Assembly (NCBI GenBank): GCA_032622095.1
Contig: CP136065.1
Location: 113,997,195 to 114,061,194 of the forward strand
Direction: 5' to 3'
Length of the DNA: 64,000 nucleotides
Source: Siphonodentalium dalli
Taxonomy: Eukaryota > Mollusca > Scaphopoda > Gadilida > Siphonodentaliidae
This document shows, piece by piece, positions 1 to 64,000 of this stretch. Every line of letters begins with the position of its first letter. Within the stretch, counting starts at the first letter, position 1. Made by a program: the position numbers and the translations under genes. Under the pieces are notes generated by a model. The model ran no database searches and was not told the DNA's origin. It was given only the letters and a program-made list of their open reading frames with translations.

Positions 1-396
1 CATCTACATGTCAATGTCAACAGCCATGACATATTTCAGAATGATATGACCAAAGCTTCGACCTGTAGCCTGTGCCAAAGGATTTAGTCATGCAAAGAGT
101 AAAATCCAAGATGGCTGCTGGTGGCCATGTTTTTTTGCTGAATGACCCCAAAATGACTCGTTCCCATCTAGATGTCATTGTTAACAGCCATGACAAATTT
201 CATGATGATCAGACGAACAGTACGACCTGTAGCCCGTGCTAATGGATTGAATTTTGAAATCCAAGATGGCCGCTAGCGGCCATGTTTTATGCCGAATCAC
301 CCCAAAATGACTCGTTCCCATCTACATGACAATGTCAACAGCCATGACAAATTTCATAATGATCCGACCAAAGGTATGACCTGTAGCCCGTGCTAA
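1..396 (+). repeat. Satellite array, ~163 bp monomer (end of an array)
   Basis: Tandem copies of the monomer whose landmarks are TTTAGTCATGCAAAGAG, CCAAGATGGC, GGCCATGTTTT, CCCCAAAATGACTCG and GTACGACCTGTAGCCCG. The window opens inside the array. The open frames here are chance frames of the repeat and are not genes. Confidence 0.9.
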
Positions 397-493
397 AGGA
401 AATTGTTGACGAATCACACACGCACACACACCAGACGACGGCTGACAAAGCCATGGCAATAGCTCAAACTTTACAAAGTAAAGTTGAGCTAAC
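397..493 (+). repeat. Satellite end module with CA-run and terminal inverted repeat
   Basis: The array passes into a module GAAATTGTTGACG, a CA-rich run, GACGACGG, CCATGGCAATAGCTCAAACTTT and the inverted copy AAAGTAAAGTTGAGCTA. The same module closes repeat copies at about 6949-7055, 7230-7343, 26305-26338, 27028-27122 and 27442-27545. It therefore looks like the fixed right end of a dispersed element with a satellite core. Confidence 0.75.
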
Positions 494-1049
494 AAAAATG
501 GATAACTGTAGAATGGAAAACCCAAGCTGTATTGAATATCCTCACAGTAGTAAACAACCATACCATATATCATTGAGATCCAACAACAGGTTTTGGAGAT
601 ATCTGCTTGGACAGATGCAGGGTCAGACGCATGTAATTCAGTATAATTATTTATCCACCATTTCCTTCAGTCATGGGGGTATAATAAATCTGAAATGAAT
701 AATGACTGTCACATCAGGTTCATGAATTAGAGATATCTTGTTATATGGTGTCATTAAGTCTGTCAACAAAACTAGAAATTGAATCTCATTTTAGTATATG
801 TATAATGGCTTCGACGAATAGATAATTAATTAGTTGCACTCGTTCCAATTTGTGATTTTGCCAGTTCTCATATTGTTTGACAGACTAAATGTTATTGTTC
901 GGGTAGAGCATAGAAATTGTTTATAAAAATACAGAAAATTATATGACATCCTCAAGCTCACACATTATCTAACCTGTATGCCAGACCTCTACATTTCTTT
1001 AGACAAGAGGCTAACGATTAACATTTAATCCAATGGTTTTTAATATGTT
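494..1049. other. Spacer between satellite blocks, no gene seen
   Basis: AT-rich sequence without a recognisable coding pattern, inverted terminal repeats or satellite monomers. A 102-codon open frame starting near 390 runs into it but begins inside the satellite end module and has no protein-like character. Confidence 0.5.
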
Positions 1050-2660
1050 AACACGTTGAGTGCCGGAAAGAATTTAGTCATGCAAAGAGTAAAATCCAAG
1101 ATGGCCGCTGGTCGTCATGTTTTTCAACAAAATTTGGAAAAATTAGATGGCTCAAATCTGGTGGTCATCCCTAAGATCCATTTGAAATTTGATGACAATC
1201 GGATAAGGGCTGTGGCCTGTAGTGCGCATGCCGAAGGATTTAGTCATACAAAGAGTAAAATCCAAGATGGCCACTGGCGGCCATGTTTTCGAACGAAATT
1301 TGAGAAAAAAATGATGGATCAAATCTAGTGGTTACCTCGAAGATCCATATGAAGTTTGGTGATGATCGGATGAGGGATGTGGATGTAGGGTGTACCGAAG
1401 AATTTAGTCATGCAAAGAGTAAAATCCAAGATGGCTGCTGGCAGTCATGTTTTTCAACAAAATTTGGAAAAATTAGATGGCTCCAATCTGGTGGTCACCC
1501 CTAACATCCATTTGAAATTTGATGATGATCGGACGAGGGCTGTGGCCTGTAGTGCGAACTCCGAAGGATTTAGTCATACAAAGAGTATAATCCAAGATGG
1601 CCACTGGCAGCCATGTTTTTCATCGAAATTCAGAAAAAAAATGATGGCTCCTATCAAGTGGTCACTGAATTATGATCATATGAGGGAGGTGGCCTTTAGG
1701 GTGTGCCAAAGGATTTAGTCATACAAGGAGTAAAATCGAAGATGGCCACTGGCGGCCATCTTTTCAAACAAAATTTGTGAAAAAAATAATGGATCCAATC
1801 TAGTGGTTACCCTGAAGATCCATATGAAGTTTGGTCATGATCGGATGAGGGATGTGGCCTGTAGGGTGTGCTGAAAAATTTAGTCATGCAAAGAGTAAAA
1901 TTCAAGATGGCTGCTGGCGGTCATGTTTTTCAAAAAATTAGATAGCTCCAATCTGGTGGTCACCCCTAACATCTGATGACGATCGGACGAGGGCTGTGGC
2001 CAGTAGAGCGCACGCCGATGGATTTAGTCATACAAAGAGTAAATCCAAGATGGCCACTGGCAGCCAAGTTTTTCAACGAAATTCAGAAAATAAATGAGGG
2101 CTCTTATCTAGTGGTCACCCAACAGATCCATATGAAGTTTGGTGATGATCGAATGAGGGATGTGGTCTGTAGCGTGTGCGAAAGGATTTAGTCATGCAAA
2201 GTGGAAAATCCAAGATGGCTGGTGTCGGCCATGTTTGTCATCGAAAGTTTTTGATTGTTTACATCTAGAGGTGGTCCTAAACATGCTTGTCAATTTTAAA
2301 AACAACTATCCAATAAATGCGGGTTGCAGGGTGTGCCGATGAATTCAAATTTGAAATCCAAGATGGCTGCTGTCGGCCATGTTTTATAAAAGATTTTCGG
2401 GAAAAATTGATGGCTTCCATCTAGAGGTCACCCTGAAGAAACTTATGAAGTTAGGTGATGATCGGATGTGGGAGATTGCCTGTGGGGTGTGCCGAATCAT
2501 ACAAAGAGTAAAATCCAAGATGGCCATGTTTTTCAACGTAATTCAAAAAAATTGTATGGCTCCCATCTAGAGGTCGCACCGATTATCCATATCAAGTTTG
2601 GTGATGCTTGGATGAGGGTTGCAGTCTGTAGGGTGTGCCAAATAATTTACTCATGCAAAG
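1050..2660 (+). repeat. Diverged satellite subfamily (~155-175 bp units)
   Basis: About ten units keep the TTTAGTCATGCAAAGAGTAAA / CCAAGATGGC / GCCATGTTTTTC core of the main array. They carry a different second half (AGATGGCTCCAATCTGGTGG, ATCCATTTGAAATTTGATGA, TGTGGCCTGTAG). Spacing is irregular and several units are truncated, so this looks older than the block that follows. A ~210 bp non-satellite spacer (about 2661-2869) separates the two. Confidence 0.85.
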
Positions 2661-2869
2661 AGTAAAATCCAAGATGGCTGCTCGTGGCCATGTTTTTCGA
2701 TAGCTCCCACCCAGAGTCGATCTAGATTCGATCCTACATTTAAACATGCCTGTAAAATTTAATGAAAGTGTCAATGACACTGTAGCTCAACTTAGGTAGG
2801 GGAATATAATTTAATGGTTTACAGTAAATGGAGAAATAGGAAAGATGCTGATTGAAATGTCTTACCTGT

Positions 2870-5800
2870 GCCAAAGGATTTAGTCATGCAAAGAGTAAAA
2901 TCCAAGATGGCTGCTGGTGGCCATGTTTTTTGGCCGAATGACCCCAAAAGAACTCGTTCCCATCTACATGTCATTATTAACATCCATGACAAATTTTATG
3001 AAGATCCGACCAAAGCTACAACCTGTAGCCAGCGCTAAAGGATTTAGTCATGCAAAGAGTAAAATCCAAGATGGTTGCTGGCGGCCATGTTTTTTGGCCG
3101 AACAACCCCAAAATGACTCGTTTCCGATCTACATGTCAATATTAACATCCATGACAAATTTCATGATTATCAGACGAATAGTACGACATGTAGCCCGCCC
3201 GCGCCAATGGATTTAATTTTGAAATCCAAGATGGGCCACCAGTGGCCATGTTTTTTGGTCGAATGACCCCAAAATGACTCGTTCCCATCTACATGTCAAT
3301 GTCAACAGCCATGACAAATTTCATGAAGATTCAACCAAAGGTACGACCTGCAGCCCGCACCAAAGGATTTAGTCATGCAAAGAGTAAAATCTAAGATGAT
3401 CTGAAGAAGTCTGGTGGCCATGTTTTTTGGCTGAACGACCCCAAAATGACTCGTTCCCATCTACATGTCATTGTTAACATCCATGACAAATTTTATGATG
3501 ATCAGACTAAAGGTACGACCTGAAGCCCGTGCTAAAGGATTTAGTCATACAAAGAGTAAAATCCAAGATGGCTGCTGGCGGCCATGTTTTTTGGCCGAAT
3601 GACCCCAAAATGACCCGTTCCCATCTACATGTCATTATTAACATTCTTAACAAATTTCATGATGATCAGACTAAAGGTACGACTTGAAGCCCATGCTAAA
3701 GGATTTAGTCATACAAAGAGTAAAATCCAAGATGGCTGCTGGCGGCCATGTTTTTGGGCCGAATGACCCCAAAATTACTCGTTCCCATCTACATGTCAAT
3801 ATTAACATCCATGACAAATTTCATGATGATCAGACGAACAGTACGACCTGTGGCCCATGCTAATGAATTAAATTTTGAATTGAAAGATGGCTGCTGGCGG
3901 CCATGTTTTTCGGCCGAATGACCCCAAAATGACTCGTTCCAATCTACATGCCATTGTTAACATCCATGACAAATTTTATGATGATAAGACTAAAGGTACG
4001 AACTGTAGCCCGTGCTAAACGATTTAGTCATACAAAGAGTAAAATCCAAGATGGCTGCTGGCGGCCATGTTTTTTGGCCGAATGCCCCCAAAATGACTCG
4101 TTCCCATCTACATGTCATTATTAACATTCATGACAAATTTTATGATGATCAGACTAAAGGTACGACCTGAAGCCCGTGCTAAAGGATTTAGTCATACAAA
4201 GAGTAAAATCCAAGATGGCTGTTGGCGGCCATGTTTTTCGGCCGAATGACCCCAAAATGACTCGTTCCCATCTACATGTTATTGTTAACATTCATGACAA
4301 ATTTTATGATGATCAGACTAAAGGTACAACCTGTAGCCCGTGCTAAAGAATTTAGTCATACAAAGAGTAAAATCCAAGATGGCTGCTGGCGGCCATATTT
4401 TTCGGCCAAATGACCCCAAAATGACTCGTTCCCATCTACATGTCAATATTAACATCCATGACAAATTTCATGATGATCAGACGAACAGTACGACCTGTGG
4501 CCCATGCTAATGAATTAAATTTTAAAATGAAAGATGGCTGCTGGCGGCCATGTTTTTTGGCCGAATGACCCCAAAATAACTCGTTCCAATCTACATGCTA
4601 TTGTTAACATCCATGACAAATTTTATGATGATAAGACTAAAGGTACGAACTGTAGCCCGTGCTAAACGATTTAGTCATACAAAGAGTAAAATCCAAGATG
4701 GCTGCTGGCGGCCATGTTTTTTGGCCAAATTACCCCAAAATGACTTGTTCCCATCTACATGTCATTGTTAACATTCATGACAAATTTTATGATGATCAGA
4801 CTAAAGGTACGACCTGTAGCCCGTGCTAAAGAATTTAGTCATACAAAGAGTAAAATCCAAGATGGCTGCTGGTGGCCATGTTTTTCAGCCAAATGACCCC
4901 AAAATGACTCGTTCCCATCTACATGTCATTGTTAACATTCATGACAAATTCCATGACAATAAGACGAATAGTACGACATGTAGCCCGCCCGCGCCAATGG
5001 ATTTAATTTTGAAATCCAAGATGGGCCACCAGTGGCCATGTTTTTTGGTCGAATGACCCCGAAATGACTCGTTCCCATCTACATGTCAATGTCAACAGCC
5101 ATGACAAATTTCATGAAGATTCTACCAAAGGTACGACCTGCAGCCCGCACCAAAGGATTTAGTCATGCAAAGAGTAAAATCCAAGATGGCTGCTGGTGGC
5201 CATGTTTTTTGGCCGAACGACCCCAAAATGACTTGTTCCCATCTACATGTCAATGTCAACAGCCGTGACAAATTTCATGAAGATTCTACTAAAGGTACGA
5301 CCTGCAGCCCGCACCAAAGGATTTAGTCATGCAAATAGTAAAATCCAAGATGGCTGCTGGCGGCCATGTTTTTTAGCTGAACGACCCCAAAATCACTCGT
5401 TCCCATCTACATGTCAATGTCAACATTCATGACAAATTGCATAAAGATCAGACAAAAGGTACGACCTGTAGCCGGCGCCAAAGGATTTAGTCATGCAAAG
5501 AGTAAAATCTAAGATGGCTGCTGGTGGCCATGTTTTTTGGCTGAACGACCCCAAAATGACTCGTTCCCATCTACATGTCATTGTTAACATCCATGACAAA
5601 TTTCATGAAGTTCCGATCAAAGCTACGACCTGCAGCCCGCGGGAAAGGATTTAGTCATGCAAAGAGTAAAATCCAAGATGGCTGCTGGCGGACATGTTTT
5701 TTGACCGAACGACCCCGAAATCACTCGTTCTCATCTACATGTCAATATTAACATTCCTAACAAATTTTATGATGATCAGACTAAAGGTACGACCTGAAGC

Positions 5801-6955
5801 CCGTGCTAAAGGATTTAGTCATACAAAGAGTAAAATCCAAGATGGCTGCTGGCGGCCATGTTTTTTGGCCGAAAGAACCCAAAATGACCCGTTCCCATCT
5901 ACATGTCATTATTAACATACATAACAAATTTTATGATGATCAGACTAAAGGTACGACCTGAAGCCCGTGCTAAAGGATTTAGTCATACAAAGAGTAAAAT
6001 CCAAGATGGCTGCTGGTGGCCATGTTTTTCCGCTGAATAACCCCAAAATTACTCGTTCCCATCTACATGTCATTGTTAACATTTATGACAAATTTTTTGA
6101 TGATCAGACGAACAGTACGACCTGTGGCCCATGCTAATGAATTCAATTTTGAAATCAAAGATGGCTGCTGGCGGCCATGTTTTTCGGCCGAATGACCCCA
6201 AAATGACTAGTTCCAATCTACATGCCATTGTTAACAACCATGACAAATTTTATGATGATAAGACTAAAGGTACGAACTGTAGCCCGTGCTAAACGATTTA
6301 GTCATACAAAGAGTAAAATCCAAGATGGCTGCTGGCGGCCATGTTTTTTGGCCGAATGCCCCCAAAATGACTCGTTCCCATCTACATGTCATTATTAACA
6401 TTCATGACAAATTTTATGATGATCAGACTAAAGGTACGACCTGAAGCCCGTGCTAAAGGATTTAGTCATACAAAGAGCAAAATTCAAGATGGCTGCTGGC
6501 GGCCATGTTTTTCAGCCGAATGACCCCAAGATGACTCGTTCCCATCTACATGTCATTGTTAACATTCATAACAAATTTTATGATGATCAGATTAAAGGTA
6601 CGACCTGTAGCCCGTGCTAAAGAATTTAGTCATACAAAGAGTAAAATCCAAGATGGCTGCTGGCGGCCATGTTTTTCGGCCAAATGACCCCAAAATGACT
6701 CTTTCCCATATACATGTCATTGTTAACATTCAAGACAAATTTTTAAATGATCAGACTAAAGGTACGACCTGTAGCCCGTGCTAAAGAATTTAGTCATACA
6801 AAGAGTAAAATCCAAGATGGCTGCTGGCGGCCATGTTTTTCGGCCAAATGACCCCAAAATGACTCTTTCCCATCTACATGTCATTGTTAACATTCATGAC
6901 AAATTTCATAATAATCTGACCAAAGGTACGAACTGCAGCCTGTGCTAAAGGAAAT
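2870..6955 (+). repeat. Main satellite array, ~25 monomers of ~163 bp
   Basis: Successive TAGTCAT landmarks fall at about 2881, 3045, 3370, 3542 and 3706, a step of about 163 bp; the monomer near 3211 has a variant start. Each monomer contains an inverted AAGATGGC...GCCAT pair. Variant monomers recur at multi-monomer spacing: the AATTAAATTTTGAA type near 3866 and 4512 with a related AATTCAATTTTGAA form near 6140, and the GACATGTAGCCCGCCCGCG type near 3187 and 4977. This indicates higher-order units and block duplication. Confidence 0.9.
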
Positions 6956-7343
6956 TGTTGACGCATCACACACGCACACACACACCCTCACACGGACGAC
7001 GGATACCAAGCCATGGCAATAGCTCAAACTTTACAAAGTAAAGTTGAGCTAAAAACAATTCTCCAATAAATACGGGTGTGCCGATGGATTCAAATTTTAA
7101 ATTGATGATGGCCATGTTTTTTAACGATTTTCTGAAAAAAATTAAGGCTCCCATCTAGAGCTTAGAGGTCACTCTAAAGATCCATATGTGTTTGGTGACG
7201 ATCGGATGAGAGATGTGACCTGTAGGTGTTCTAATGGAAATTATTGACAGATGGCTGCTAGTACATTCACGCACAGACGGACGAAAGATGCCAACCCATG
7301 GCAATTATAGCTCAAACTTGACTTTGTCAAGTTGAGCTAAAAA
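6949..7343 (+). repeat. Two satellite end modules; second ends in near-perfect hairpin
   Basis: Two copies of the end module (about 6949-7055 and 7230-7343) flank a short diverged monomer. The second terminates in the inverted repeat TAGCTCAAACTTGAC-TTT-GTCAAGTTGAGCTA (7308-7339, one mismatch) followed by AAAA. Such an end on a tandem-repeat core resembles the pearl-type/HINE class of non-autonomous elements known from molluscs. The class assignment is inference. Confidence 0.6.
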
Positions 7344-7641
7344 TATCACCAGATCTGGCAAATGTGAAAATTCAGCTACAATAGCTTAATTCAGCTATAT
7401 ATTACACGGTACCCTCCAGTCAGTAACTGTTATGCAATGAGACAAAATTGGGAAAATGCACATCAAAAACTGTTTACGGGCAAGGACACCGGAAGCACCC
7501 AAGGGCAAGCGGGGCAAACCAGTCAGCAGGGCACTTTAAGTTTTCGGGTACCCACTGGACTCTCCTGGGCCAGGGCAGGGGGGGGGGGCAAATGCCCCTG
7601 CATGCACCCTTCTCTGGTGTCCCTGTTTACGGGTCTCTTAA
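7344..7641. other. Short unique stretch with G-run, no gene seen
   Basis: Contains a run of about 11 G followed by CAAATGCCCCTGCATGC, a word combination typical of dispersed non-coding repeats. No convincing coding potential. Confidence 0.4.
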
Positions 7642-7905
7642 CCCTTTCATGATGGGAGCTGCACTGGTGCAGCATTAAAGACCATATACTAAGCAGTAAG
7701 CATGCTCTTATACGGTAAATGCGGGCCGGTCTCCCATAGGAGTCTCGATCATATATATGTGAATCCAAGGGCTTACAATGTCAACACAAGGTAAATATTG
7801 TTAGGCCAATGTATTCTCATATAAATTATTTGCATCTCACATATACAAGATAATGCATTGGCACATTCAGGAAGTTCATTTCAGGAAGTTCCAGTCATGA
7901 AAGAA
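7642..7905. mobile_element. MITE flanked by TTAA (family 1, copy 1)
   Basis: Flanked by TTAA (7638-7641 and 7906-7909) with imperfect ends CCCTTTCATGA... and ...TCATGAAAG. A relative in opposite orientation lies at 35699-35928, sharing the CATGA(C)TGGAGCT/GGAAGTTCC and ATGCATTGGCAC segments. TTAA targets fit piggyBac-type (or Kolobok-type) transposition. Confidence 0.6.
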
Positions 7906-8289
7906 TTAAAATTCTAAATGAACGAATCTGGTGTCCTTAATTTGAGAAAGTTCTTGGTAAAGCAATTATGGTTTGTAGAGGAATCATGTACGATTGTAAA
8001 GTTTGGATACTAGTAGGACTTTTTGTGAACAAAACATTCAGAACTGCCTAATTCGGAACTGACAGAAATAATAAGCGGATGGTGCATAAAAAAAAAAACC
8101 CTGCAGTTATAAATTATATGTATCATATTGTATGAATATCGTGTCAATCATATCAATAACAGTACAGTACCAGAATTGGTTCCTGCACTGTAATATCTAC
8201 AGATACAGATACAGTAGTGTAAGTGAGCGATTAATAGCTTGGTGCATAGTGATGACCCGATGTGACCTTACGGAACGTTACTGATTCAT
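7906..8289. other. Spacer, nothing recognised
   Basis: AT-rich, no coding signal, no clear repeat ends. It directly precedes the truncated retrotransposon sequence that begins near 8290. Confidence 0.4.
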
Positions 8290-8632
8290 TTAAAATAAAA
8301 TTAGCAGTATTTTTTAGACATGGAATGGGGAAGTCTTGGATGAAAAATAGTGGGCGTCCCAAAATAATGCAGCCCATCGTTATTCACTCTGCCTGTTGCT
8401 TGGCGTCTTGGATGGAGTTCAACATAGTCAACACCACCTTAAAATAAAATTAGCAGTATTTTTTAGACATGGAATGGGGAAGTCTTGGATGAAAAATAGT
8501 GGGCGTCCCAAAATAATGCAGCCCATCGTTATTCACTCTGCCTGTTGCTTGGCGTCTTGGATGGAGTTCAACATAGTCAACACCACCTTCTTGGAGATAT
8601 TCCACCATCTAAAAGAATGGAACGGGGAGGAG
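8290..8632 (+). repeat. Internal 3' end of the retrotransposon lying upstream of the 5' LTR, with 149 bp tandem duplication and PPT
   Basis: From about 8489 this matches the sequence before the 3' LTR (from about 21928), including the purine tract AAAAGAATGGAACGGGGAG (8611-8629). A 149 bp unit (TTAGCAGTATTTTTTAGACA ... CAACACCACC) is present twice in tandem here (about 8290-8438 and 8439-8587). A complete solo element should not carry its own internal 3' end outside its 5' LTR. The 5' LTR is therefore probably shared with a truncated upstream copy. Confidence 0.8.
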
Positions 8633-9137
8633 TGTGGTGAATGTTGAGGTACACGTGGACTGTGCACATGTGTTTTGTTGACTATTGTTGTTATGAATGA
8701 TCATGTCAAAGGTCAAAGTATCAGGTGACCGAATCCAGGACGTTGAGTGGCGCACGGACTGAGCGAAGGAAGGTTTCCGTGGCGCGGAAGAATACATCTC
8801 CCTATCGATCTCTTGTGGTTACGATTCTCGGCAAGAACAGTCGCATGTTGTTCTAAGTTACATTCGGACTTCATCACAGTTTTCTAGGACGTTGGCCTAC
8901 ATCCAACAATCATCTATCATCACTCATACAATACGCCATCATCACGGATAACGACACGGACTTGCCCAAAGATTCACGACAACAGACCATCGGACCAAAC
9001 AGAACACAGACGAGCAGATTAGGTGAGACATCTTTTCTTGACCCCTTCTCTGCCCCGTTGATATTTCATGTTTGGTATAAACGCAATATTACTGTAGTTA
9101 TACTTTGTCACATCGCAGCAAAATAGGCAAAGTTACA
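8633..9137 (+). repeat. 5' LTR (505 bp)
   Basis: Begins TGTGGTGAATG directly after the purine tract and ends GTTACA, giving TGT...ACA ends. The 3' LTR has the same length and about seven substitutions. It contains a donor-like AG|GTGAGA at 9021-9028, a TATAAA at about 9076-9081, and ATGTCAAAGGTCA at 8703-8715, which is one base off the DR1 nuclear-receptor consensus. No AATAAA was seen. Confidence 0.85.
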
Positions 9138-11681
9138 ACCCCACCCGTACTACCAGCGAAATCTAGTGGTCAAGAAGACTTTATTAAAATTGGAAGTAGA
9201 ACTAAACAGAGAGTAGTCAGGGTATCAGGGGTAACACCTTCCACCCATGTTGTACATGATTTAACGATACCTTCTGTACTTCCAGAAAAGTCTTCTTCAG
9301 GAACGCCAAGGCAGACACGACAAAATATTCCATCGGCTGCCACTACTGCATGTACCCGTAAAATCAAAAGGATCTCTACTCAACCGGAGCTCCAAGTGCC
9401 GTCTCAACCAAAGAAGAGGAAACCTTCTGATGAGGAAATTGGCCGCTTCTTCTCCCGCGTGCTCCGACATACTCCACAAAGGGATTGTACGGTCGGGATA
9501 GACTCGGAAGGATTTGGAGAGCTGACCAAACTTCTCGAGTGCTCCCCTATGGTCGGGGTCGACGTGGAAGATGTGAAGCGGGTGGTTGCCAATTGTGCGA
9601 AGCAGAGGTTTCAACTTGTCAATCGGGCGGACGGGACTTGGAAAATCCGAGCGGTGCAGGGGCACGACTTTCCAGTGCCAGAACTGGAGTTGCTTGAGAT
9701 CTCGTCTCCCACGGAGTTGGAGAAGGTTCTACACGGCACATCGGTGGCGGCTTGGCAGAAGATTTGCACCACCGGGCTGAGCAAAATGAAACGTCAACAC
9801 ATCCACTTCGCTACAGCTGAGCCAGATGACAAAGTAATTGTCATTTCGGGCATGAGGTCCATCAGCACGGTAGTCATTTCCATCGACGTAGAGAAGTGTA
9901 TGAAGAATGGCTTGAAATTTTATAAGGCCCGGAATGGTGTGATTTTGTGCGCAGGCAATGAGGACGGGATTATTCCTTCGTGGGGATTCAAGGAAGTATA
10001 CGAGCGGAAGTCCAGGCAGAAGCTCAACTTCACCATGGAATCGCCCATCCCGGACTCAACTGATGTGTCGTCAAGAAGATCAACTCTAAAAAACCGGAGG
10101 AGACGAGTAGTTCGGCGTAAAGCTGGAAAACTGGTGTATCCTTGTCCTATCAGCGGCTGTTCCGCAACAACGCAGAAGTTGAAGAGGCATGTTCTGGGTG
10201 CGCATGTTTCGCGGAAATTGTGGGAGCCAATGGAGGACATGGACTTTTCTGTGATGGCCCCTGTGTATCTCACGGGGTTGGATGACCTTGTCGTCATGGC
10301 AGAAGGATTGGAATCGGTCGAAATGAGGGATTCTTCGTATGCAGAGTTGGTTGAGGAGATTAATGGTCAAGGAGGGATTCCAACCGAAAGCTCTATTGCG
10401 AGTCATGCTTATTCTCGACTGATGGAATTCTTGTGTAGTGAATTTCGACATGAAGGCTTCATTCAACCTGAGGGACCGTTTCTACTGAATCCTATTAACT
10501 CTAAGGCCTGCCTTGTTCACTGGAGGGCGCTAGTCCCCTTGCTAAACAAATGTTCGGCATCTCAACGTAGATCACTTATCAACAGGGATTCTACCGAAGA
10601 GACCAGGAGTGAGGTATGGAGCAAGAGATACGGTGGGAAGATAGACGAAACGGAGCAGGGACTTATGACAGAAGGGGAGGAGGAAGAGGTGGGACCTGGA
10701 CTGGCTCGCCCGGTTAAGGGCCTTCCCTCGGAATCCGAACCACGAGAAGAGGAAGAAGTAGGAACTGGACTGGCTCGCCCGGTTAAGGGTCTACTTCCGG
10801 AATCTGAAACGATGGCTGAGGAGGAAGAAGTGGGAACTGGACTGGTTCGCCCGGTTAAGGATCTACTTTCGGAATCCGCAGCTAGAGAAGAGGTGCCTAT
10901 GGAAGTTGGACACGTCGAAACTCAAGAAGAGACTGCTGATCCCGTCCAGGAATCGGAAGAAGTATCCTCTGGTTTATCCGACAACGTTTTTGGGGACCCT
11001 GACCCGGTCAAAACCACAACAACTGAGTATTTGTCGCTGGAGGATGATGATCTTGAGGACTGGATGGGAGAAGAGGTGACTTCGACGGACGGCGTGGAAT
11101 CAACATTACCAGCTTGCATAGACAGTCATTTCCATATGGATAGGACCCTGCAGGGCATTAGGCATGAGTCAATGGAAGAGGCCAAAACTAGTGTTCAATA
11201 TATGTTGTCAAGTCGGGGTGAGGGAAATGGGAAAAAGAGAGAGGCCCGGCAAGTCTCATTCGGAATGCCGGCCGTGTCTCTTACCCGGGAGGAGGAGGAT
11301 AGAATTGCAACCCTCCAGGGGGATATGGACAAATTTAAGTCGAGTATGTCCCAGAGTATGTCCAATTTGACAACAGAAATTGGTAAACTAGCATCATTCG
11401 TAAGGAAGTCCTCTGATGACAGGGCACAGGGTCAGGTTGCCATGGGAAATCATAATCAAAAGGGGCAATACAATTACCAGAAGAAAACCAATTACGAGGC
11501 CAATCAAAATAAGAACCCGAATAACCCAAATACAGCCCAGTACACAAAGAATTTGACGAATATTCGCTGTTTTGGATGTCAGGGTTTTGGCCACATAAGG
11601 GCACACTGTCCAGCCAAGAACCAACAAAATAGATATGCACAGGGAAACTACAGCGCGACTCCTCGAGAGGTCAGGGAGTAA
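9081..11681 (+). pseudogene. Chimeric ORF1: ORF3-derived Tpt1 segment fused to C-terminal Gag (coiled coil + CCHC)
   Basis: The frame is open from 9081 to the stop at 11679-11681 but has no ATG until 9549, inside the Tpt1 domain. The 5' part of the frame lies in the LTR. Content in order: Tpt1/KptA-type domain (about 9423-10010), C2H2-like finger (about 10138-10200), acidic EEEVGTGLARPVKG repeats (about 10660-10900), the first TatD motif DSHFHMD (about 11118), then an abrupt switch at 11154 to Gag. The Gag part has a heptad-like helix (about 11275-11410) and a CCHC knuckle CFGCQGFGHIRAHC (11568-11609). From 9156 to 11153 it repeats ORF3 sequence, and the TatD domain is cut after its first motif. 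I read it as a recombinant in which leader, matrix/capsid and start codon of Gag were replaced. It is very unlikely to be a normal Gag. A misassembly would look the same. Confidence 0.75.
9156..11153 (+). repeat. 1,998 bp direct duplication of ORF3 sequence (partner 18963-20960)
   Basis: Constant offset of 9,807 bp with no indel. All segments I compared by eye are identical, and reading frames on both strands recur with the same translation. The left edge is at GCGAAATCTAGTGG and the right edge follows CCCTGCAG. Length is exactly 666 codons, so the frame is kept on both sides. The LTRs, by contrast, differ by about 1.4 percent, so the duplication is younger than the insertion or is artefactual. 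Confidence 0.9.
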
Positions 11682-14600
11682 GTCGCGGTTGTTCAAATGA
11701 CCTCCCGGACCCCACGCAGAGTGATGAAGACAGGTGGCTGTGCGAGCATGGGCAAAGTCGGTCAATGACTTGCCAACCCCGCGTACCACAGCCACAGGTA
11801 GATCACCATTCTGGGTGGGATCGGAATTTGTTAGACATAAGTTCTTCAAGTCTCAATGTTTGTGGGGAGGGACCCGACCATAAATCAACACATGATCCAG
11901 TGGATTTTTGTATGGAGGTAACTGAGAACTCCAGTAAATTCTTCCAAGATGAACAGGTATTTGACCCAGGTGCATCCGATTTGAAGGAAATTTTCATTCG
12001 CCGAATTCAGAGGTCAATGATAAATCTACCCTTATTAGTAAATGGGCTAGAACTACATGCAATTGTTGACACGGCAGCTGATGTCACCATTATATCTGAC
12101 ACAATTTTTAACAAATTGAATTGTAAACCTAGTGTCATTAAACAAGTACCTATGAGGATGGCTGCTAGAAATTCAAAATTCACTGGTTCATACGTAGGGC
12201 CCATCCAAATAAATATTGGATGTCAAACATTTGAGGAATATATATATGTCGCTCCTATTGAAGATGATATGTTGTTGGGGTTGGACTTTATGAAAAAACA
12301 TGGCATTTCTCTCGATTTGCTAGCCAAAGAGTTGTCTGTTGGGGGTGAAAGCATTCCCACTGAGGGTGGCGAAATGATCAGGTTTGAGGAATATGTTCCA
12401 TCAGAACCTGATGAGATAGGAAGGGGGAATTGTAGTGTTGGGCCCCCGGGTTGTAGTAAGTCTTTGGCCCAGATCGATGAGAATTTAGCCCATAAGCAAA
12501 TGGGGACAGAACAACCATGTGAAATGGAATATGTGAGGCGTTCGGAGCATGTGGGGGAGGCTGGGCCTGGTTCACCCGGGCTAGGCCTTGACTCACTGCA
12601 ACGGACGTGTCACATATCATGTGAAAAAGCGACACAAACAAAATGCTCAGGGTTTGTGGGAGAGGCTTGGCCTGGTTCATCCGGGCTGAACTTCGACTCA
12701 CAGCACTGCCCATTTCCAATTGCAATTTCAACTGAGGAACCAAGGGGAACAGAGCTATCGCATGATAAAGAGCGTTCGGAGCATGGGGAAGAGGCTTGGC
12801 CTGGCCAGTCCGGGCTGAATCTTGACTCACTGCAACGGATGCGTCCCATGTCGTGTGAAAAAGTGACAGGGGAAGCAAAATGCTCAGGGTTTGGGGGAGA
12901 GGCTTGGCCTGGTTCATCCGGGCTGAACTTCGACTCACAGCACTGCCCATTTCCAATTTCAAATGATAAGAAGGTACGTAGGCAAGAATGTTCGGAGTTT
13001 GGGGGAGAGGTCTCGATTTCTAAGTCATGTTCAACAAACCCGGAAAACTATTGTGATAATATTGATTCGTCACCGGGCGATATTCAACCTGTGGGTTCAC
13101 AGGGACCTGATATTTTGTCGGCACCCAATGAGTTACTGAGGCAAGTTGATAACATTTGTTCGGACGTATATATGAAATCGACTAGAACCATCCCACCTCA
13201 TATGATAGCCTTGGTTAAGTGTAAAACATCAAAATTGAATGGTGATTTCGTTTTGGAGCGTTCTTTTCATGAGCCCTCACTTTTGGTGGCCAGTAGTTTT
13301 CACTCTAACACGGAATCTCCAGTTGCATGTGTGGTTAATCTGACTGACAGGGCGATACGATTACGAAGGGGTCAGTTGGTCACTCAGGCTATTGCCACAC
13401 CAGGTGCGGCTGTCATGGACTCAATCACACAAACATTACCAATGCCATGTGCCAATAAAGTATCGGTTGCACAAAACGCTGATGAGATACCTTCTTATCT
13501 AGTGGACTTGTACGAGAGGTCGCGAGGTCACTTATCAGAACTTGAACAATTGGGCTTGCGAAAATTGTTGATTGAATTCCAAGATGTATTTGCCCAACAT
13601 GATTATGACCTTGGGGATTTTGATTTAATTCAACATGAAATCCCAACTGGGGATGCGCTTCCGGTTAAACTCCGGATGCGTCGTACCCCAGCTCATTTTG
13701 TAGAGGAGGAAGAATCGCACTTAAACAAATTGCTTGAAGCCGGTATAATTCAACCAAGTTCTAGTGATTGGTGTTCCGCCCCCGTGTTAATTCGCAAATC
13801 TGATGGCTCCGTCAGGTGGTGCTTGGATTATCGGAAGCTGAATTCAGTCACTAAACGAGATTTATACCCGGTTCCGTTAGTTGACCAGTGTTTAGATGCG
13901 TTAGCCGGTAACAAATGGCTAAGCAAAGTCGATTCTAACCAGGCGTATTACCAATTACGAATCAAACCAGAAGACCAATGTAAGTCCGCTTTCATTACAA
14001 AATACGGGCTGTTTGAATTTAAACGAATGAGTTTCGGTTTGTCAGGGGCGCCAGCTAGTTATTGTAGGGCTATTAATCTAGTTCTTCAAGGACTGATGTG
14101 GAAAGTAGCTTTGGCGTTCGTGGATGATTGCGTTGTTATGGGTTTAGACTATTTGGATCATTTAAAAAACCTGAGTGTAGTCTTGACGAGGTTTCGGCAG
14201 CACAGGTTGAAACTAAAACCCCGTAAATCTGTGCTGTTCCAGAAGAAAATTCAGTTTTTGGGTCGAACAGTAAGTCAGGATGGGGTGGAAATGGGTGAGG
14301 GTGCTTCTGAGGCTATCCTGGAGTGGCCTACCCCCCGAAATGGAAAGGATGTGGAAAAGTTTTTGGGCTTGGCTAACTACCACCGAACTTTCGTAAAGGA
14401 TTATGCAAAGTTAGCCCAACCACTTTACTTAGTTACAAGTAGGAATCCTTTTGTGTGGGGGGAGGACCAAGCCAGGGCTTTTGAATCAATCCGACAGGCC
14501 CTAACCAAGCCCCCGGCTTTAACATTGCCAAACAATGTAGACCCATTCATTCTTGACACAGATAGTTCTGGTTTCTGTGTTGGTGCTGAATTAATTCAGT

Positions 14601-17287
14601 TCCAGGAGGGGAGGGAACGAGTTATCCATTACGGTAGTCTATCTCTAACGAAAGAACAGCGTAACTATTGCACAACCCGTAAAGAGTTGCTCGCTGTGGT
14701 TCTATTTACCCGTCAATATCGACATTATCTCCTGGGTCGGGAATTTACGGTCCGGACGGATCACGGTAGCCTTGCTTGGTTGATGGGATTTCGGGAGCCC
14801 CAAGGTCAGTTGGCTCGATGGCTCGAAGAGCTCAGCCAATATAACATGGTAATAAAACACCGGAAGGGAGATCTGCACATCAATGCTGATGCTCTCAGTC
14901 GGATTCCATGGGGGGAGTGTTGCCCGAAATTGGGGGTGAAATCATTACCCTGTGAGGGCTGCAAGTATTGTTCCAGGGCCCAGGAGAGGTGGGAGAGGTT
15001 TTCGGACGAGGTAGATTATGTAATTCCACTGGCGTCAGGCGGTTTTCGAGCCGTACGACAGATAAGAGTAAGGCCAGGGACGCCCCTTTCTGTACCCACC
15101 AGCCTCGATGATGATCCTTTGGACATCTATCACCTATGGGAGGAGGAAGATTCGGGGGTGGGAATGGAAGGTCTTCAGTCAGGGGTGTCAGGACCTGTTT
15201 CCAGGCCGCATGGAGGGGACGACGAAACTCGGTCTCCAGGCATCGTCCATCCGGTGGGGGACCCAGGGGGGTCACCAAGTTGTCAAGTGCCCCCAGCAGT
15301 TTCGAATTTGGGGATGGAACGTATGGTCTGGGACCCGGGAGGGATTGAGTTCGAATCGAATCCCAAGGATGAAGGGGAACCTTTCCAATCAAATGGGAGA
15401 GACAGGGTTCCGAGCCATTCTTTGGGACTAGAGGTGCATGATTCTCAGCTGAGTAGGGAGGGTGTTAACAAATCTCTCTTACGGGAGAGTGCACCCAAGG
15501 ACCAAACTCGCTGGGATGAAACTTCTGAAACAGGGGGGGCTATTGACCCGGGTGTAGGACAAACCGCACCTGGTGAAGCCCCAAATGCTACAGCTATGTG
15601 GGGAACTGTTGATCCTGGCACAGGTAGGCGGTATAGAGAACCCTTCTCAGAACCGCTATCCCTGCCAAGTGAAGTTCTGGAGACACATAAGCCTGTAATC
15701 GTCAGACCGTCTTCTCCTCATACTTGTATACCCATTACCAGTGTGGACATTTCGGGACCACTCATTGCAGTAAGTTCTGTGTCTTTGCCCACTTATACTG
15801 GGGAGGAACTCAGGGAATTCCAATCCCAGGATCGAGATCTCAGGATAATCCTGGATTGGTTGGAGACCCAAAGGGAACCATCGGAATCTGAGCTATTTAT
15901 AGCAGGCCCAGCGTCTAAGTATTTTTGGCTAAATAAGGAGATTTTTATGCTCAAAGATAACTTGTTGTACAAAGTGAGGAAGTCTGGGAGAGAAGTGGTG
16001 GTGGTTCCCGGGAAATTGAAAAGGGAGGTCCTCATGTTGTGCCATGATATTCCTTTGTCCGGTCACCAGGGCATTGCACGGACAAAACAACGAGTTCAGG
16101 ACTCGTATTACTGGTATGGGCTGACTAAAGATGTGGAGGGTTGGGTGGCAGCTTGTAAGGCATGCAATTTAAGTAAGAAACCAAATAGACACCCAAAGGC
16201 TGCCTTACAATCTTATCAGGCGGGTTACCCCATGGAAAGGGTCCACCTTGATTTTTTGGGTCCTCTGCCGAAAACAGAGAAGGGCAATGAGTACATCCTC
16301 ATGATGGTGGACCAATTCTCTAAATGGGTAGAGTGTATCCCCCTGCCATCCCAAACTGCAGAAGTTACTGCCTTAGCAGCAGTTAATGAATTTTTCTCAC
16401 GGTTTGGTTTCCCGTTTGAGATATTTACCGATCAGGGCAGAAATTTTGAAAGTAACCTTTTTGCGGCTGTATGTAAAGTTATGAATATCCACAAATCCCG
16501 TTGTACCCCTTATCGGCCGTCTGGGAACGGACAGGTTGAGAGGTATAACCGGACCCTCATGGACGCCGTGCGTTGCTTCACAGCTAAGAAACAAAAATCG
16601 TGGGATGTATTTTTACCACAATTAGCTGGGGCACTCCGATCTGCTGTGAATAGGCAAACTGGTTATACGGCAAATGTTTTAATGTTGGGTCGTGAGGTGA
16701 ATAAACCAGTAGACCTCATTATTCCCTCAAAAGGTAAGCCAGTCCACGACAATATTCCACAATTTGTGTTGGATCTGGAGGAGGCCATTCTAAGCGCCCA
16801 TGAGGTAGCGAGAGAGAACTTACAGACTGCTCAAAAGGTGATGAAAGGTAACTTTAACACCCGTACTCTTAAACGTCCCTTCAAAAAGGGGGATGTGATA
16901 TACATGAGAGATACCGCCACTATAAAGGGTAAATGCAAAAAGCTGCAAGCGAACTGGAAGGGTCCCGGTGTGATTATAAATGTCATAACATCAAATCTTT
17001 TTAAAGTGCGTTTAAGAAGCACTGAAGTGGTTTTACATTATGATCGCATAAAATTGTGTAGGGAGCTTAGCTTCCCTCGGTGGGTTCAGATAGTTCAGAA
17101 GTCGCTTGCAGATAGTGGGTCGGGATCAACTCAACCCCTCTATTGTATTTGTAGACAACCCTATGATAATGAATTCATGATTCAATGCGATGGGTGTCTC
17201 GAATGGTATCACGGGGCGTGTGTTCAAGTTACGCAGAAAGCTGCTAAGAAAATAAATAAGTATTTCTGTCCTGAGTGTAATGAGTGA
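11633..17287 (+). CDS. pol: Pol polyprotein: protease, RT, RNase H, integrase, C-terminal PHD finger
   Basis: Open from 11633; an ATG is at 11765 but expression by -1 frameshift from Gag is favoured. Numbering from that ATG: aspartic protease about 85-190 (VDTAAD active site, DTAA instead of the common DTGA; MLLGLDF later); low-complexity stretch about 255-400 with imperfect GEAWPGSSGLNFDS repeats; reverse transcriptase about 620-880 (KVDSNQAYYQ, catalytic AFVDD, where YxDD is usual); RNase H about 925-1060 (DTDSSG, KELLAVV, TDHGSL); a ~340-residue Gly/Pro-rich linker; integrase HHCC about 1426-1466, DDE core with D about 1494 and 1555 and E about 1590, then a GPY-like WKGPG segment; and PHD finger about 1792-1838 with all C4HC3 ligands (YCICR, IQCDGC, EWYHGAC, FCPEC). 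No internal stop or frameshift. The integrase tail position of the PHD is where chromoviruses carry a chromodomain, so a chromatin-targeting role is inferred. Confidence 0.92.
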   Translation: MCTGKLQRDSSRGQGVSRGCSNDLPDPTQSDEDRWLCEHGQSRSMTCQPRVPQPQVDHHSGWDRNLLDISSSSLNVCGEGPDHKSTHDPVDFCMEVTENSSKFFQDEQVFDPGASDLKEIFIRRIQRSMINLPLLVNGLELHAIVDTAADVTIISDTIFNKLNCKPSVIKQVPMRMAARNSKFTGSYVGPIQINIGCQTFEEYIYVAPIEDDMLLGLDFMKKHGISLDLLAKELSVGGESIPTEGGEMIRFEEYVPSEPDEIGRGNCSVGPPGCSKSLAQIDENLAHKQMGTEQPCEMEYVRRSEHVGEAGPGSPGLGLDSLQRTCHISCEKATQTKCSGFVGEAWPGSSGLNFDSQHCPFPIAISTEEPRGTELSHDKERSEHGEEAWPGQSGLNLDSLQRMRPMSCEKVTGEAKCSGFGGEAWPGSSGLNFDSQHCPFPISNDKKVRRQECSEFGGEVSISKSCSTNPENYCDNIDSSPGDIQPVGSQGPDILSAPNELLRQVDNICSDVYMKSTRTIPPHMIALVKCKTSKLNGDFVLERSFHEPSLLVASSFHSNTESPVACVVNLTDRAIRLRRGQLVTQAIATPGAAVMDSITQTLPMPCANKVSVAQNADEIPSYLVDLYERSRGHLSELEQLGLRKLLIEFQDVFAQHDYDLGDFDLIQHEIPTGDALPVKLRMRRTPAHFVEEEESHLNKLLEAGIIQPSSSDWCSAPVLIRKSDGSVRWCLDYRKLNSVTKRDLYPVPLVDQCLDALAGNKWLSKVDSNQAYYQLRIKPEDQCKSAFITKYGLFEFKRMSFGLSGAPASYCRAINLVLQGLMWKVALAFVDDCVVMGLDYLDHLKNLSVVLTRFRQHRLKLKPRKSVLFQKKIQFLGRTVSQDGVEMGEGASEAILEWPTPRNGKDVEKFLGLANYHRTFVKDYAKLAQPLYLVTSRNPFVWGEDQARAFESIRQALTKPPALTLPNNVDPFILDTDSSGFCVGAELIQFQEGRERVIHYGSLSLTKEQRNYCTTRKELLAVVLFTRQYRHYLLGREFTVRTDHGSLAWLMGFREPQGQLARWLEELSQYNMVIKHRKGDLHINADALSRIPWGECCPKLGVKSLPCEGCKYCSRAQERWERFSDEVDYVIPLASGGFRAVRQIRVRPGTPLSVPTSLDDDPLDIYHLWEEEDSGVGMEGLQSGVSGPVSRPHGGDDETRSPGIVHPVGDPGGSPSCQVPPAVSNLGMERMVWDPGGIEFESNPKDEGEPFQSNGRDRVPSHSLGLEVHDSQLSREGVNKSLLRESAPKDQTRWDETSETGGAIDPGVGQTAPGEAPNATAMWGTVDPGTGRRYREPFSEPLSLPSEVLETHKPVIVRPSSPHTCIPITSVDISGPLIAVSSVSLPTYTGEELREFQSQDRDLRIILDWLETQREPSESELFIAGPASKYFWLNKEIFMLKDNLLYKVRKSGREVVVVPGKLKREVLMLCHDIPLSGHQGIARTKQRVQDSYYWYGLTKDVEGWVAACKACNLSKKPNRHPKAALQSYQAGYPMERVHLDFLGPLPKTEKGNEYILMMVDQFSKWVECIPLPSQTAEVTALAAVNEFFSRFGFPFEIFTDQGRNFESNLFAAVCKVMNIHKSRCTPYRPSGNGQVERYNRTLMDAVRCFTAKKQKSWDVFLPQLAGALRSAVNRQTGYTANVLMLGREVNKPVDLIIPSKGKPVHDNIPQFVLDLEEAILSAHEVARENLQTAQKVMKGNFNTRTLKRPFKKGDVIYMRDTATIKGKCKKLQANWKGPGVIINVITSNLFKVRLRSTEVVLHYDRIKLCRELSFPRWVQIVQKSLADSGSGSTQPLYCICRQPYDNEFMIQCDGCLEWYHGACVQVTQKAAKKINKYFCPECNE
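11642..11687 (+). promoter_or_regulatory. -1 programmed ribosomal frameshift signal between Gag and Pol
   Basis: The heptamer GGGAAAC (11642-11648) lies exactly in the X XXY YYZ register of the Gag frame (caG GGA AAC). After a 5 nt spacer a 7 bp stem CGCGACT (11654-11660) / AGTCGCG (11681-11687) can form. The Pol frame is -1 relative to Gag and opens at 11633, nine bases before the heptamer, and Gag stops at 11679-11681. GGGAAAC is an established slippery heptamer in retroviral frameshifting. Confidence 0.8.
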
Positions 17288-17330
17288 CAGATTTTCTAAT
17301 ATCCTTGTATGATCATTCCAGTATCCAGAC
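17288..17330 (+). promoter_or_regulatory. Possible 3' splice site ahead of ORF3
   Basis: The 43 bases between the Pol stop and the ORF3 ATG contain TTCTAAT (branch-point-like), a moderately pyrimidine-rich stretch and CATTCCAG about ten bases before the ATG. With the AG|GTGAGA site in the LTR this could make a spliced ORF3 mRNA, as retroviral env genes do. No RNA evidence is available here. Confidence 0.4.
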
Positions 17331-20300
17331 ATGGATTCAGGACGAGGATCCCGTGACAAGTATAGACGGAGCCGACCCACGAATAGGGTGAACTCTAATG
17401 ATCGCCGGGACTCGCGGAAGGCGACGTGGAAAGGCGGAAGGGACTCGTCTAAACCCAGCAGTGAAGGTAGTAGTGCACCCATAACCCCCGGCCAACTAGG
17501 TTGGTCCGGAGCTACGCCTTTTGGTGAATTTCTGCGTGGGCAGAATGCCAAACATGTCCTGGTACCGGTAAAGCAAGCTGTCTATCCTTTGATATGTGAC
17601 AACAATATCACTGGGAAACAACAACAAGCCCTATTTGCAGGTCAAATAAAGATTGCAAAGAGCGAGGGAAATACTGGGTGGCTACGGGCAGCATACGATC
17701 ATGCAAATTACCACTTTGATAAGAGTTTCATTGTAGAACATCTGGGCGATTTCTGTAAAGCCTCAACAAAACCTTCCACGAAAAAAGTGGTAAGATCAAC
17801 ACTTCCTGTCAAAAGCACAGATACAACAACAACAGGGAAAATGGTAGCCATTCAGTATACCCACTCATCAGAACAGGGGGCTTCGGCCATTCAGGGATCA
17901 GGGGGTCGTGTCTCTGGTGGTTCTGGCTCTGCCGGAATAACTAGGGATAAGGCACCGGAATCTCAACTCGCTTCTGCAATCATTCCAACATCTGGGTGGC
18001 CTATCTCAGGTGGTTCTGGCTCTGCCGGAATAGCTGGAGATGGGGCGATACCAGTGATGGGAAGGGCCCCAGAAATTGAGAATACAGCTGCAACCGTTAT
18101 TCAGGGATCCGGGAGCTTTGTCTGTAGTGGTTCTGGCTCTGCCGGAATAGCTGGAGATTGGACACCGGAATCTCTGTTCGCTTCTTCGACACCGCAATCA
18201 CCTGTATGGCCTGTCTCGAGTGGTTCTGGCCCTGCCGGAATAACTGGGGATACGGTTGTGGGGGTGAAGGAAAGGGCTTCTGGGAATGATACTGTCTCGA
18301 TCACTCAGAAGCAGGGAGTTTCCATCGCTAGTGGTTCTGGCACTGCCGGAATAGCTGGAGATGGAAATAAAGAAAACATGGGTGTGGGAAAACGCTCAAT
18401 AGGAAGAGGTCTTTTTCAGCCCGGTTTGTTGTGTGGAATCGGGAGAGGTATGGGAAAACCGGTACCAGGCATGTCAGTTATGGGGAAACTGGAATACAAG
18501 GATGAATCTGTGAATACTTGTACAAGTAAGCCGAGAAAAGCTTTCCCTGTATCGGTGCCCAACAGGGCTGGTTCATCCGGGCTAGGTGGGTCTGGTACAG
18601 TGGATTCCTTTTTAAAGCCGATTGCTTGTCCAAGTAAGACCAGGAAAGGTTTCCCTGGATCGGTTCCCAACAGGCCTGGTTCATCCGGGCTAAGTGGGTC
18701 CGATACGGTGGATTCAGTTCAGAAGCCGATGGAAATAGTGGGGCCAAATCAGATGGTTTTGTCATCAGCCGTGGGTGCACCACCGACCGCTTCATCGTCA
18801 TTGAGAAGCGAAACTTCTAAAATTTGTCCAGATACAAATGTAATTTTGGAATGCTTGGCTAGGGTGGGGGATGGGCCTGTGCCATGCCGGGCTAATCCCT
18901 CTCAATGGCCAAATATTCATGTCAAGTTTTCGGTGGATGCAAATAAGAAATTTGTTGAATCGGCGAAATCTAGTGGTCAAGAAGACTTTATTAAAATTGG
19001 AAGTAGAACTAAACAGAGAGTAGTCAGGGTATCAGGGGTAACACCTTCCACCCATGTTGTACATGATTTAACGATACCTTCTGTACTTCCAGAAAAGTCT
19101 TCTTCAGGAACGCCAAGGCAGACACGACAAAATATTCCATCGGCTGCCACTACTGCATGTACCCGTAAAATCAAAAGGATCTCTACTCAACCGGAGCTCC
19201 AAGTGCCGTCTCAACCAAAGAAGAGGAAACCTTCTGATGAGGAAATTGGCCGCTTCTTCTCCCGCGTGCTCCGACATACTCCACAAAGGGATTGTACGGT
19301 CGGGATAGACTCGGAAGGATTTGGAGAGCTGACCAAACTTCTCGAGTGCTCCCCTATGGTCGGGGTCGACGTGGAAGATGTGAAGCGGGTGGTTGCCAAT
19401 TGTGCGAAGCAGAGGTTTCAACTTGTCAATCGGGCGGACGGGACTTGGAAAATCCGAGCGGTGCAGGGGCACGACTTTCCAGTGCCAGAACTGGAGTTGC
19501 TTGAGATCTCGTCTCCCACGGAGTTGGAGAAGGTTCTACACGGCACATCGGTGGCGGCTTGGCAGAAGATTTGCACCACCGGGCTGAGCAAAATGAAACG
19601 TCAACACATCCACTTCGCTACAGCTGAGCCAGATGACAAAGTAATTGTCATTTCGGGCATGAGGTCCATCAGCACGGTAGTCATTTCCATCGACGTAGAG
19701 AAGTGTATGAAGAATGGCTTGAAATTTTATAAGGCCCGGAATGGTGTGATTTTGTGCGCAGGCAATGAGGACGGGATTATTCCTTCGTGGGGATTCAAGG
19801 AAGTATACGAGCGGAAGTCCAGGCAGAAGCTCAACTTCACCATGGAATCGCCCATCCCGGACTCAACTGATGTGTCGTCAAGAAGATCAACTCTAAAAAA
19901 CCGGAGGAGACGAGTAGTTCGGCGTAAAGCTGGAAAACTGGTGTATCCTTGTCCTATCAGCGGCTGTTCCGCAACAACGCAGAAGTTGAAGAGGCATGTT
20001 CTGGGTGCGCATGTTTCGCGGAAATTGTGGGAGCCAATGGAGGACATGGACTTTTCTGTGATGGCCCCTGTGTATCTCACGGGGTTGGATGACCTTGTCG
20101 TCATGGCAGAAGGATTGGAATCGGTCGAAATGAGGGATTCTTCGTATGCAGAGTTGGTTGAGGAGATTAATGGTCAAGGAGGGATTCCAACCGAAAGCTC
20201 TATTGCGAGTCATGCTTATTCTCGACTGATGGAATTCTTGTGTAGTGAATTTCGACATGAAGGCTTCATTCAACCTGAGGGACCGTTTCTACTGAATCCT

Positions 20301-21710
20301 ATTAACTCTAAGGCCTGCCTTGTTCACTGGAGGGCGCTAGTCCCCTTGCTAAACAAATGTTCGGCATCTCAACGTAGATCACTTATCAACAGGGATTCTA
20401 CCGAAGAGACCAGGAGTGAGGTATGGAGCAAGAGATACGGTGGGAAGATAGACGAAACGGAGCAGGGACTTATGACAGAAGGGGAGGAGGAAGAGGTGGG
20501 ACCTGGACTGGCTCGCCCGGTTAAGGGCCTTCCCTCGGAATCCGAACCACGAGAAGAGGAAGAAGTAGGAACTGGACTGGCTCGCCCGGTTAAGGGTCTA
20601 CTTCCGGAATCTGAAACGATGGCTGAGGAGGAAGAAGTGGGAACTGGACTGGTTCGCCCGGTTAAGGATCTACTTTCGGAATCCGCAGCTAGAGAAGAGG
20701 TGCCTATGGAAGTTGGACACGTCGAAACTCAAGAAGAGACTGCTGATCCCGTCCAGGAATCGGAAGAAGTATCCTCTGGTTTATCCGACAACGTTTTTGG
20801 GGACCCTGACCCGGTCAAAACCACAACAACTGAGTATTTGTCGCTGGAGGATGATGATCTTGAGGACTGGATGGGAGAAGAGGTGACTTCGACGGACGGC
20901 GTGGAATCAACATTACCAGCTTGCATAGACAGTCATTTCCATATGGATAGGACCCTGCAGAAATTTCCCGCTTTTAGGGACTCATTCGATCGGTTACTAG
21001 AGGAAGGACCCACAGGAGCAGTGCCTATTAAACTCCACGGAGGGGTGGCTGTGTTCTGTGATCCCAACACGTTTCCGACCGAGGAGGAGCTCAACATGAA
21101 GTGGGGAGTAGCTGTAGGGCTTCATCCAAAGAAGTGGCATTTCTTTTGTAATCGTCTGAAGGATCAACTGCAGAAATTCGTCATGGATCCACGAGTTAAT
21201 GCCTTAGGAGAAATTGGGCTAGATTACACCGAGCCCGCCTCAACTCACGGGTCGCAGGAGAATGTGCTTAGGGAACTGTTGAAGATTGCTACACCCGACA
21301 AGCCCATCGTGTTACACCTTCGAGGGGCGGATACTTACGGTGACGCTGTATGTTCGCGGGTTTTCACCATCTTCCAGGAGATGCAGCTCACCAGTTATCC
21401 AGTGCATCTTCACTGTTTCGGACAGCGAAAATCTTCTGTGGCTCAATGGTTGACTTTTCCTAGGGTTTACTTTGGATTCACGGCTATGGCGCGATTCTTT
21501 GATCGAGACCAACGACTCGCGTTATGTGCAGTTCCGGATGATCGGTTACTACTGGAAACGGACGCCCCTTACTTCGGGGGAAAACGACCAACCACTCCGT
21601 TGTTTGTGGGAGAAACGGCTGCTGCAGTTGCCAAAATTCGAGGGGATTCGCTTCATCACATTTGTAGGATAACCTCTGAAAATGCGCGAATCTTGTACAA
21701 TTTGAAGTGA
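17331..21710 (+). CDS. ORF3: Tpt1/KptA-type phosphotransferase - C2H2-like finger - TatD-type nuclease fusion (1,459 aa)
   Basis: Starts at ATG 17331. Residues 1-~600 are basic then low-complexity, with five SGSGSAGI-type and two PGSSGL-type repeats. Residues ~634-826 match the Tpt1/KptA family: VLRHTP, KIRAVQGHD, LHGTS, MKRQHIHF, NGVIL and IPSWGF. All four residues of the family's R-H-R-R catalytic set are present. Tpt1 removes a splice-junction 2'-phosphate from RNA using NAD+, and relatives ADP-ribosylate nucleic-acid ends. Residues ~870-895 form a CX4CX9HX4H finger; ~1046-1125 hold acidic repeats; ~1198-1459 match TatD metal-dependent nucleases with all ligand motifs: DSHFHMD, GEIGLDY, VLHLRG, HLHCF, ETDAP. 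It occupies the position of an envelope gene, but I see no signal peptide or membrane segment. Role in the cycle is unknown; processing of RNA or cDNA ends or host defence evasion are speculations. Confidence 0.88.
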   Translation: MDSGRGSRDKYRRSRPTNRVNSNDRRDSRKATWKGGRDSSKPSSEGSSAPITPGQLGWSGATPFGEFLRGQNAKHVLVPVKQAVYPLICDNNITGKQQQALFAGQIKIAKSEGNTGWLRAAYDHANYHFDKSFIVEHLGDFCKASTKPSTKKVVRSTLPVKSTDTTTTGKMVAIQYTHSSEQGASAIQGSGGRVSGGSGSAGITRDKAPESQLASAIIPTSGWPISGGSGSAGIAGDGAIPVMGRAPEIENTAATVIQGSGSFVCSGSGSAGIAGDWTPESLFASSTPQSPVWPVSSGSGPAGITGDTVVGVKERASGNDTVSITQKQGVSIASGSGTAGIAGDGNKENMGVGKRSIGRGLFQPGLLCGIGRGMGKPVPGMSVMGKLEYKDESVNTCTSKPRKAFPVSVPNRAGSSGLGGSGTVDSFLKPIACPSKTRKGFPGSVPNRPGSSGLSGSDTVDSVQKPMEIVGPNQMVLSSAVGAPPTASSSLRSETSKICPDTNVILECLARVGDGPVPCRANPSQWPNIHVKFSVDANKKFVESAKSSGQEDFIKIGSRTKQRVVRVSGVTPSTHVVHDLTIPSVLPEKSSSGTPRQTRQNIPSAATTACTRKIKRISTQPELQVPSQPKKRKPSDEEIGRFFSRVLRHTPQRDCTVGIDSEGFGELTKLLECSPMVGVDVEDVKRVVANCAKQRFQLVNRADGTWKIRAVQGHDFPVPELELLEISSPTELEKVLHGTSVAAWQKICTTGLSKMKRQHIHFATAEPDDKVIVISGMRSISTVVISIDVEKCMKNGLKFYKARNGVILCAGNEDGIIPSWGFKEVYERKSRQKLNFTMESPIPDSTDVSSRRSTLKNRRRRVVRRKAGKLVYPCPISGCSATTQKLKRHVLGAHVSRKLWEPMEDMDFSVMAPVYLTGLDDLVVMAEGLESVEMRDSSYAELVEEINGQGGIPTESSIASHAYSRLMEFLCSEFRHEGFIQPEGPFLLNPINSKACLVHWRALVPLLNKCSASQRRSLINRDSTEETRSEVWSKRYGGKIDETEQGLMTEGEEEEVGPGLARPVKGLPSESEPREEEEVGTGLARPVKGLLPESETMAEEEEVGTGLVRPVKDLLSESAAREEVPMEVGHVETQEETADPVQESEEVSSGLSDNVFGDPDPVKTTTTEYLSLEDDDLEDWMGEEVTSTDGVESTLPACIDSHFHMDRTLQKFPAFRDSFDRLLEEGPTGAVPIKLHGGVAVFCDPNTFPTEEELNMKWGVAVGLHPKKWHFFCNRLKDQLQKFVMDPRVNALGEIGLDYTEPASTHGSQENVLRELLKIATPDKPIVLHLRGADTYGDAVCSRVFTIFQEMQLTSYPVHLHCFGQRKSSVAQWLTFPRVYFGFTAMARFFDRDQRLALCAVPDDRLLLETDAPYFGGKRPTTPLFVGETAAAVAKIRGDSLHHICRITSENARILYNLK
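18963..20960 (+). repeat. Partner of the 1,998 bp duplication inside ORF3
   Basis: This copy is in its natural context: the frame continues upstream into the ORF3 N-terminal region and downstream through a complete TatD domain. It is therefore the likely source of the ORF1 copy. Confidence 0.85.
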
Positions 21711-22040
21711 CTGCAGAAGTTCGGCCGGGGTAGTGGAAGCCCCAGATAATGGATTCCACACCTATAACAGTTTTGACATTCCTGGAAACGAAGGAAGTTT
21801 ATCTCGGGAACTCCTAAGAACTTTCAGGGACTTTCGGAAGGGATAACAAGCGTCCCAATAATGCAGCTTGTGATCAGTGCCTGGCACCATTTAGGGACTT
21901 TAGGGGAGAACTTGTATTCTGAGGGATAGTGGGCGTCCCAAAATAATGCAGCCCATCGTTATTCACTCTGCCTGTTGCTTGGCGTCTTGGATGGAGTTCA
22001 ACATAGTCAACACCACCTTCTTGGAGATATTCCACCATCT
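21711..22040 (+). other. 3' non-coding region of the retrotransposon
   Basis: Between the ORF3 stop and the purine tract. It holds short degenerate self-similar words (GCGTCCCAATAATGCAGC near 21850 resembles GGCGTCCCAAAATAATGCAG near 21931). The last ~110 bases are repeated upstream of the 5' LTR. Confidence 0.7.
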
Positions 22041-22062
22041 AAAAGAATGGAACGGGGAGGAG
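22041..22062 (+). promoter_or_regulatory. Polypurine tract (plus-strand primer site)
   Basis: AAAAGAATGG-AACGGGGAGGAG, a 22-base tract with a single pyrimidine, ends exactly where the 3' LTR starts with TGTGG. An identical copy at 8611-8632 abuts the 5' LTR. Confidence 0.85.
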
Positions 22063-22567
22063 TGTGGTGAATGTTGAGGTACACGTGGACTGTGCACATG
22101 TGTTTTGTTGACTATTGTTGTTATGAATGATCATGTCAAAGGTCAAAGTATCAGGTGACCGAATCCAGGACGTTGAGTGGCGCACGGACTGAGCGAAGGA
22201 AGGTTTCCGTGGCGCGGAAGAATACATCTCCCTATCGATCTCTTGTGGTTACGATTCTCGACAAGAACAGTCGCATGTTGTTCTAAGTTACATTCGGACT
22301 TCATCACAGTTTTCTAGGACGTTGGCCTACATCCAACAATCATCTATCATCACTCATACAATACGCCATCATCCAGGATAACGACACGGACTTGCCCAAA
22401 GATTCACGACAACAGACCACCGGACCAAACAGAACACAGACGAGCAGATTAGGTGAGACATCTTTTCTTGACCCCTTCTCTGCCCCGTTTGTATTTCATG
22501 TTTGGTATAAACGCAATATTACTGTAGTTATACTTTGTCACATCGCAGCAAAATAGGCAAAGTTATA
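22063..22567 (+). repeat. 3' LTR (505 bp)
   Basis: Starts TGTGGTGAATG and ends GTTATA, where the 5' LTR has GTTACA. Differences from the 5' LTR include the positions matching 8831, 8944-8945, 8990, 9060-9061 and 9136. Flanking host sequence resumes with ACAAAAGTGACC. Confidence 0.85.
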
Positions 22568-25009
22568 ACAAAAGTGACCAGCTAGAGAGTATAATATATA
22601 GCTGTTCAAAATCAACTAGGACAGCTGAATTTTCACATTTCCCAGACCCTTCACTGGTTATAACTTATAGTTATACTTGAAGAAGCTGAATTTCCACGTC
22701 ATTATTTTCCAGACCTGTTGAAGCTGTTCTCAGTGTTCAACTTAAATAAGCTGTTTGTGAACATCTCCCACTCGCAGTTTCTGGTCCATATAAAGAACAG
22801 TTAATTTATTGTCAAATAACAGCAATACGTGTGTGATAAGTTTGTTTCTCTACAAAGAACATCTCCAGTGGAATAAATCCACTCCAGACGAAAAAAATAA
22901 CGTGCAAAATGTATCACGTGCGTTCTATTGAAAATTAGGAATAAAATTATCCAAAAGCTGGATCGAACTATATGTCTGTGTCGGGGTGACGATAGTTAAA
23001 ATATGATAATTGTCATTAATTCGGTCAAATTGAATGGTATTTCAAGGGGAAATTACGACAAATTACATTTTCTGCCAGAATGATACATATTTAAGGTTAA
23101 TTTGAATTTATTTTGTTATAATTATAGACCGCGAATTACCGGTAACCAGTATAGGCCTATACAATGTATATAGCTATATTCTACAAAAAATGTGTTACAA
23201 CCATATATCATGTAACAAAAATTTGGGTAAAAAGTCTTAGCCCCCCCCTAAAATTCGGGCGCCTGCCGTACGGTTACAAATATGCACATTCTGAATTTCA
23301 TAAACTAGTATTGGCCTATATATATAGGCCTAGATATATACATATATATATGCAGGCCTATATATACTACATACGTAGGCCTACACGTACATATAATTGT
23401 ATCCATATCGTGTTCATGTTATAAACTGTAAAACATGGATGCATGGATACCGGTAGGCTATATGTTATTATCGATAAATAATCATTCTCGAGCGATCCTC
23501 CACCCATAAATCTAGGCATGTATAGGCCCTAAGGCATGCACGGATGTATATATAGAGTATTCACCCAAACCTATCCTAGGTAAATTCTTCCACCGAGTCC
23601 CAAGCCCGATTCCAACAAAATGGCATATATAGGCCCTATAGGCCTAATTGATTCAGAATAATATCTAAGTTCCTTTATAGACTGCCACCACAACCCCACT
23701 CCACGATGCAACAGCGACCTCGCCCTTGATATTATTTTTGTATAACATATTCAAAATAATCCTATATTTTATATGCAATTATTTTTAAATCACACTTAAT
23801 TTCGTGTCCATTTAAAATTAATTATATAGGACTTTACAGGTGCTTATTATGAACTTAATTATAGTGGTAAACGTCACCATTATATAGGACATATAGGGCA
23901 ATCTAGGCCCATACATACGCGCGTGTGCTGCAGTGAACGATTATCCAATAAGTATTTAATAATATATAGAGAACATTTGAACTACAGTGCGCCGCCCTCT
24001 CACACAGATGCGCCACTGTCCATGACGAATAGCGAGGCTATATATATCGTACTGGAAGCTGAAATACGTATATATAACTGCGTATTCTGGTCTTATCGCC
24101 CATTTTCCGTTAATAGTGAGTGAAAACTGAGTAAAGGCGAAATTGGGATTTACTATATATATAAATATCATTAATATGTTCCAAACTGAATCAAAACTAT
24201 AGCTAAACACTGCAATACAATGATATTAGAAGCCGTCAAACTTTTGAAGCGACGATTATTATATCCAAGATGGCGGTCAGGACACGCAGTGATGAGAATC
24301 TGCACAGAACGCGCAATAAGTATATTTAGGTGGCGTATTGAGCATGACATCAGTCTGATCCACTCAAATACCCTATATATATGTGGCGTATTTGAACCAC
24401 AAATACCTTATATATATATTGATATGCTATGCGTATCGGGTGAATATTTACAGCAATCATTTCAGTTCGTGAGTTGTTCAACTTTAACACTTCAATTGTG
24501 TAGGGGGGGCCTAAAACAGCAAATTCGTCTTTCTTATTTATCAGCCACTTTGTGTAAAGCGACACATGCACAACCCATCCATACAAATTATGTAGTCTCT
24601 GGTAGAACTACATTCCCGTCACACTCTCAGTTAATATAGAGAATTAGAGATCATATAGCTTAAATTCGATCGTATTGCGTTGAAGTCTTTAAATTGGGTA
24701 GAGTGTTCTTGAAAAATATAGCAAATTCGCCCTTCATATTTGCCAAGCAAAGTGCCACACTGTTTCGGGAACAAACCCATCCATAAACATTGTATATTTC
24801 CTTATGTAATTGTCCTTTATAATTACATGATTCTTAATACTGAGATCATATTTTGTTCAGTTCGTGGTGTGTTCATGGCGTCTAATAGGGCGGGGGAGCA
24901 ACAATGATTTTGTTCTGTATGATTATGTTAGTCTATATTATGTGTCGTTTAGAACAAATACTTCAGTTGCTCAAAGTCGATATGTGTTATAATATAAAAT
25001 TACATGTCA
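22568..25009. other. AT-rich spacer with TAGGCCTA/TATATA word clusters, no gene seen
   Basis: About 23140-23910 is dense in (TA)n runs mixed with the palindrome TAGGCCTA and AGGCCTATA. Near 24260 a single CCAAGATGGCGGTCAGG word resembles the satellite core. The longest open frame (139 codons at 24220-24639) crosses repeat-like AT tracts and shows no protein-like pattern. No splice-bounded coding exon was found. Confidence 0.45.
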
Positions 25010-25745
25010 TAAATAAAATATTGTGTTGTTGTTGTAACTGGTGGTTTAATTGGAAACCTGAGGTCTTCTAAAACCAGGCTTGCGGTGTCTACGGATCAGG
25101 TTTTCATCACACGAATAATGATTAGATGCTCATTAGAATAATTTAGAAAGGTCTGTCTTGTTATCATAAATAATTAGTTTTTCTACCAAATCGCGTCCGG
25201 GGAGCGGTCCTAATTCCAATATCTTGAAAACCGTTGACAATTTCTGTCAAATTCTTTCTACTTGTGATGTCCAGATAACTACTGAGCCATATGAATTATA
25301 AATTTGGTCACGTATTGTTTATAACAAAGGTGTTAGTACTTAACATCGATGTTAATGCATGCAAAATTAACTGTTATCAATAAAATAATTGTTGTTGTTG
25401 TAACTGGGGGTATGAAAGCCTGAACACATCTGTAATCGATTAAACGGCATCTCTGGACAACACTTTCAGTACAAGATTCATATTGGGTCCCATTCAGATC
25501 AATTCGAAAATGTTTGTAATGTCATTATCAAAAATATGTATTTTTTTCGACCAAAAACGTGTTTGGGGGAGGGGTAGCTAAAATCCAATATCTCGCAAAC
25601 CGTTCAAAATTTTTGTTAACTTCTTTCTTCGTATGCTTGGTAGATAACTACTACACCATATGGACTAAATATGTCAATATTATTGCAATATCCGTTTGAA
25701 TGATAATGTTAGAAAAATATAATTGTTTTGAAAAAGAGCGATTTT
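25010..25745 (+). repeat. Diverged ~370 bp direct repeat pair
   Basis: Two consecutive blocks share AATAAAATA(A)TTG(T)TGTTGTTGTAACTGG, then CCAATATCT(T/C)G(A/C)AAACCGTT and (C)AGATAACTACT(G/A)C...CATATG. They are about 370 bp apart. This looks like an old tandem duplication or a two-unit dispersed repeat; function unknown. Confidence 0.55.
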
Positions 25746-26229
25746 TCAACAAAAAATAAATGTTTCGGCTCCAAATGGCACGAAAATCAAAATTAACCAA
25801 CACTTCTTGCATATCAGGTACAGATATGGTATGCTGTAGTCATTTTGACGCCCACAACGTGGGCTAATAACTTTGGATATAGCCGCAGGGCTCACTTTAC
25901 CAAAATCATTAATTTCTGGGAAAAGTCACTGGTGGGTATCGTTCATCGTCTATTTGAGAATAGCCACCACCAATTCCGTTAATTTTCACTATCATTTTCG
26001 TCTACAGTATATATTTCTCCTTCAAAAAAAGTTGGTTTTAACTTGTTCTACCGTGGGTAGGGGTACCCGACCACTTTTGGCGTTTGGCCGCTGTACTATA
26101 GTGTTCGGAGTTGATACACAAGGCTGATCCCTTAACCACTTTGTAAAATAATGTCAGTCTCTGTTCCTTTCTTCTTGCTTCTAGGGATGGTAGTTGAAGT
26201 TCACTGAGCATTGATGTTACACAGCCTTT
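25746..26229. other. Spacer, nothing recognised
   Basis: No coding or repeat structure identified; an 84-codon open frame (25873-26127) has no recognisable motif. Confidence 0.35.
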
Positions 26230-27545
26230 CTCCCAAAATTACTCGTTCCCATCTACACAATGATCTGACCAAAGCCCAAAGGTACGACCTGTAGCCCGTG
26301 CTAAATGAAATTGTTGACAAAGTAAAGTTACGCTAAAAAGGAGAGGACATCATACATCACTATTGTACAGCTCAATAATATTATACGAAGAAGTGTCATA
26401 GGTATAATGGCGGTATTATTCAGAGTTCTGGTGGATCAGATGTTTATAGAGTAGAATATAATAAACAGAATAATCACTTGCTTGAACTGGTGACATGAAA
26501 TATTTCATTCGAGGCATGCAGGGACTATTTTGTAAAATGCGCTCTCAGGTTAGTACAACATCCTCCGAGTTATTTCTCGACACCAGTTCAATCAAGTGAT
26601 TATTCTCTATATCTTCATTTCATTGTACTTTATTATATAGCATCCGGGCAGCGAAACTTGGCTAAAGGAAAGGTGCACTAGCTCTTATAAGCACGTGTGC
26701 GTTTACATGACTTCAGAAGCACGTGCTTATAGATCTACCGAGAACACGGCGGCTGCTATGTTTCAAGTTCTTGGTATACCGGTACCCATAATAACTACTT
26801 ACTGGTACGTGTATATGTCATTTAAAAGGTCAAACATGGTATAGCTAGTATTCGCTTAAGATTGATATATAAACTATACCTGGACATTATTATGACTTAA
26901 TTATTAATTTTAGACTTGTCCTCGACTGTTCTCCGTAAAGACATGCAGTATCACCGGTTCCCATCTACATGTCAATAGCCATGACAAATTTCATGATGAT
27001 CCGAAGGTACAACCTGTAGCCCATGCTAATGGAAATTGTCGACAGATAAACACATGCACACACAGACGAGATACCAACAAATGACAATAGCCCCAACTTG
27101 ACAAGTCAAGTTGAACTAAAAAGTGGGGTTTGAACCAAGATGTGACCTGGAAATCAAACTAGTCATACAAATCCAAGATTGCCATGTTTTCCAACGAAAT
27201 TCGGAAAAATAATTGATGTCGGAAAAATAATTGATGTGCCAAAGGATTTAATCATGCAAAGAGTGACATCCAAGATGGCATGTCAATGTTAACATCAATG
27301 AAAAATATGATGATCCGACGAACAGTACGGACCATTTAGCCCAAGATGGCCACTCGTTCCCATCTGCATGTCAATGTCAACAGCCATGATAAATTTCAAA
27401 ATGATCCAACCAAAGGTACGACCTGTAGCCTGGCATGCTAATCTAAATTGTTGACGGATAAATGCACACACACACACACACACGGATGACGGATACCAAC
27501 TCATGGCAATAGTTCAAACTTGACAAGTCAAGTTGAGCTAAAAAT
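26230..27545 (+). repeat. Relics of the satellite element with end modules
   Basis: Three degenerate fragments carry ACTCGTTCCCATCTAC, GGTACGACCTGTAGCC and the GAAATTGTTGAC end module (about 26230-26338, 26948-27122, 27170-27545). The last two end in CAAACTTGACAAGTCAAGTTGA-type hairpins. Between them (about 26340-26945) the sequence is AT-rich and unassigned. The pattern shows that satellite core and end module move as one unit. Confidence 0.65.
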
Positions 27546-28339
27546 TGGGTTTTTAAGTCAATTGGGCAAGTATAGCCAAAGACGTGATCTGAAATCAAAC
27601 TCGTCATACAAAGAGTATCAATTCCAAGTTATAAAGGGCATGAGTCTGAAAATTAGAGCCGGAATGGAATGGTGCCATGAATATGTCCACAGATACTGTA
27701 GATTAACATATACATGTATACTCTGTTTTATGATTAATTATCCAAGGAAAACACTAAACATTCAATTTATTCAAGTACATAGCTATATCTTATATTACTA
27801 ACTAGAAATCTTGGTCATCACCATAAGGTAACAGAAATTAATAGCCTGTTTACAAACCCATCCAACAACTTTAGTAAAACATTTATTTAAAAATTTTATT
27901 TATAAAACTATTTATTGTCGGTTGATGATCATATTGGCTAAAATATGAAACAAGTGGTGTAGATATATTTTTCCACTATTTAAATTGTTTTATGAGTAAT
28001 AACTCACTTTATTTCATAATTTCAATGAAACTTTTCCCTTTCAAAAATCGGTTTAAGAAACTTGTTTAATTCATGTACAGTTCCACTGTTTATTATTGAT
28101 TGTTGCCATGGTGATAAATATTATTAAGATATTTTGTTCCCTCCTGCATCTACTTTTTTCCACTCAAATGTTCGTAAACCAAACTGTGTCCCAAGGAAGA
28201 TAACACAACAATTATGACAGGATGATGTTTAATATAATAAAATTGACATGGATGATGGCAAGAATATGTCTACAAACACTGAAAACACATATGCATAGAT
28301 TTTTATGGTCAACAATTGAACTATCCACAATTTAGATGG
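27546..28339. other. AT-rich spacer, nothing recognised
   Basis: No gene or structured repeat identified. Confidence 0.35.
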
Positions 28340-28727
28340 ACGGAGATTTACAACTTAAAGACATATTATGGACTTGTTCATACGTGTCATGAAACTGTTA
28401 AGTTAGTTTTCAGGCACTAAGTTGTCTTAAGAAATGCTGCATTCTACTAACATCGCCGAAAATCTGAAGCAAATCGACCATACCACTCCATAGAAAACAT
28501 TGTCTGAACTATGCTCAATTGTAAATATTTACTTCTCTATTCGGGACTACAGTGATAAACTAATCAAAATTATTTCGTCATCGAGAGTCATGGCATTTGA
28601 TTAATATATAAGAATGACGGTGCGTGTTGTCAATTTGTATATATTTGTGAAAATAACTACTTTGAGCAAGATAATCCTCCATTTCTATTTGATCACCTGC
28701 TGGAGTGTTTCACATCACACCAAACAT
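28340..28727 (+). repeat. Dispersed ~370 bp repeat, copy 1
   Basis: Shares with 29640-29990, in the same orientation, AAAGACATATTATG, AAGCAAATCGACC, CACTCCATAGAAAACATTGTC and TGGAGTGTTTCACAT. Divergence is considerable. Family unknown. Confidence 0.65.
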
Positions 28728-28952
28728 TCAAACTCTTTGGCTCGTATTCACCAACAGGGCTTATATAGTCCTGGTGGTGGTAATTAGACTGGTTGATGCT
28801 CAATGCAAAGTCATTGATGGGGTAGACATCGTCGTAGTATCCAATCAAGGGTATCTGACGGCGATCATAGATTGACCGCTATTGTTAATCGCCAGTTACA
28901 TATAACATGCACATAGCAATAATTGCTTCTAAGGTTGCGCCTATGCCTTATA

Positions 28953-29157
28953 TAGTAATGCCCTAAATAATCGACTCCTTATCAGCAGAATTATGGGTAA
29001 CTTTTCAGAATTTAGTCGGAAATATGGCTTGTTGCCATTCATCAGAGAGCTCTGTGAGAGCTTGATAAATGGCAACAAGTCATATTTCCCACTAAATCCT
29101 GAAAAGTTACCCATAATTCTGCTGTAGTTAAGGAGTCGATTACTTAGGGCATTACTG
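28953..29157. mobile_element. Foldback MITE, Tc1/mariner-type (copy 1)
   Basis: Nearly the whole 205 bp is one inverted repeat: AGTAATGCCCTAAATAATCG at the left matches its inverted, slightly diverged copy ending GGGCATTACTG. TA lies on both sides. A second copy is at 38094-38281. Confidence 0.8.
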
Positions 29158-29159
29158 TA

Positions 29160-29639
29160 ACTCTGATTGAGATGTTGCCTTGGATCTTACTCCTCACTTG
29201 CTGCTAATTCTAAGATCTCAAACTCATTCCTTAGAAAGATTCAGTCTGAATTTCTATACCCCAATGTGAGATACACCCAGCTTATGTCTGGTGAGTGGTT
29301 GCAATTTAGTTGCAAGGGGGTGTTTATTGACAAATGGCATATCTGATAGAACGTGTCAATCATATCAATGACAGTGTGTGCTGCAAATGCTAGCAAATAT
29401 TTATACCTTGCACATCAGCCGCTACCAAATAATCTACTACCCAGTTTATCAAATAAACCTAGTTCGTGAATATGAGCCCCGACGTCCATAGTAGATACTA
29501 AATGCCATTGGCTGATACAGACTTATCAAAAGTTGTCAATAGTAGATGCACAATGCTGCTTTGTCATATATACTTACCATAAGAGGTCCATAGTAGATAC
29601 TAAATGCTGCTGGGTCATACAGACTTATCATAATGGTGA
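29160..29639. other. Spacer, nothing recognised
   Basis: Contains a short local repeat (CATAGTAGATACTAAATGC twice near 29490 and 29588). No gene. Confidence 0.35.
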
Positions 29640-29990
29640 TTTAAAGACATATTATGTACTTGTTTGGGTGCGTGAAACTGATAAGTTAGTATTCAGGTGC
29701 TATGCCAACTGGGGGAATGTAGCATTTTACTAACATCACCGAAAATTTCGAGCAAATCGACCGTAACACTCCATAGAAAACATTGTCTGAGCTACTCTAA
29801 ATTGTAAATATTTACTACTCGAATCGGGATGCTTCTAACGAAAACGATTTCGCCATCGGCAGTCACTGCATGCATTTAATTAATATATAAAAATGATGGT
29901 TTGTGTTGTCCGTTTAATATTTGTAAAAATAACTACTTTGAACAAGATTATTCTCCATTTTTATTTGATCACCCTACTGGAGTGTTTCAC
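29640..29990 (+). repeat. Dispersed ~370 bp repeat, copy 2
   Basis: Second copy of the family at 28340-28727, same orientation. Confidence 0.65.
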
Positions 29991-30190
29991 ATAACTTTAA
30001 GAAATTAATATAGTTGCACTGTGTTTTATTAAATAGTACAATGCTGTGGCCGTTCGGCACATTGTGTGAACCACTTTGCAGTTCACACTAATCTGCCCAA
30101 TACAACAGCACATTCCTCAACAAACACATTGAGACTATAATAATTTCACTGTTCTCATATAATTATTTCTTTTTCTGAAATTGTTCCCAG

Positions 30191-30442
30191 CTTGGAGATG
30201 AACCCACAGAGCACCACAAGTTAGCCCAATATTATTTTTATTCCAGCTGTGAATTATTGATCCATTTCTGTGTCTTGGTTCATTTGATGCTGTGTATTGT
30301 TGGCTATGGAGCTATGATGCAATTGGCAAACCAAATAAAACGAAAGAATTCTTCATTAACTTGCTGTGATGACACTTTGGTATCAGTATCTCTAAATCAA
30401 ACACTTGAACAACATTTGTTGTCAAACTTATTTGACCGAAAG
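30191..30442 (+). CDS. Possible single coding exon of an unidentified gene (84 codons)
   Basis: A splice-acceptor-like TTGTTCCCAG precedes, and the donor-like AAG|GTAAAT follows, an open stretch of exactly 84 codons. The frame is uninterrupted and protein-like: it starts LGDEPTEHHKLAQYY, has a hydrophobic helix (LLIHFCVLVHLMLCIVGYG) that could span a membrane or pack in a helical repeat, then a basic QIKRK patch and a polar end. I do not recognise the family and found no partner exon nearby. It could also be part of a decayed element. Moderate to low confidence. Confidence 0.35.
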
Positions 30443-30509
30443 GTAAATAAAAAGAATCTAATGCCAGAAGCTTCTTTGATTCAAAAGAATCAATAACAAT
30501 ATCTTTAAT

Positions 30510-30657
30510 TTTAGGGTGGCGACAGGAAGACGACCCCGATAGGTCATGTCGCCTCCACATGACTTGTCTATTTTTGTTATATTAACTTTTTTATGTACTA
30601 GATACTATATATGATTTGTCATGAAATAAACTATTCTGATTCTGAATTCTGATTCCA
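30510..30657 (+). mobile_element. 3' tail of a retroposon (LINE or SINE)
   Basis: Ends AAATAAACTATTCTGATTCTG followed by further imperfect TGATTC repeats, the short-repeat tail typical of CR1/L2-type LINEs and their SINEs. The upstream part (GGTGGCGACAGGAAGACGAC) is short and non-coding. Confidence 0.5.
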
Positions 30658-33600
30658 AACTATTATTTCATATCCCGGAATTTGTATATAAAAAGAGCAG
30701 AACAAGCCAATTTTGTTTTGATCATTTTGTCACTTTTGCAGGATCACCAGTGCAATCTTTGGTGATGAATAAGAATAACATATAGAATGATGAGGAATAA
30801 ATGTTTTCATTTTTGTTATCAAGATAGAACTGAGATTTCTGCGACACCTTTTCATAAACAGCTTCACTGGTTACAAAAAACTGTTGTCATTTCTGTAATA
30901 ACTTGAGAACTAATACAATTAGTCCTTAAAGCCTGACTTTATTATTTAATAAATAGAGCATGGCTTGGAGTTGACTATGCAGGTATAACTCTCTTTAAAA
31001 AGCTGACAAAAATTTTACAATATTTTAATCTCTGGATATCTCATTCATAATCAGTTACTGCATCGATGGGATTCCCCTCATTTCATTGGAGAGTGGCAAA
31101 GCACGTGCATGTGTTCATTGTTTATGGATAACAGGTCACTTCACAGATCAGAGGTCAATGACGTTTTCACAGGTTTCCCATGCATTGACAAACTGAACTA
31201 TTGTTGGAAAACTGAATACAGGCGATATATCCATAACTCATTTTACTCATCGCATAAAGGAGACATCATCTTCGAGCTTTTACCAGTCAACGATATTCAT
31301 GACTGATTATTCTTTCGCATCTTATTTTATTTATAACTATTTCTAGATACTACGATTCTCACAAATATTTACTATGCCAGGAATGCACTCCATATTTGGA
31401 AATGGTTTATTATGTCATGTTGGGAATGCCATGTCGTTGTAGAAATGAAATATAATGGACACTTCTAGAGAGATACATCCGTTTGGATTATCGTCGGCTT
31501 TTCAAAGAGACTGGCAGATAGAGTGCCCAGTGGAGTGGGTATAGTTCACTGTGCGAAGCGGAGTGAACTGTACCCACCCCACTGGGCACTGTACCAGTAT
31601 TATTTCAGTTTTGTTTTGAATGCACGAAAACCCAAGACTGTACCACAAGGAAATTCAACTAAATGTTGCCACTTTGTAAGTTGACGTCATTCCTGTGAGA
31701 AAAAATTTAAGATATTTTAATTTTATTTGGACACACCTTCATAAATTGGACACATTTCTGTATATATGTTCTCGAGATTGTTGCCTCTGTTCATTGCTTT
31801 TTGCATGCAAGTTTGGTATAGTCTAAATTTAGCAAGATACTATACAAATAAGATAGAGTGCTAACTTTAACACAACACTACACCATATAGGACACAGCTC
31901 TTGATCAATCAGATGCGCCATTTCTGGATGAGGTGAAATATACCAATTTATAGATTGCATAACTGTTTTGCTATGATCTATGGATTAAACATAGCACTGA
32001 AAATGCAGTCAGCCAAAATAAGGGACTTTTATGCCCTGAAAGTATCCACAAAGTAACATAGATATCAGTCTTTGACCAGAAAAACGGGGTCCATTATGGA
32101 ATATCTGAATTTGAATACCATAAGCTAATTAGACGAGTGCTGTAATTGTACAGACCAGCTCAAAATATTCTGATGTTTCACTGATTTTCTTGTTGACCAG
32201 AGAACTTTGATATGTTTGTGTATGTTAGTGCTTTCTCTTTCAAGGTGCATTGTAAATAATATATAACGTACATAATACCATACGTTTGGAAGGAGCCATA
32301 TAGGTCTGGTCAATAGGTATACAGAGGTTCGATTTAAGACTGTTTGAGACCTATGATATTTTATTTAACAAGCTTTCGGCCACTAATTCTTGTGGCTGAA
32401 AGCTTGGTAACAATATCCTTAGAAGCTCATAAAATAGGTGTGGCTTTAAACAAACCATATATACAATACACAACCGTACATATGAACAACACTAAAACTG
32501 ATGGACAGCACATGCATAGATGCACATTATAATAAATATTGGATTTTTATACATAATAAACAAAATAAATTTAGTTTTAAAAAGTCATAAACATTTGTAT
32601 AATTACTTAAAAGAGTAAGTTACAGCATAAAACAGTGCACTATATTTATGAAGACAAATTTAATGTCTTTGAAGGAAAAATATTACTTCACAAAATACAT
32701 TGAATAAGTAATTTTCAAATGTCTTTCCAAAGATATATGACATGGATGCCACTGTAAACATTTTATATAGAAAATAAAATCAAATGATACAATATCTGTA
32801 ATGAAGAATCCCTTGGTTTGCCCAATGATAATGACTGAGCAGCAATAATTACTGAGCAGCTAAATATAAAATTTACTACAACCATAATTTTTATTTTAAG
32901 ATTCGACAACAAATATGGATTAAGGATTTCGAGAGCTAAACAGGATTTCTACTTTCGATATTGCCAGAATCTAAAACAATTTATAATGCGTAAAATCTTT
33001 TGTATATAAAGGCATAGATAGATTGGCAACTGATATAATAAACCTTCTACCACTAAAGTGAAGCAATCCAGCCATACACACAACATCTGAAAGCTGAAAT
33101 CTTTGACCAGATTAGCTGATGCTGCCTGCCTGATTCGGTAATGCAGTCAGCACTTTCTCAAATAGGGTCTTGCGAATCGGGAATTTTCCTCCAAATCTGA
33201 TATTGAATTGGGAGGCCGATGTCGCTATCGAATCAAATCTTGAATCGACTCTACAAGCCGCCAGTGCATATTGTATAGCTCCTTAAATTCAGTCACAAAT
33301 TTGTTGATATAAGGTGTTGATTAATTGCACTGTAAGTATTTTGGACCAAATTAACATCATGTGTGTGACTCTCTATATGTTTGCATAACTGATATATTCT
33401 GATCAAGTTTAATAATTGAACTAAAATGTTTCTTAGTGTAATATACGAGCAAAATGCAGTCTGCAATTAATAATTATATTGAACATCTCGAATCTGACTA
33501 TTGAAACAGAAGGATGTCCACTGTTGACCCTAGGGATATGGGATCTGGCGATTGACGATTAGCCTTTGGTGTAACAGAGTACCATGTTACCACTCTCCAA

Positions 33601-34652
33601 ATGGGCCAAGAAAGAGATTTAGTGCGATATTTTAGCTCCCCTGATTGTTTGCGTAAATAGGGCATATAAATACTAATCTGAGTTACACAATTAACCAGTA
33701 ACCAATCGATTATCGAATGCTAGGCCTGTTTGCACAGTTTGTCACTTTTTGATGTTACCTAAGTGAAACAACCACTGAAAATTTAACACGTCACAAGTAT
33801 TTTAACAAGCACCGCACATGCATCATGCATATTTCATCATCACGCTGTGCGTAATCCATAACAATGTACCAATGACAAAGGCATATTGGATGGTAAAAAA
33901 AAATCAGTGTCAAAACAGAATCACACCAGTGACATCGAATTGAATTTCGAATATTCGCAGGGCCCTATTCTATATTGATGCAGTATGGATACCTTCATCA
34001 CTTATCTGTAGTGATTATATGTAAGTTACACTATGACACCATCAACAAGAATCTAAGAGAATACTGACAATGAAAAATAGATTTAGAAGCTATTTTATAT
34101 TAGCAGAAATGCTCCAGCACCAATAGTATAAATCGTATAAGACAGTCCTCAGTTATCCAGGCAATTCGGGAGAAACTGTATCCCGATCAGGAGTGTGGGG
34201 GATAGGGCAGGATTTTGGGAAACTCCATATCCTAAATCAGGAAAGTAAACATGTCTGGGCGGGGTGCAGTTAGAAATCCCAAGATAAGAATAGACTATCT
34301 CCCCTTCTCTCTAATAATGGTGGAGAAAGAAGTAACTTCTCTCTAATCTACTCCTTGAAGCTGAGGACTGACTGATTTGATGATCAGATGAAAAAATAAC
34401 AATGAACAAAATCAAAATAAAATTATTAAAATCTATATATTAACAAACTGACTAGAACTTATTTCAATGCTGCTTTTGAGTAACTGTTATTGTAAACGTT
34501 CAGCTCAATAAAGCAGAAATGAAAAGCAATGACAAGAGATTTAAACAGGTCTATAATACTAGGTATATTTTGTGAGGGGAAATTGTTCCAGAAATACTGT
34601 ATGCAAAGGTATTATATAGCAGCCATTTAGCCTTTTTGGTGACAACATTTTA
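30658..34652. other. Long AT-rich stretch without a recognised gene
   Basis: Scanned on both strands for splice-bounded coding exons; none convincing. Landmarks: hairpin at 31528-31598; inverted pair AAGCTTTCGGCCAC / GTGGCTGAAAGCTT near 32370; and a possible element with ends CAGTCCTCAG / CTGAGGACTG at about 34143-34370, which lacks a clean target duplication. Confidence 0.4.
31528..31598. repeat. 71 bp inverted repeat (hairpin)
   Basis: AGTGCCCAGTGGAGTGGGTA pairs with TACCCACCCCACTGGGCACT, and TAGTTCAC with GTGAACTG-type sequence inside, leaving a loop around GCGAAGCG. Probably a small foldback element. Confidence 0.65.
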
Positions 34653-34854
34653 CCCTTTATTTACTGAATGGATTCTCACTTCAAGTTATAAAAGTATAGG
34701 TCCAATGTTCATCAAGAGGGAAGTTCAGGAAATATAAGCAGACAAAGGACAGACAAACAGATAATACAAGTGCAGATGCAAATTTCAGATACATGTATGG
34801 CCGTTTGTTGAACTTATTATCTGAACAATTCCTGAGTATTTAGTAAAGAAAGGG
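34653..34854. mobile_element. TTAA-type MITE (family 2, copy 1)
   Basis: Ends CCCTTTATTTACTGAAT and ATTTAGTAAAGAAAGGG are near-perfect inverted repeats, flanked by TTTA (a changed TTAA) and TTAA. A relative without intact ends is at about 40650-40870. Confidence 0.6.
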
Positions 34855-35694
34855 TTAAAAGAAACAAACGAAGCAATTACTTCTTCAGTGTGTCCTCATG
34901 GAATGTGAGTTTCATATTATCTACATGAGAACTACTGATTTCACAGAAAACTTCTGCATTGAGCAAGTGATACTTATCTTCAGAAATGAAACTGAACAAG
35001 CCTGCAAGGGGAAGCATCACAAAATTCACCCTCTGGGGACCTCATTCTGCAAATGTCAGATACACTAAATTCAGACTTGAAACTGAATATTGTGAATATT
35101 ACTGCTCTAACAAATGATTAAAGAAGAACTGTTTACTTGTTTCCACCTCTTCTATATTTTTCAGTTAACCATTTGCATCCAGCCTTCAAAGTACACGGAG
35201 AAACATCAAATTAAGACAAATAGATCTGCACTAGCCAGTCGATCTGAATACTTGATTTAAAAATATGAGTATAAAATGCTCTGTTTTGACTAGAATAATT
35301 TAAATCTACAACCCTCAGACCAGATATTACTTAAGTTTAATCAAAGGATACACAAGTGAACATTATGTAGCAGAAATTAGGTCAGGCACATCCTGAATTC
35401 AACTATTATAGTTATATTTAAATATTATAGGTGAATATGGATATTGCTGTTTTATGAAATCGATACAGGAATAATCTAAAATTATATTTCACAAAATTTA
35501 TTAAATATCAGTGTCGAACAAATTCAGCCCTCCCAATTCAGATTTTTTGGCTTCGTCAATCCGCTACGGCAACCTTGCCATGGGGCCAGTTTGCTTCAGC
35601 ATTGCTGATTGCCATAGCCAATTATGAGGGCAGCAAATTCAATACCATATTTGATTTTTATAATATAATAACATATCTCGATCCATGCCAACAA
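34855..35694. other. Spacer, nothing recognised
   Basis: AT-rich. GTCAGGCACATCCTGAATTCA near 35380 recurs in inverted form near 36250, so fragments of one dispersed repeat lie on both sides of the MITE at 35699. Confidence 0.35.
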
Positions 35695-35698
35695 TTAA

Positions 35699-35928
35699 CC
35701 CTTCCATGACTGGAGCTTCCTGAAATTTTACGAAAACCCTGTGCCGATGCATTATCTTATATATATATGCGGGAGCCTCGCATATATAAGAGAATACATT
35801 GACCTTGTAAGCCAGTGCATTCTCTTATATATGCAAGGCTCCCAAAGGCAGACTCACATATATATAAAGAGAATGCAGTGGCACAGGATCTTTAATGCTG
35901 CACCATCACAACTCACATCATCATAGGG
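35699..35928. mobile_element. MITE flanked by TTAA (family 1, copy 2)
   Basis: TTAA at 35695-35698 and 35929-35932; ends CCCTTCCATGA and ATCATAGGG. Inside, GGGAGCCTCGCATATATAAG forms an inverted pair with CTTATATATGCAAGGCTCCC. Opposite orientation to the copy at 7642-7905. Confidence 0.65.
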
Positions 35929-35932
35929 TTAA

Positions 35933-36667
35933 TCACGATCGACATTACATCGATGTCAATTACCATTCAATTGTTCTAAACATTCCAAAGCATGAGCAAT
36001 TGAGCCGTCATGTTAATATCATTTAGAAAGGCATATATGTGCTATTGTTAAATAAAATAAGCTGGCGCAAAATGTTGCAAAACACATTTTATCTGGAGAC
36101 TGTTTATATGCAGCAATATCGCTAACAGTGCAATTTGGCTGTGTACCGGGGTGCGCCATCCCAACGTTTCCACACAGACATGTAAATAGTGGATTTGGCA
36201 CTGTCAAATTTGCCTCTAAAAGTTTAATATAACTATAACAGTTGAATTCAAGATGTGCCTGACCTGATAATAGAGTGACGATATAATAATTTTTATCAAT
36301 CCACATATCACCACCATCGGCATACATATAATTTAAAGGTCCGCTTAATACTCGTGCCCCCTATATTTTCTGAGCCATCAATATATAGCTTCAATCTTGA
36401 ACTGTCATAAATTATGGTAAAAAATATATATTCAAGATAAACATCATTTGTAATATACCAGTGTCAACTGAATGATAGACAATTGTTCACTTCAGCCTGA
36501 AAATACCCTCTCCTTCATTTAACCAAGAATCCTTTGTATGTAGAACAAAATTTGCTAACAATAAAAAGTGTTGGTCTCACTTCTGTGCAGAATGATGATG
36601 TTAGCTGATAAATGTATATGACTTTGGTAAAGTCTTTTCATAGTATACAAAGTAAATGAATTAGTAT
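35933..36667. other. Spacer with dispersed repeat fragments
   Basis: A 102-codon minus-strand frame (36019-36327) runs through GGTCAGGCACATCTTGAATTC, a word that recurs near 35380, so I regard it as repeat. No gene asserted. Confidence 0.35.
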
Positions 36668-36675
36668 ATCAATAT

Positions 36676-37804
36676 TAGAGATGGGCGGTTAACCGTGGAA
36701 TCAGTTCGGTTTCGGTTGTCGGGAAAAACCGGAAATGACAACCGTGGTAAGTTGGGAAAACCCGTAGTTTCGGTTGTCACAACTTCCTGTAATCATGGCA
36801 GAGCACGACGAACAAACGAGTCCTGTGTGGAAATATTTTTCAAAGAAAGATAAGAAATCTAAGTGTGCCGCCTGTAATATATGCAGAAAGGAGTTCGCAT
36901 GGTGAAATCGCGAGGCGAATTTATTACGTTGCTTCTGTGTACACCTATTTTCGCCGTAGTAAACACAACACAAGTCAGTTTATTTTAGACACTACGCCGC
37001 CCTAATGATCAGCTCAAACTGCATTTCTAGTGCCATCGGGTCTAGTTTATTTCTCATGTTCTTTTAATCATTAAGGCCGTACAAATACTCTGAAAGGTGA
37101 ATTTGATAACGAGGATACGATATCAAAAGGTATCAATGATTGTTACCCGCATTCCCTATTAGTTTTTATCACTGTTTGGATGTTAAATCGTCAAATATAT
37201 TTGTGCGCCGTTAATTAAAAATGTTATGCCGGAATCGGAGCCGGAATGAATTATACCATTTGTCGGTAAACTGTTGAGAAATAGCACTCATTCAGGTGAC
37301 TTGTATTGGATGCATGTATAGTGTGTACAATATTATGTTCCCTAAATATGGTAATAGGCATATAGCCAGATAATGTGATTGAGAGATTCTAGTCATGTTT
37401 TATTTTCATTTTGTTGTTTATTTAAAATTTTATTTTTCAAATCATAACTATACACATATATCTAGTCACACACATTAGTTTTATGCCAATATAAATGATC
37501 ATTATATTATTTCACACTTATGATCATATGATGCTGAATTGCAGTCATACACAATACACAGTATCACTTGCATTCTAGCACTGCCACTCGACATGGACAT
37601 TAACAATATGCATGTAATAGTAAAAATATGTACCTCACAAGTTATGGTGATAAAATTGGTGTGTTTTCTTTGTAATATGATGAAGCATAATTAGATTTTT
37701 TTCACATTAGTCATTTTTATTAATAAAAACCGAAACCGAAACCGAGACTCAACTCTTTTTCCACAACCGAAACCGAGGCAAATTTTCACAACCGCCCATC
37801 TCTA
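36676..37804 (+). mobile_element. Non-autonomous hAT transposon (1,129 bp)
   Basis: Perfect 15 bp terminal inverted repeats TAGAGATGGGCGGTT / AACCGCCCATCTCTA, flanked by a perfect 8 bp target duplication ATCAATAT (36668-36675 and 37805-37812). The 8 bp duplication and the BED-finger start inside identify hAT. Subterminal CCGAAACCG repeats occur at both ends, as expected for transposase-binding sites. Confidence 0.92.
36795..36905 (+). pseudogene. hAT transposase N-terminus (BED finger start), truncated
   Basis: 36 codons starting ATG and ending in a stop. The peptide has SPVWKYFSK followed by CAACNIC, the beginning of a BED-type zinc finger as in ZBED/hAT transposases. The remaining finger ligands and the transposase core are deleted, so the element depends on a partner copy. 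Confidence 0.75.
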
Positions 37805-37812
37805 ATCAATAT

Positions 37813-38093
37813 GCAACTGTCGCCCCTTGCTTGAGTGAGACACAGAGTGCTTTCTTTTGTAGAGTTTAGTTAACTTTGTATCGTCATTCATAGGATTTCT
37901 GTGGCATAAGTTAGGGCAGATATGATCGATTCACACATCGGCTATTTGTAGCAGATGTCATTATAATATTTTGGGATGTGCAATAAATCTATAGTACCAT
38001 TAGCTGGTTCAGTCATATTACCCTCCTTTGTATACTTTCATGGTGGTGATAAAGAATTTACCTCATTTGTTTCATCACATTCTGAATAAAATA
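37813..38093. other. Downstream flank of STXBP4, nothing recognised
   Basis: Between the hAT element and the foldback MITE; may belong to the 3' untranslated region of the minus-strand gene, but no polyadenylation site was assigned. Confidence 0.3.
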
Positions 38094-38281
38094 CAGTAAT
38101 GCCCTAAATAATCGACTCCTTAACCACAGCAGAATTATGGGTACTTTTTCAGGATTTAGTCGGAAATATGGCTTGTTGCCATTCAACGGAAAGCTCTCAG
38201 TGAAAGCCATATTTCCGACTAAATCCTGAAAAATTACCCATAATTCTGGGGTTAAGGATTCGATTATTTAGGGCATTACTG
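38094..38281. mobile_element. Foldback MITE, Tc1/mariner-type (copy 2)
   Basis: CAGTAATGCCCTAAATAATC at the left and GGGCATTACTG at the right, flanked by TA (38092-38093 and 38282-38283). It is a long internal hairpin and the second copy of the family at 28953-29157. It sits 72 bp past the STXBP4 stop codon and is probably in the 3' UTR. Confidence 0.85.
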
Positions 38282-38353
38282 TAGTTTTAAATGCCTTGCT
38301 GAATCTATAGAATGAAATGAAGCAGCACTGATTCAGCAGCATATAACCGAGTG

Positions 38354-38501
38354 TTATGTCTCAGCTGCCGCAGCCCCAACTTCCTGTGTATCAGCTACTG
38401 TAATATCACTTGAATACTTTGGCTTGCGCACTTCCTGAACGGTTGGTAAATGTTGTACTCCAGATATGGGATGAGACCAGGATGTCGTTTGAGTTAAATG
38501 A
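38354..38501 (-). CDS. STXBP4: STXBP4 homologue, last coding exon (second half of WW domain and C-terminus)
   Basis: Minus strand. Acceptor TCCTTTTAG at 38502 onward, then 1 base plus 48 codons and TAA at 38354-38356. The first base completes the Asn codon of the previous exon; the peptide HLTQTTSWSHP is the end of a WW domain with its second tryptophan. A tail of about 37 residues ending AAAAET follows. In the Synip/STXBP4 family the WW domain lies near the C-terminus, as here. The protein binds syntaxin 4 in vesicle docking in vertebrates; that role in this organism is inferred. Confidence 0.8.
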
Positions 38502-40923
38502 CTAAAAGGAGAAAAAAGTTCAGAAATAATATTAGAAATGAGTCAACTGATTTTAACATGGGCTATAAGAGGGTTTCCTCAGGGACTCTGCAGAGATTTT
38601 CAGGCAATTTATTTTTTTCAAATGAATGAGGGAGGGCGGTTTTTATTTTTATTTTTTATTTCCAGCGGCCAGTTCAGACATACATCTGGGATCCCCGAAA
38701 TCAAGACCAGAAGGCTCAATTAATTGTGGAATCATTATAATTGAAACTGCGAACCAATAAAGAAAACAAAACAACAGACTAGTAGTGAAATAAAACTGGA
38801 AAAGTGTATAAAATAAAATATATGCATTGAAGTATCCTACTTCTAAAATAACATCGAGGTTGTTCCTCTTAAACTTAAAGCTAAGCAAATGAAAGGACGG
38901 AAAATGGAATGATTATATTAAATATAGTGAGGTATTAAACTGATGTTTGCCATTCACACTGTTTAAATGCGTCTTGGGAAATTGCAGACATGCTCATTTT
39001 GCCTTGTTTCGTTTAGCTTTCAACTTCTCCTGTTTCTCACTAGAGAAGTTGCGCTTACGAGATAGCACTGTCTGAAATTTTTCAAGACACGTCTTAGTAC
39101 TCTTACACTGTGGATGGCAACCATCAACCTTGTCCAAATTTTTTCGGCCATTTGCCCAATTGTTTTATCGCATTCTATGGACAATACAGCCCATTTTCTG
39201 ACAATTTTGTCACAAAATATAATTTGGTATACATGTCAACAACATCGTGTTTTTTTCAAATCACGGAATTTGCCGGTGAAGAAACGGCACGACTCGTTTG
39301 TTTGTGAACTTATAAATAACTGTAAATAATGCAACCTGCTTTAATGAATGACATTAGTTCGCTTTATTTAATCATGTTTTTTTGCGTAAATACCGAGGCC
39401 TATCATCTCCCCAGCAGCGCACTGCCATAACTCGCCGAAGTTCGTTTCGAAGTGGTGTTCCTGTCGTAATTATTTACATTACCACGTGCTAAAAGCGTAA
39501 ACCGGAAACAGCGAATTCCGGCACTTCCGCAAACGTAGAACTCGCCACTAACTCGCCACTTGAACGCGAATTGGCTGCGATTTGAATTATTTGATCGTTG
39601 GTTGTTTGGATTTCAAATAAAAAGAGTTAGGCGGCCCCTATTTTATGAGAGCGGCGGTGCCTGAGAATCAATTCATTAATTATTTTTGGCCTTATGTAAT
39701 ATATGGTAGCATGGGATCTCCGAGCATGAGAAGTTTCATACACGGAAATCCTGTGCACAAAATTTAATCTCACTGCCTGGCATTATTTGATGTTATCACG
39801 ACACTTTCATTAGTTGTATTTCTACTGCAGAACGTCTCGCCTTGAAGGAACACCAAATATAGTGTTTGTAGTTTTGGCACTTTATGTCAAAGGGATAGTA
39901 ACATACTGTACTCAGTATCTGACACACTTTTTCACCAGTATTCTGTTTAACCCTGGCAATCCAGTTTTAGGATATATTGCGATTCACTTTAGGTACATGA
40001 ATGTCTCAAACAGATCACCATCAGCGAGAAAACTGAGCCATCCTAACAGAAACCTTGGCTAAAAGGCCAGTTAAACTAAATAAATTGTTTTTCAGGGAAT
40101 GATTCGTCTCCAATAACCTGAGTCTCTTATAAGTCATAAATAGATAAACAAATCTAATTTCCAAGGCACTGACTGGTTAGTTGCCCAGGTATAGTTGTCA
40201 TAAAATCATATGAATTTACGTAGCTCGACACATGCATACGAGCTAGAGGCCAGCTCATTGACATAAAAATGAGAATCAATACGCGGTTCTCCCAGAGTAC
40301 CTTCGTTCCATGGGACAACAATGTAAACAGAGGGAAATTTGACATATGATTGAATCGCACATCAGCTTCGCTTGATTCTGTGAATGTCAGCAAATTATTG
40401 AGAAAACCGGTTTCAATTGAAACAAGTCTTTCAAAACCAAATAATTGACAGTGGACATGGCGTTGCAAAAAGTGAACCATTGTTAGCTATACTATGAAGT
40501 TTGATGTCTTGACCACTGATTCAATGCAAAATAAATTGCCTGAGAATCAAATATCGTTTTTTGTTTCGCCTCAGTGATTCTGTCATGAAAGGTGTATATG
40601 ATTATAAAAACAGATTAAACATTGGACAGAAATAGCATCAATTGCTCATTTCTTTACTAAATGGATTCTACCATCAGTTATAAAAGTATTCATTGGAATG
40701 GTCTATTATTCATCTTGATGGATGTTCAGGAAACAGAAGCAGATGACAGATTGACAAACAGATGATACAAGTGCAGAGGGATTCATTTATTCATTTATGG
40801 GATGTGTTCAGATAATATGTTCAACAAACAGCCTATGGCTAGATTTTCTGAACATTTCCTAAGGAAATGGATAAATTACTTATCAGCTAAAAGACAGCTA
40901 TGTCAGAAAATGATCATTATTAA
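38502..40923. other. STXBP4 intron (part), no strong feature
   Basis: Intron between the last two coding exons (38502-41288). It contains a basic minus-strand frame ending SSEKQEKLKAKRNKAK (about 39005-39150) of unclear nature, and a diverged relative of the TTAA family 2 element at about 40650-40870. Confidence 0.5.
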
Positions 40924-41245
40924 CCTCTTGGTTGCTATGCATCAGTACTGAGTACGGACGTAAAAATAATGTCACGCTGTGTGCTATACGTCCGTACTGG
41001 GTACGGACCTACTTCAGTACACCAGCACTCGGCGATGATTCATAAACTGGAACTCAGGAATTGGTAAATTGGAACAACTTTATCCCAAAGTTCCAAAAAG
41101 TGTATTATGTTTCACGATTGTGAATAATAATAGTCATTCAACTGAGTCAGTTTTATGGTTTTCTGATATTCCCATGATATTTTTCCACTGGAAAATGGCC
41201 ATAACGTCAATGGCCCAGCACACAACGTCATTAGCAGTGAAGAGT
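40924..41245 (+). mobile_element. TTAA-type MITE (family 3, copy 1)
   Basis: Ends CCTCTTGGTTGCTA and TAGCAGTGAAGAGT with TTAA at 40920-40923 and 41246-41249. It is related in inverted orientation to 45097-45425 through GTCCGTA...TACGGAC palindromes and TAACGTCAA words. The right end is only 39 bp from the donor site of the STXBP4 exon at 41289. Confidence 0.75.
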
Positions 41246-41288
41246 TTAACAGCATCATTATGGTGCTTTCTGAACATGCATTACTTAC

Positions 41289-41346
41289 TTAATATAGTAC
41301 TTGATACCATCTGTAGTGTAAGCTTCTTCCCAACCAAAGGGTAGAG
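41289..41346 (-). CDS. STXBP4: STXBP4 homologue, exon with first half of WW domain
   Basis: 58 nt between acceptor TTTCAG (41347 onward) and donor GTAAGT (41283-41288). Reading phase 2+18 codons+2 gives LPFGWEEAYTTDGIKYYIN, the first strand of a WW domain with the first tryptophan. It joins in phase to the HLTQTTSWSHP exon. The word GWEEAYT-DGIKY is characteristic of the STXBP4 WW domain and is the main basis for the gene assignment (family recalled, not searched). Confidence 0.85.
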
Positions 41347-41479
41347 CTGAAAGAAAATATTACTGATTGAAGAGAACAATACTGATTACAGAAGTGGGAT
41401 TAAGTAGCAATAAACAAATCATGCAGGTTTTCGAAGACTTATTAAATTTTGATCAATTCAGGACTAATAAATGTCAATA

Positions 41480-43263
41480 CAGTCAATTTCAGTTAATTGC
41501 ATATCGTTTAAATGCATAATTCGGCTATTTGCATAAAATATGCATGCACCAAACCATTTTGTCATAAAAAGACAATTTTTTAATCGTTTATTTGCATAAG
41601 GGTCAGACTGTATTCCATTTTTATGCATACGAAAATTGCCAAAAATGTTTCTGAGAAGGGGTAAAAAGTCACCTTATGGTGCCGAATTTATAGCAAATTG
41701 TAAATAAAATTTAGTTTGAAATACGTATTTTACGGGAAAACTTAATACAAATTTGTTGACGATGACCATCGCGAAAGCGAAGACATTCGAACGGCAATTT
41801 TCAATTTCATTACACACATGGTTTTCTATCTCTTCTAACATGCTTCTGTTGACACACCTTTCCTGTATGTTTCCATATTTATATGTGAATTGCATGATTT
41901 ATTAAAATTTGTATATTTATTTGTTTGTTTGTTGAGTTTGTAAACGTTTGTAAACACCTGAAGTTCCAGTTGCAATTCTGAGAATTTAAAGTGAAAGGAA
42001 GAATCCCGGGAATTCCACCAACAAAGTGTCAAGGACGCCAACTAAACCCAAGTGCTTTTCTATTTCTTCTAACATGCTTCTGTTCACACACATTTCCTGT
42101 ATGTTTCCTTATTTCTTTGTGAATTTTATGATTTATTAAAGTTTGTATATTTGTTTTGTGTCTGATTCATAAATATAAAAACATTTGTAAACACCTGCAG
42201 TTCGAATTCCGAAAATCATATTGAATGTGAAACGATTTCGGGAATTCTATCAACAAAGTGTCAAGGTCGCTGACACAAAAAAGAAGGCCAACACAATGGT
42301 CTCTTTGTTTCTCAGCCGACAATAATTTAATGAATAGAAACATGTTTACATAGTGATGGCTTCTCATTAACTGAACAGCTGGTTGACATCACTGTTTCCC
42401 CAAGTTAGACACAAAGGCTAAAACAATACCATCTTTGTTTCTCATCCCGACACACATGGTGCCATGTTTATTCAATGATTTCAACTCATTAGTGTAACAA
42501 TGGTTCACTATGATTTACTCTCGGCTTTTATCAAAACATTTCTCAGTATAAAGGCTACTGGTTATCAGTGTACAGCATATCATTCATCATGTCTTCAAAA
42601 CGAAAACGCAACGATAGGCGGTGACAGTGTGCTATCACAGAATTCGTAGACTGGATTCCGTAAATGTATATTGTTGTTGTTGTTGTTGTAATTGTTGTTT
42701 ATCATTTGCTTTTGCTGTTTTTATCATGTTCGTTTAAATAAAGTAGTAAACACAATTGCGTACTCAATATAAATTGCTGTTTTTATCATGTTCGTTAAAA
42801 TAAAGTAGTAAACACAATTGCATACTCAATATAAATCCATTCTGTAATGGAAATAACAAGGAATGTGTTTGGTCTGGCCTCCCATACAATGTCATAATGT
42901 CTATAAATAGATAGGCAGTAGAAATTATGGGATGGGAGAAATGAAAACACGTTTAAGAAATATTTTTTTTCTTAATGTTTTTTGTGTGTGATAATGATGG
43001 TATGTAATCATTTTATAACAACAAATAAAGATGTTAATGAATCAGTTTATTGACATCATAGTAATTTACAACAAGTTGTGAGATGAAATTTGAAATTGAT
43101 AGACGGCGACAGAATGATTTCGCTATTTCGCCATACTACGGTAAAAACAAAAAATCTAAGAACCTCAAATGGGGTGATGGGGTGATTTTGGCTTTATGCA
43201 TATTCGGTTAATTGCATGATAAAGGCCATGCACCGACATTATGCAATAAAGCGAAATTGACTG
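41480..43263. mobile_element. Tc1/mariner superfamily element, Tigger/pogo-like, non-autonomous
   Basis: Terminal CAGTCAATTTC / GAAATTGACTG with TA duplicated (41478-41479, 43264-43265) and related subterminal TTAATTGCAT words. At 42589-42624 a short frame MSSKRKR then stop resembles the start of Tigger transposases. An internal ~200 bp duplication (TTCTAACATGCTTCTGTT at about 41835 and 42065) and a 70 bp one (about 42710/42775) are present. It lies within an STXBP4 intron. Confidence 0.7.
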
Positions 43264-43361
43264 TAACAGCTAATAATCCCTACTAAAAACAAACTATCAC
43301 CTCTATTTTCACTGCATTCCAACCAATTTTATTATGTTCATGTACAATCAGTAACTGTGCA

Positions 43362-44412
43362 GGGAACGGGACTACCCGCCCCCGAGACAACCCGCCCCTA
43401 TGCTATTTTGGGGGCGGGTTGTCCCGATAAATGAGGGCGGGTTGTCCCGAAATTGTTAATAGTGATTATGCTCTTTTATGTTCTTTGGTGATATATTATT
43501 ACAGATTTTGATCAACAAAACATGTGTTTATTCATTAATTATGTCAATGCGTGGACTGGGATAAAGAATGACACGATGTTTTGACAACTGAACGGCACCT
43601 AGGGTAAGTGAAGACTAATTAAAAGGGGTGCTTTCAAAACAAACAATTGATGCAAATGGTTCATTATCACAGTGTTTTATCACAACACTTAGTGATCGGG
43701 ATTCATCTCACTGACGATGCCGACGGAACTGGGTATATTAACTATTGAGTGTGGGACATCTGCGAGGTGTGTACCATTGTTATATATATATATCTTTATT
43801 TTTTTTAACAACTATTATACTTTATATATTACAAATATTCTAAATTCTCTTAAATTCTAACAATTGTTTTCTATTTTACAGCGGCTTGGAAAGCTGTGAA
43901 AGAAGTATATATTTCCAGATACAGATGTAAAGGGGTGCTGTTTCCATTGGACACAGGCCGTGAATAGACACACATCAACCGTCGGCCTTAAGACGGCCGG
44001 CATATGGTCAGAAGGGTCCATTGCACAACTTCATCCGTCAGCCCCAAATTAATCATTGTTCGTTTGTTAAACTTATTTTTGTTTTTAATCTTCGTTCATA
44101 TTCATTCATTCCGTTTTAAAATTTCGTTCATTAAACTTCGTAATAAATAAACATATTATCGTTGATGCATTTTTGTGTTCATAAGTTATATTATATTACA
44201 TGTTTATTTATTGTTGTCCATGTTGTTAAATCAAATAAAAATCTATAAAAAAAACAACCCAGCTTCGTTAAAGAAACATCTCATAATCCCCTCACACCTC
44301 CTAATTAGCCACTGATTACCGCTAATTGATTTTTGGGGGCGGGTTGTCCGGGGGCGGGTTGTCTCAGAGTGAAAGGGGGCGGGTTGTCTCGGGGGCGGGT
44401 AGTCACGGACCC
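43362..44412 (+). mobile_element. MULE (Mutator-like) derivative with GC-rich terminal repeats
   Basis: Terminal inverted repeats contain GACTACCCGCCCCCGAGACA at the left and its exact complement at the right. Inverted GGGCGGGTTGTC words are repeated inside. A perfect 8 bp duplication ACTGTGCA flanks the element (43354-43361 and 44413-44420). A degenerate MULE transposase exon supports the assignment; MULEs make 8-10 bp duplications. It is only 98 bp from the Tigger-like element in the same intron. Confidence 0.8.
43884..44052 (+). pseudogene. MULE transposase exon fragment with one frameshift
   Basis: After an acceptor-like TTCTATTTTACAG the peptide AWKAVKEVY continues in the next frame as FPDTDVKGCCFHWTQAVNR. 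This is the conserved G-C-x-F-H-W-x-Q-A-V block of MULE transposases. One frameshift around 43911 and a stop at 44050 show it is decayed. Confidence 0.75.
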
Positions 44413-44626
44413 ACTGTGCAAGATAGGCCCTCTTCCAAGTATCCTGAATTATCTGATTCAAAGTACTACAGATTGCCACATGAGCTGGTTTTAAGTTTTA
44501 AGGATGGAGTCAAAATCCCAATGAAAAAATAAGCGGACATTACATATTTGATTTGAATATTTGTTTCAAATAAGGAGTCAACAGACCTTATTTAATCCAC
44601 AACAAATCACTGAACTCATTACTTAC

Positions 44627-44760
44627 GTTCTGAGTCAATGATGGACTTCACAGCTTTCACAACATCCCTTGTTTCTGCTGCTAGAGCCTTGGGATTGAAC
44701 TTTTTCTGTTTGGAAAAATAACCTGGAGGTTTCGCCCCTTGGGATGATTCACCATCTTTG
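44627..44760 (-). CDS. STXBP4: STXBP4 homologue, exon upstream of the WW domain
   Basis: 134 nt bounded by acceptor TATTTTCTAG and donor GTAAGT. Phase 1+44 codons+1; the last base joins the next exon to give Pro before LPFGWEE. The peptide (PPGYFSKQKKFNPKAL, then AAETRDVVKAVKSIIDSE) has a lysine-rich stretch and an amphipathic helix leading into the WW domain. No stop, good codon continuity. Confidence 0.8.
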
Positions 44761-45096
44761 CTAGAAAATATATAAGGAACAGGTTCCATATTTAGGAAGG
44801 ATAACTGGTATTGTATTCCATTTAGCCGTTAATGAGCTATCAAACACAGAACATATATAGTCGTTATAATCTAGCCAAAAGTTTGTCAATGAAGATAGAC
44901 ATTAGTTAGGATTGGAAAGCAGCAATACACTTGTAGATCTTAGTATTTTGCTAAAAGTGAGCAATTCTTATCCTAGCAGCAGTCTTAGTAGTTTTTCTGT
45001 GATGTAAATTGTCACTATGAGAATGATGTGTATCTTTTGAATGCTACTAAAAATATCAGTCACTTATGTGTGTCATTCTTGTAAATCGCAAATTAA

Positions 45097-45425
45097 CCTC
45101 TTCGCTGCTAAATGACGTTATGACGTCGTGTGCTGGGATGTTGACGTTATTGCCAGTTTCCAATGGGAAACTATAACGGGAATACCACAAGAACTATCAA
45201 ACTGACTCGGTTGAATGGCTATTATCGTTCACAATCGTGGAACATCATACACTGTTAGAAACTTGGAGATACAGTTATTCCGATGCACCAATCACTGAGT
45301 TCCAGCTATGTATAATGGCCTACTTCTAGTGTGCTGAAGTAGGTCCGTAGTACCTACGGACCATATAGCACACGGCGTGCACTTTTACGTCCGTAGTAGT
45401 TACGGACGTCATAGCAGCGAAGAGG
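45097..45425 (-). mobile_element. TTAA-type MITE (family 3, copy 2)
   Basis: Perfect inverted ends CCTCTTCGCTGCTA / TAGCAGCGAAGAGG between TTAA sites (45093-45096, 45426-45429), which matches piggyBac-type ends (CC start, TTAA target). Inverted relative to 40924-41245. It lies in the STXBP4 intron 44761-45724. Confidence 0.85.
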
Positions 45426-45724
45426 TTAAGTCCGTATTGGAAAATTTATGACATTGGACAAAATTTAAGAACTAATTTTACAACAAGTGAGTTCAATGGG
45501 TAAAATGGTTATCAGAATTATCATAATGATCAAGAGGTGGTTAATATGACATTACATGTCACACAGAAAGAAATATCCACATTAAAAACACAATGGAGAT
45601 AAAAACAAAGAAATTAAGAAGTTTGATACTGACAGGCAGAAATGTTCTCAAGAAAAAAACAGGAAACATATGTAAGAGTAAAAATATATAAAGGAGTAAT
45701 GCTAGAAGATCCAATATAACTCAC

Positions 45725-45771
45725 ACATTAGGTATATTATGCCTCTGCCCTGTTAAGACATCGTGGATGTG
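45725..45771 (-). CDS. STXBP4: STXBP4 homologue, 47 nt exon
   Basis: Between acceptor ATTTTCAG and donor GTGAGT, 15 codons (HIHDVLTGQRHNIPN) plus two bases. It starts in phase 0, matching the phase-0 end of the 58038-58151 exon, and its two spare bases are completed by the first base of the 44627-44760 exon (Val). The small size makes it easy to miss; phase agreement on both sides is the main support. Confidence 0.75.
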
Positions 45772-46289
45772 CTGAAAATATTTTTATTTGTTAAATGGTG
45801 GTGTTCATATCATCAAACTGGTGCATCTAACTTATGATTAGTTAGTTGCCTAATGTGCCAGTGCTCATAACGCTGACTGTTACTGTTTGGAGAATATGTT
45901 TTTGAATAATTTACTATTGAAAAAACAGCAAAAACCTTGGAAAAAAATGAAGTTGCACCTGGGGCGCTGGCATACCCTCACGGTACCAATTTCAAACATC
46001 GGCAGTACAGAAACCATATGTAAATAAAAGGTCAGCCGACCAGTGTCCCCCAATAACGTGGCAAGTCGATGCCGCTTTGTTAAAAAATAAAAAAAAATGT
46101 TGAAATGTTCTAAGTCGAAAGGGTTAATAATTCGGTAAAATTTTTATTTTTCCATCATCTATATACATGGTGCACATCTCCAATATGTGGGTAACAATAC
46201 TCTGAAGTTTCAATTATCTACGATCAAAACTGTAGGAGGAGTTGATTACACCATGCAGGTACCCTCATACAGAAAATGAGATTATTTTT
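45772..46289. other. STXBP4 intron, nothing recognised
   Basis: Start of the 12.3 kb intron; AT-rich. Confidence 0.4.
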
Positions 46290-46570
46290 TTTCAAAGTCG
46301 AAAGGCATATAACTCTGGGAAAAATCATTGGATCAAACTCAAATTCGAACTTGACCTGTATTTTGATATGAACGACCCACATAAAAAACAGAATTTCCAA
46401 TTAAACAATCCAAACTTGAGTTTCTCATCCGGAAACCAAAGAAACGAGAGGCCGATCACGATCGGCAGATGTTTAACCCATACCTTGGCGATAGTGACTA
46501 GCCATAACTGATAATTTGTCAAAGATATGATCACAGGAATTAATCCATATATCAGTACCCAACTTGAAAT
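46290..46570 (+). repeat. Dispersed repeat (CATAACTC / GGATCAAACTCAAAT family), copy 1
   Basis: Shares AAAATCAT(T/C)GGATCAAACTCAA, GACC/AACCTGTAT and ATCCGGAAACC with 48519-48665. Family unknown, probably a dispersed non-coding repeat. Confidence 0.65.
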
Positions 46571-48109
46571 CAAAAGCTCAAATAATTTGTCTTAAGAAAG
46601 GGTTAAAGTATTTGGGTTGGGGAGGAGTAGTTTTAAATCTCATATTCTCTGTCCCTATTCACACAAGGACCTCTCACTGTGAGATCCAATGGTTTAGTGA
46701 TTTCGGAGGACATGTTTAGGAGTTCTAAGTTAACTCATTGGAAGCAAAAGTGATAAATCCCTATCTTTGCCACTTTTGACATGCCAGATATTCAAAATTT
46801 ATTATTCACTTCTAAAGAGAAATTATAATTGTTGACAAGCCAGACTGCTTAGAACGACATATATGTAGGGGATTCCATCTCGTAATTAAATGGTACTTTA
46901 ATTACCCCCCCTTCTCCCCAGTTATTTGTTTATCAAACATGGACAGATATAAGATCAGATCTGACCTGTGTATTAAATAAGATTAAGTGTTTCATAACAG
47001 AGGTGTATGGTTTTCAAAAATATATGTAGTTTATACAATTCAAAAGTATTATCTATATAATGTTATACAGACATAATATGATGGGGATGCTGGCCCCTAT
47101 GACCACTAAATCGTTCATATAAAAGAAAGTAAGTTAGCCCTCATTTGAATGGTTTCACACATTACAATGTTTTACAAGTAGCTTGGGCACTAAAGCCACA
47201 ACCTTCAATGTTAATCTTCTAAGTGCTCTGTGGCCCCTAAAATTCAATCAACTATGAACAAATGGGAAAATAAGGTTCCTGGAAATACTAACATCTACCA
47301 TATTGATTTTCAAAACAAGTCATCACTTACAATAGTCATGTACATTTATCTGCCTGTTTCCCCATTGCATAGATAAATCATATTGGCTATCAGCTGTTGT
47401 TTTAATTTTGAAAGCACGTGTCTGAAGGGTTAATATATTTTTCAAAAATCAATTAATCAGTCAATACCAAAATTGATAGAAGTGAATAGTGTGCAAAGAT
47501 ACCCAATATATATTAAGAGGTATGAGGAAGAGTCCATGTACATTATAGCATGTGTCTATGGAAACCTTGGAAAGGGTTAATTATTTTTGAAGCAAATTAA
47601 TGGAATTTAGAAGACACTTATATAGGTCAGGGGGCCCTTATCTCACCCTGTAATGAAATTTCAAGAATAGGAAAAACACCAGTCTTGTGCTGCCATTAAT
47701 CAATTTGACAGTTAGAATAAACAAACAGCCAGCCACCAGTGTTGTTTATCTTGATTGACCCACCAGAGCTCTGTATCATATGTCATCACTCATTTTATAA
47801 CAGATTTCACTTGGAATGACAACATCTATAAAAATCCTCTCATATACTCTGGATGTTGGATGATCACATGGTAATTTATTGATATCATTATATTACATGA
47901 AACTATTGCAATAAAATCTTCATATTTTCAAAACAGGATATCACACGGATTCACACCTAATTAATCGTATAAAACTAAAATAAATGAAAGTGTCAATTTT
48001 TTTTTATTATTTAATTTTTTTTTTTTATTGTTATTAAAGTTCAAACGTAAATTTAATATCTGTATATGCTAAATTTAGCAAGGAGCTAAATCTAAAATTA
48101 TTATTTTTT
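46571..48109. other. STXBP4 intron, nothing recognised
   Basis: AT-rich with long T runs (47998-48030, 48100-48122). No splice-bounded exon or terminal repeats found on either strand. Confidence 0.4.
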
Positions 48110-48670
48110 TTTTTTTTTTTTTCTCGAAAAAGGGTCATAACTCCTTTAAAATTAATCGGATCAAACCAATATTCGGACTCGATCTGTATTTTGGGCTGTG
48201 AAACTCACATACCAAATTTGGTTCCAATCAGATAAAAAATGTTTGAGTTATGACAGAATGCGTGAATTCTAAGTTGAAAAAGGGCCATAACTCTGTAACA
48301 AAAACTCGGATCAAACCCAAATTCGAACTCGATCTGTATTTTGGGCTGAGAAAGTTGGTTTCGATCGGATAGAAAATGTTTGAGTTATCGCATTACTCAT
48401 AAAGTGTCTATGGACAGACAGACAGACGAACGACGAGTGGTCAATCCGGGCAACAACACTATGTTTACCATACTATGGTATGGGTAAACATAAAAACAAG
48501 ACAAATTTAATATCCTAAGTCGAAAAAAGTCCATAACTCTAGGAAAAATCATCGGATCAAACTCAATTTCGAACTCAACCTGTATCTTGATATGACTGAT
48601 CCACATAACAACGGTATTTGCAATTAAAGCATCCAACTTGAGATAATATCCGGAAACCGAAAAAGTGAGA
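48110..48670 (+). repeat. Tandem dispersed repeat units (GGGCCATAACTC family)
   Basis: Units begin AAAAAGGG(T/C)CATAACTC, continue GGATCAAAC.. and ACTCGATCTGTATTTTGGGCT, and run at about 48120, 48280 and 48520. They include an ACAGACAGACAGACGAACGACG stretch and the palindromic TTTACCATACTATGGTATGG. Similar units are widespread in marine invertebrate genomes (general knowledge). Confidence 0.65.
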
Positions 48671-49147
48671 AATTTTCTAAGTAAAAAAAATGTTGAAAAA
48701 AGGGAAATAACTCCATAAAAGAAAATCGGATCACACCCAGAATTGCAGACACCTACATATGGACAGACAGGACGGACAGACGCGGCTGATTACAATTGTC
48801 CCCCAAAAATATTTTTTTTAGGGGACAAATAAACAAAGAAGGATAACTATATAACAGAATGCAAACGTCATTGGGAACTCTTTTGAAAGCAGCCATGAAG
48901 GCAAATCTCCATACCAGATTTCATTCAATCTGATAATCTGCGTGGATAGGCAAAAAAATAAAGATTTCCAGATAAACAAAGAAGGATAACTTAAAAATGG
49001 AAAATGTGAATAACGTCATTTGTCCCTATTTTGAAAGCAGTCATGACGGTGAACCTCCATACCAAATTTCATTCAGATACAACAACTCATGGCAAGATTT
49101 ATGCCTGGGTGGATGGACAGACAGATGTGCAAAGTCAATCCAGTATA
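48671..49147 (+). repeat. Dispersed repeat, two AACAAAGAAGGATAACT units
   Basis: Two imperfect units at about 48830-48970 and 48972-49100 (AACAAAGAAGGATAACT ... AAAGCAG(C/T)CATGA ... CTCCATACCA(A/G)ATTTCATTCA). Followed by GGATGGACAGACAGATG and the first Helitron. Confidence 0.55.
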
Positions 49148-49863
49148 TCTCATATATATTTTGAAGACCTCTGTTTGTCTGTTTGTTTGTCTGTATGTTT
49201 GTTTGTCTGTCATTGATACAAATCTACGATTCTCGACCGATCAGGACGAAAATTGGTACGTGTGTGTAGTTTGACCAGGCAGTGGACGTTGTCGTATTGG
49301 CGAGCCCGTGCGGCGCACGCTTCGCGCATGCGCAGACGAGATCTCGGAAACGGGTGGAGCTATCGACTTGAAATTTGCTATGTGAATGTATCTTGCCCCG
49401 GATACGAATTTTATCGGGTCGCCGAGCCCGTGCGACGCCTGATTCGCGCATGCGCAGACGAGATCTCGGAAACGGGTGGAGCTATCGACTTAAAATTTGC
49501 TATGTGAATGTATCTTGCCCCGGATAAGAATTTTATCGGGTCGCCGAGCCCGTGCGACGCCAGCTTCGCGCATGCGCAGACGAGATCTCAGAAACGGGTG
49601 GAGCTATCGACTTGAAATTTGGTGTGTGAATGTATCTTGCCCCGGATACGAATTTAATCGGGTCGCCGAGCCCGTGCGACGCCAGCTTCGCGCATGCGCA
49701 GACAAGATCTCGGAAACGGGTAGAGCTATCGACTTGAAATTTGGTTTTTGAATAGCCCGGACAACGTCGGCAGATCTCGGAAACGGGTAGAGCTATCAAC
49801 TTGAAATTTGGTTTTTGAATAGCCCGGACATTCAGCCCGGACAACGTCGGGCTCATCGGGTAG
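49148..49863 (+). mobile_element. Helitron unit 1 (family A)
   Basis: 5' TC end TCTCATATATATTTTGAAG preceded by A, then CTGT-rich repeats. Body of four ~115-120 bp repeats, each with ATCTCGGAAACGGGT and CGCGCATGCGCA. 3' end: hairpin AGCCC-G-GAC-AAC-GTC-GGGCT, CATCGG and GTAG (one base off CTAG), abutting the next unit's TCTAT. No transposase. Confidence 0.8.
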
Positions 49864-50733
49864 TCTATATATATATTTTGAGACTTCCGTATATATGTGT
49901 GTATATGTGTATATGTGTACTTCATGGAATCCAAAACGCGTGTTCAGAGTGAGCTCAAACTTCGTATATAAGTGTAAAATCACACCGACACGGCCGTGGT
50001 CGCGTTTTGGAGAAGCTCAGAGCACCGTTTCTCCAATCCCAAATCACCGCAATCGGCACTTCGGGGTTAATAGCGTTGATATATAAAGAGCGTTCGTTTT
50101 CCGCAGTGTCTATATAAAGAGCGTCGTTTTCGCTATCTACTTATCTGTATGACGGGAGTCTGTAGCCTGTCGCTCGAAATATTATGCAGAGACATTTCAC
50201 GACGGGAAGCGTTTGTTTTCAATTCAATGCAATGTTATCGCTCGAGCGTTGTCTGTCGTTCCTAGGAAGGGGGGATTTCTACGGGTAAATTTCGTTTCGC
50301 TATCTACTTATCTGTATGACGGGAGTCTGTAGCCTGTCGCTCGAAATATTATGCAGAGACATTTCACGACGGGAAGCGTTTGTTTTAAATTCAATGCAAT
50401 GTTATCGCTCGAGCGTTGTCTGTCGTTCCTAGGAAGGGGGGATTTCTACGGGTAAATTTTTCCTCCAGAAACAAAAAAATTAATTAAAACAATTTAAAAT
50501 TACAAAAATTTAAAAATAAAAAAACAATTCAGAAAAAAAATATAGTAAAAAACATTAAATTCATATTAAAAAATAAAAAACAAAAATAAATAAAAACAAA
50601 ATAATTTTAAAAAATGTCATGTTTCTGACGAAATTCGGTACAAATGCAGCACAAGTGTCTTGGAACCTGTTGCAATTGCTTTTTCAAACAAAGCCATGGG
50701 ACGAATACCGCCAGTGGCGGGCTAACCTGCTAG
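49864..50733 (+). mobile_element. Helitron unit 2 (family B)
   Basis: 5' TCTATATATATATTTTGAGA; 3' hairpin CCGCCAGTGGCGG, GCTAACCTG and CTAG. Contains a 167 bp tandem duplication (GCTATCTACTTATCTGTATG ... GATTTCTACGGGTAAATT, about 50130-50460) and A-rich tracts. Confidence 0.85.
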
Positions 50734-53391
50734 TCTATCTATACTATATATTTTGAGACTTCGTATATGTGTGTGTGTGTGTGTACTTCATAGAATCCAA
50801 AACGCGTGTACAGATTGAGCTCAAACTTCCTATGTAAGTGTCAAATACCACCGACACGACCGTGGTCGCGGTTTAGAGAAGCTCAGAGCACCCGTTCTCC
50901 AATCTCAAATCACTGCAAAGGCACGGCGTGGGTTAATCAAGTGATTATTTAATGAGCGTTTGTTTTTGACGCATCTCTATAAAGAGCGTCTGTTTGCCAT
51001 TCAACGTTATTTGCATCTGCAGAGAGATATACGAACATACATTAAATTTAAAAAACATTTGTTTCTGACCAACCCTGCGAGCACGGATGGCGCGCTTTGT
51101 TTTTACAGTATATAGTTATATACCGAAATCATCCCAGATAATCACGAATATAGCATCAGATTTCTCCCCAGATATACCGTTATAAAGCTACTGGAATCTG
51201 CCAATCTACGGGAAATTCCAGGGAATGCCGATTGAGCTCAAACTTGCTACCCACGGGAAGTGTCATATATATGAGTGTGTCCTTTATAGACTCGAACCGA
51301 TTGAGCTCAAACTTGCTAAATAAGAAAATAGCCCCCAAGCCGTAAATATCAACAACAACGATATTACTAAATACACGTTTTCGGCAATGTGAGAGTTTTC
51401 GGGGAGCCGTGATGCCAACAACAATGACCCGAAGCCCTGAATGCCAACAACAGATTCAATGCAATGTTATCTATTATGCAGAGAGATTTCACGATATTAC
51501 GACGGGTACGGCAGACTCAAAATATTATGCAGACAGATTTCCCGACGGGAAGCGTTTGTTTTAAATTCAATGCAATGTTATCGTAGAGAGATTTCACGAA
51601 ACAAAGAATGCGTTGTCTGTCGTTCCTAGGAAGGGGGGATTTCTACGGGTAAATTTTTCCGCCAGAAACAAAAAAATTAATTAAAACAATTTACAATTTA
51701 ATTAAAACAATTTAAAATTAAAAAAAATTAACAATAAAAAAACAATTCAGAAACAAAATTTATCACATAATTTGCCCATAAAAGCAGTTTCATAATTATC
51801 GGTAATAGACACGTTTAATATCAGCGCGTGCGATGATGTCACGGCGTTCTTCAAATCACTTGCGATCGCTGTAGTTTATGCTTGTTGTTTTCGATGAATA
51901 TTTCGCGTTGCTTCGGGTTTATTTGATCATGTGATAAAAGGTATCTCACACTCGTTCTATTTTATACGTAATTTATCAACCTCGTCCTCTAAATTCTATT
52001 TGAGCCTCGGTAAACCTCGGCTCAAATCGAATTTAGTGGACTCGGTTGATAAATTCCGTATAAAATAGAAACTCATGTGAGATCCTCTATATATTAAATT
52101 TAAAAAACATTAAAGGCACGTGAGGCCTTAGTTGTCGAAAATATTCATATTTGTTCCAATCACTGTAAACCAAAAAACATTAAAACGCATACAGTTTCGT
52201 TCATATATACCATGACCATCGCGTAAACAGCATGTTATCATAAAGATTTACTATATTTTATCTAAGCAAGAGCCTGATTGTGTTACAGAAGACAGCACAA
52301 TGCTGCTGGCTAATCACACACAAATGGCATAAACGCTCTTTATTCGTTCCATATCAGGAATTCACCAACAAAGAACGCTCTTTATGTTTACCATCATAAT
52401 ATAAACAAACACCAGAAAAGTAACTTTTTATGCTTTTGTTTACATAACAATGGTTAGCCATATGAGAATAACATACTGTTAATGCGATATTTCTTATTTA
52501 TATACGGAAAAAGTCTGTCTACATTTTGATGTTCTTTCTGTTTGTGGCGGTTTTTGACGGGTGGAAATATTTTCACAGGATACCCACCGCCAAGGCCAAC
52601 CGTACCTTTAAATTCATATTAAAAAATTTCATGCAAACGTTATCGCTCGAAATTTATTTCCTGCGAGCACGGATGGCGCGCTTTGTTTTTACAGTATATA
52701 CCTTCGGTATATACCGAAATCATCCCAGATAATCACGAATATAGCATCAGATTTCTCCCCAGATATACCGTTATAAAGCTACTGGAATCTGCCAATCTAC
52801 GGGAAATTCCAGGGAATGCCGATTGAGCTCAAACTTGCTACCTACGGGAAGTGTCATATATATGAGTGTGTCCTTTATAGACTCTAACCGATTGAGCTCA
52901 AACTTGCTAAATAAGAAATTAGCCCCCAAGCCATAAATATCAACAACAACGATATTACTAAATACACGTTTTCGGCAATGTGAGAGTTTTCGGGGAGCCG
53001 TGATGCCAACAACAACGACCCAAAGACAGATTTCCCGACGGGAAGCGTTTGTTTTAAATTCAATGCAATGTTATCGTAGAGAGATTTCACGAAACAAAGA
53101 ATGCGTTGTCTATGGTTCCTAGGAAGGGAGGATTTCTACGGGTAATTTTTTCCGCCAGAAACACAAAAATTAATTAAAACTATTTACAATTTAATTAAAA
53201 CAATTTAAAATTAAAAAAAATTAACAATAAAAAAACAATTCAGAAACAAAATATATTAAATTTAAAAAACATTAAATTCATATTCAAAAATAAAAAACAA
53301 AAATAAATAAAAACAAAATAATTACAAAAATGTCATGTTTCTGAAACAAAGCCATGGGACGAATGCCGCCAGTGGCGGGCTAACCTGCTAG
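50734..53391 (+). mobile_element. Helitron unit 3 (family B, composite)
   Basis: 5' TCTATCTATACTATATATTT immediately after CTAG of unit 2; 3' hairpin CCGCCAGTGGCGG and CTAG at 53388-53391. Longer than its relatives because a segment (GAGCACGGATGGCGCGCTTT ... GGTAAATTTTTCCGCC) occurs twice (about 51080-51665 and 52670-53155) around an inserted block holding the foldback at 51940-52085. Confidence 0.8.
51940..52085. repeat. ~146 bp foldback element inside Helitron unit 3
   Basis: Imperfect inverted arms: GTATCTCACACTCGTTCTAT... and ...ATAGAAACTCATGTGAGATC, meeting at GAGCCTCGG / CCTCGGCTC. Probably a MITE that landed in the Helitron. Confidence 0.65.
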
Positions 53392-54379
53392 TACTATATA
53401 TTTTGAGAACTATATGTATATATGTGTGTGGGTACTTCATAGAATCCAAAACGCGTGTACATATTGAGCTCAAATTTCGTATGTAAGTGTAAAATTCCAC
53501 CGACACGGCCGTGGTCGCGTTTTGGAGAAGCTCAGAGCACTCTTTATCCACTCCCAAATCACTGCAAAGGCACGGCAGGGGTTAATCGCGTTGATAGTTA
53601 AAGAGCATTCCTATCCGCAGTGTCGTTGATAAAGAGCGTATGTGCGTAAATGTGATTCTTACGTCTGGGTCTGGGCATGTGCGTCATTATACAGACATGA
53701 GCGTGCTGTGTGATTCTTACGTACTTATGGCTTCGTAGGAACGTGGATCGGGTCAGTTTTTCCGCCCTAGGTGATCTTCACCTTGAAACGGGTACCCACA
53801 AATGATATATATGTGGGTGTCCTTTATAGACTGGAACCGATTGAGCTCAAACTTGCTACCTACCGGATGTGTCATGGACAGGTTAAATTGTGACCCCGAC
53901 CTGACCTTGACCTTGAAAATGATCAATTCAAGGTCAAATCGGGTAAAATATTGAAAAACCAAAAATTAATTCAAAAATATAAACAAAAAATGATATTAAA
54001 AAATTAATATGTCATGTTTCGGACAAACGCCGCCGGTAGCTCAAATTTTGTATGTAAGTGTAAAATACCACCGACACCGCCGTGGTCGCGTTTTGGAGAA
54101 GCTCAAAGCACCCTTTATCCACTCCCAAATCACTGCAAAGGCACGGCGTGGGTTAATCAAGTGATTATTTAATGAGCGTTTGTTTTTGACGCATTGCTAT
54201 AAAGAGCGTCTGTTTGCCATTCAACGTTATTAGCATCTGCAGAGAGATATACGGAACATAAATTAAATTTAAAAAACATTTGTTTCTGACCAACCCTGCG
54301 AGCACGGATGGCGCGCTTTATTTTTACAGTCCCCAGATAATCACGAATACAGCATCAGATTTCTCCCCAGATATACCGT
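53392..54379 (+). mobile_element. Helitron unit 4 (family B, broken 3' end)
   Basis: Starts TACTATATATTTTGAGAAC (initial TC missing) right after CTAG. Near 54025 the hairpin is cut (CGCCGCCGGT|AGCTCAAATTTT) and B-type internal sequence resumes, so two partial B units are fused. It ends where CTGT repeats of an A unit begin. Confidence 0.65.
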
Positions 54380-54711
54380 TTGTTTGTCTGTCTGTATGTT
54401 TGTCTGTCTGTTATACAAATCTACGATTCTCGACCGATCGGGACGAAACTTGGTACGTGTGTGTAGTTTGACCAGGCGGTGAACGCTGTCGTATTGGCGA
54501 GCCCGTGCGGCGCCCGCTTCGCGCATGCGCAGATGAGATCTCGGAAACGGGTGGAGCTATCGACTTGAAATTTGCTATGTGAATGTATCTTGCCCCGGAT
54601 ACGAATTTTATCAGGGTCGCCGAGCCCGTGCGACGCCAGCTTCGCGCATGCGCAGACGAGATCTCAGAAACGGGTGGAGCTATCGACTTGAAATTTTGTA
54701 TGTGAATTTAT

Positions 54712-55694
54712 TATATTTTCAGTAACTTTTTCTGCAAAAATAATAATCGTATCCCCACTCCCAGAAGTGCCACGATGTTATCCTACTCCCAGAGGTTTAT
54801 CCTACTCCCAGCGATGACGAACTATTTATCCCAACCTCGCACGTTCCGAATTACGTAATTCGAAGTGCACGTTTTGGGATACTCCCCTTACACCAAAATA
54901 ATTGTCTCAGTTCCAGTGCATAGTCAGATAACACAAAATACATCACCAAAAACACAGACCACCAATGTGTTATCGACATCAAATTCCAGCTCAGTGAATT
55001 TGCAGGATCAACACCAACTGGGAAACATTTTTGGTTACGCTAATCCAAAGATCGAAATCGCGATAAACAATTGTTCCCACAAGTGCATTCGCACCAAGAA
55101 AATGAAAACAGTGTTGAGATCCACTTCAGTATCTTCAAGCAGTTCCACTTCAAATTCCACTGATATTCGAGTGCATATTCCAAATGAAAGTGAGCAGTGA
55201 TATCTCATAGAACTAGGAACGCTTATCCACACAATGACATTCCAAACAGTTACTAATTTAATCAATAAAGTGTGTTGTTTGTTTGAAAAATTCCTCCGAA
55301 AATCCCCTTTGAAGTTGGTGGCAATAGGAGAAATCAGTCAATGAAATGACGTCACGTTCTTTATACGGGGTAAAATACTATGGCGCGCGCGGCTATAGTA
55401 AAAAATTCATGAATGAGTGACGTAATCGATTTACCTTATTTGGGTTGTTATCTTATCATTGCGCGTAATTTAACGGAAACATTTAGGTCAATATTCAGAA
55501 TCGGAACATCTTCTCAATGCATTTTATTAGAGTTGTGTCGTGACAAACTGTTGTGGAAAATATAATAAACACAATAGTTAACTGTCATCAGCGACGAACG
55601 AAGTTTCTCCTCTCGTGAGATGCGAGGATTATAATCCTGCGCATCTCACTCGAGGAGAAACTTCGTTCGTCGCTGATGACAGTTAACTATTGTC
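54712..55694. mobile_element. Inserted island in Helitron unit 5, with a terminal-exon-like ORF
   Basis: Sequence unlike the Helitrons. A plus-strand frame (about 54865-55200, no ATG at its start) encodes a Ser/Thr-rich peptide with GNIFGYANPKIEIAINN, C-x3-C and KKMKTVLRST; AATAAA follows at about 55263. It could be the last exon of a transposon gene. The right end is a large palindrome. Superfamily and target duplication not determined. Confidence 0.45.
55571..55693. repeat. 123 bp near-perfect palindrome
   Basis: Arms of about 60 bp: ACAATAGTTAACTGTCATCA at the left and its complement ending AGTTAACTATTGT at the right, centred on AGGATTATAATCCT with no loop. Only a few mismatches near the centre. 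Confidence 0.85.
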
Positions 55695-56028
55695 TATGTA
55701 TCTTGCCCCGGATACAAATTTTATCGGGTCGCCGAGCCCTTGCGACGCCAGCTTCGCGCATGCGCAGACGAGATCTCGGAAACGGGTGGAGCTATCGACT
55801 TGAAATTTTCTATGTGAATGTATCTTGCCCCGGATACGAATTGTATCGGGTCGCCGAACCCTGTGCGACGCCAGCTTCGTGCATGCGCAGACCAGATCTC
55901 GGAAACGGGTAGAGCTATCGACTTGAAATTTGGTTTTTGAATAGCCCGCACAACGTCGGGCTGGGTAGAGCTATCGACTTGAAATTTGGTTTTTGAATAG
56001 CCCGCACAACGTCGGGCTCATCGGCTAA

Positions 56029-56389
56029 TCTCATATATATTTTGAAGACCTCTGTCTGTCTGTCTGTTTGTCATTAATACAAATCTACGATTCTCGACCG
56101 ATCTGGACGAAACTTGGTACGTGTGTGTAATTTGACCAGGCGGTGGTCGTTGTCGTATTGGCGAGCCTGTGCGGCGCATGCGCAGACGAGATCTCGGAAA
56201 CGGGTTGAGCTATCGACTTGAAATTTGGTATGTGAATGTATCTTTCCCCGAATACGAATTTTATCGGGTCGCCGAGCCCGTGCGATGCCAGCTTCGCGCA
56301 TGCGCAGACCAGATCTCGGAAACGGGTGGAGCTATCGACTTGAAATTTGGTTTTTGAATAGCCCGGACAACGTCGGGCTCATCGGCTAG
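56029..56389 (+). mobile_element. Helitron unit 6 (family A, complete, 361 bp)
   Basis: 5' TCTCATATATATTTTGAAG directly after CTAA of unit 5; CTGT repeats; CGACCGATCTGGACGAAAC; two GATCTCGGAAACGGG repeats; hairpin GCCCGGACAACGTCGGGC, CATCGG, CTAG at 56386-56389. The cleanest A unit of the window. Confidence 0.88.
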
Positions 56390-56984
56390 TCTACTATATA
56401 TTTTGAGACTTCCGTATATATATATATATGTGTGTGGGTACTTTATAGAATCGAAAACGACTGGTCGGATCGAGCTCAAACTTCGTATATAAGGGTAAAA
56501 AGCCACGGAGATCGTCCCCGTCGCATTTTGGACAAGCTCTGAGCACTCATTCTCCACTCCCAATCAATAAAATCACCGCAAACACGGCGGGGGTTAATAG
56601 CGTTGATAGTTTAAGAGCGTTCCTATCCGCAGTGTAGTTGATAAAGAGCGTGTGTGCGTAATGTGATTCTTACGTCTGGGTCTGGGCGTGTGCGTTAGTA
56701 TACAGACATGAGCGTGTTGTGTGATTCTTACGTACTTAGGGCTTCCTAGGAATGCGGATTGGGTCAGTTTTTCTGCCCTAGGTGATCTTCACCGTGAAAC
56801 GGGTACCATATATGTGTGTGTCCTTTATAGACTCGAACTGATTGAGCTCAAACTTGCTACCTACGGGAAGTGTCGTGGACGGGTTAAATTGTGACCCCGA
56901 CCTGACCTTGACCTTGAAAATGATCAATTCAAGGTCAAATCGGGTAAAAAAACAAAAATTAAATTAAAATATTAAAAAAATTAG
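56390..56984 (+). mobile_element. Helitron unit 7 (family B, 3' hairpin lost)
   Basis: 5' TCTACTATATATTTTGAGAC directly after CTAG. Body with AAGGTCAA words. It runs through A-rich sequence to TTAG just before the next TCTAGTATATATTTTGAG, without the CCGCC hairpin. Confidence 0.7.
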
Positions 56985-57009
56985 TCTAGTATATATTTTG
57001 AGACATACG

Positions 57010-57042
<33 letters not shown>

Positions 57043-57240
57043 CCTTTATAGACTCGGAAACTGCTCGACCGATTGAGCCCAAACTTCCTATCTAAGGGTA
57101 AAAAACCACGGGAAGTGTCATCGCACCGCTTCTGAGAACGTCCGAGCACTCCTTCACCCTTCAATTGCCACCGCAATGGGGATTGATGGGTTAAATGGTC
57201 TCTGATGTGTGTGACCCGATGCAGGAAGGACAACTCTAAA
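56985..57240 (+). mobile_element. Helitron unit 8 (family B, truncated)
   Basis: 5' TCTAGTATATATTTTGAGAC and TATA repeats, then the B body (GATTGAGCCCAAACTTCCTA). It loses similarity near 57240 with no 3' end. The boundary is approximate. Confidence 0.65.
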
Positions 57241-58037
57241 TTCACACAATGTTTGTCGTGTATTCGTAAAATATACATAAATATGTGTTAAAGTGCAGAC
57301 TAATTCACCACCTTCATGTAATCAAGAATATGAATCACACCAAAATTAAGCGAATTGTATACGGAATGTGCAGATATAAGCTGACATGTACATATCATTC
57401 CCCAAATGCTTCAATATCATGACAATCTATTAGTTATTATAACAACGTTCAATGTAATGTGGACAGTTGGTTTGTAGTTCCGTGAGCCCGATAACCAGCA
57501 CTGAGTCGTTTCATAAAAAAAAAATGAATGTGTGATCAGCATGTCCGTCCGTTCGTCCGAGATGGTTTCTGATTGATAACTTCAGAATTAGTATACTTAT
57601 TCCAATGTGACATGTCCGTGATATTTCTTCAATGTGAGAGTTGGAGTATAGTAGAACTTCAATTATACAAATATTCTCCTTTATCACATTCTGGTGAATG
57701 TAATGATCAAAAATGGTCAACTCGGGATGGGTACCTTGAAAAACAAAAACATTAACCAATATGACTTGATCCACTATAGTTGATTTTTCTTGATTTAATT
57801 AAATCATTGTGTTTTTCACCAGTGTATCTCCCACACTGGTTATGTTACCATTACATTGTGCTTGCATTGTGAGTGAATACAAAAACATTGGGATGTCTAA
57901 GTCAGGCAATTATGATGATATTCAAGTAATCATTTTTGAAGAATGTAACCAGAAGAATAGGCAGATAGTAATTGTGTCATATTAGGTTCTTGTAGTACGA
58001 TACTATAAAACTGCAAATATTCATTCAAATAAATCAC
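57241..58037. other. STXBP4 intron flank, no repeat recognised
   Basis: Single-copy-looking sequence between the Helitrons and the STXBP4 exon. No other exon found. Confidence 0.45.
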
Positions 58038-58151
58038 CTCCATAAAACTGAGCAATTTCTCACTGGCAACTTCAAATGTACGCTTAGCGGACTCTGCTTT
58101 CTTCAGCTGGCAGGTCAGAATAGCTATCTTCCTCTGAATTGCCGGAGATTC
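58038..58151 (-). CDS. STXBP4: STXBP4 homologue, coiled-coil exon (most upstream exon in the window)
   Basis: 114 nt, 38 codons, phase 0 at both ends. Acceptor CTATCTTTTTAG lies at 58152 onward and donor GTGATT at 58032-58037. The peptide starts ESPAIQRKIAILTCQLKKAE and continues as a charged helix ending EKLLSFME, with heptad-like spacing of I/L/F as in a coiled coil. It joins HIHDVLTGQRHNIPN of the next exon across a 12.3 kb intron filled with Helitrons. STXBP4 proteins have an N-terminal PDZ domain, a coiled coil and a C-terminal WW domain. PDZ exons are not visible and should lie beyond 64 kb. Assignment rests on the WW exons plus consistent phases. Confidence 0.75.
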
Positions 58152-58361
58152 CTAAAAAGATAGTCAGTTAGCAGGATTCAAAACTGTAGATACACAAATT
58201 ATTGAGAAATATAAAAGTCGCTTCTCAACCGTTTCTATACTAATAACATAACATAATAGTTCTCGGCTATAAGTCACCATGACATTTGGCCTGTTATAGA
58301 TTTAAAGTGTGTTAACAGAATTGTGTGATCACTCATCTAAGTGGTATCTGATATCCCAAAG
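58152..58361. other. STXBP4 intron, nothing recognised
   Basis: Short flank between the exon and a LINE fragment. Confidence 0.35.
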
Positions 58362-58591
58362 CTATGCATCTAATAGCTCTTTAAACGTTTTGATGTCCTC
58401 AGCTTGAATTACAAACTCTGGCGAGTCATTCCACTGGTTGATAATACATTCTGTAAAGAAATATAACCTAACGTCTTTGTTACATCTATTAGTCTGGATC
58501 TTATATGTGTGCCCTCTCGTCCTAGTATCAGTCATGCTTTCAAACTCACCAACATCGATTATTATAGTATCCCCGAATAAATTAGGACATT
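58362..58591 (-). pseudogene. C-terminal fragment of a LINE (CR1/L2-like) reverse transcriptase ORF
   Basis: Minus-strand frame of about 75 codons: TRTRGHTYKIQTNRC, DVRLYFFTECIINQWNDSPE and EDIKTFKELLDA-stop. This is the conserved tail of CR1/Jockey-type ORF2 proteins (RGH..K, N.WN.LP, F...LD). 5'-truncated, as is typical. Confidence 0.65.
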
Positions 58592-58651
58592 TCTATTAGG
58601 TCTACTCTCAATCTAAATTGATTGATCCTAAATGGATTTACCACTCAGTTA

Positions 58652-59333
58652 TCTATCTACTATATAATTTGAGACTTCCATATATATGTGTGTATATATA
58701 TATGTGTGTGGGTACTTCATAGAATCGAAAACGCGTGTACAGATTGAGCTCAAACTTCCTATGTAAGTGTAAAATCCCACCGACACCGCCGTGGTCGCAT
58801 TTTGGAGAAGTACCCGTTCTCCAATCTCAGTCACAAAAAACGGCACTGCGGTGGTTAAGACATCAACGATCTTTATATTGACCTTATACAGAGGTGTTAA
58901 CAATCAACGCTCTTTATTGCAATGGACGTGGCTAAACGACTGACACCATGCGTCCGAAATACGGATGCGGATTCCAATGGACGTGGCTAAACGACTGACC
59001 CCATGCGTCCGAAATACGGATGCGGACGAAATGCAATTATCTCGACTTTCACGAAGGGATTAATTGACTGTCCGCTCTGAAGTTTAGGACGGGGAGGACG
59101 GGTACCATGAATTAACTCATTGAAAAACAAAGAATGCGTTATCCCGGAAACGGGTGAAGCTATCGACTTGAAATTTGCTATGTGAATGTATCTTGCCCCG
59201 GATACGAATTTTATCGGGTCACCGAGCCCGTGCGACGCAAGCTTCAAATTCAGAAAAAAAATATATAAAAATTAACATGTCATAAAATGTCATGTTTCGG
59301 ACAAACGCCGCCGGTGGCGGGCTAACCTGCTAG
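58652..59333 (+). mobile_element. Helitron unit 9 (family B)
   Basis: A precedes TCTATCTACTATATAATTTG. Two copies of AATGGACGTGGCTAAACGAC follow at about 58920 and 58977, with an A-type fragment near 59145-59240. 3' hairpin CCGCCGGTGGCGG and CTAG at 59330-59333. Confidence 0.8.
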
Positions 59334-60376
59334 TCTATACTATATATTTTGAGACTTCGTATGTGTGTACTTCATAGAATCCAAAACGCGTGTAAAGATT
59401 GAGCTCAAACTTCCTATGTAAGTGTCAAATCCCACCGACACGACCGTGGTCGCGGTTTAGTGAAGCTCAGAGCACCCGTTCTCCAATCTCAAATCACCGC
59501 AAAGGCACGGCGGGGGTTAATCAAGTGATTATTTAATGAGCGTTTGTTTTTGACGCATCTCTATAAAGAGCGTCTGTTTCCCATTCAACGTTATTCGCAT
59601 CTGCGGAGTTATACGGGAACGCAAACGTTATCGCTCGAAATTTATTCCCTGCGAGCACGGATGGCGCGCTTTGTTTTTACAGTATATACCTTCGGTATAT
59701 ACCGAAATCATCCCACATAATCACGAATATAGCCTCAGATTTCTCCCCAGATATACCGTTATAAAGCTACTGGAATCTGCCAATCTACGGGAAATTCCAG
59801 GGAATGCCGATTGAGCTCAAACTTGCTACCTACGGGAAGTGTCATATATATGAGTGTGTCCTTTATAGACTCTAACCGATTGAGCTCAAACTTGCTAAAT
59901 AAGAAAATAGCCCCCAAGCCGTAAATATCAACAACAACGATATTACTAAATACACGTTTTCGGCAATGTGAGAGTTTTCGGGGAGCCGTGATGCCAACAA
60001 CAACGACCCGAAGACAGATTTCCCGACGGGAAGCGTTTGTTTTAAATTCAATGCAATGTTATCGTAGAGAGATTTCACGAAACAAAGAATGCGTTGTCTG
60101 TCGTTCCTAGGAAGGGATTTCTACGGGTAAATTTTTCCGCCAGAAACAAAAAAATTAATTAAAACAATTTACAATTTAATTAAAACAATTTAAAATTAAA
60201 AAAAATTAACAATAAAAAAACAATTCAGAAACAAAATATATTAAATTTAAAAAACATTAAATTCATATTCAAAAATAAAAAACAAAAATAAATAAAAACA
60301 AAATAATTACAAAAATGTCATGTTTCTGAAACAAAGCCATGGGACGAATGCCGCCAGTGGCGGGCTAACCTGCTAG
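59334..60376 (+). mobile_element. Helitron unit 10 (family B)
   Basis: TCTATACTATATATTTTGAG directly after CTAG; body nearly the same as parts of unit 3 (GAGCACGGATGGCGCGC ... GGTAAATTTTTCCGCC). 3' hairpin CCGCCAGTGGCGG, GCTAACCTG, CTAG at 60373-60376. Confidence 0.88.
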
Positions 60377-61299
60377 TCTGTACTATATATTTTGAGACTT
60401 CCGTATATATATGTGTACTTCATAGAATCGAAAACGGGTTGACCGATCGGGACCAAACTTCCTATTTAAAGTTAAAATCCCACGGGAATCGTCGTCACAG
60501 CGTTTTGGAGAAGCTCAGAGCACCCGTTCTCCAATCTCAGTCACAAAAAACGGCACTGCGGTGGTTAATCAAGTGATTATTTAATGAGCGTTTGTTTTTG
60601 ACGCATCGCTATAAAGAGCGCCTGTTTACCATTCAAAGTTATTAGCATCTGCAGAGAGATATACGGGAACATTGAGTGGTTTCCTATGCGGGGAGATTTA
60701 TTGGATGCCATAGTACTCTTACAACATCATTGTTATCGTATGTATGACACTTAGGTCAGGGCTTAGGGGGGGTAGTTAGTGTGGATATAGGCATAATGCT
60801 TCTCAGAAATCCCTGTTACAAACCAACACTCACAATTTCGTCTTTTGCATCAGATACCAACACCTCGACCGATCGGGACGAAACTTGGTACGTGAGTGTA
60901 GTTTGACCAGGTGGTCGTCGTTGTCGTATTGGCGAGCCCGTGCGACGCCCGTGCAGCGCATGCGCAGACGAGATCTCGGAAACGGGTGGAGCTATCGACT
61001 TGAAAAACATAAATTAAATTTAAAAAACATTAAATTAATATTAAAAAATAAATAATTTAAAAATTAAAATTGTCATGTTTCTGACCAACCCTGCGAGCAA
61101 ATTTAAAAAACATTAAATTAATATTAAAAAATAAATAATTTAAAAATTAAAATTGTTATGTTTCTGACCAACCCTGCGAGCACGGATGGCACGCTTTGTT
61201 TTTACAGTATATACCGAAATCATCCCAGATAATCACGAATATAGCATCAGATTTCTCCCCAGATATACCGTTATAAAGCTACTGGAATCTGCCAATCTA
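60377..61299 (+). mobile_element. Helitron unit 11 (family B with nested A fragment)
   Basis: TCTGTACTATATATTTTGAG after CTAG. B body, then an A-type fragment (about 60860-61005), then two copies of an ~85 bp A-rich segment (TTTAAAAAACATTAAATTAA at about 61018 and 61101). No 3' hairpin before the next A unit. Confidence 0.65.
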
Positions 61300-61966
61300 T
61301 CTCATATATATTTTGAAGACCTCTGTCTGTCTGTCTGTATGTCTGTCTGTATGTCATTTATACAAATCTACGATTCTCGACCGATCGGAACGAAACTTGG
61401 TACGTGTGTGTAATTTGACCAGGCGGTGGACGTTGTCGTATTGGCGAGCCCGTGTGCGCCCGCTTCGAGCATGCGCAGACAAGATCACGGAAACGGGTGG
61501 AGCTATCGACTTGAAATTTGGTATGTGAATGTATCTTGCCCCGGATACGAATTTTATCGGGTCGCCGAGCCCGTGCGATGCCAGCTTCGCGCATGCACAG
61601 ACCAGAACTCGGAAACGGGTGGAGCTATCTACTTGAAATTTGGTATGTGAATGTATCTTGCCCGATACAAATTTTATGGGGTCGCCAAGCCCGTGCGACG
61701 CCAGCTTCGCGCATGCGCAGACCAGATCTCGGAAACGGGTAGAGCTATCGACTTGAAATTTGGTTTTTGAATAGCCCTGACAACGTCGGGCTGGGTAGAG
61801 CTATCGACTTGAAATTTGGGTTTTGAATAGCCCGGACAACATCGGGCTTCGCAGACCAGATCTCGGAAACGGGTGGAGCTATCGACTTGAAATTTGGTTT
61901 TTGAATAGCTATCGACTTGAAATTTGGTTTTTGAATAGCCCGGACAACGTCGGGCTCATCGGCTAG
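61300..61966 (+). mobile_element. Helitron unit 12 (family A)
   Basis: TCTCATATATATTTTGAAG, CTGT repeats, three ATTTATCGGG/GTCGCC body repeats, and several copies of the tail TATCGACTTGAAATTTGG with the GCCCGGACAAC(G/A)TCGGGC hairpin. Final CATCGG and CTAG at 61963-61966. Confidence 0.82.
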
Positions 61967-62557
61967 TCTATTATATATTTTGGAAGATCTGTGTGTCTGT
62001 CTGTGTGTTCGCGATGAACTCGAAAACGGCCCACCCGATTTCGATGAAACTTGGTATGTGGGGGTATTTTCGGCCAGGGACGAACATAGGCATATTAATT
62101 TGTCCGTGCGACGTCACCTTGACCTTGAAATCGGGTCATTTCAAGGTCAAACGCCCGAATATCACGGGATTTCGATGAAACTTGGTATGTGGGGGTACCT
62201 TCTTATGGCGAGTCTCATAAGCATATTCATTTGACCGTGTGACGTGACCTTGAAATCGGGTAACTTCAAGGTCAAATCGCCAATTTTGATGGGATTTCGA
62301 CGAAATTTGATACGTGGGGTTACTTTTGTCCACTGATTGTTTTGGACGGGTCCAATCGTGACCCCGACCAGACCTTGACCTTCAAAATTATCAATTCAAA
62401 TCGGGTAAAACCGGATGGATTTCGACGGGCACATTTGTCGGGTACTTTTGTCCGGGCAGTGTTTTTGGACTGGTCAAATCGTGACCCCCACTTGACCTTG
62501 ACCTTCAAAATGGCCAATTCAAGGTCAAAGCCCGGACGAAGTCGGGTCACCTTCTAG
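61967..62557 (+). mobile_element. Helitron unit 13 (family C, complete, 591 bp)
   Basis: 5' TCTATTATATATTTTGGAAG directly after CTAG; TCGCGATGAACTCGAAAACG; three repeats of GGGATTTCGATGAAACTTGG type with TGACCTTGA / TCAAGGTCA inverted words. 3' hairpin CCCGGACGAAGTCGGG, TCACCTT, CTAG at 62554-62557. Confidence 0.85.
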
Positions 62558-62579
62558 TAATATATATTTTGAGACTTCC

Positions 62580-62617
<38 letters not shown>

Positions 62618-63707
62618 TTTATAGAATCGAAAAGGCTGGCTCGATTGAGTTCAAACTTCCCATCTAAGGGTAAAAACCCACGAACACCGTAGTTGTCGCG
62701 TTTTGGAGAAGCTCTGAGTACCCTTTATCCACTCCCAAATCACCGCAAAGGCACGGCGGGGGTTAATCAAGTGATAATTTAATGAGCATTTGTTTTTGAC
62801 ACATCGCTATAAAGAGCGTCAACGTTATTAGCATCTGCAGAGAGATATACGGGAACATTGAGTGGTTTCCTATGCGGGGAGATTTATTGGATGCCATAGT
62901 ACTCTTACAACATCATTGTTATAGTATGTATGACACTTAGGTCAGGGCTTAGGGGGGGGTAGTTAGTGTGGATATAGGCATAATGCTTCTCAGAAATCCC
63001 GGTTACAAACCAACACTCACAATTTCGTATTTACGCAAACGCAACGTTATCGCTCGAAATTTATTATGCAGAGAGATGTGCTTTCCTATTTTTAGAATGC
63101 AACACATGATACCAAACAAAATTACGTCGCGTTGGTGATGGGGTTCACGACGGGATTAATTGACTGTCCGCTCTTTGCGAGGATGGGGTTCACGACGGGA
63201 TTAACTTTGCGGGGACCATTGACCATCTCGTAAGGGTGGACAACCTCTGTCAGGGGCTGCTCAATGACCACGGGCAAGTTAAAAAAAATCATACCTCTTC
63301 TGGGTCTGGGCGTGTATAGACATGAGCGTGTTGTGTTCCTAAGAACGCGGAGCGTGTTGTGTTCCTAAGAACGCGGATCGGGTAAGTTTTTCCGCCCTAG
63401 GTGAGCTCAAACTTCGTATATAAGTGTAAAAACACACGGGGATCGTCGACGTCGCATTGTGTGAAACATTCTTATGTCTGTCGTTCCTAGGAACGAGGGT
63501 ATTTTTCATCGGGTCAGTCTTAACCTTCAAACGGGTACCCACAAATTATATATTGTGACCCCGACATGACCTTGACAATGATCAATTCAATGTCAAATCG
63601 GGTAAAATATTGAAAAACCCAATAATAACTCATTGAAAAACACAAACAAAACATAAAACATTGTCATGTTTCTGACCAAGCACGCCAGTGGCGGGCTAAC
63701 CTGCTAG
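62558..63707 (+). mobile_element. Helitron unit 14 (family B)
   Basis: TAATATATATTTTGAGACTT (initial TC missing) after CTAG, a long (TA)n, B body, and a duplicated GCGTGTTGTGTTCCTAAGAA segment (63326/63352). 3' GCCAGTGGCGGGCTAACCTG and CTAG at 63704-63707. Confidence 0.8.
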
Positions 63708-64000
63708 TCTATTATATATTTTGGGAGATATGTGTGTGTGTGTGTGTCTGTATGTCTGTTCGCGATGAACTCGAAAACGGCCGAGCCGATTTCGATGAAA
63801 CTTGGTATGTGGGGGTACTTTCGGCCGAGGACTGGCATGAGCCTATTAATTTGCCCGTGCGACGTGACCTTGAAATCGGGTCATTTCAAGGTCAAACGCC
63901 CGAGTATCACGGGATTTTGATGAAAATTAGTGTCTGGGGATACTTTCGTATGGGGAGTGTCGTAAGCATATTTGTTTGCCCGTGCGACGTGACCTTGAAA
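63708..64000 (+). mobile_element. Helitron unit 15 (family C, cut by window end)
   Basis: TCTATTATATATTTTGGGAG directly after CTAG, TCGCGATGAACTCGAAAACG and TGACCTTGAAATCGGG repeats as in unit 13. Continues beyond the window. Confidence 0.85.

Follow-up and report, generated by a model that had tools for sequence, protein, structure and literature searches.

Introduction

The LTR retrotransposons Vesta and Juno of bdelloid rotifers carry an enzymatic ORF3 with DEDDy exonuclease and GDSL esterase. In these elements the extra ORF replaces env, the nuclease is of a type with RNA or DNA ends as substrates, and two enzymes occur in one ORF3 in one bdelloid species; the authors report neither a significant departure from neutrality nor a demonstrated activity for the ORF3 enzymes (PMC5408684). 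In orchids, Ty3/Gypsy elements encode an AlkB m6A demethylase that is active in vitro (PMC9289625), and chromoviruses are Ty3/Gypsy elements with a chromodomain in the integrase (PMC2774666).

Human TATDN2 is described as a structure-specific RNase that resolves R-loops, with tatdn2 expression in germ cells (PMC12709183). Tpt1 removes 2′-phosphates using NAD+, and animal Tpt1 has no clear essential role, a mouse knockout being without phenotype (PMC6333775). Human TRPT1 also puts ADP-ribose onto 5′-phosphorylated purine RNA ends (PMC9458441).

In a 64-kb window, by which we mean the whole stretch of 64,000 nucleotides of Siphonodentalium dalli DNA that was analysed, we characterized an LTR retrotransposon whose third ORF (ORF3) combines a Tpt1/KptA domain with a TatD nuclease domain. 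The element resembles those of bdelloids in that an extra ORF with a nuclease for predicted RNA/DNA-end substrates stands in for env and in that two enzymes share one ORF3, but it differs in the enzyme families, TatD and Tpt1, and in an arrangement of zinc finger, 'HWR' domain and TatD whose catalytic domain lies on the TATDN2 side of the TatD tree. It shares with the orchid elements the Gypsy-type frame and an additional RNA-modification enzyme in an ORF of its own, whereas the chemistry predicted here is NAD+-dependent, is directed at RNA phosphates and belongs to an animal-type enzyme known from sequence, compared with an in vitro activity in orchids. As in chromoviruses, pol ends in a module of the chromatin-reader type, which is a PHD finger instead of a chromodomain. 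With animal TATDN2, the TatD domain has its ligands and its side of the tree in common, and ORF3 differs in being element-borne and in adding an N-terminal domain (N-domain), the zinc finger, HWR and Tpt1. With animal TRPT1/Tpt1 (KptA), it shares the whole domain and the R-H-R-R tetrad, with 7yw3 and 7yw2 as the best solved matches, but what is a short free enzyme there is here an internal module of a 1459-aa retrotransposon protein.

Among the literature matches listed, which comprised titles and abstract openings with subscription papers and Repbase outside, no report placed TatD or Tpt1/KptA in an LTR element, and none described a zinc finger-HWR-TatD ORF3 family with a Tpt1 addition. A word search of the accessible text of PMC5408684, PMC6431247, PMC2774666 and PMC9289625 found no mention of TatD. 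Because an enzymatic ORF3, including nucleases, is already known from bdelloid LTR elements (PMC5408684), the kind of system is not new, and an earlier sequence-only reading that proposed an undescribed system holds, as far as searched, for the Tpt1-TatD pair; the zinc finger-HWR-TatD ORF3 with Tpt1 appears to be new among the matches listed.

Results

ORF3 lies in the env position of a Ty3/Gypsy-type element

The two LTRs are direct flanking repeats with 7 differences in 640 bp, and the domain order of pol, protease-RT-RNase H-integrase, fits Ty3/Gypsy (Table 1). By eye, neither a primer-binding site at the edge of the 5′ LTR nor a target-site duplication in the flanks was clear or convincing. 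Taken as a whole, the explanation towards which we lean slightly is that the locus is a recently inserted, gag-defective LTR retrotransposon of the Ty3/Gypsy type without recognisable env. A scan of the 64-kb window turned up neither a tRNA nor an Rfam family at or above its gathering score. To the right of the element, the 8 ORFs scanned, out of 28 of at least 95 aa, had no Pfam match above the cut-off (weak best match, Piezo_cap, E 0.012).

ORF3 begins 43 bases after the stop of pol, in a different frame, and is open for 1459 codons counted from its first ATG; the chance of such an open frame is approximately 2e-36 for one frame at the base composition of the element. It sits between pol and the 3′ LTR, which is the position of env, and Pfam matched no env family at E ≤ 1 in the ORFs of the element. 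Downstream of pol, in place of env, the element thus has an enzyme-coding ORF. The claim that the third ORF of a retrotransposon encodes both Tpt1/KptA and TatD was borne out by matches to PF01885 and PF01026 and by the near-identical LTRs outside ORF3. We read ORF3 as a candidate accessory nuclease that would act on RNA/DNA hybrids or ends; in this lineage, an NAD+-dependent RNA-end enzyme would have been added to it.

Table 1. Features of the element, in positions of the 64-kb window
Feature	Position	Strand	Evidence and remarks
5′ LTR	8500..9139	+	Left boundary set at TGGGCGTCCC; termini putative
First ORF, chimera of copied ORF3 segment and putative C-terminal gag remnant	9105..11681	+	Pfam, self-match, translation
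1998-bp copy of ORF3 segment 18963-20960	9156..11153	+	100% identical; where 5′ gag expected
Second complete Tpt1 domain, in copied segment	9429..9956	+	PF01885, residues 109-284 of the ORF, E 3e-48
Putative gag remnant with CCHC zinc knuckle	11154..11681	+	Position and CFGCQGFGHIRAHC in translation; Pfam zinc knuckle E 0.021, below cut-off
pol ORF, 1840 aa	11765..17287	+	Pfam domains
Retropepsin-like protease	12032..12295	+	PF13975 E 8e-9
Reverse transcriptase	13790..14269	+	PF00078 E 3e-23
RNase H	14456..14842	+	PF17917 E 8e-30, PF17919 E 4e-27
Integrase, H2C2 zinc binding and core	16004..16519	+	PF17921 E 3e-18, PF00665 E 1e-14; inside the 49% match to P0007
PHD finger, C-terminus of pol	17144..17278	+	PF00628 E 8e-10; also present in P0007
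ORF3, 1459 aa	17331..21710	+	N-domain, long linkers, Tpt1, zinc finger and HWR domain, acidic linker, TatD
N-terminal helical domain of ORF3, common to relatives	17526..17744	+	Profile of 7 relatives without ORF3, E 6e-9
Donor of duplicated segment	18963..20960	+	TatD match crosses right junction, residue 1210
Tpt1/KptA domain in ORF3	19236..19763	+	PF01885 E 7.3e-48; R648, H649, R695, R757
C2H2-like zinc finger and 'HWR' helical domain	19938..20420	+	Profile of 10 relatives without ORF3, E 7e-22
TatD domain	20925..21701	+	PF01026 E 4.1e-36; TATDN2 side of tree; six ligands
3′ LTR	21930..22569	+	98.9% identity with 5′ LTR over 644 bp (match 21926-22569)

The first ORF contains a perfect copy of an ORF3 segment

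The first ORF is a chimera in which a copied segment of ORF3 precedes a short sequence of a different kind. Because the TatD match spans the right edge of the segment, ORF3 is the parent of the duplicate. Based on position and motif, we take the ~175 codons that follow the copy to be the C-terminal part of gag; gag is reduced to this remnant with its zinc knuckle, and an intact gag was not found. This copy of the element is defective or misassembled at gag, though its pol is still of the Ty3/Gypsy kind.

Had the copy arisen at the time of the insertion, the LTR divergence of 1.1% would predict 16 to 22 differences in 1998 bp, the lower figure merging neighbouring differences, and 0 were observed. 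Because of this lack of mismatches, the copy is younger than the insertion, gene-converted or an assembly fault. The last of these may apply since an exact 149-bp tandem repeat lies beside the 5′ LTR and more exact or near-exact two-copy repeats occur in the 64-kb window. The perfect 2-kb copy and the other exact or near-exact tandem repeats make the quality of the assembly doubtful. We do not regard the chimeric first ORF as a feature of the family: with a copied part that matches ORF3 exactly, the event is very recent or artefactual.

The Tpt1 domain is near full-length and has a complete tetrad

The PF01885 match spans ORF3 residues 636-811 and profile positions 3-177 of 177. Among solved structures, the best sequence match of this part was 7yw3 (E 2.7e-30), with bit scores of 92.3 for 7yw3, 84.5 for 7yw2, 60.6 for 7yw4 and at most 58.1 for the other ten chains. 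Both 7yw3 and 7yw2 are deposited as tRNA 2′-phosphotransferase 1; we take these two to be mammalian and 7yw4 to be from yeast. The ranking fits an animal origin of the domain in a comparison with solved Tpt1 chains, among which there is no invertebrate Tpt1. The TatD part matches the solved deoxyribonuclease ycfH (1yix, E 1.9e-13), and the sequence matches to solved structures therefore agree with the assignment of both domains, for which a structure-level check had been proposed.

Aligned to the solved Tpt1 chains, ORF3 has the complete R-H-R-R tetrad. The sequence-only reading was right about this completeness and wrong about the third arginine, which it had seen in KIRAVQGHD (R709) and which is R695 in KQRF. 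In characterized Tpt1 enzymes, the third arginine of the tetrad is preceded two residues earlier by a conserved lysine (Lys66/Arg68 in CthTpt1, Lys69 in yeast; PMC6333775), and because this Lys-x-Arg spacing corresponds to KQR in ORF3, R695 is the third tetrad residue. Judged by these residues, the Tpt1 of ORF3 is probably still an active NAD+-dependent enzyme on RNA phosphates. The suggestion that it might reverse an NAD-linked host modification does not match the chemistry described for Tpt1, which is removal of a 2′-phosphate and, in human TRPT1, ADP-ribosylation of a 5′-phosphate.

The TatD domain keeps its ligands and lies on the TATDN2 side

The PF01026 match covers ORF3 residues 1199-1457. 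H1202, H1204, E1294, H1329, H1361 and D1411, which we take to be the TatD metal ligands, are all kept, and the catalytic set of two first histidines, a glutamate, two later histidines and an aspartate is intact as had been claimed. The full set of six occurs in 23 of 26 TatD rows, a count that leaves out P0022; P0010 has Asn at the first ligand, and P0015 and P0024 are gapped. Among the zinc-finger-bearing relatives, 10 have a TatD domain that is complete (P0015 excluded), and 9 of these keep every ligand.

The TatD tree comprised 25 rows that came only from the protein searches, with no TATDN1 or TATDN3 rows; P0015, whose domain is truncated, and P0022 were omitted, and the midpoint root serves the drawing only. 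A clade (support 99/97) unites ORF3 with 9 relatives that bear the zinc finger; P0010 joins it at 98/94, and these 11 rows group with P0008, P0009, P0011 and P0016 (95/91), of which P0011 alone is named tatdn2 by its source. A branch with 100/100 support separates these 15 rows from 10 free-standing TatD rows, three of which carry bacterial names. His1359 marks the TATDN2 side: all 15 rows of this side that have a residue at the position carry it, and none of the 10 other rows does. ORF3 and P0007 of Acanthaster share a 5-row clade (96/95). In this tree, the TatD of ORF3 is on the animal TATDN2 side, and we claim nothing closer.

Without Tpt1, ORF3 belongs to a wider protein family

Two protein searches, in which scoring was limited to the 8000 candidates with the most shared words, yielded 10 and 16 proteins. 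Eleven relatives have zinc finger-HWR and TatD (P0002-P0007, P0010 and P0012-P0015, the TatD of P0015 being truncated); the other proteins are four without zinc finger-HWR (P0008, P0009, P0011 and P0016) and eleven more (P0017-P0027). The zinc finger-HWR profile, which was built from 10 relatives, found both ORF3 and the omitted P0010 (E 3e-13) and had no match in P0008, P0009, P0011, P0016 or 500 shuffles. The model of this region had a mean pLDDT of 84 and a pTM of 0.78, with weak last residues, and the structural matches sought for it included none that was significant.

The N-domain profile, built from 7 relatives, found ORF3 at an E-value of 6e-9 compared with 1.7 for the best of 500 shuffles, and P0010 was not recovered by it; the ranges were picked after viewing alignments that contained ORF3, which entails mild circularity. 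The N-domain was modelled as a helical bundle (residues 1-160) with a block pLDDT of 87-97 over residues 61-140. A relationship to capsid was unsupported, the bundle model having no clear match.

By these profiles and the tree, ORF3 minus Tpt1 belongs to a wider family that has a zinc finger, HWR and a TATDN2-side TatD, usually with the N-domain. The hosts named for this family include the starfish Acanthaster and the mussel Dreissena. P0013 is assigned by its source to the MAG of a bivalve symbiont, where its contig is 9.9 kb long; host contamination would explain this.

The TatD half is joined to a pol integrase in one relative, and Tpt1 was seen in this element only

P0007 of Acanthaster planci, a partial automated gene model named 'uncharacterized', has integrase, PHD, zinc finger and TatD within one protein, and its integrase-PHD part is 49% identical to the pol of this element over 451 columns. 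As the direct sign in 1 of 11 relatives, and in an automated partial gene model, it suggests that the ORF3 family is linked to pol outside this element.

Pfam analysis of 10 of the 11 relatives (P0015 left out) found TatD in 10/10 and Tpt1 in 0/10. A search for Tpt1 within proteins of ~470-1500 aa had 1023 candidates, none of which reached E ≤ 0.001, in a database that did not return this ORF3 either; the ORF3 of this element was absent from the results of all three protein searches. Scans of viral contigs, with ORF3 among the queries, and of genome contigs, with P0013 among the queries, yielded no related loci. Among the relatives found, the zinc finger-HWR-TatD type of ORF recurs and is pol-linked once, and the Tpt1-bearing form was seen in this element only. 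The expected recurrence beside pol was supported for the TatD half, through the one integrase-joined relative P0007, and not for the Tpt1-TatD fusion (0 of 10 relatives and none among the 1023 candidates). Under the refuting condition that the sequence-only reading had set, and with the fusion found at one locus, its Tpt1 part is for now a single-locus event and not a recurring system; as far as searched, the pairing appears to be known from this element only.

Discussion

On balance, if by a narrow lead, we favour the reading that ORF3 belongs to a separate family of accessory enzymes acting on nucleic acids, with N-domain, zinc finger, HWR and TATDN2-side TatD, and that a Tpt1 domain which is probably still active was inserted into it. 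What the sequence shows directly is the identity of the domains, their catalytic residues, the place of ORF3 in its family and a single relative linked to pol. From these we infer that ORF3 would be expressed and active on nucleic-acid substrates and that the element would benefit from it. Nucleic acid of the element would be bound by the zinc finger and HWR region, and TatD, if TATDN2-like in function, would cut the RNA of RNA/DNA hybrids or trim ends while the element is reverse-transcribed or integrated in germ cells. An animal-type Tpt1 would have been inserted into a linker of ORF3 in this lineage, and it would remove a 2′-phosphate or, like human TRPT1, add ADP-ribose to 5′-monophosphate ends. 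One protein could thus both make and mask RNA ends. Running against this main reading, the first ligand of P0010 is changed from His to Asn, the fusion did not turn up elsewhere in the searches and pol linkage is seen in 1 of 11 relatives. The neutrality result for bdelloid ORF3 enzymes (PMC5408684) would, by analogy, count against assuming a benefit of ORF3 here.

A more specific proposal is that ORF3 is a self-protection enzyme for the RNA of the element that counters host defence by RNA ADP-ribosylation. TatD or host slicing would leave RNA ends with a 5′-monophosphate, Tpt1 would cap these with ADP-ribose, and the cap would block XRN1-type decay and, as our own extension, PIWI loading; RNA without a normal cap would be poorly translated and could be directed into particles. 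We consider this unlikely.

The other explanations partly overlap with one another, and their probabilities need not add up to certainty. The TatD-bearing ORF3 family may be real and Tpt1 a recent passenger, that is, a host cDNA gained by template switching in one or a few copies and of no benefit. No other Tpt1-bearing relative appeared in the three protein searches or by Pfam in 10 relatives, and large internal sequence copying is seen in this very element, but the domain is near full-profile, shows no decay and has kept its tetrad though its sequence differs widely from those of the solved Tpt1 chains; we regard a passenger as possible, short of probable. ORF3 could also serve a structural, envelope-like or RNA-chaperone function in the particle, with enzyme domains that merely bind nucleic acids, as its env position, its long low-complexity, acidic and zinc-finger parts and the loss of one TatD ligand in P0010 might suggest. 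Such a role is improbable, since all six ligands are kept in 9 of the 10 relatives that bear the zinc finger and have their TatD whole (P0015 excluded), and since Pfam gave no env family at E ≤ 1.

The 1998 bp at 100% identity next to LTRs that differ at 7 of 640 positions, the exact tandem repeat of 149 bp at the edge of the left LTR and the other two-copy repeats in the window raise the question of whether assembly or recombination joined unrelated pieces into the Tpt1-TatD arrangement. However, these signs concern the 5′ end and the first ORF, whereas ORF3 is open for 1459 codons through the left and right edges of the segment that was copied, the right edge lies within the TatD match, and the order of an N-domain before Tpt1 and zinc finger-HWR-TatD after it is that of the family, which leaves such an artefact with a slim chance. 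Least credible to us, and very improbable, is a host TATDN2/Tpt1 fusion gene that merely adjoins the retrotransposon: among the enzymes compared, both domains are nearest to animal-type cellular ones, but ORF3 is one open frame between pol and the 3′ LTR inside a single LTR pair, and its relatives have the same zinc finger-HWR-TatD arrangement, once fused to integrase-PHD.

If the favoured reading of ORF3 as a functional accessory enzyme holds, an animal-type retrotransposon lineage would depend on a nuclease of the TATDN2 side, and at least one of its branches would also depend on NAD+-dependent chemistry at RNA ends. The pol-linked TatD family would offer a testable comparison across hosts. 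Because animal Tpt1 has no clear essential role and the mouse knockout lacks a phenotype, a selfish element that keeps Tpt1 would be informative, providing a selective context in which the role of animal Tpt1 might be found.

The first ORF and pol of the element

The first ORF of the element (9105-11681) is chimeric, consisting of a 1998-bp mismatch-free copy of ORF3 joined to a gag C-terminus, and the Pfam search found a second complete Tpt1 domain inside it.

Repeats and dispersed ORFs in the window

The exact 149-bp tandem repeat at the LTR edge and the four further exact or near-exact two-copy repeats hint at assembly faults in the window. Left of the retrotransposon lies a satellite array with approximately 25 copies of a 164-bp unit (2868-6952). 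The three arrays of 120-123-bp tandem units on the window's right side look related to one another, and the ORFs that run over them are probably spurious. The two 99-aa ORFs are almost identical and represent a dispersed duplicate; a Pfam scan of one of them gave no match.

Features located in the window
Feature	Position	Context	Source
Exact 149-bp tandem repeat	8290-8589	includes opening bases of 5′ LTR	repeat scan
237-bp repeat, 1.8 copies	12538-12962	pol frame, protease-RT interval	repeat scan
PHD finger	17144-17278	C-terminus of Gypsy-type pol	Pfam
In-frame repeat	18517-18715	ORF3 linker	repeat scan
In-frame repeat	20484-20700	ORF3 linker	repeat scan
Exact or near-exact two-copy repeat	42712-42836		repeat scan
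120-123-bp tandem units	49301-49743	right part	repeat scan, ORF list
Exact or near-exact two-copy repeat	50128-50459		repeat scan
99-aa ORF	52771-53070	minus strand	ORF list
120-123-bp tandem units	55696-55931	right part	repeat scan, ORF list
Exact or near-exact two-copy repeat	55907-56018		repeat scan
99-aa ORF	59759-60058	minus strand	ORF list
Exact or near-exact two-copy repeat	61016-61182		repeat scan
120-123-bp tandem units	61447-61772	right part	repeat scan, ORF list

Domains in related proteins

In P0016, a protein-search match, zinc-knuckle motifs (PF00098) are fused to a TatD domain of the TATDN2 side, possibly representing another fusion of element or host origin. The PHD finger that ends pol is common to the Acanthaster planci partial gene model P0007 (Pfam) and may be an integration-targeting module that stands in for a chromodomain.
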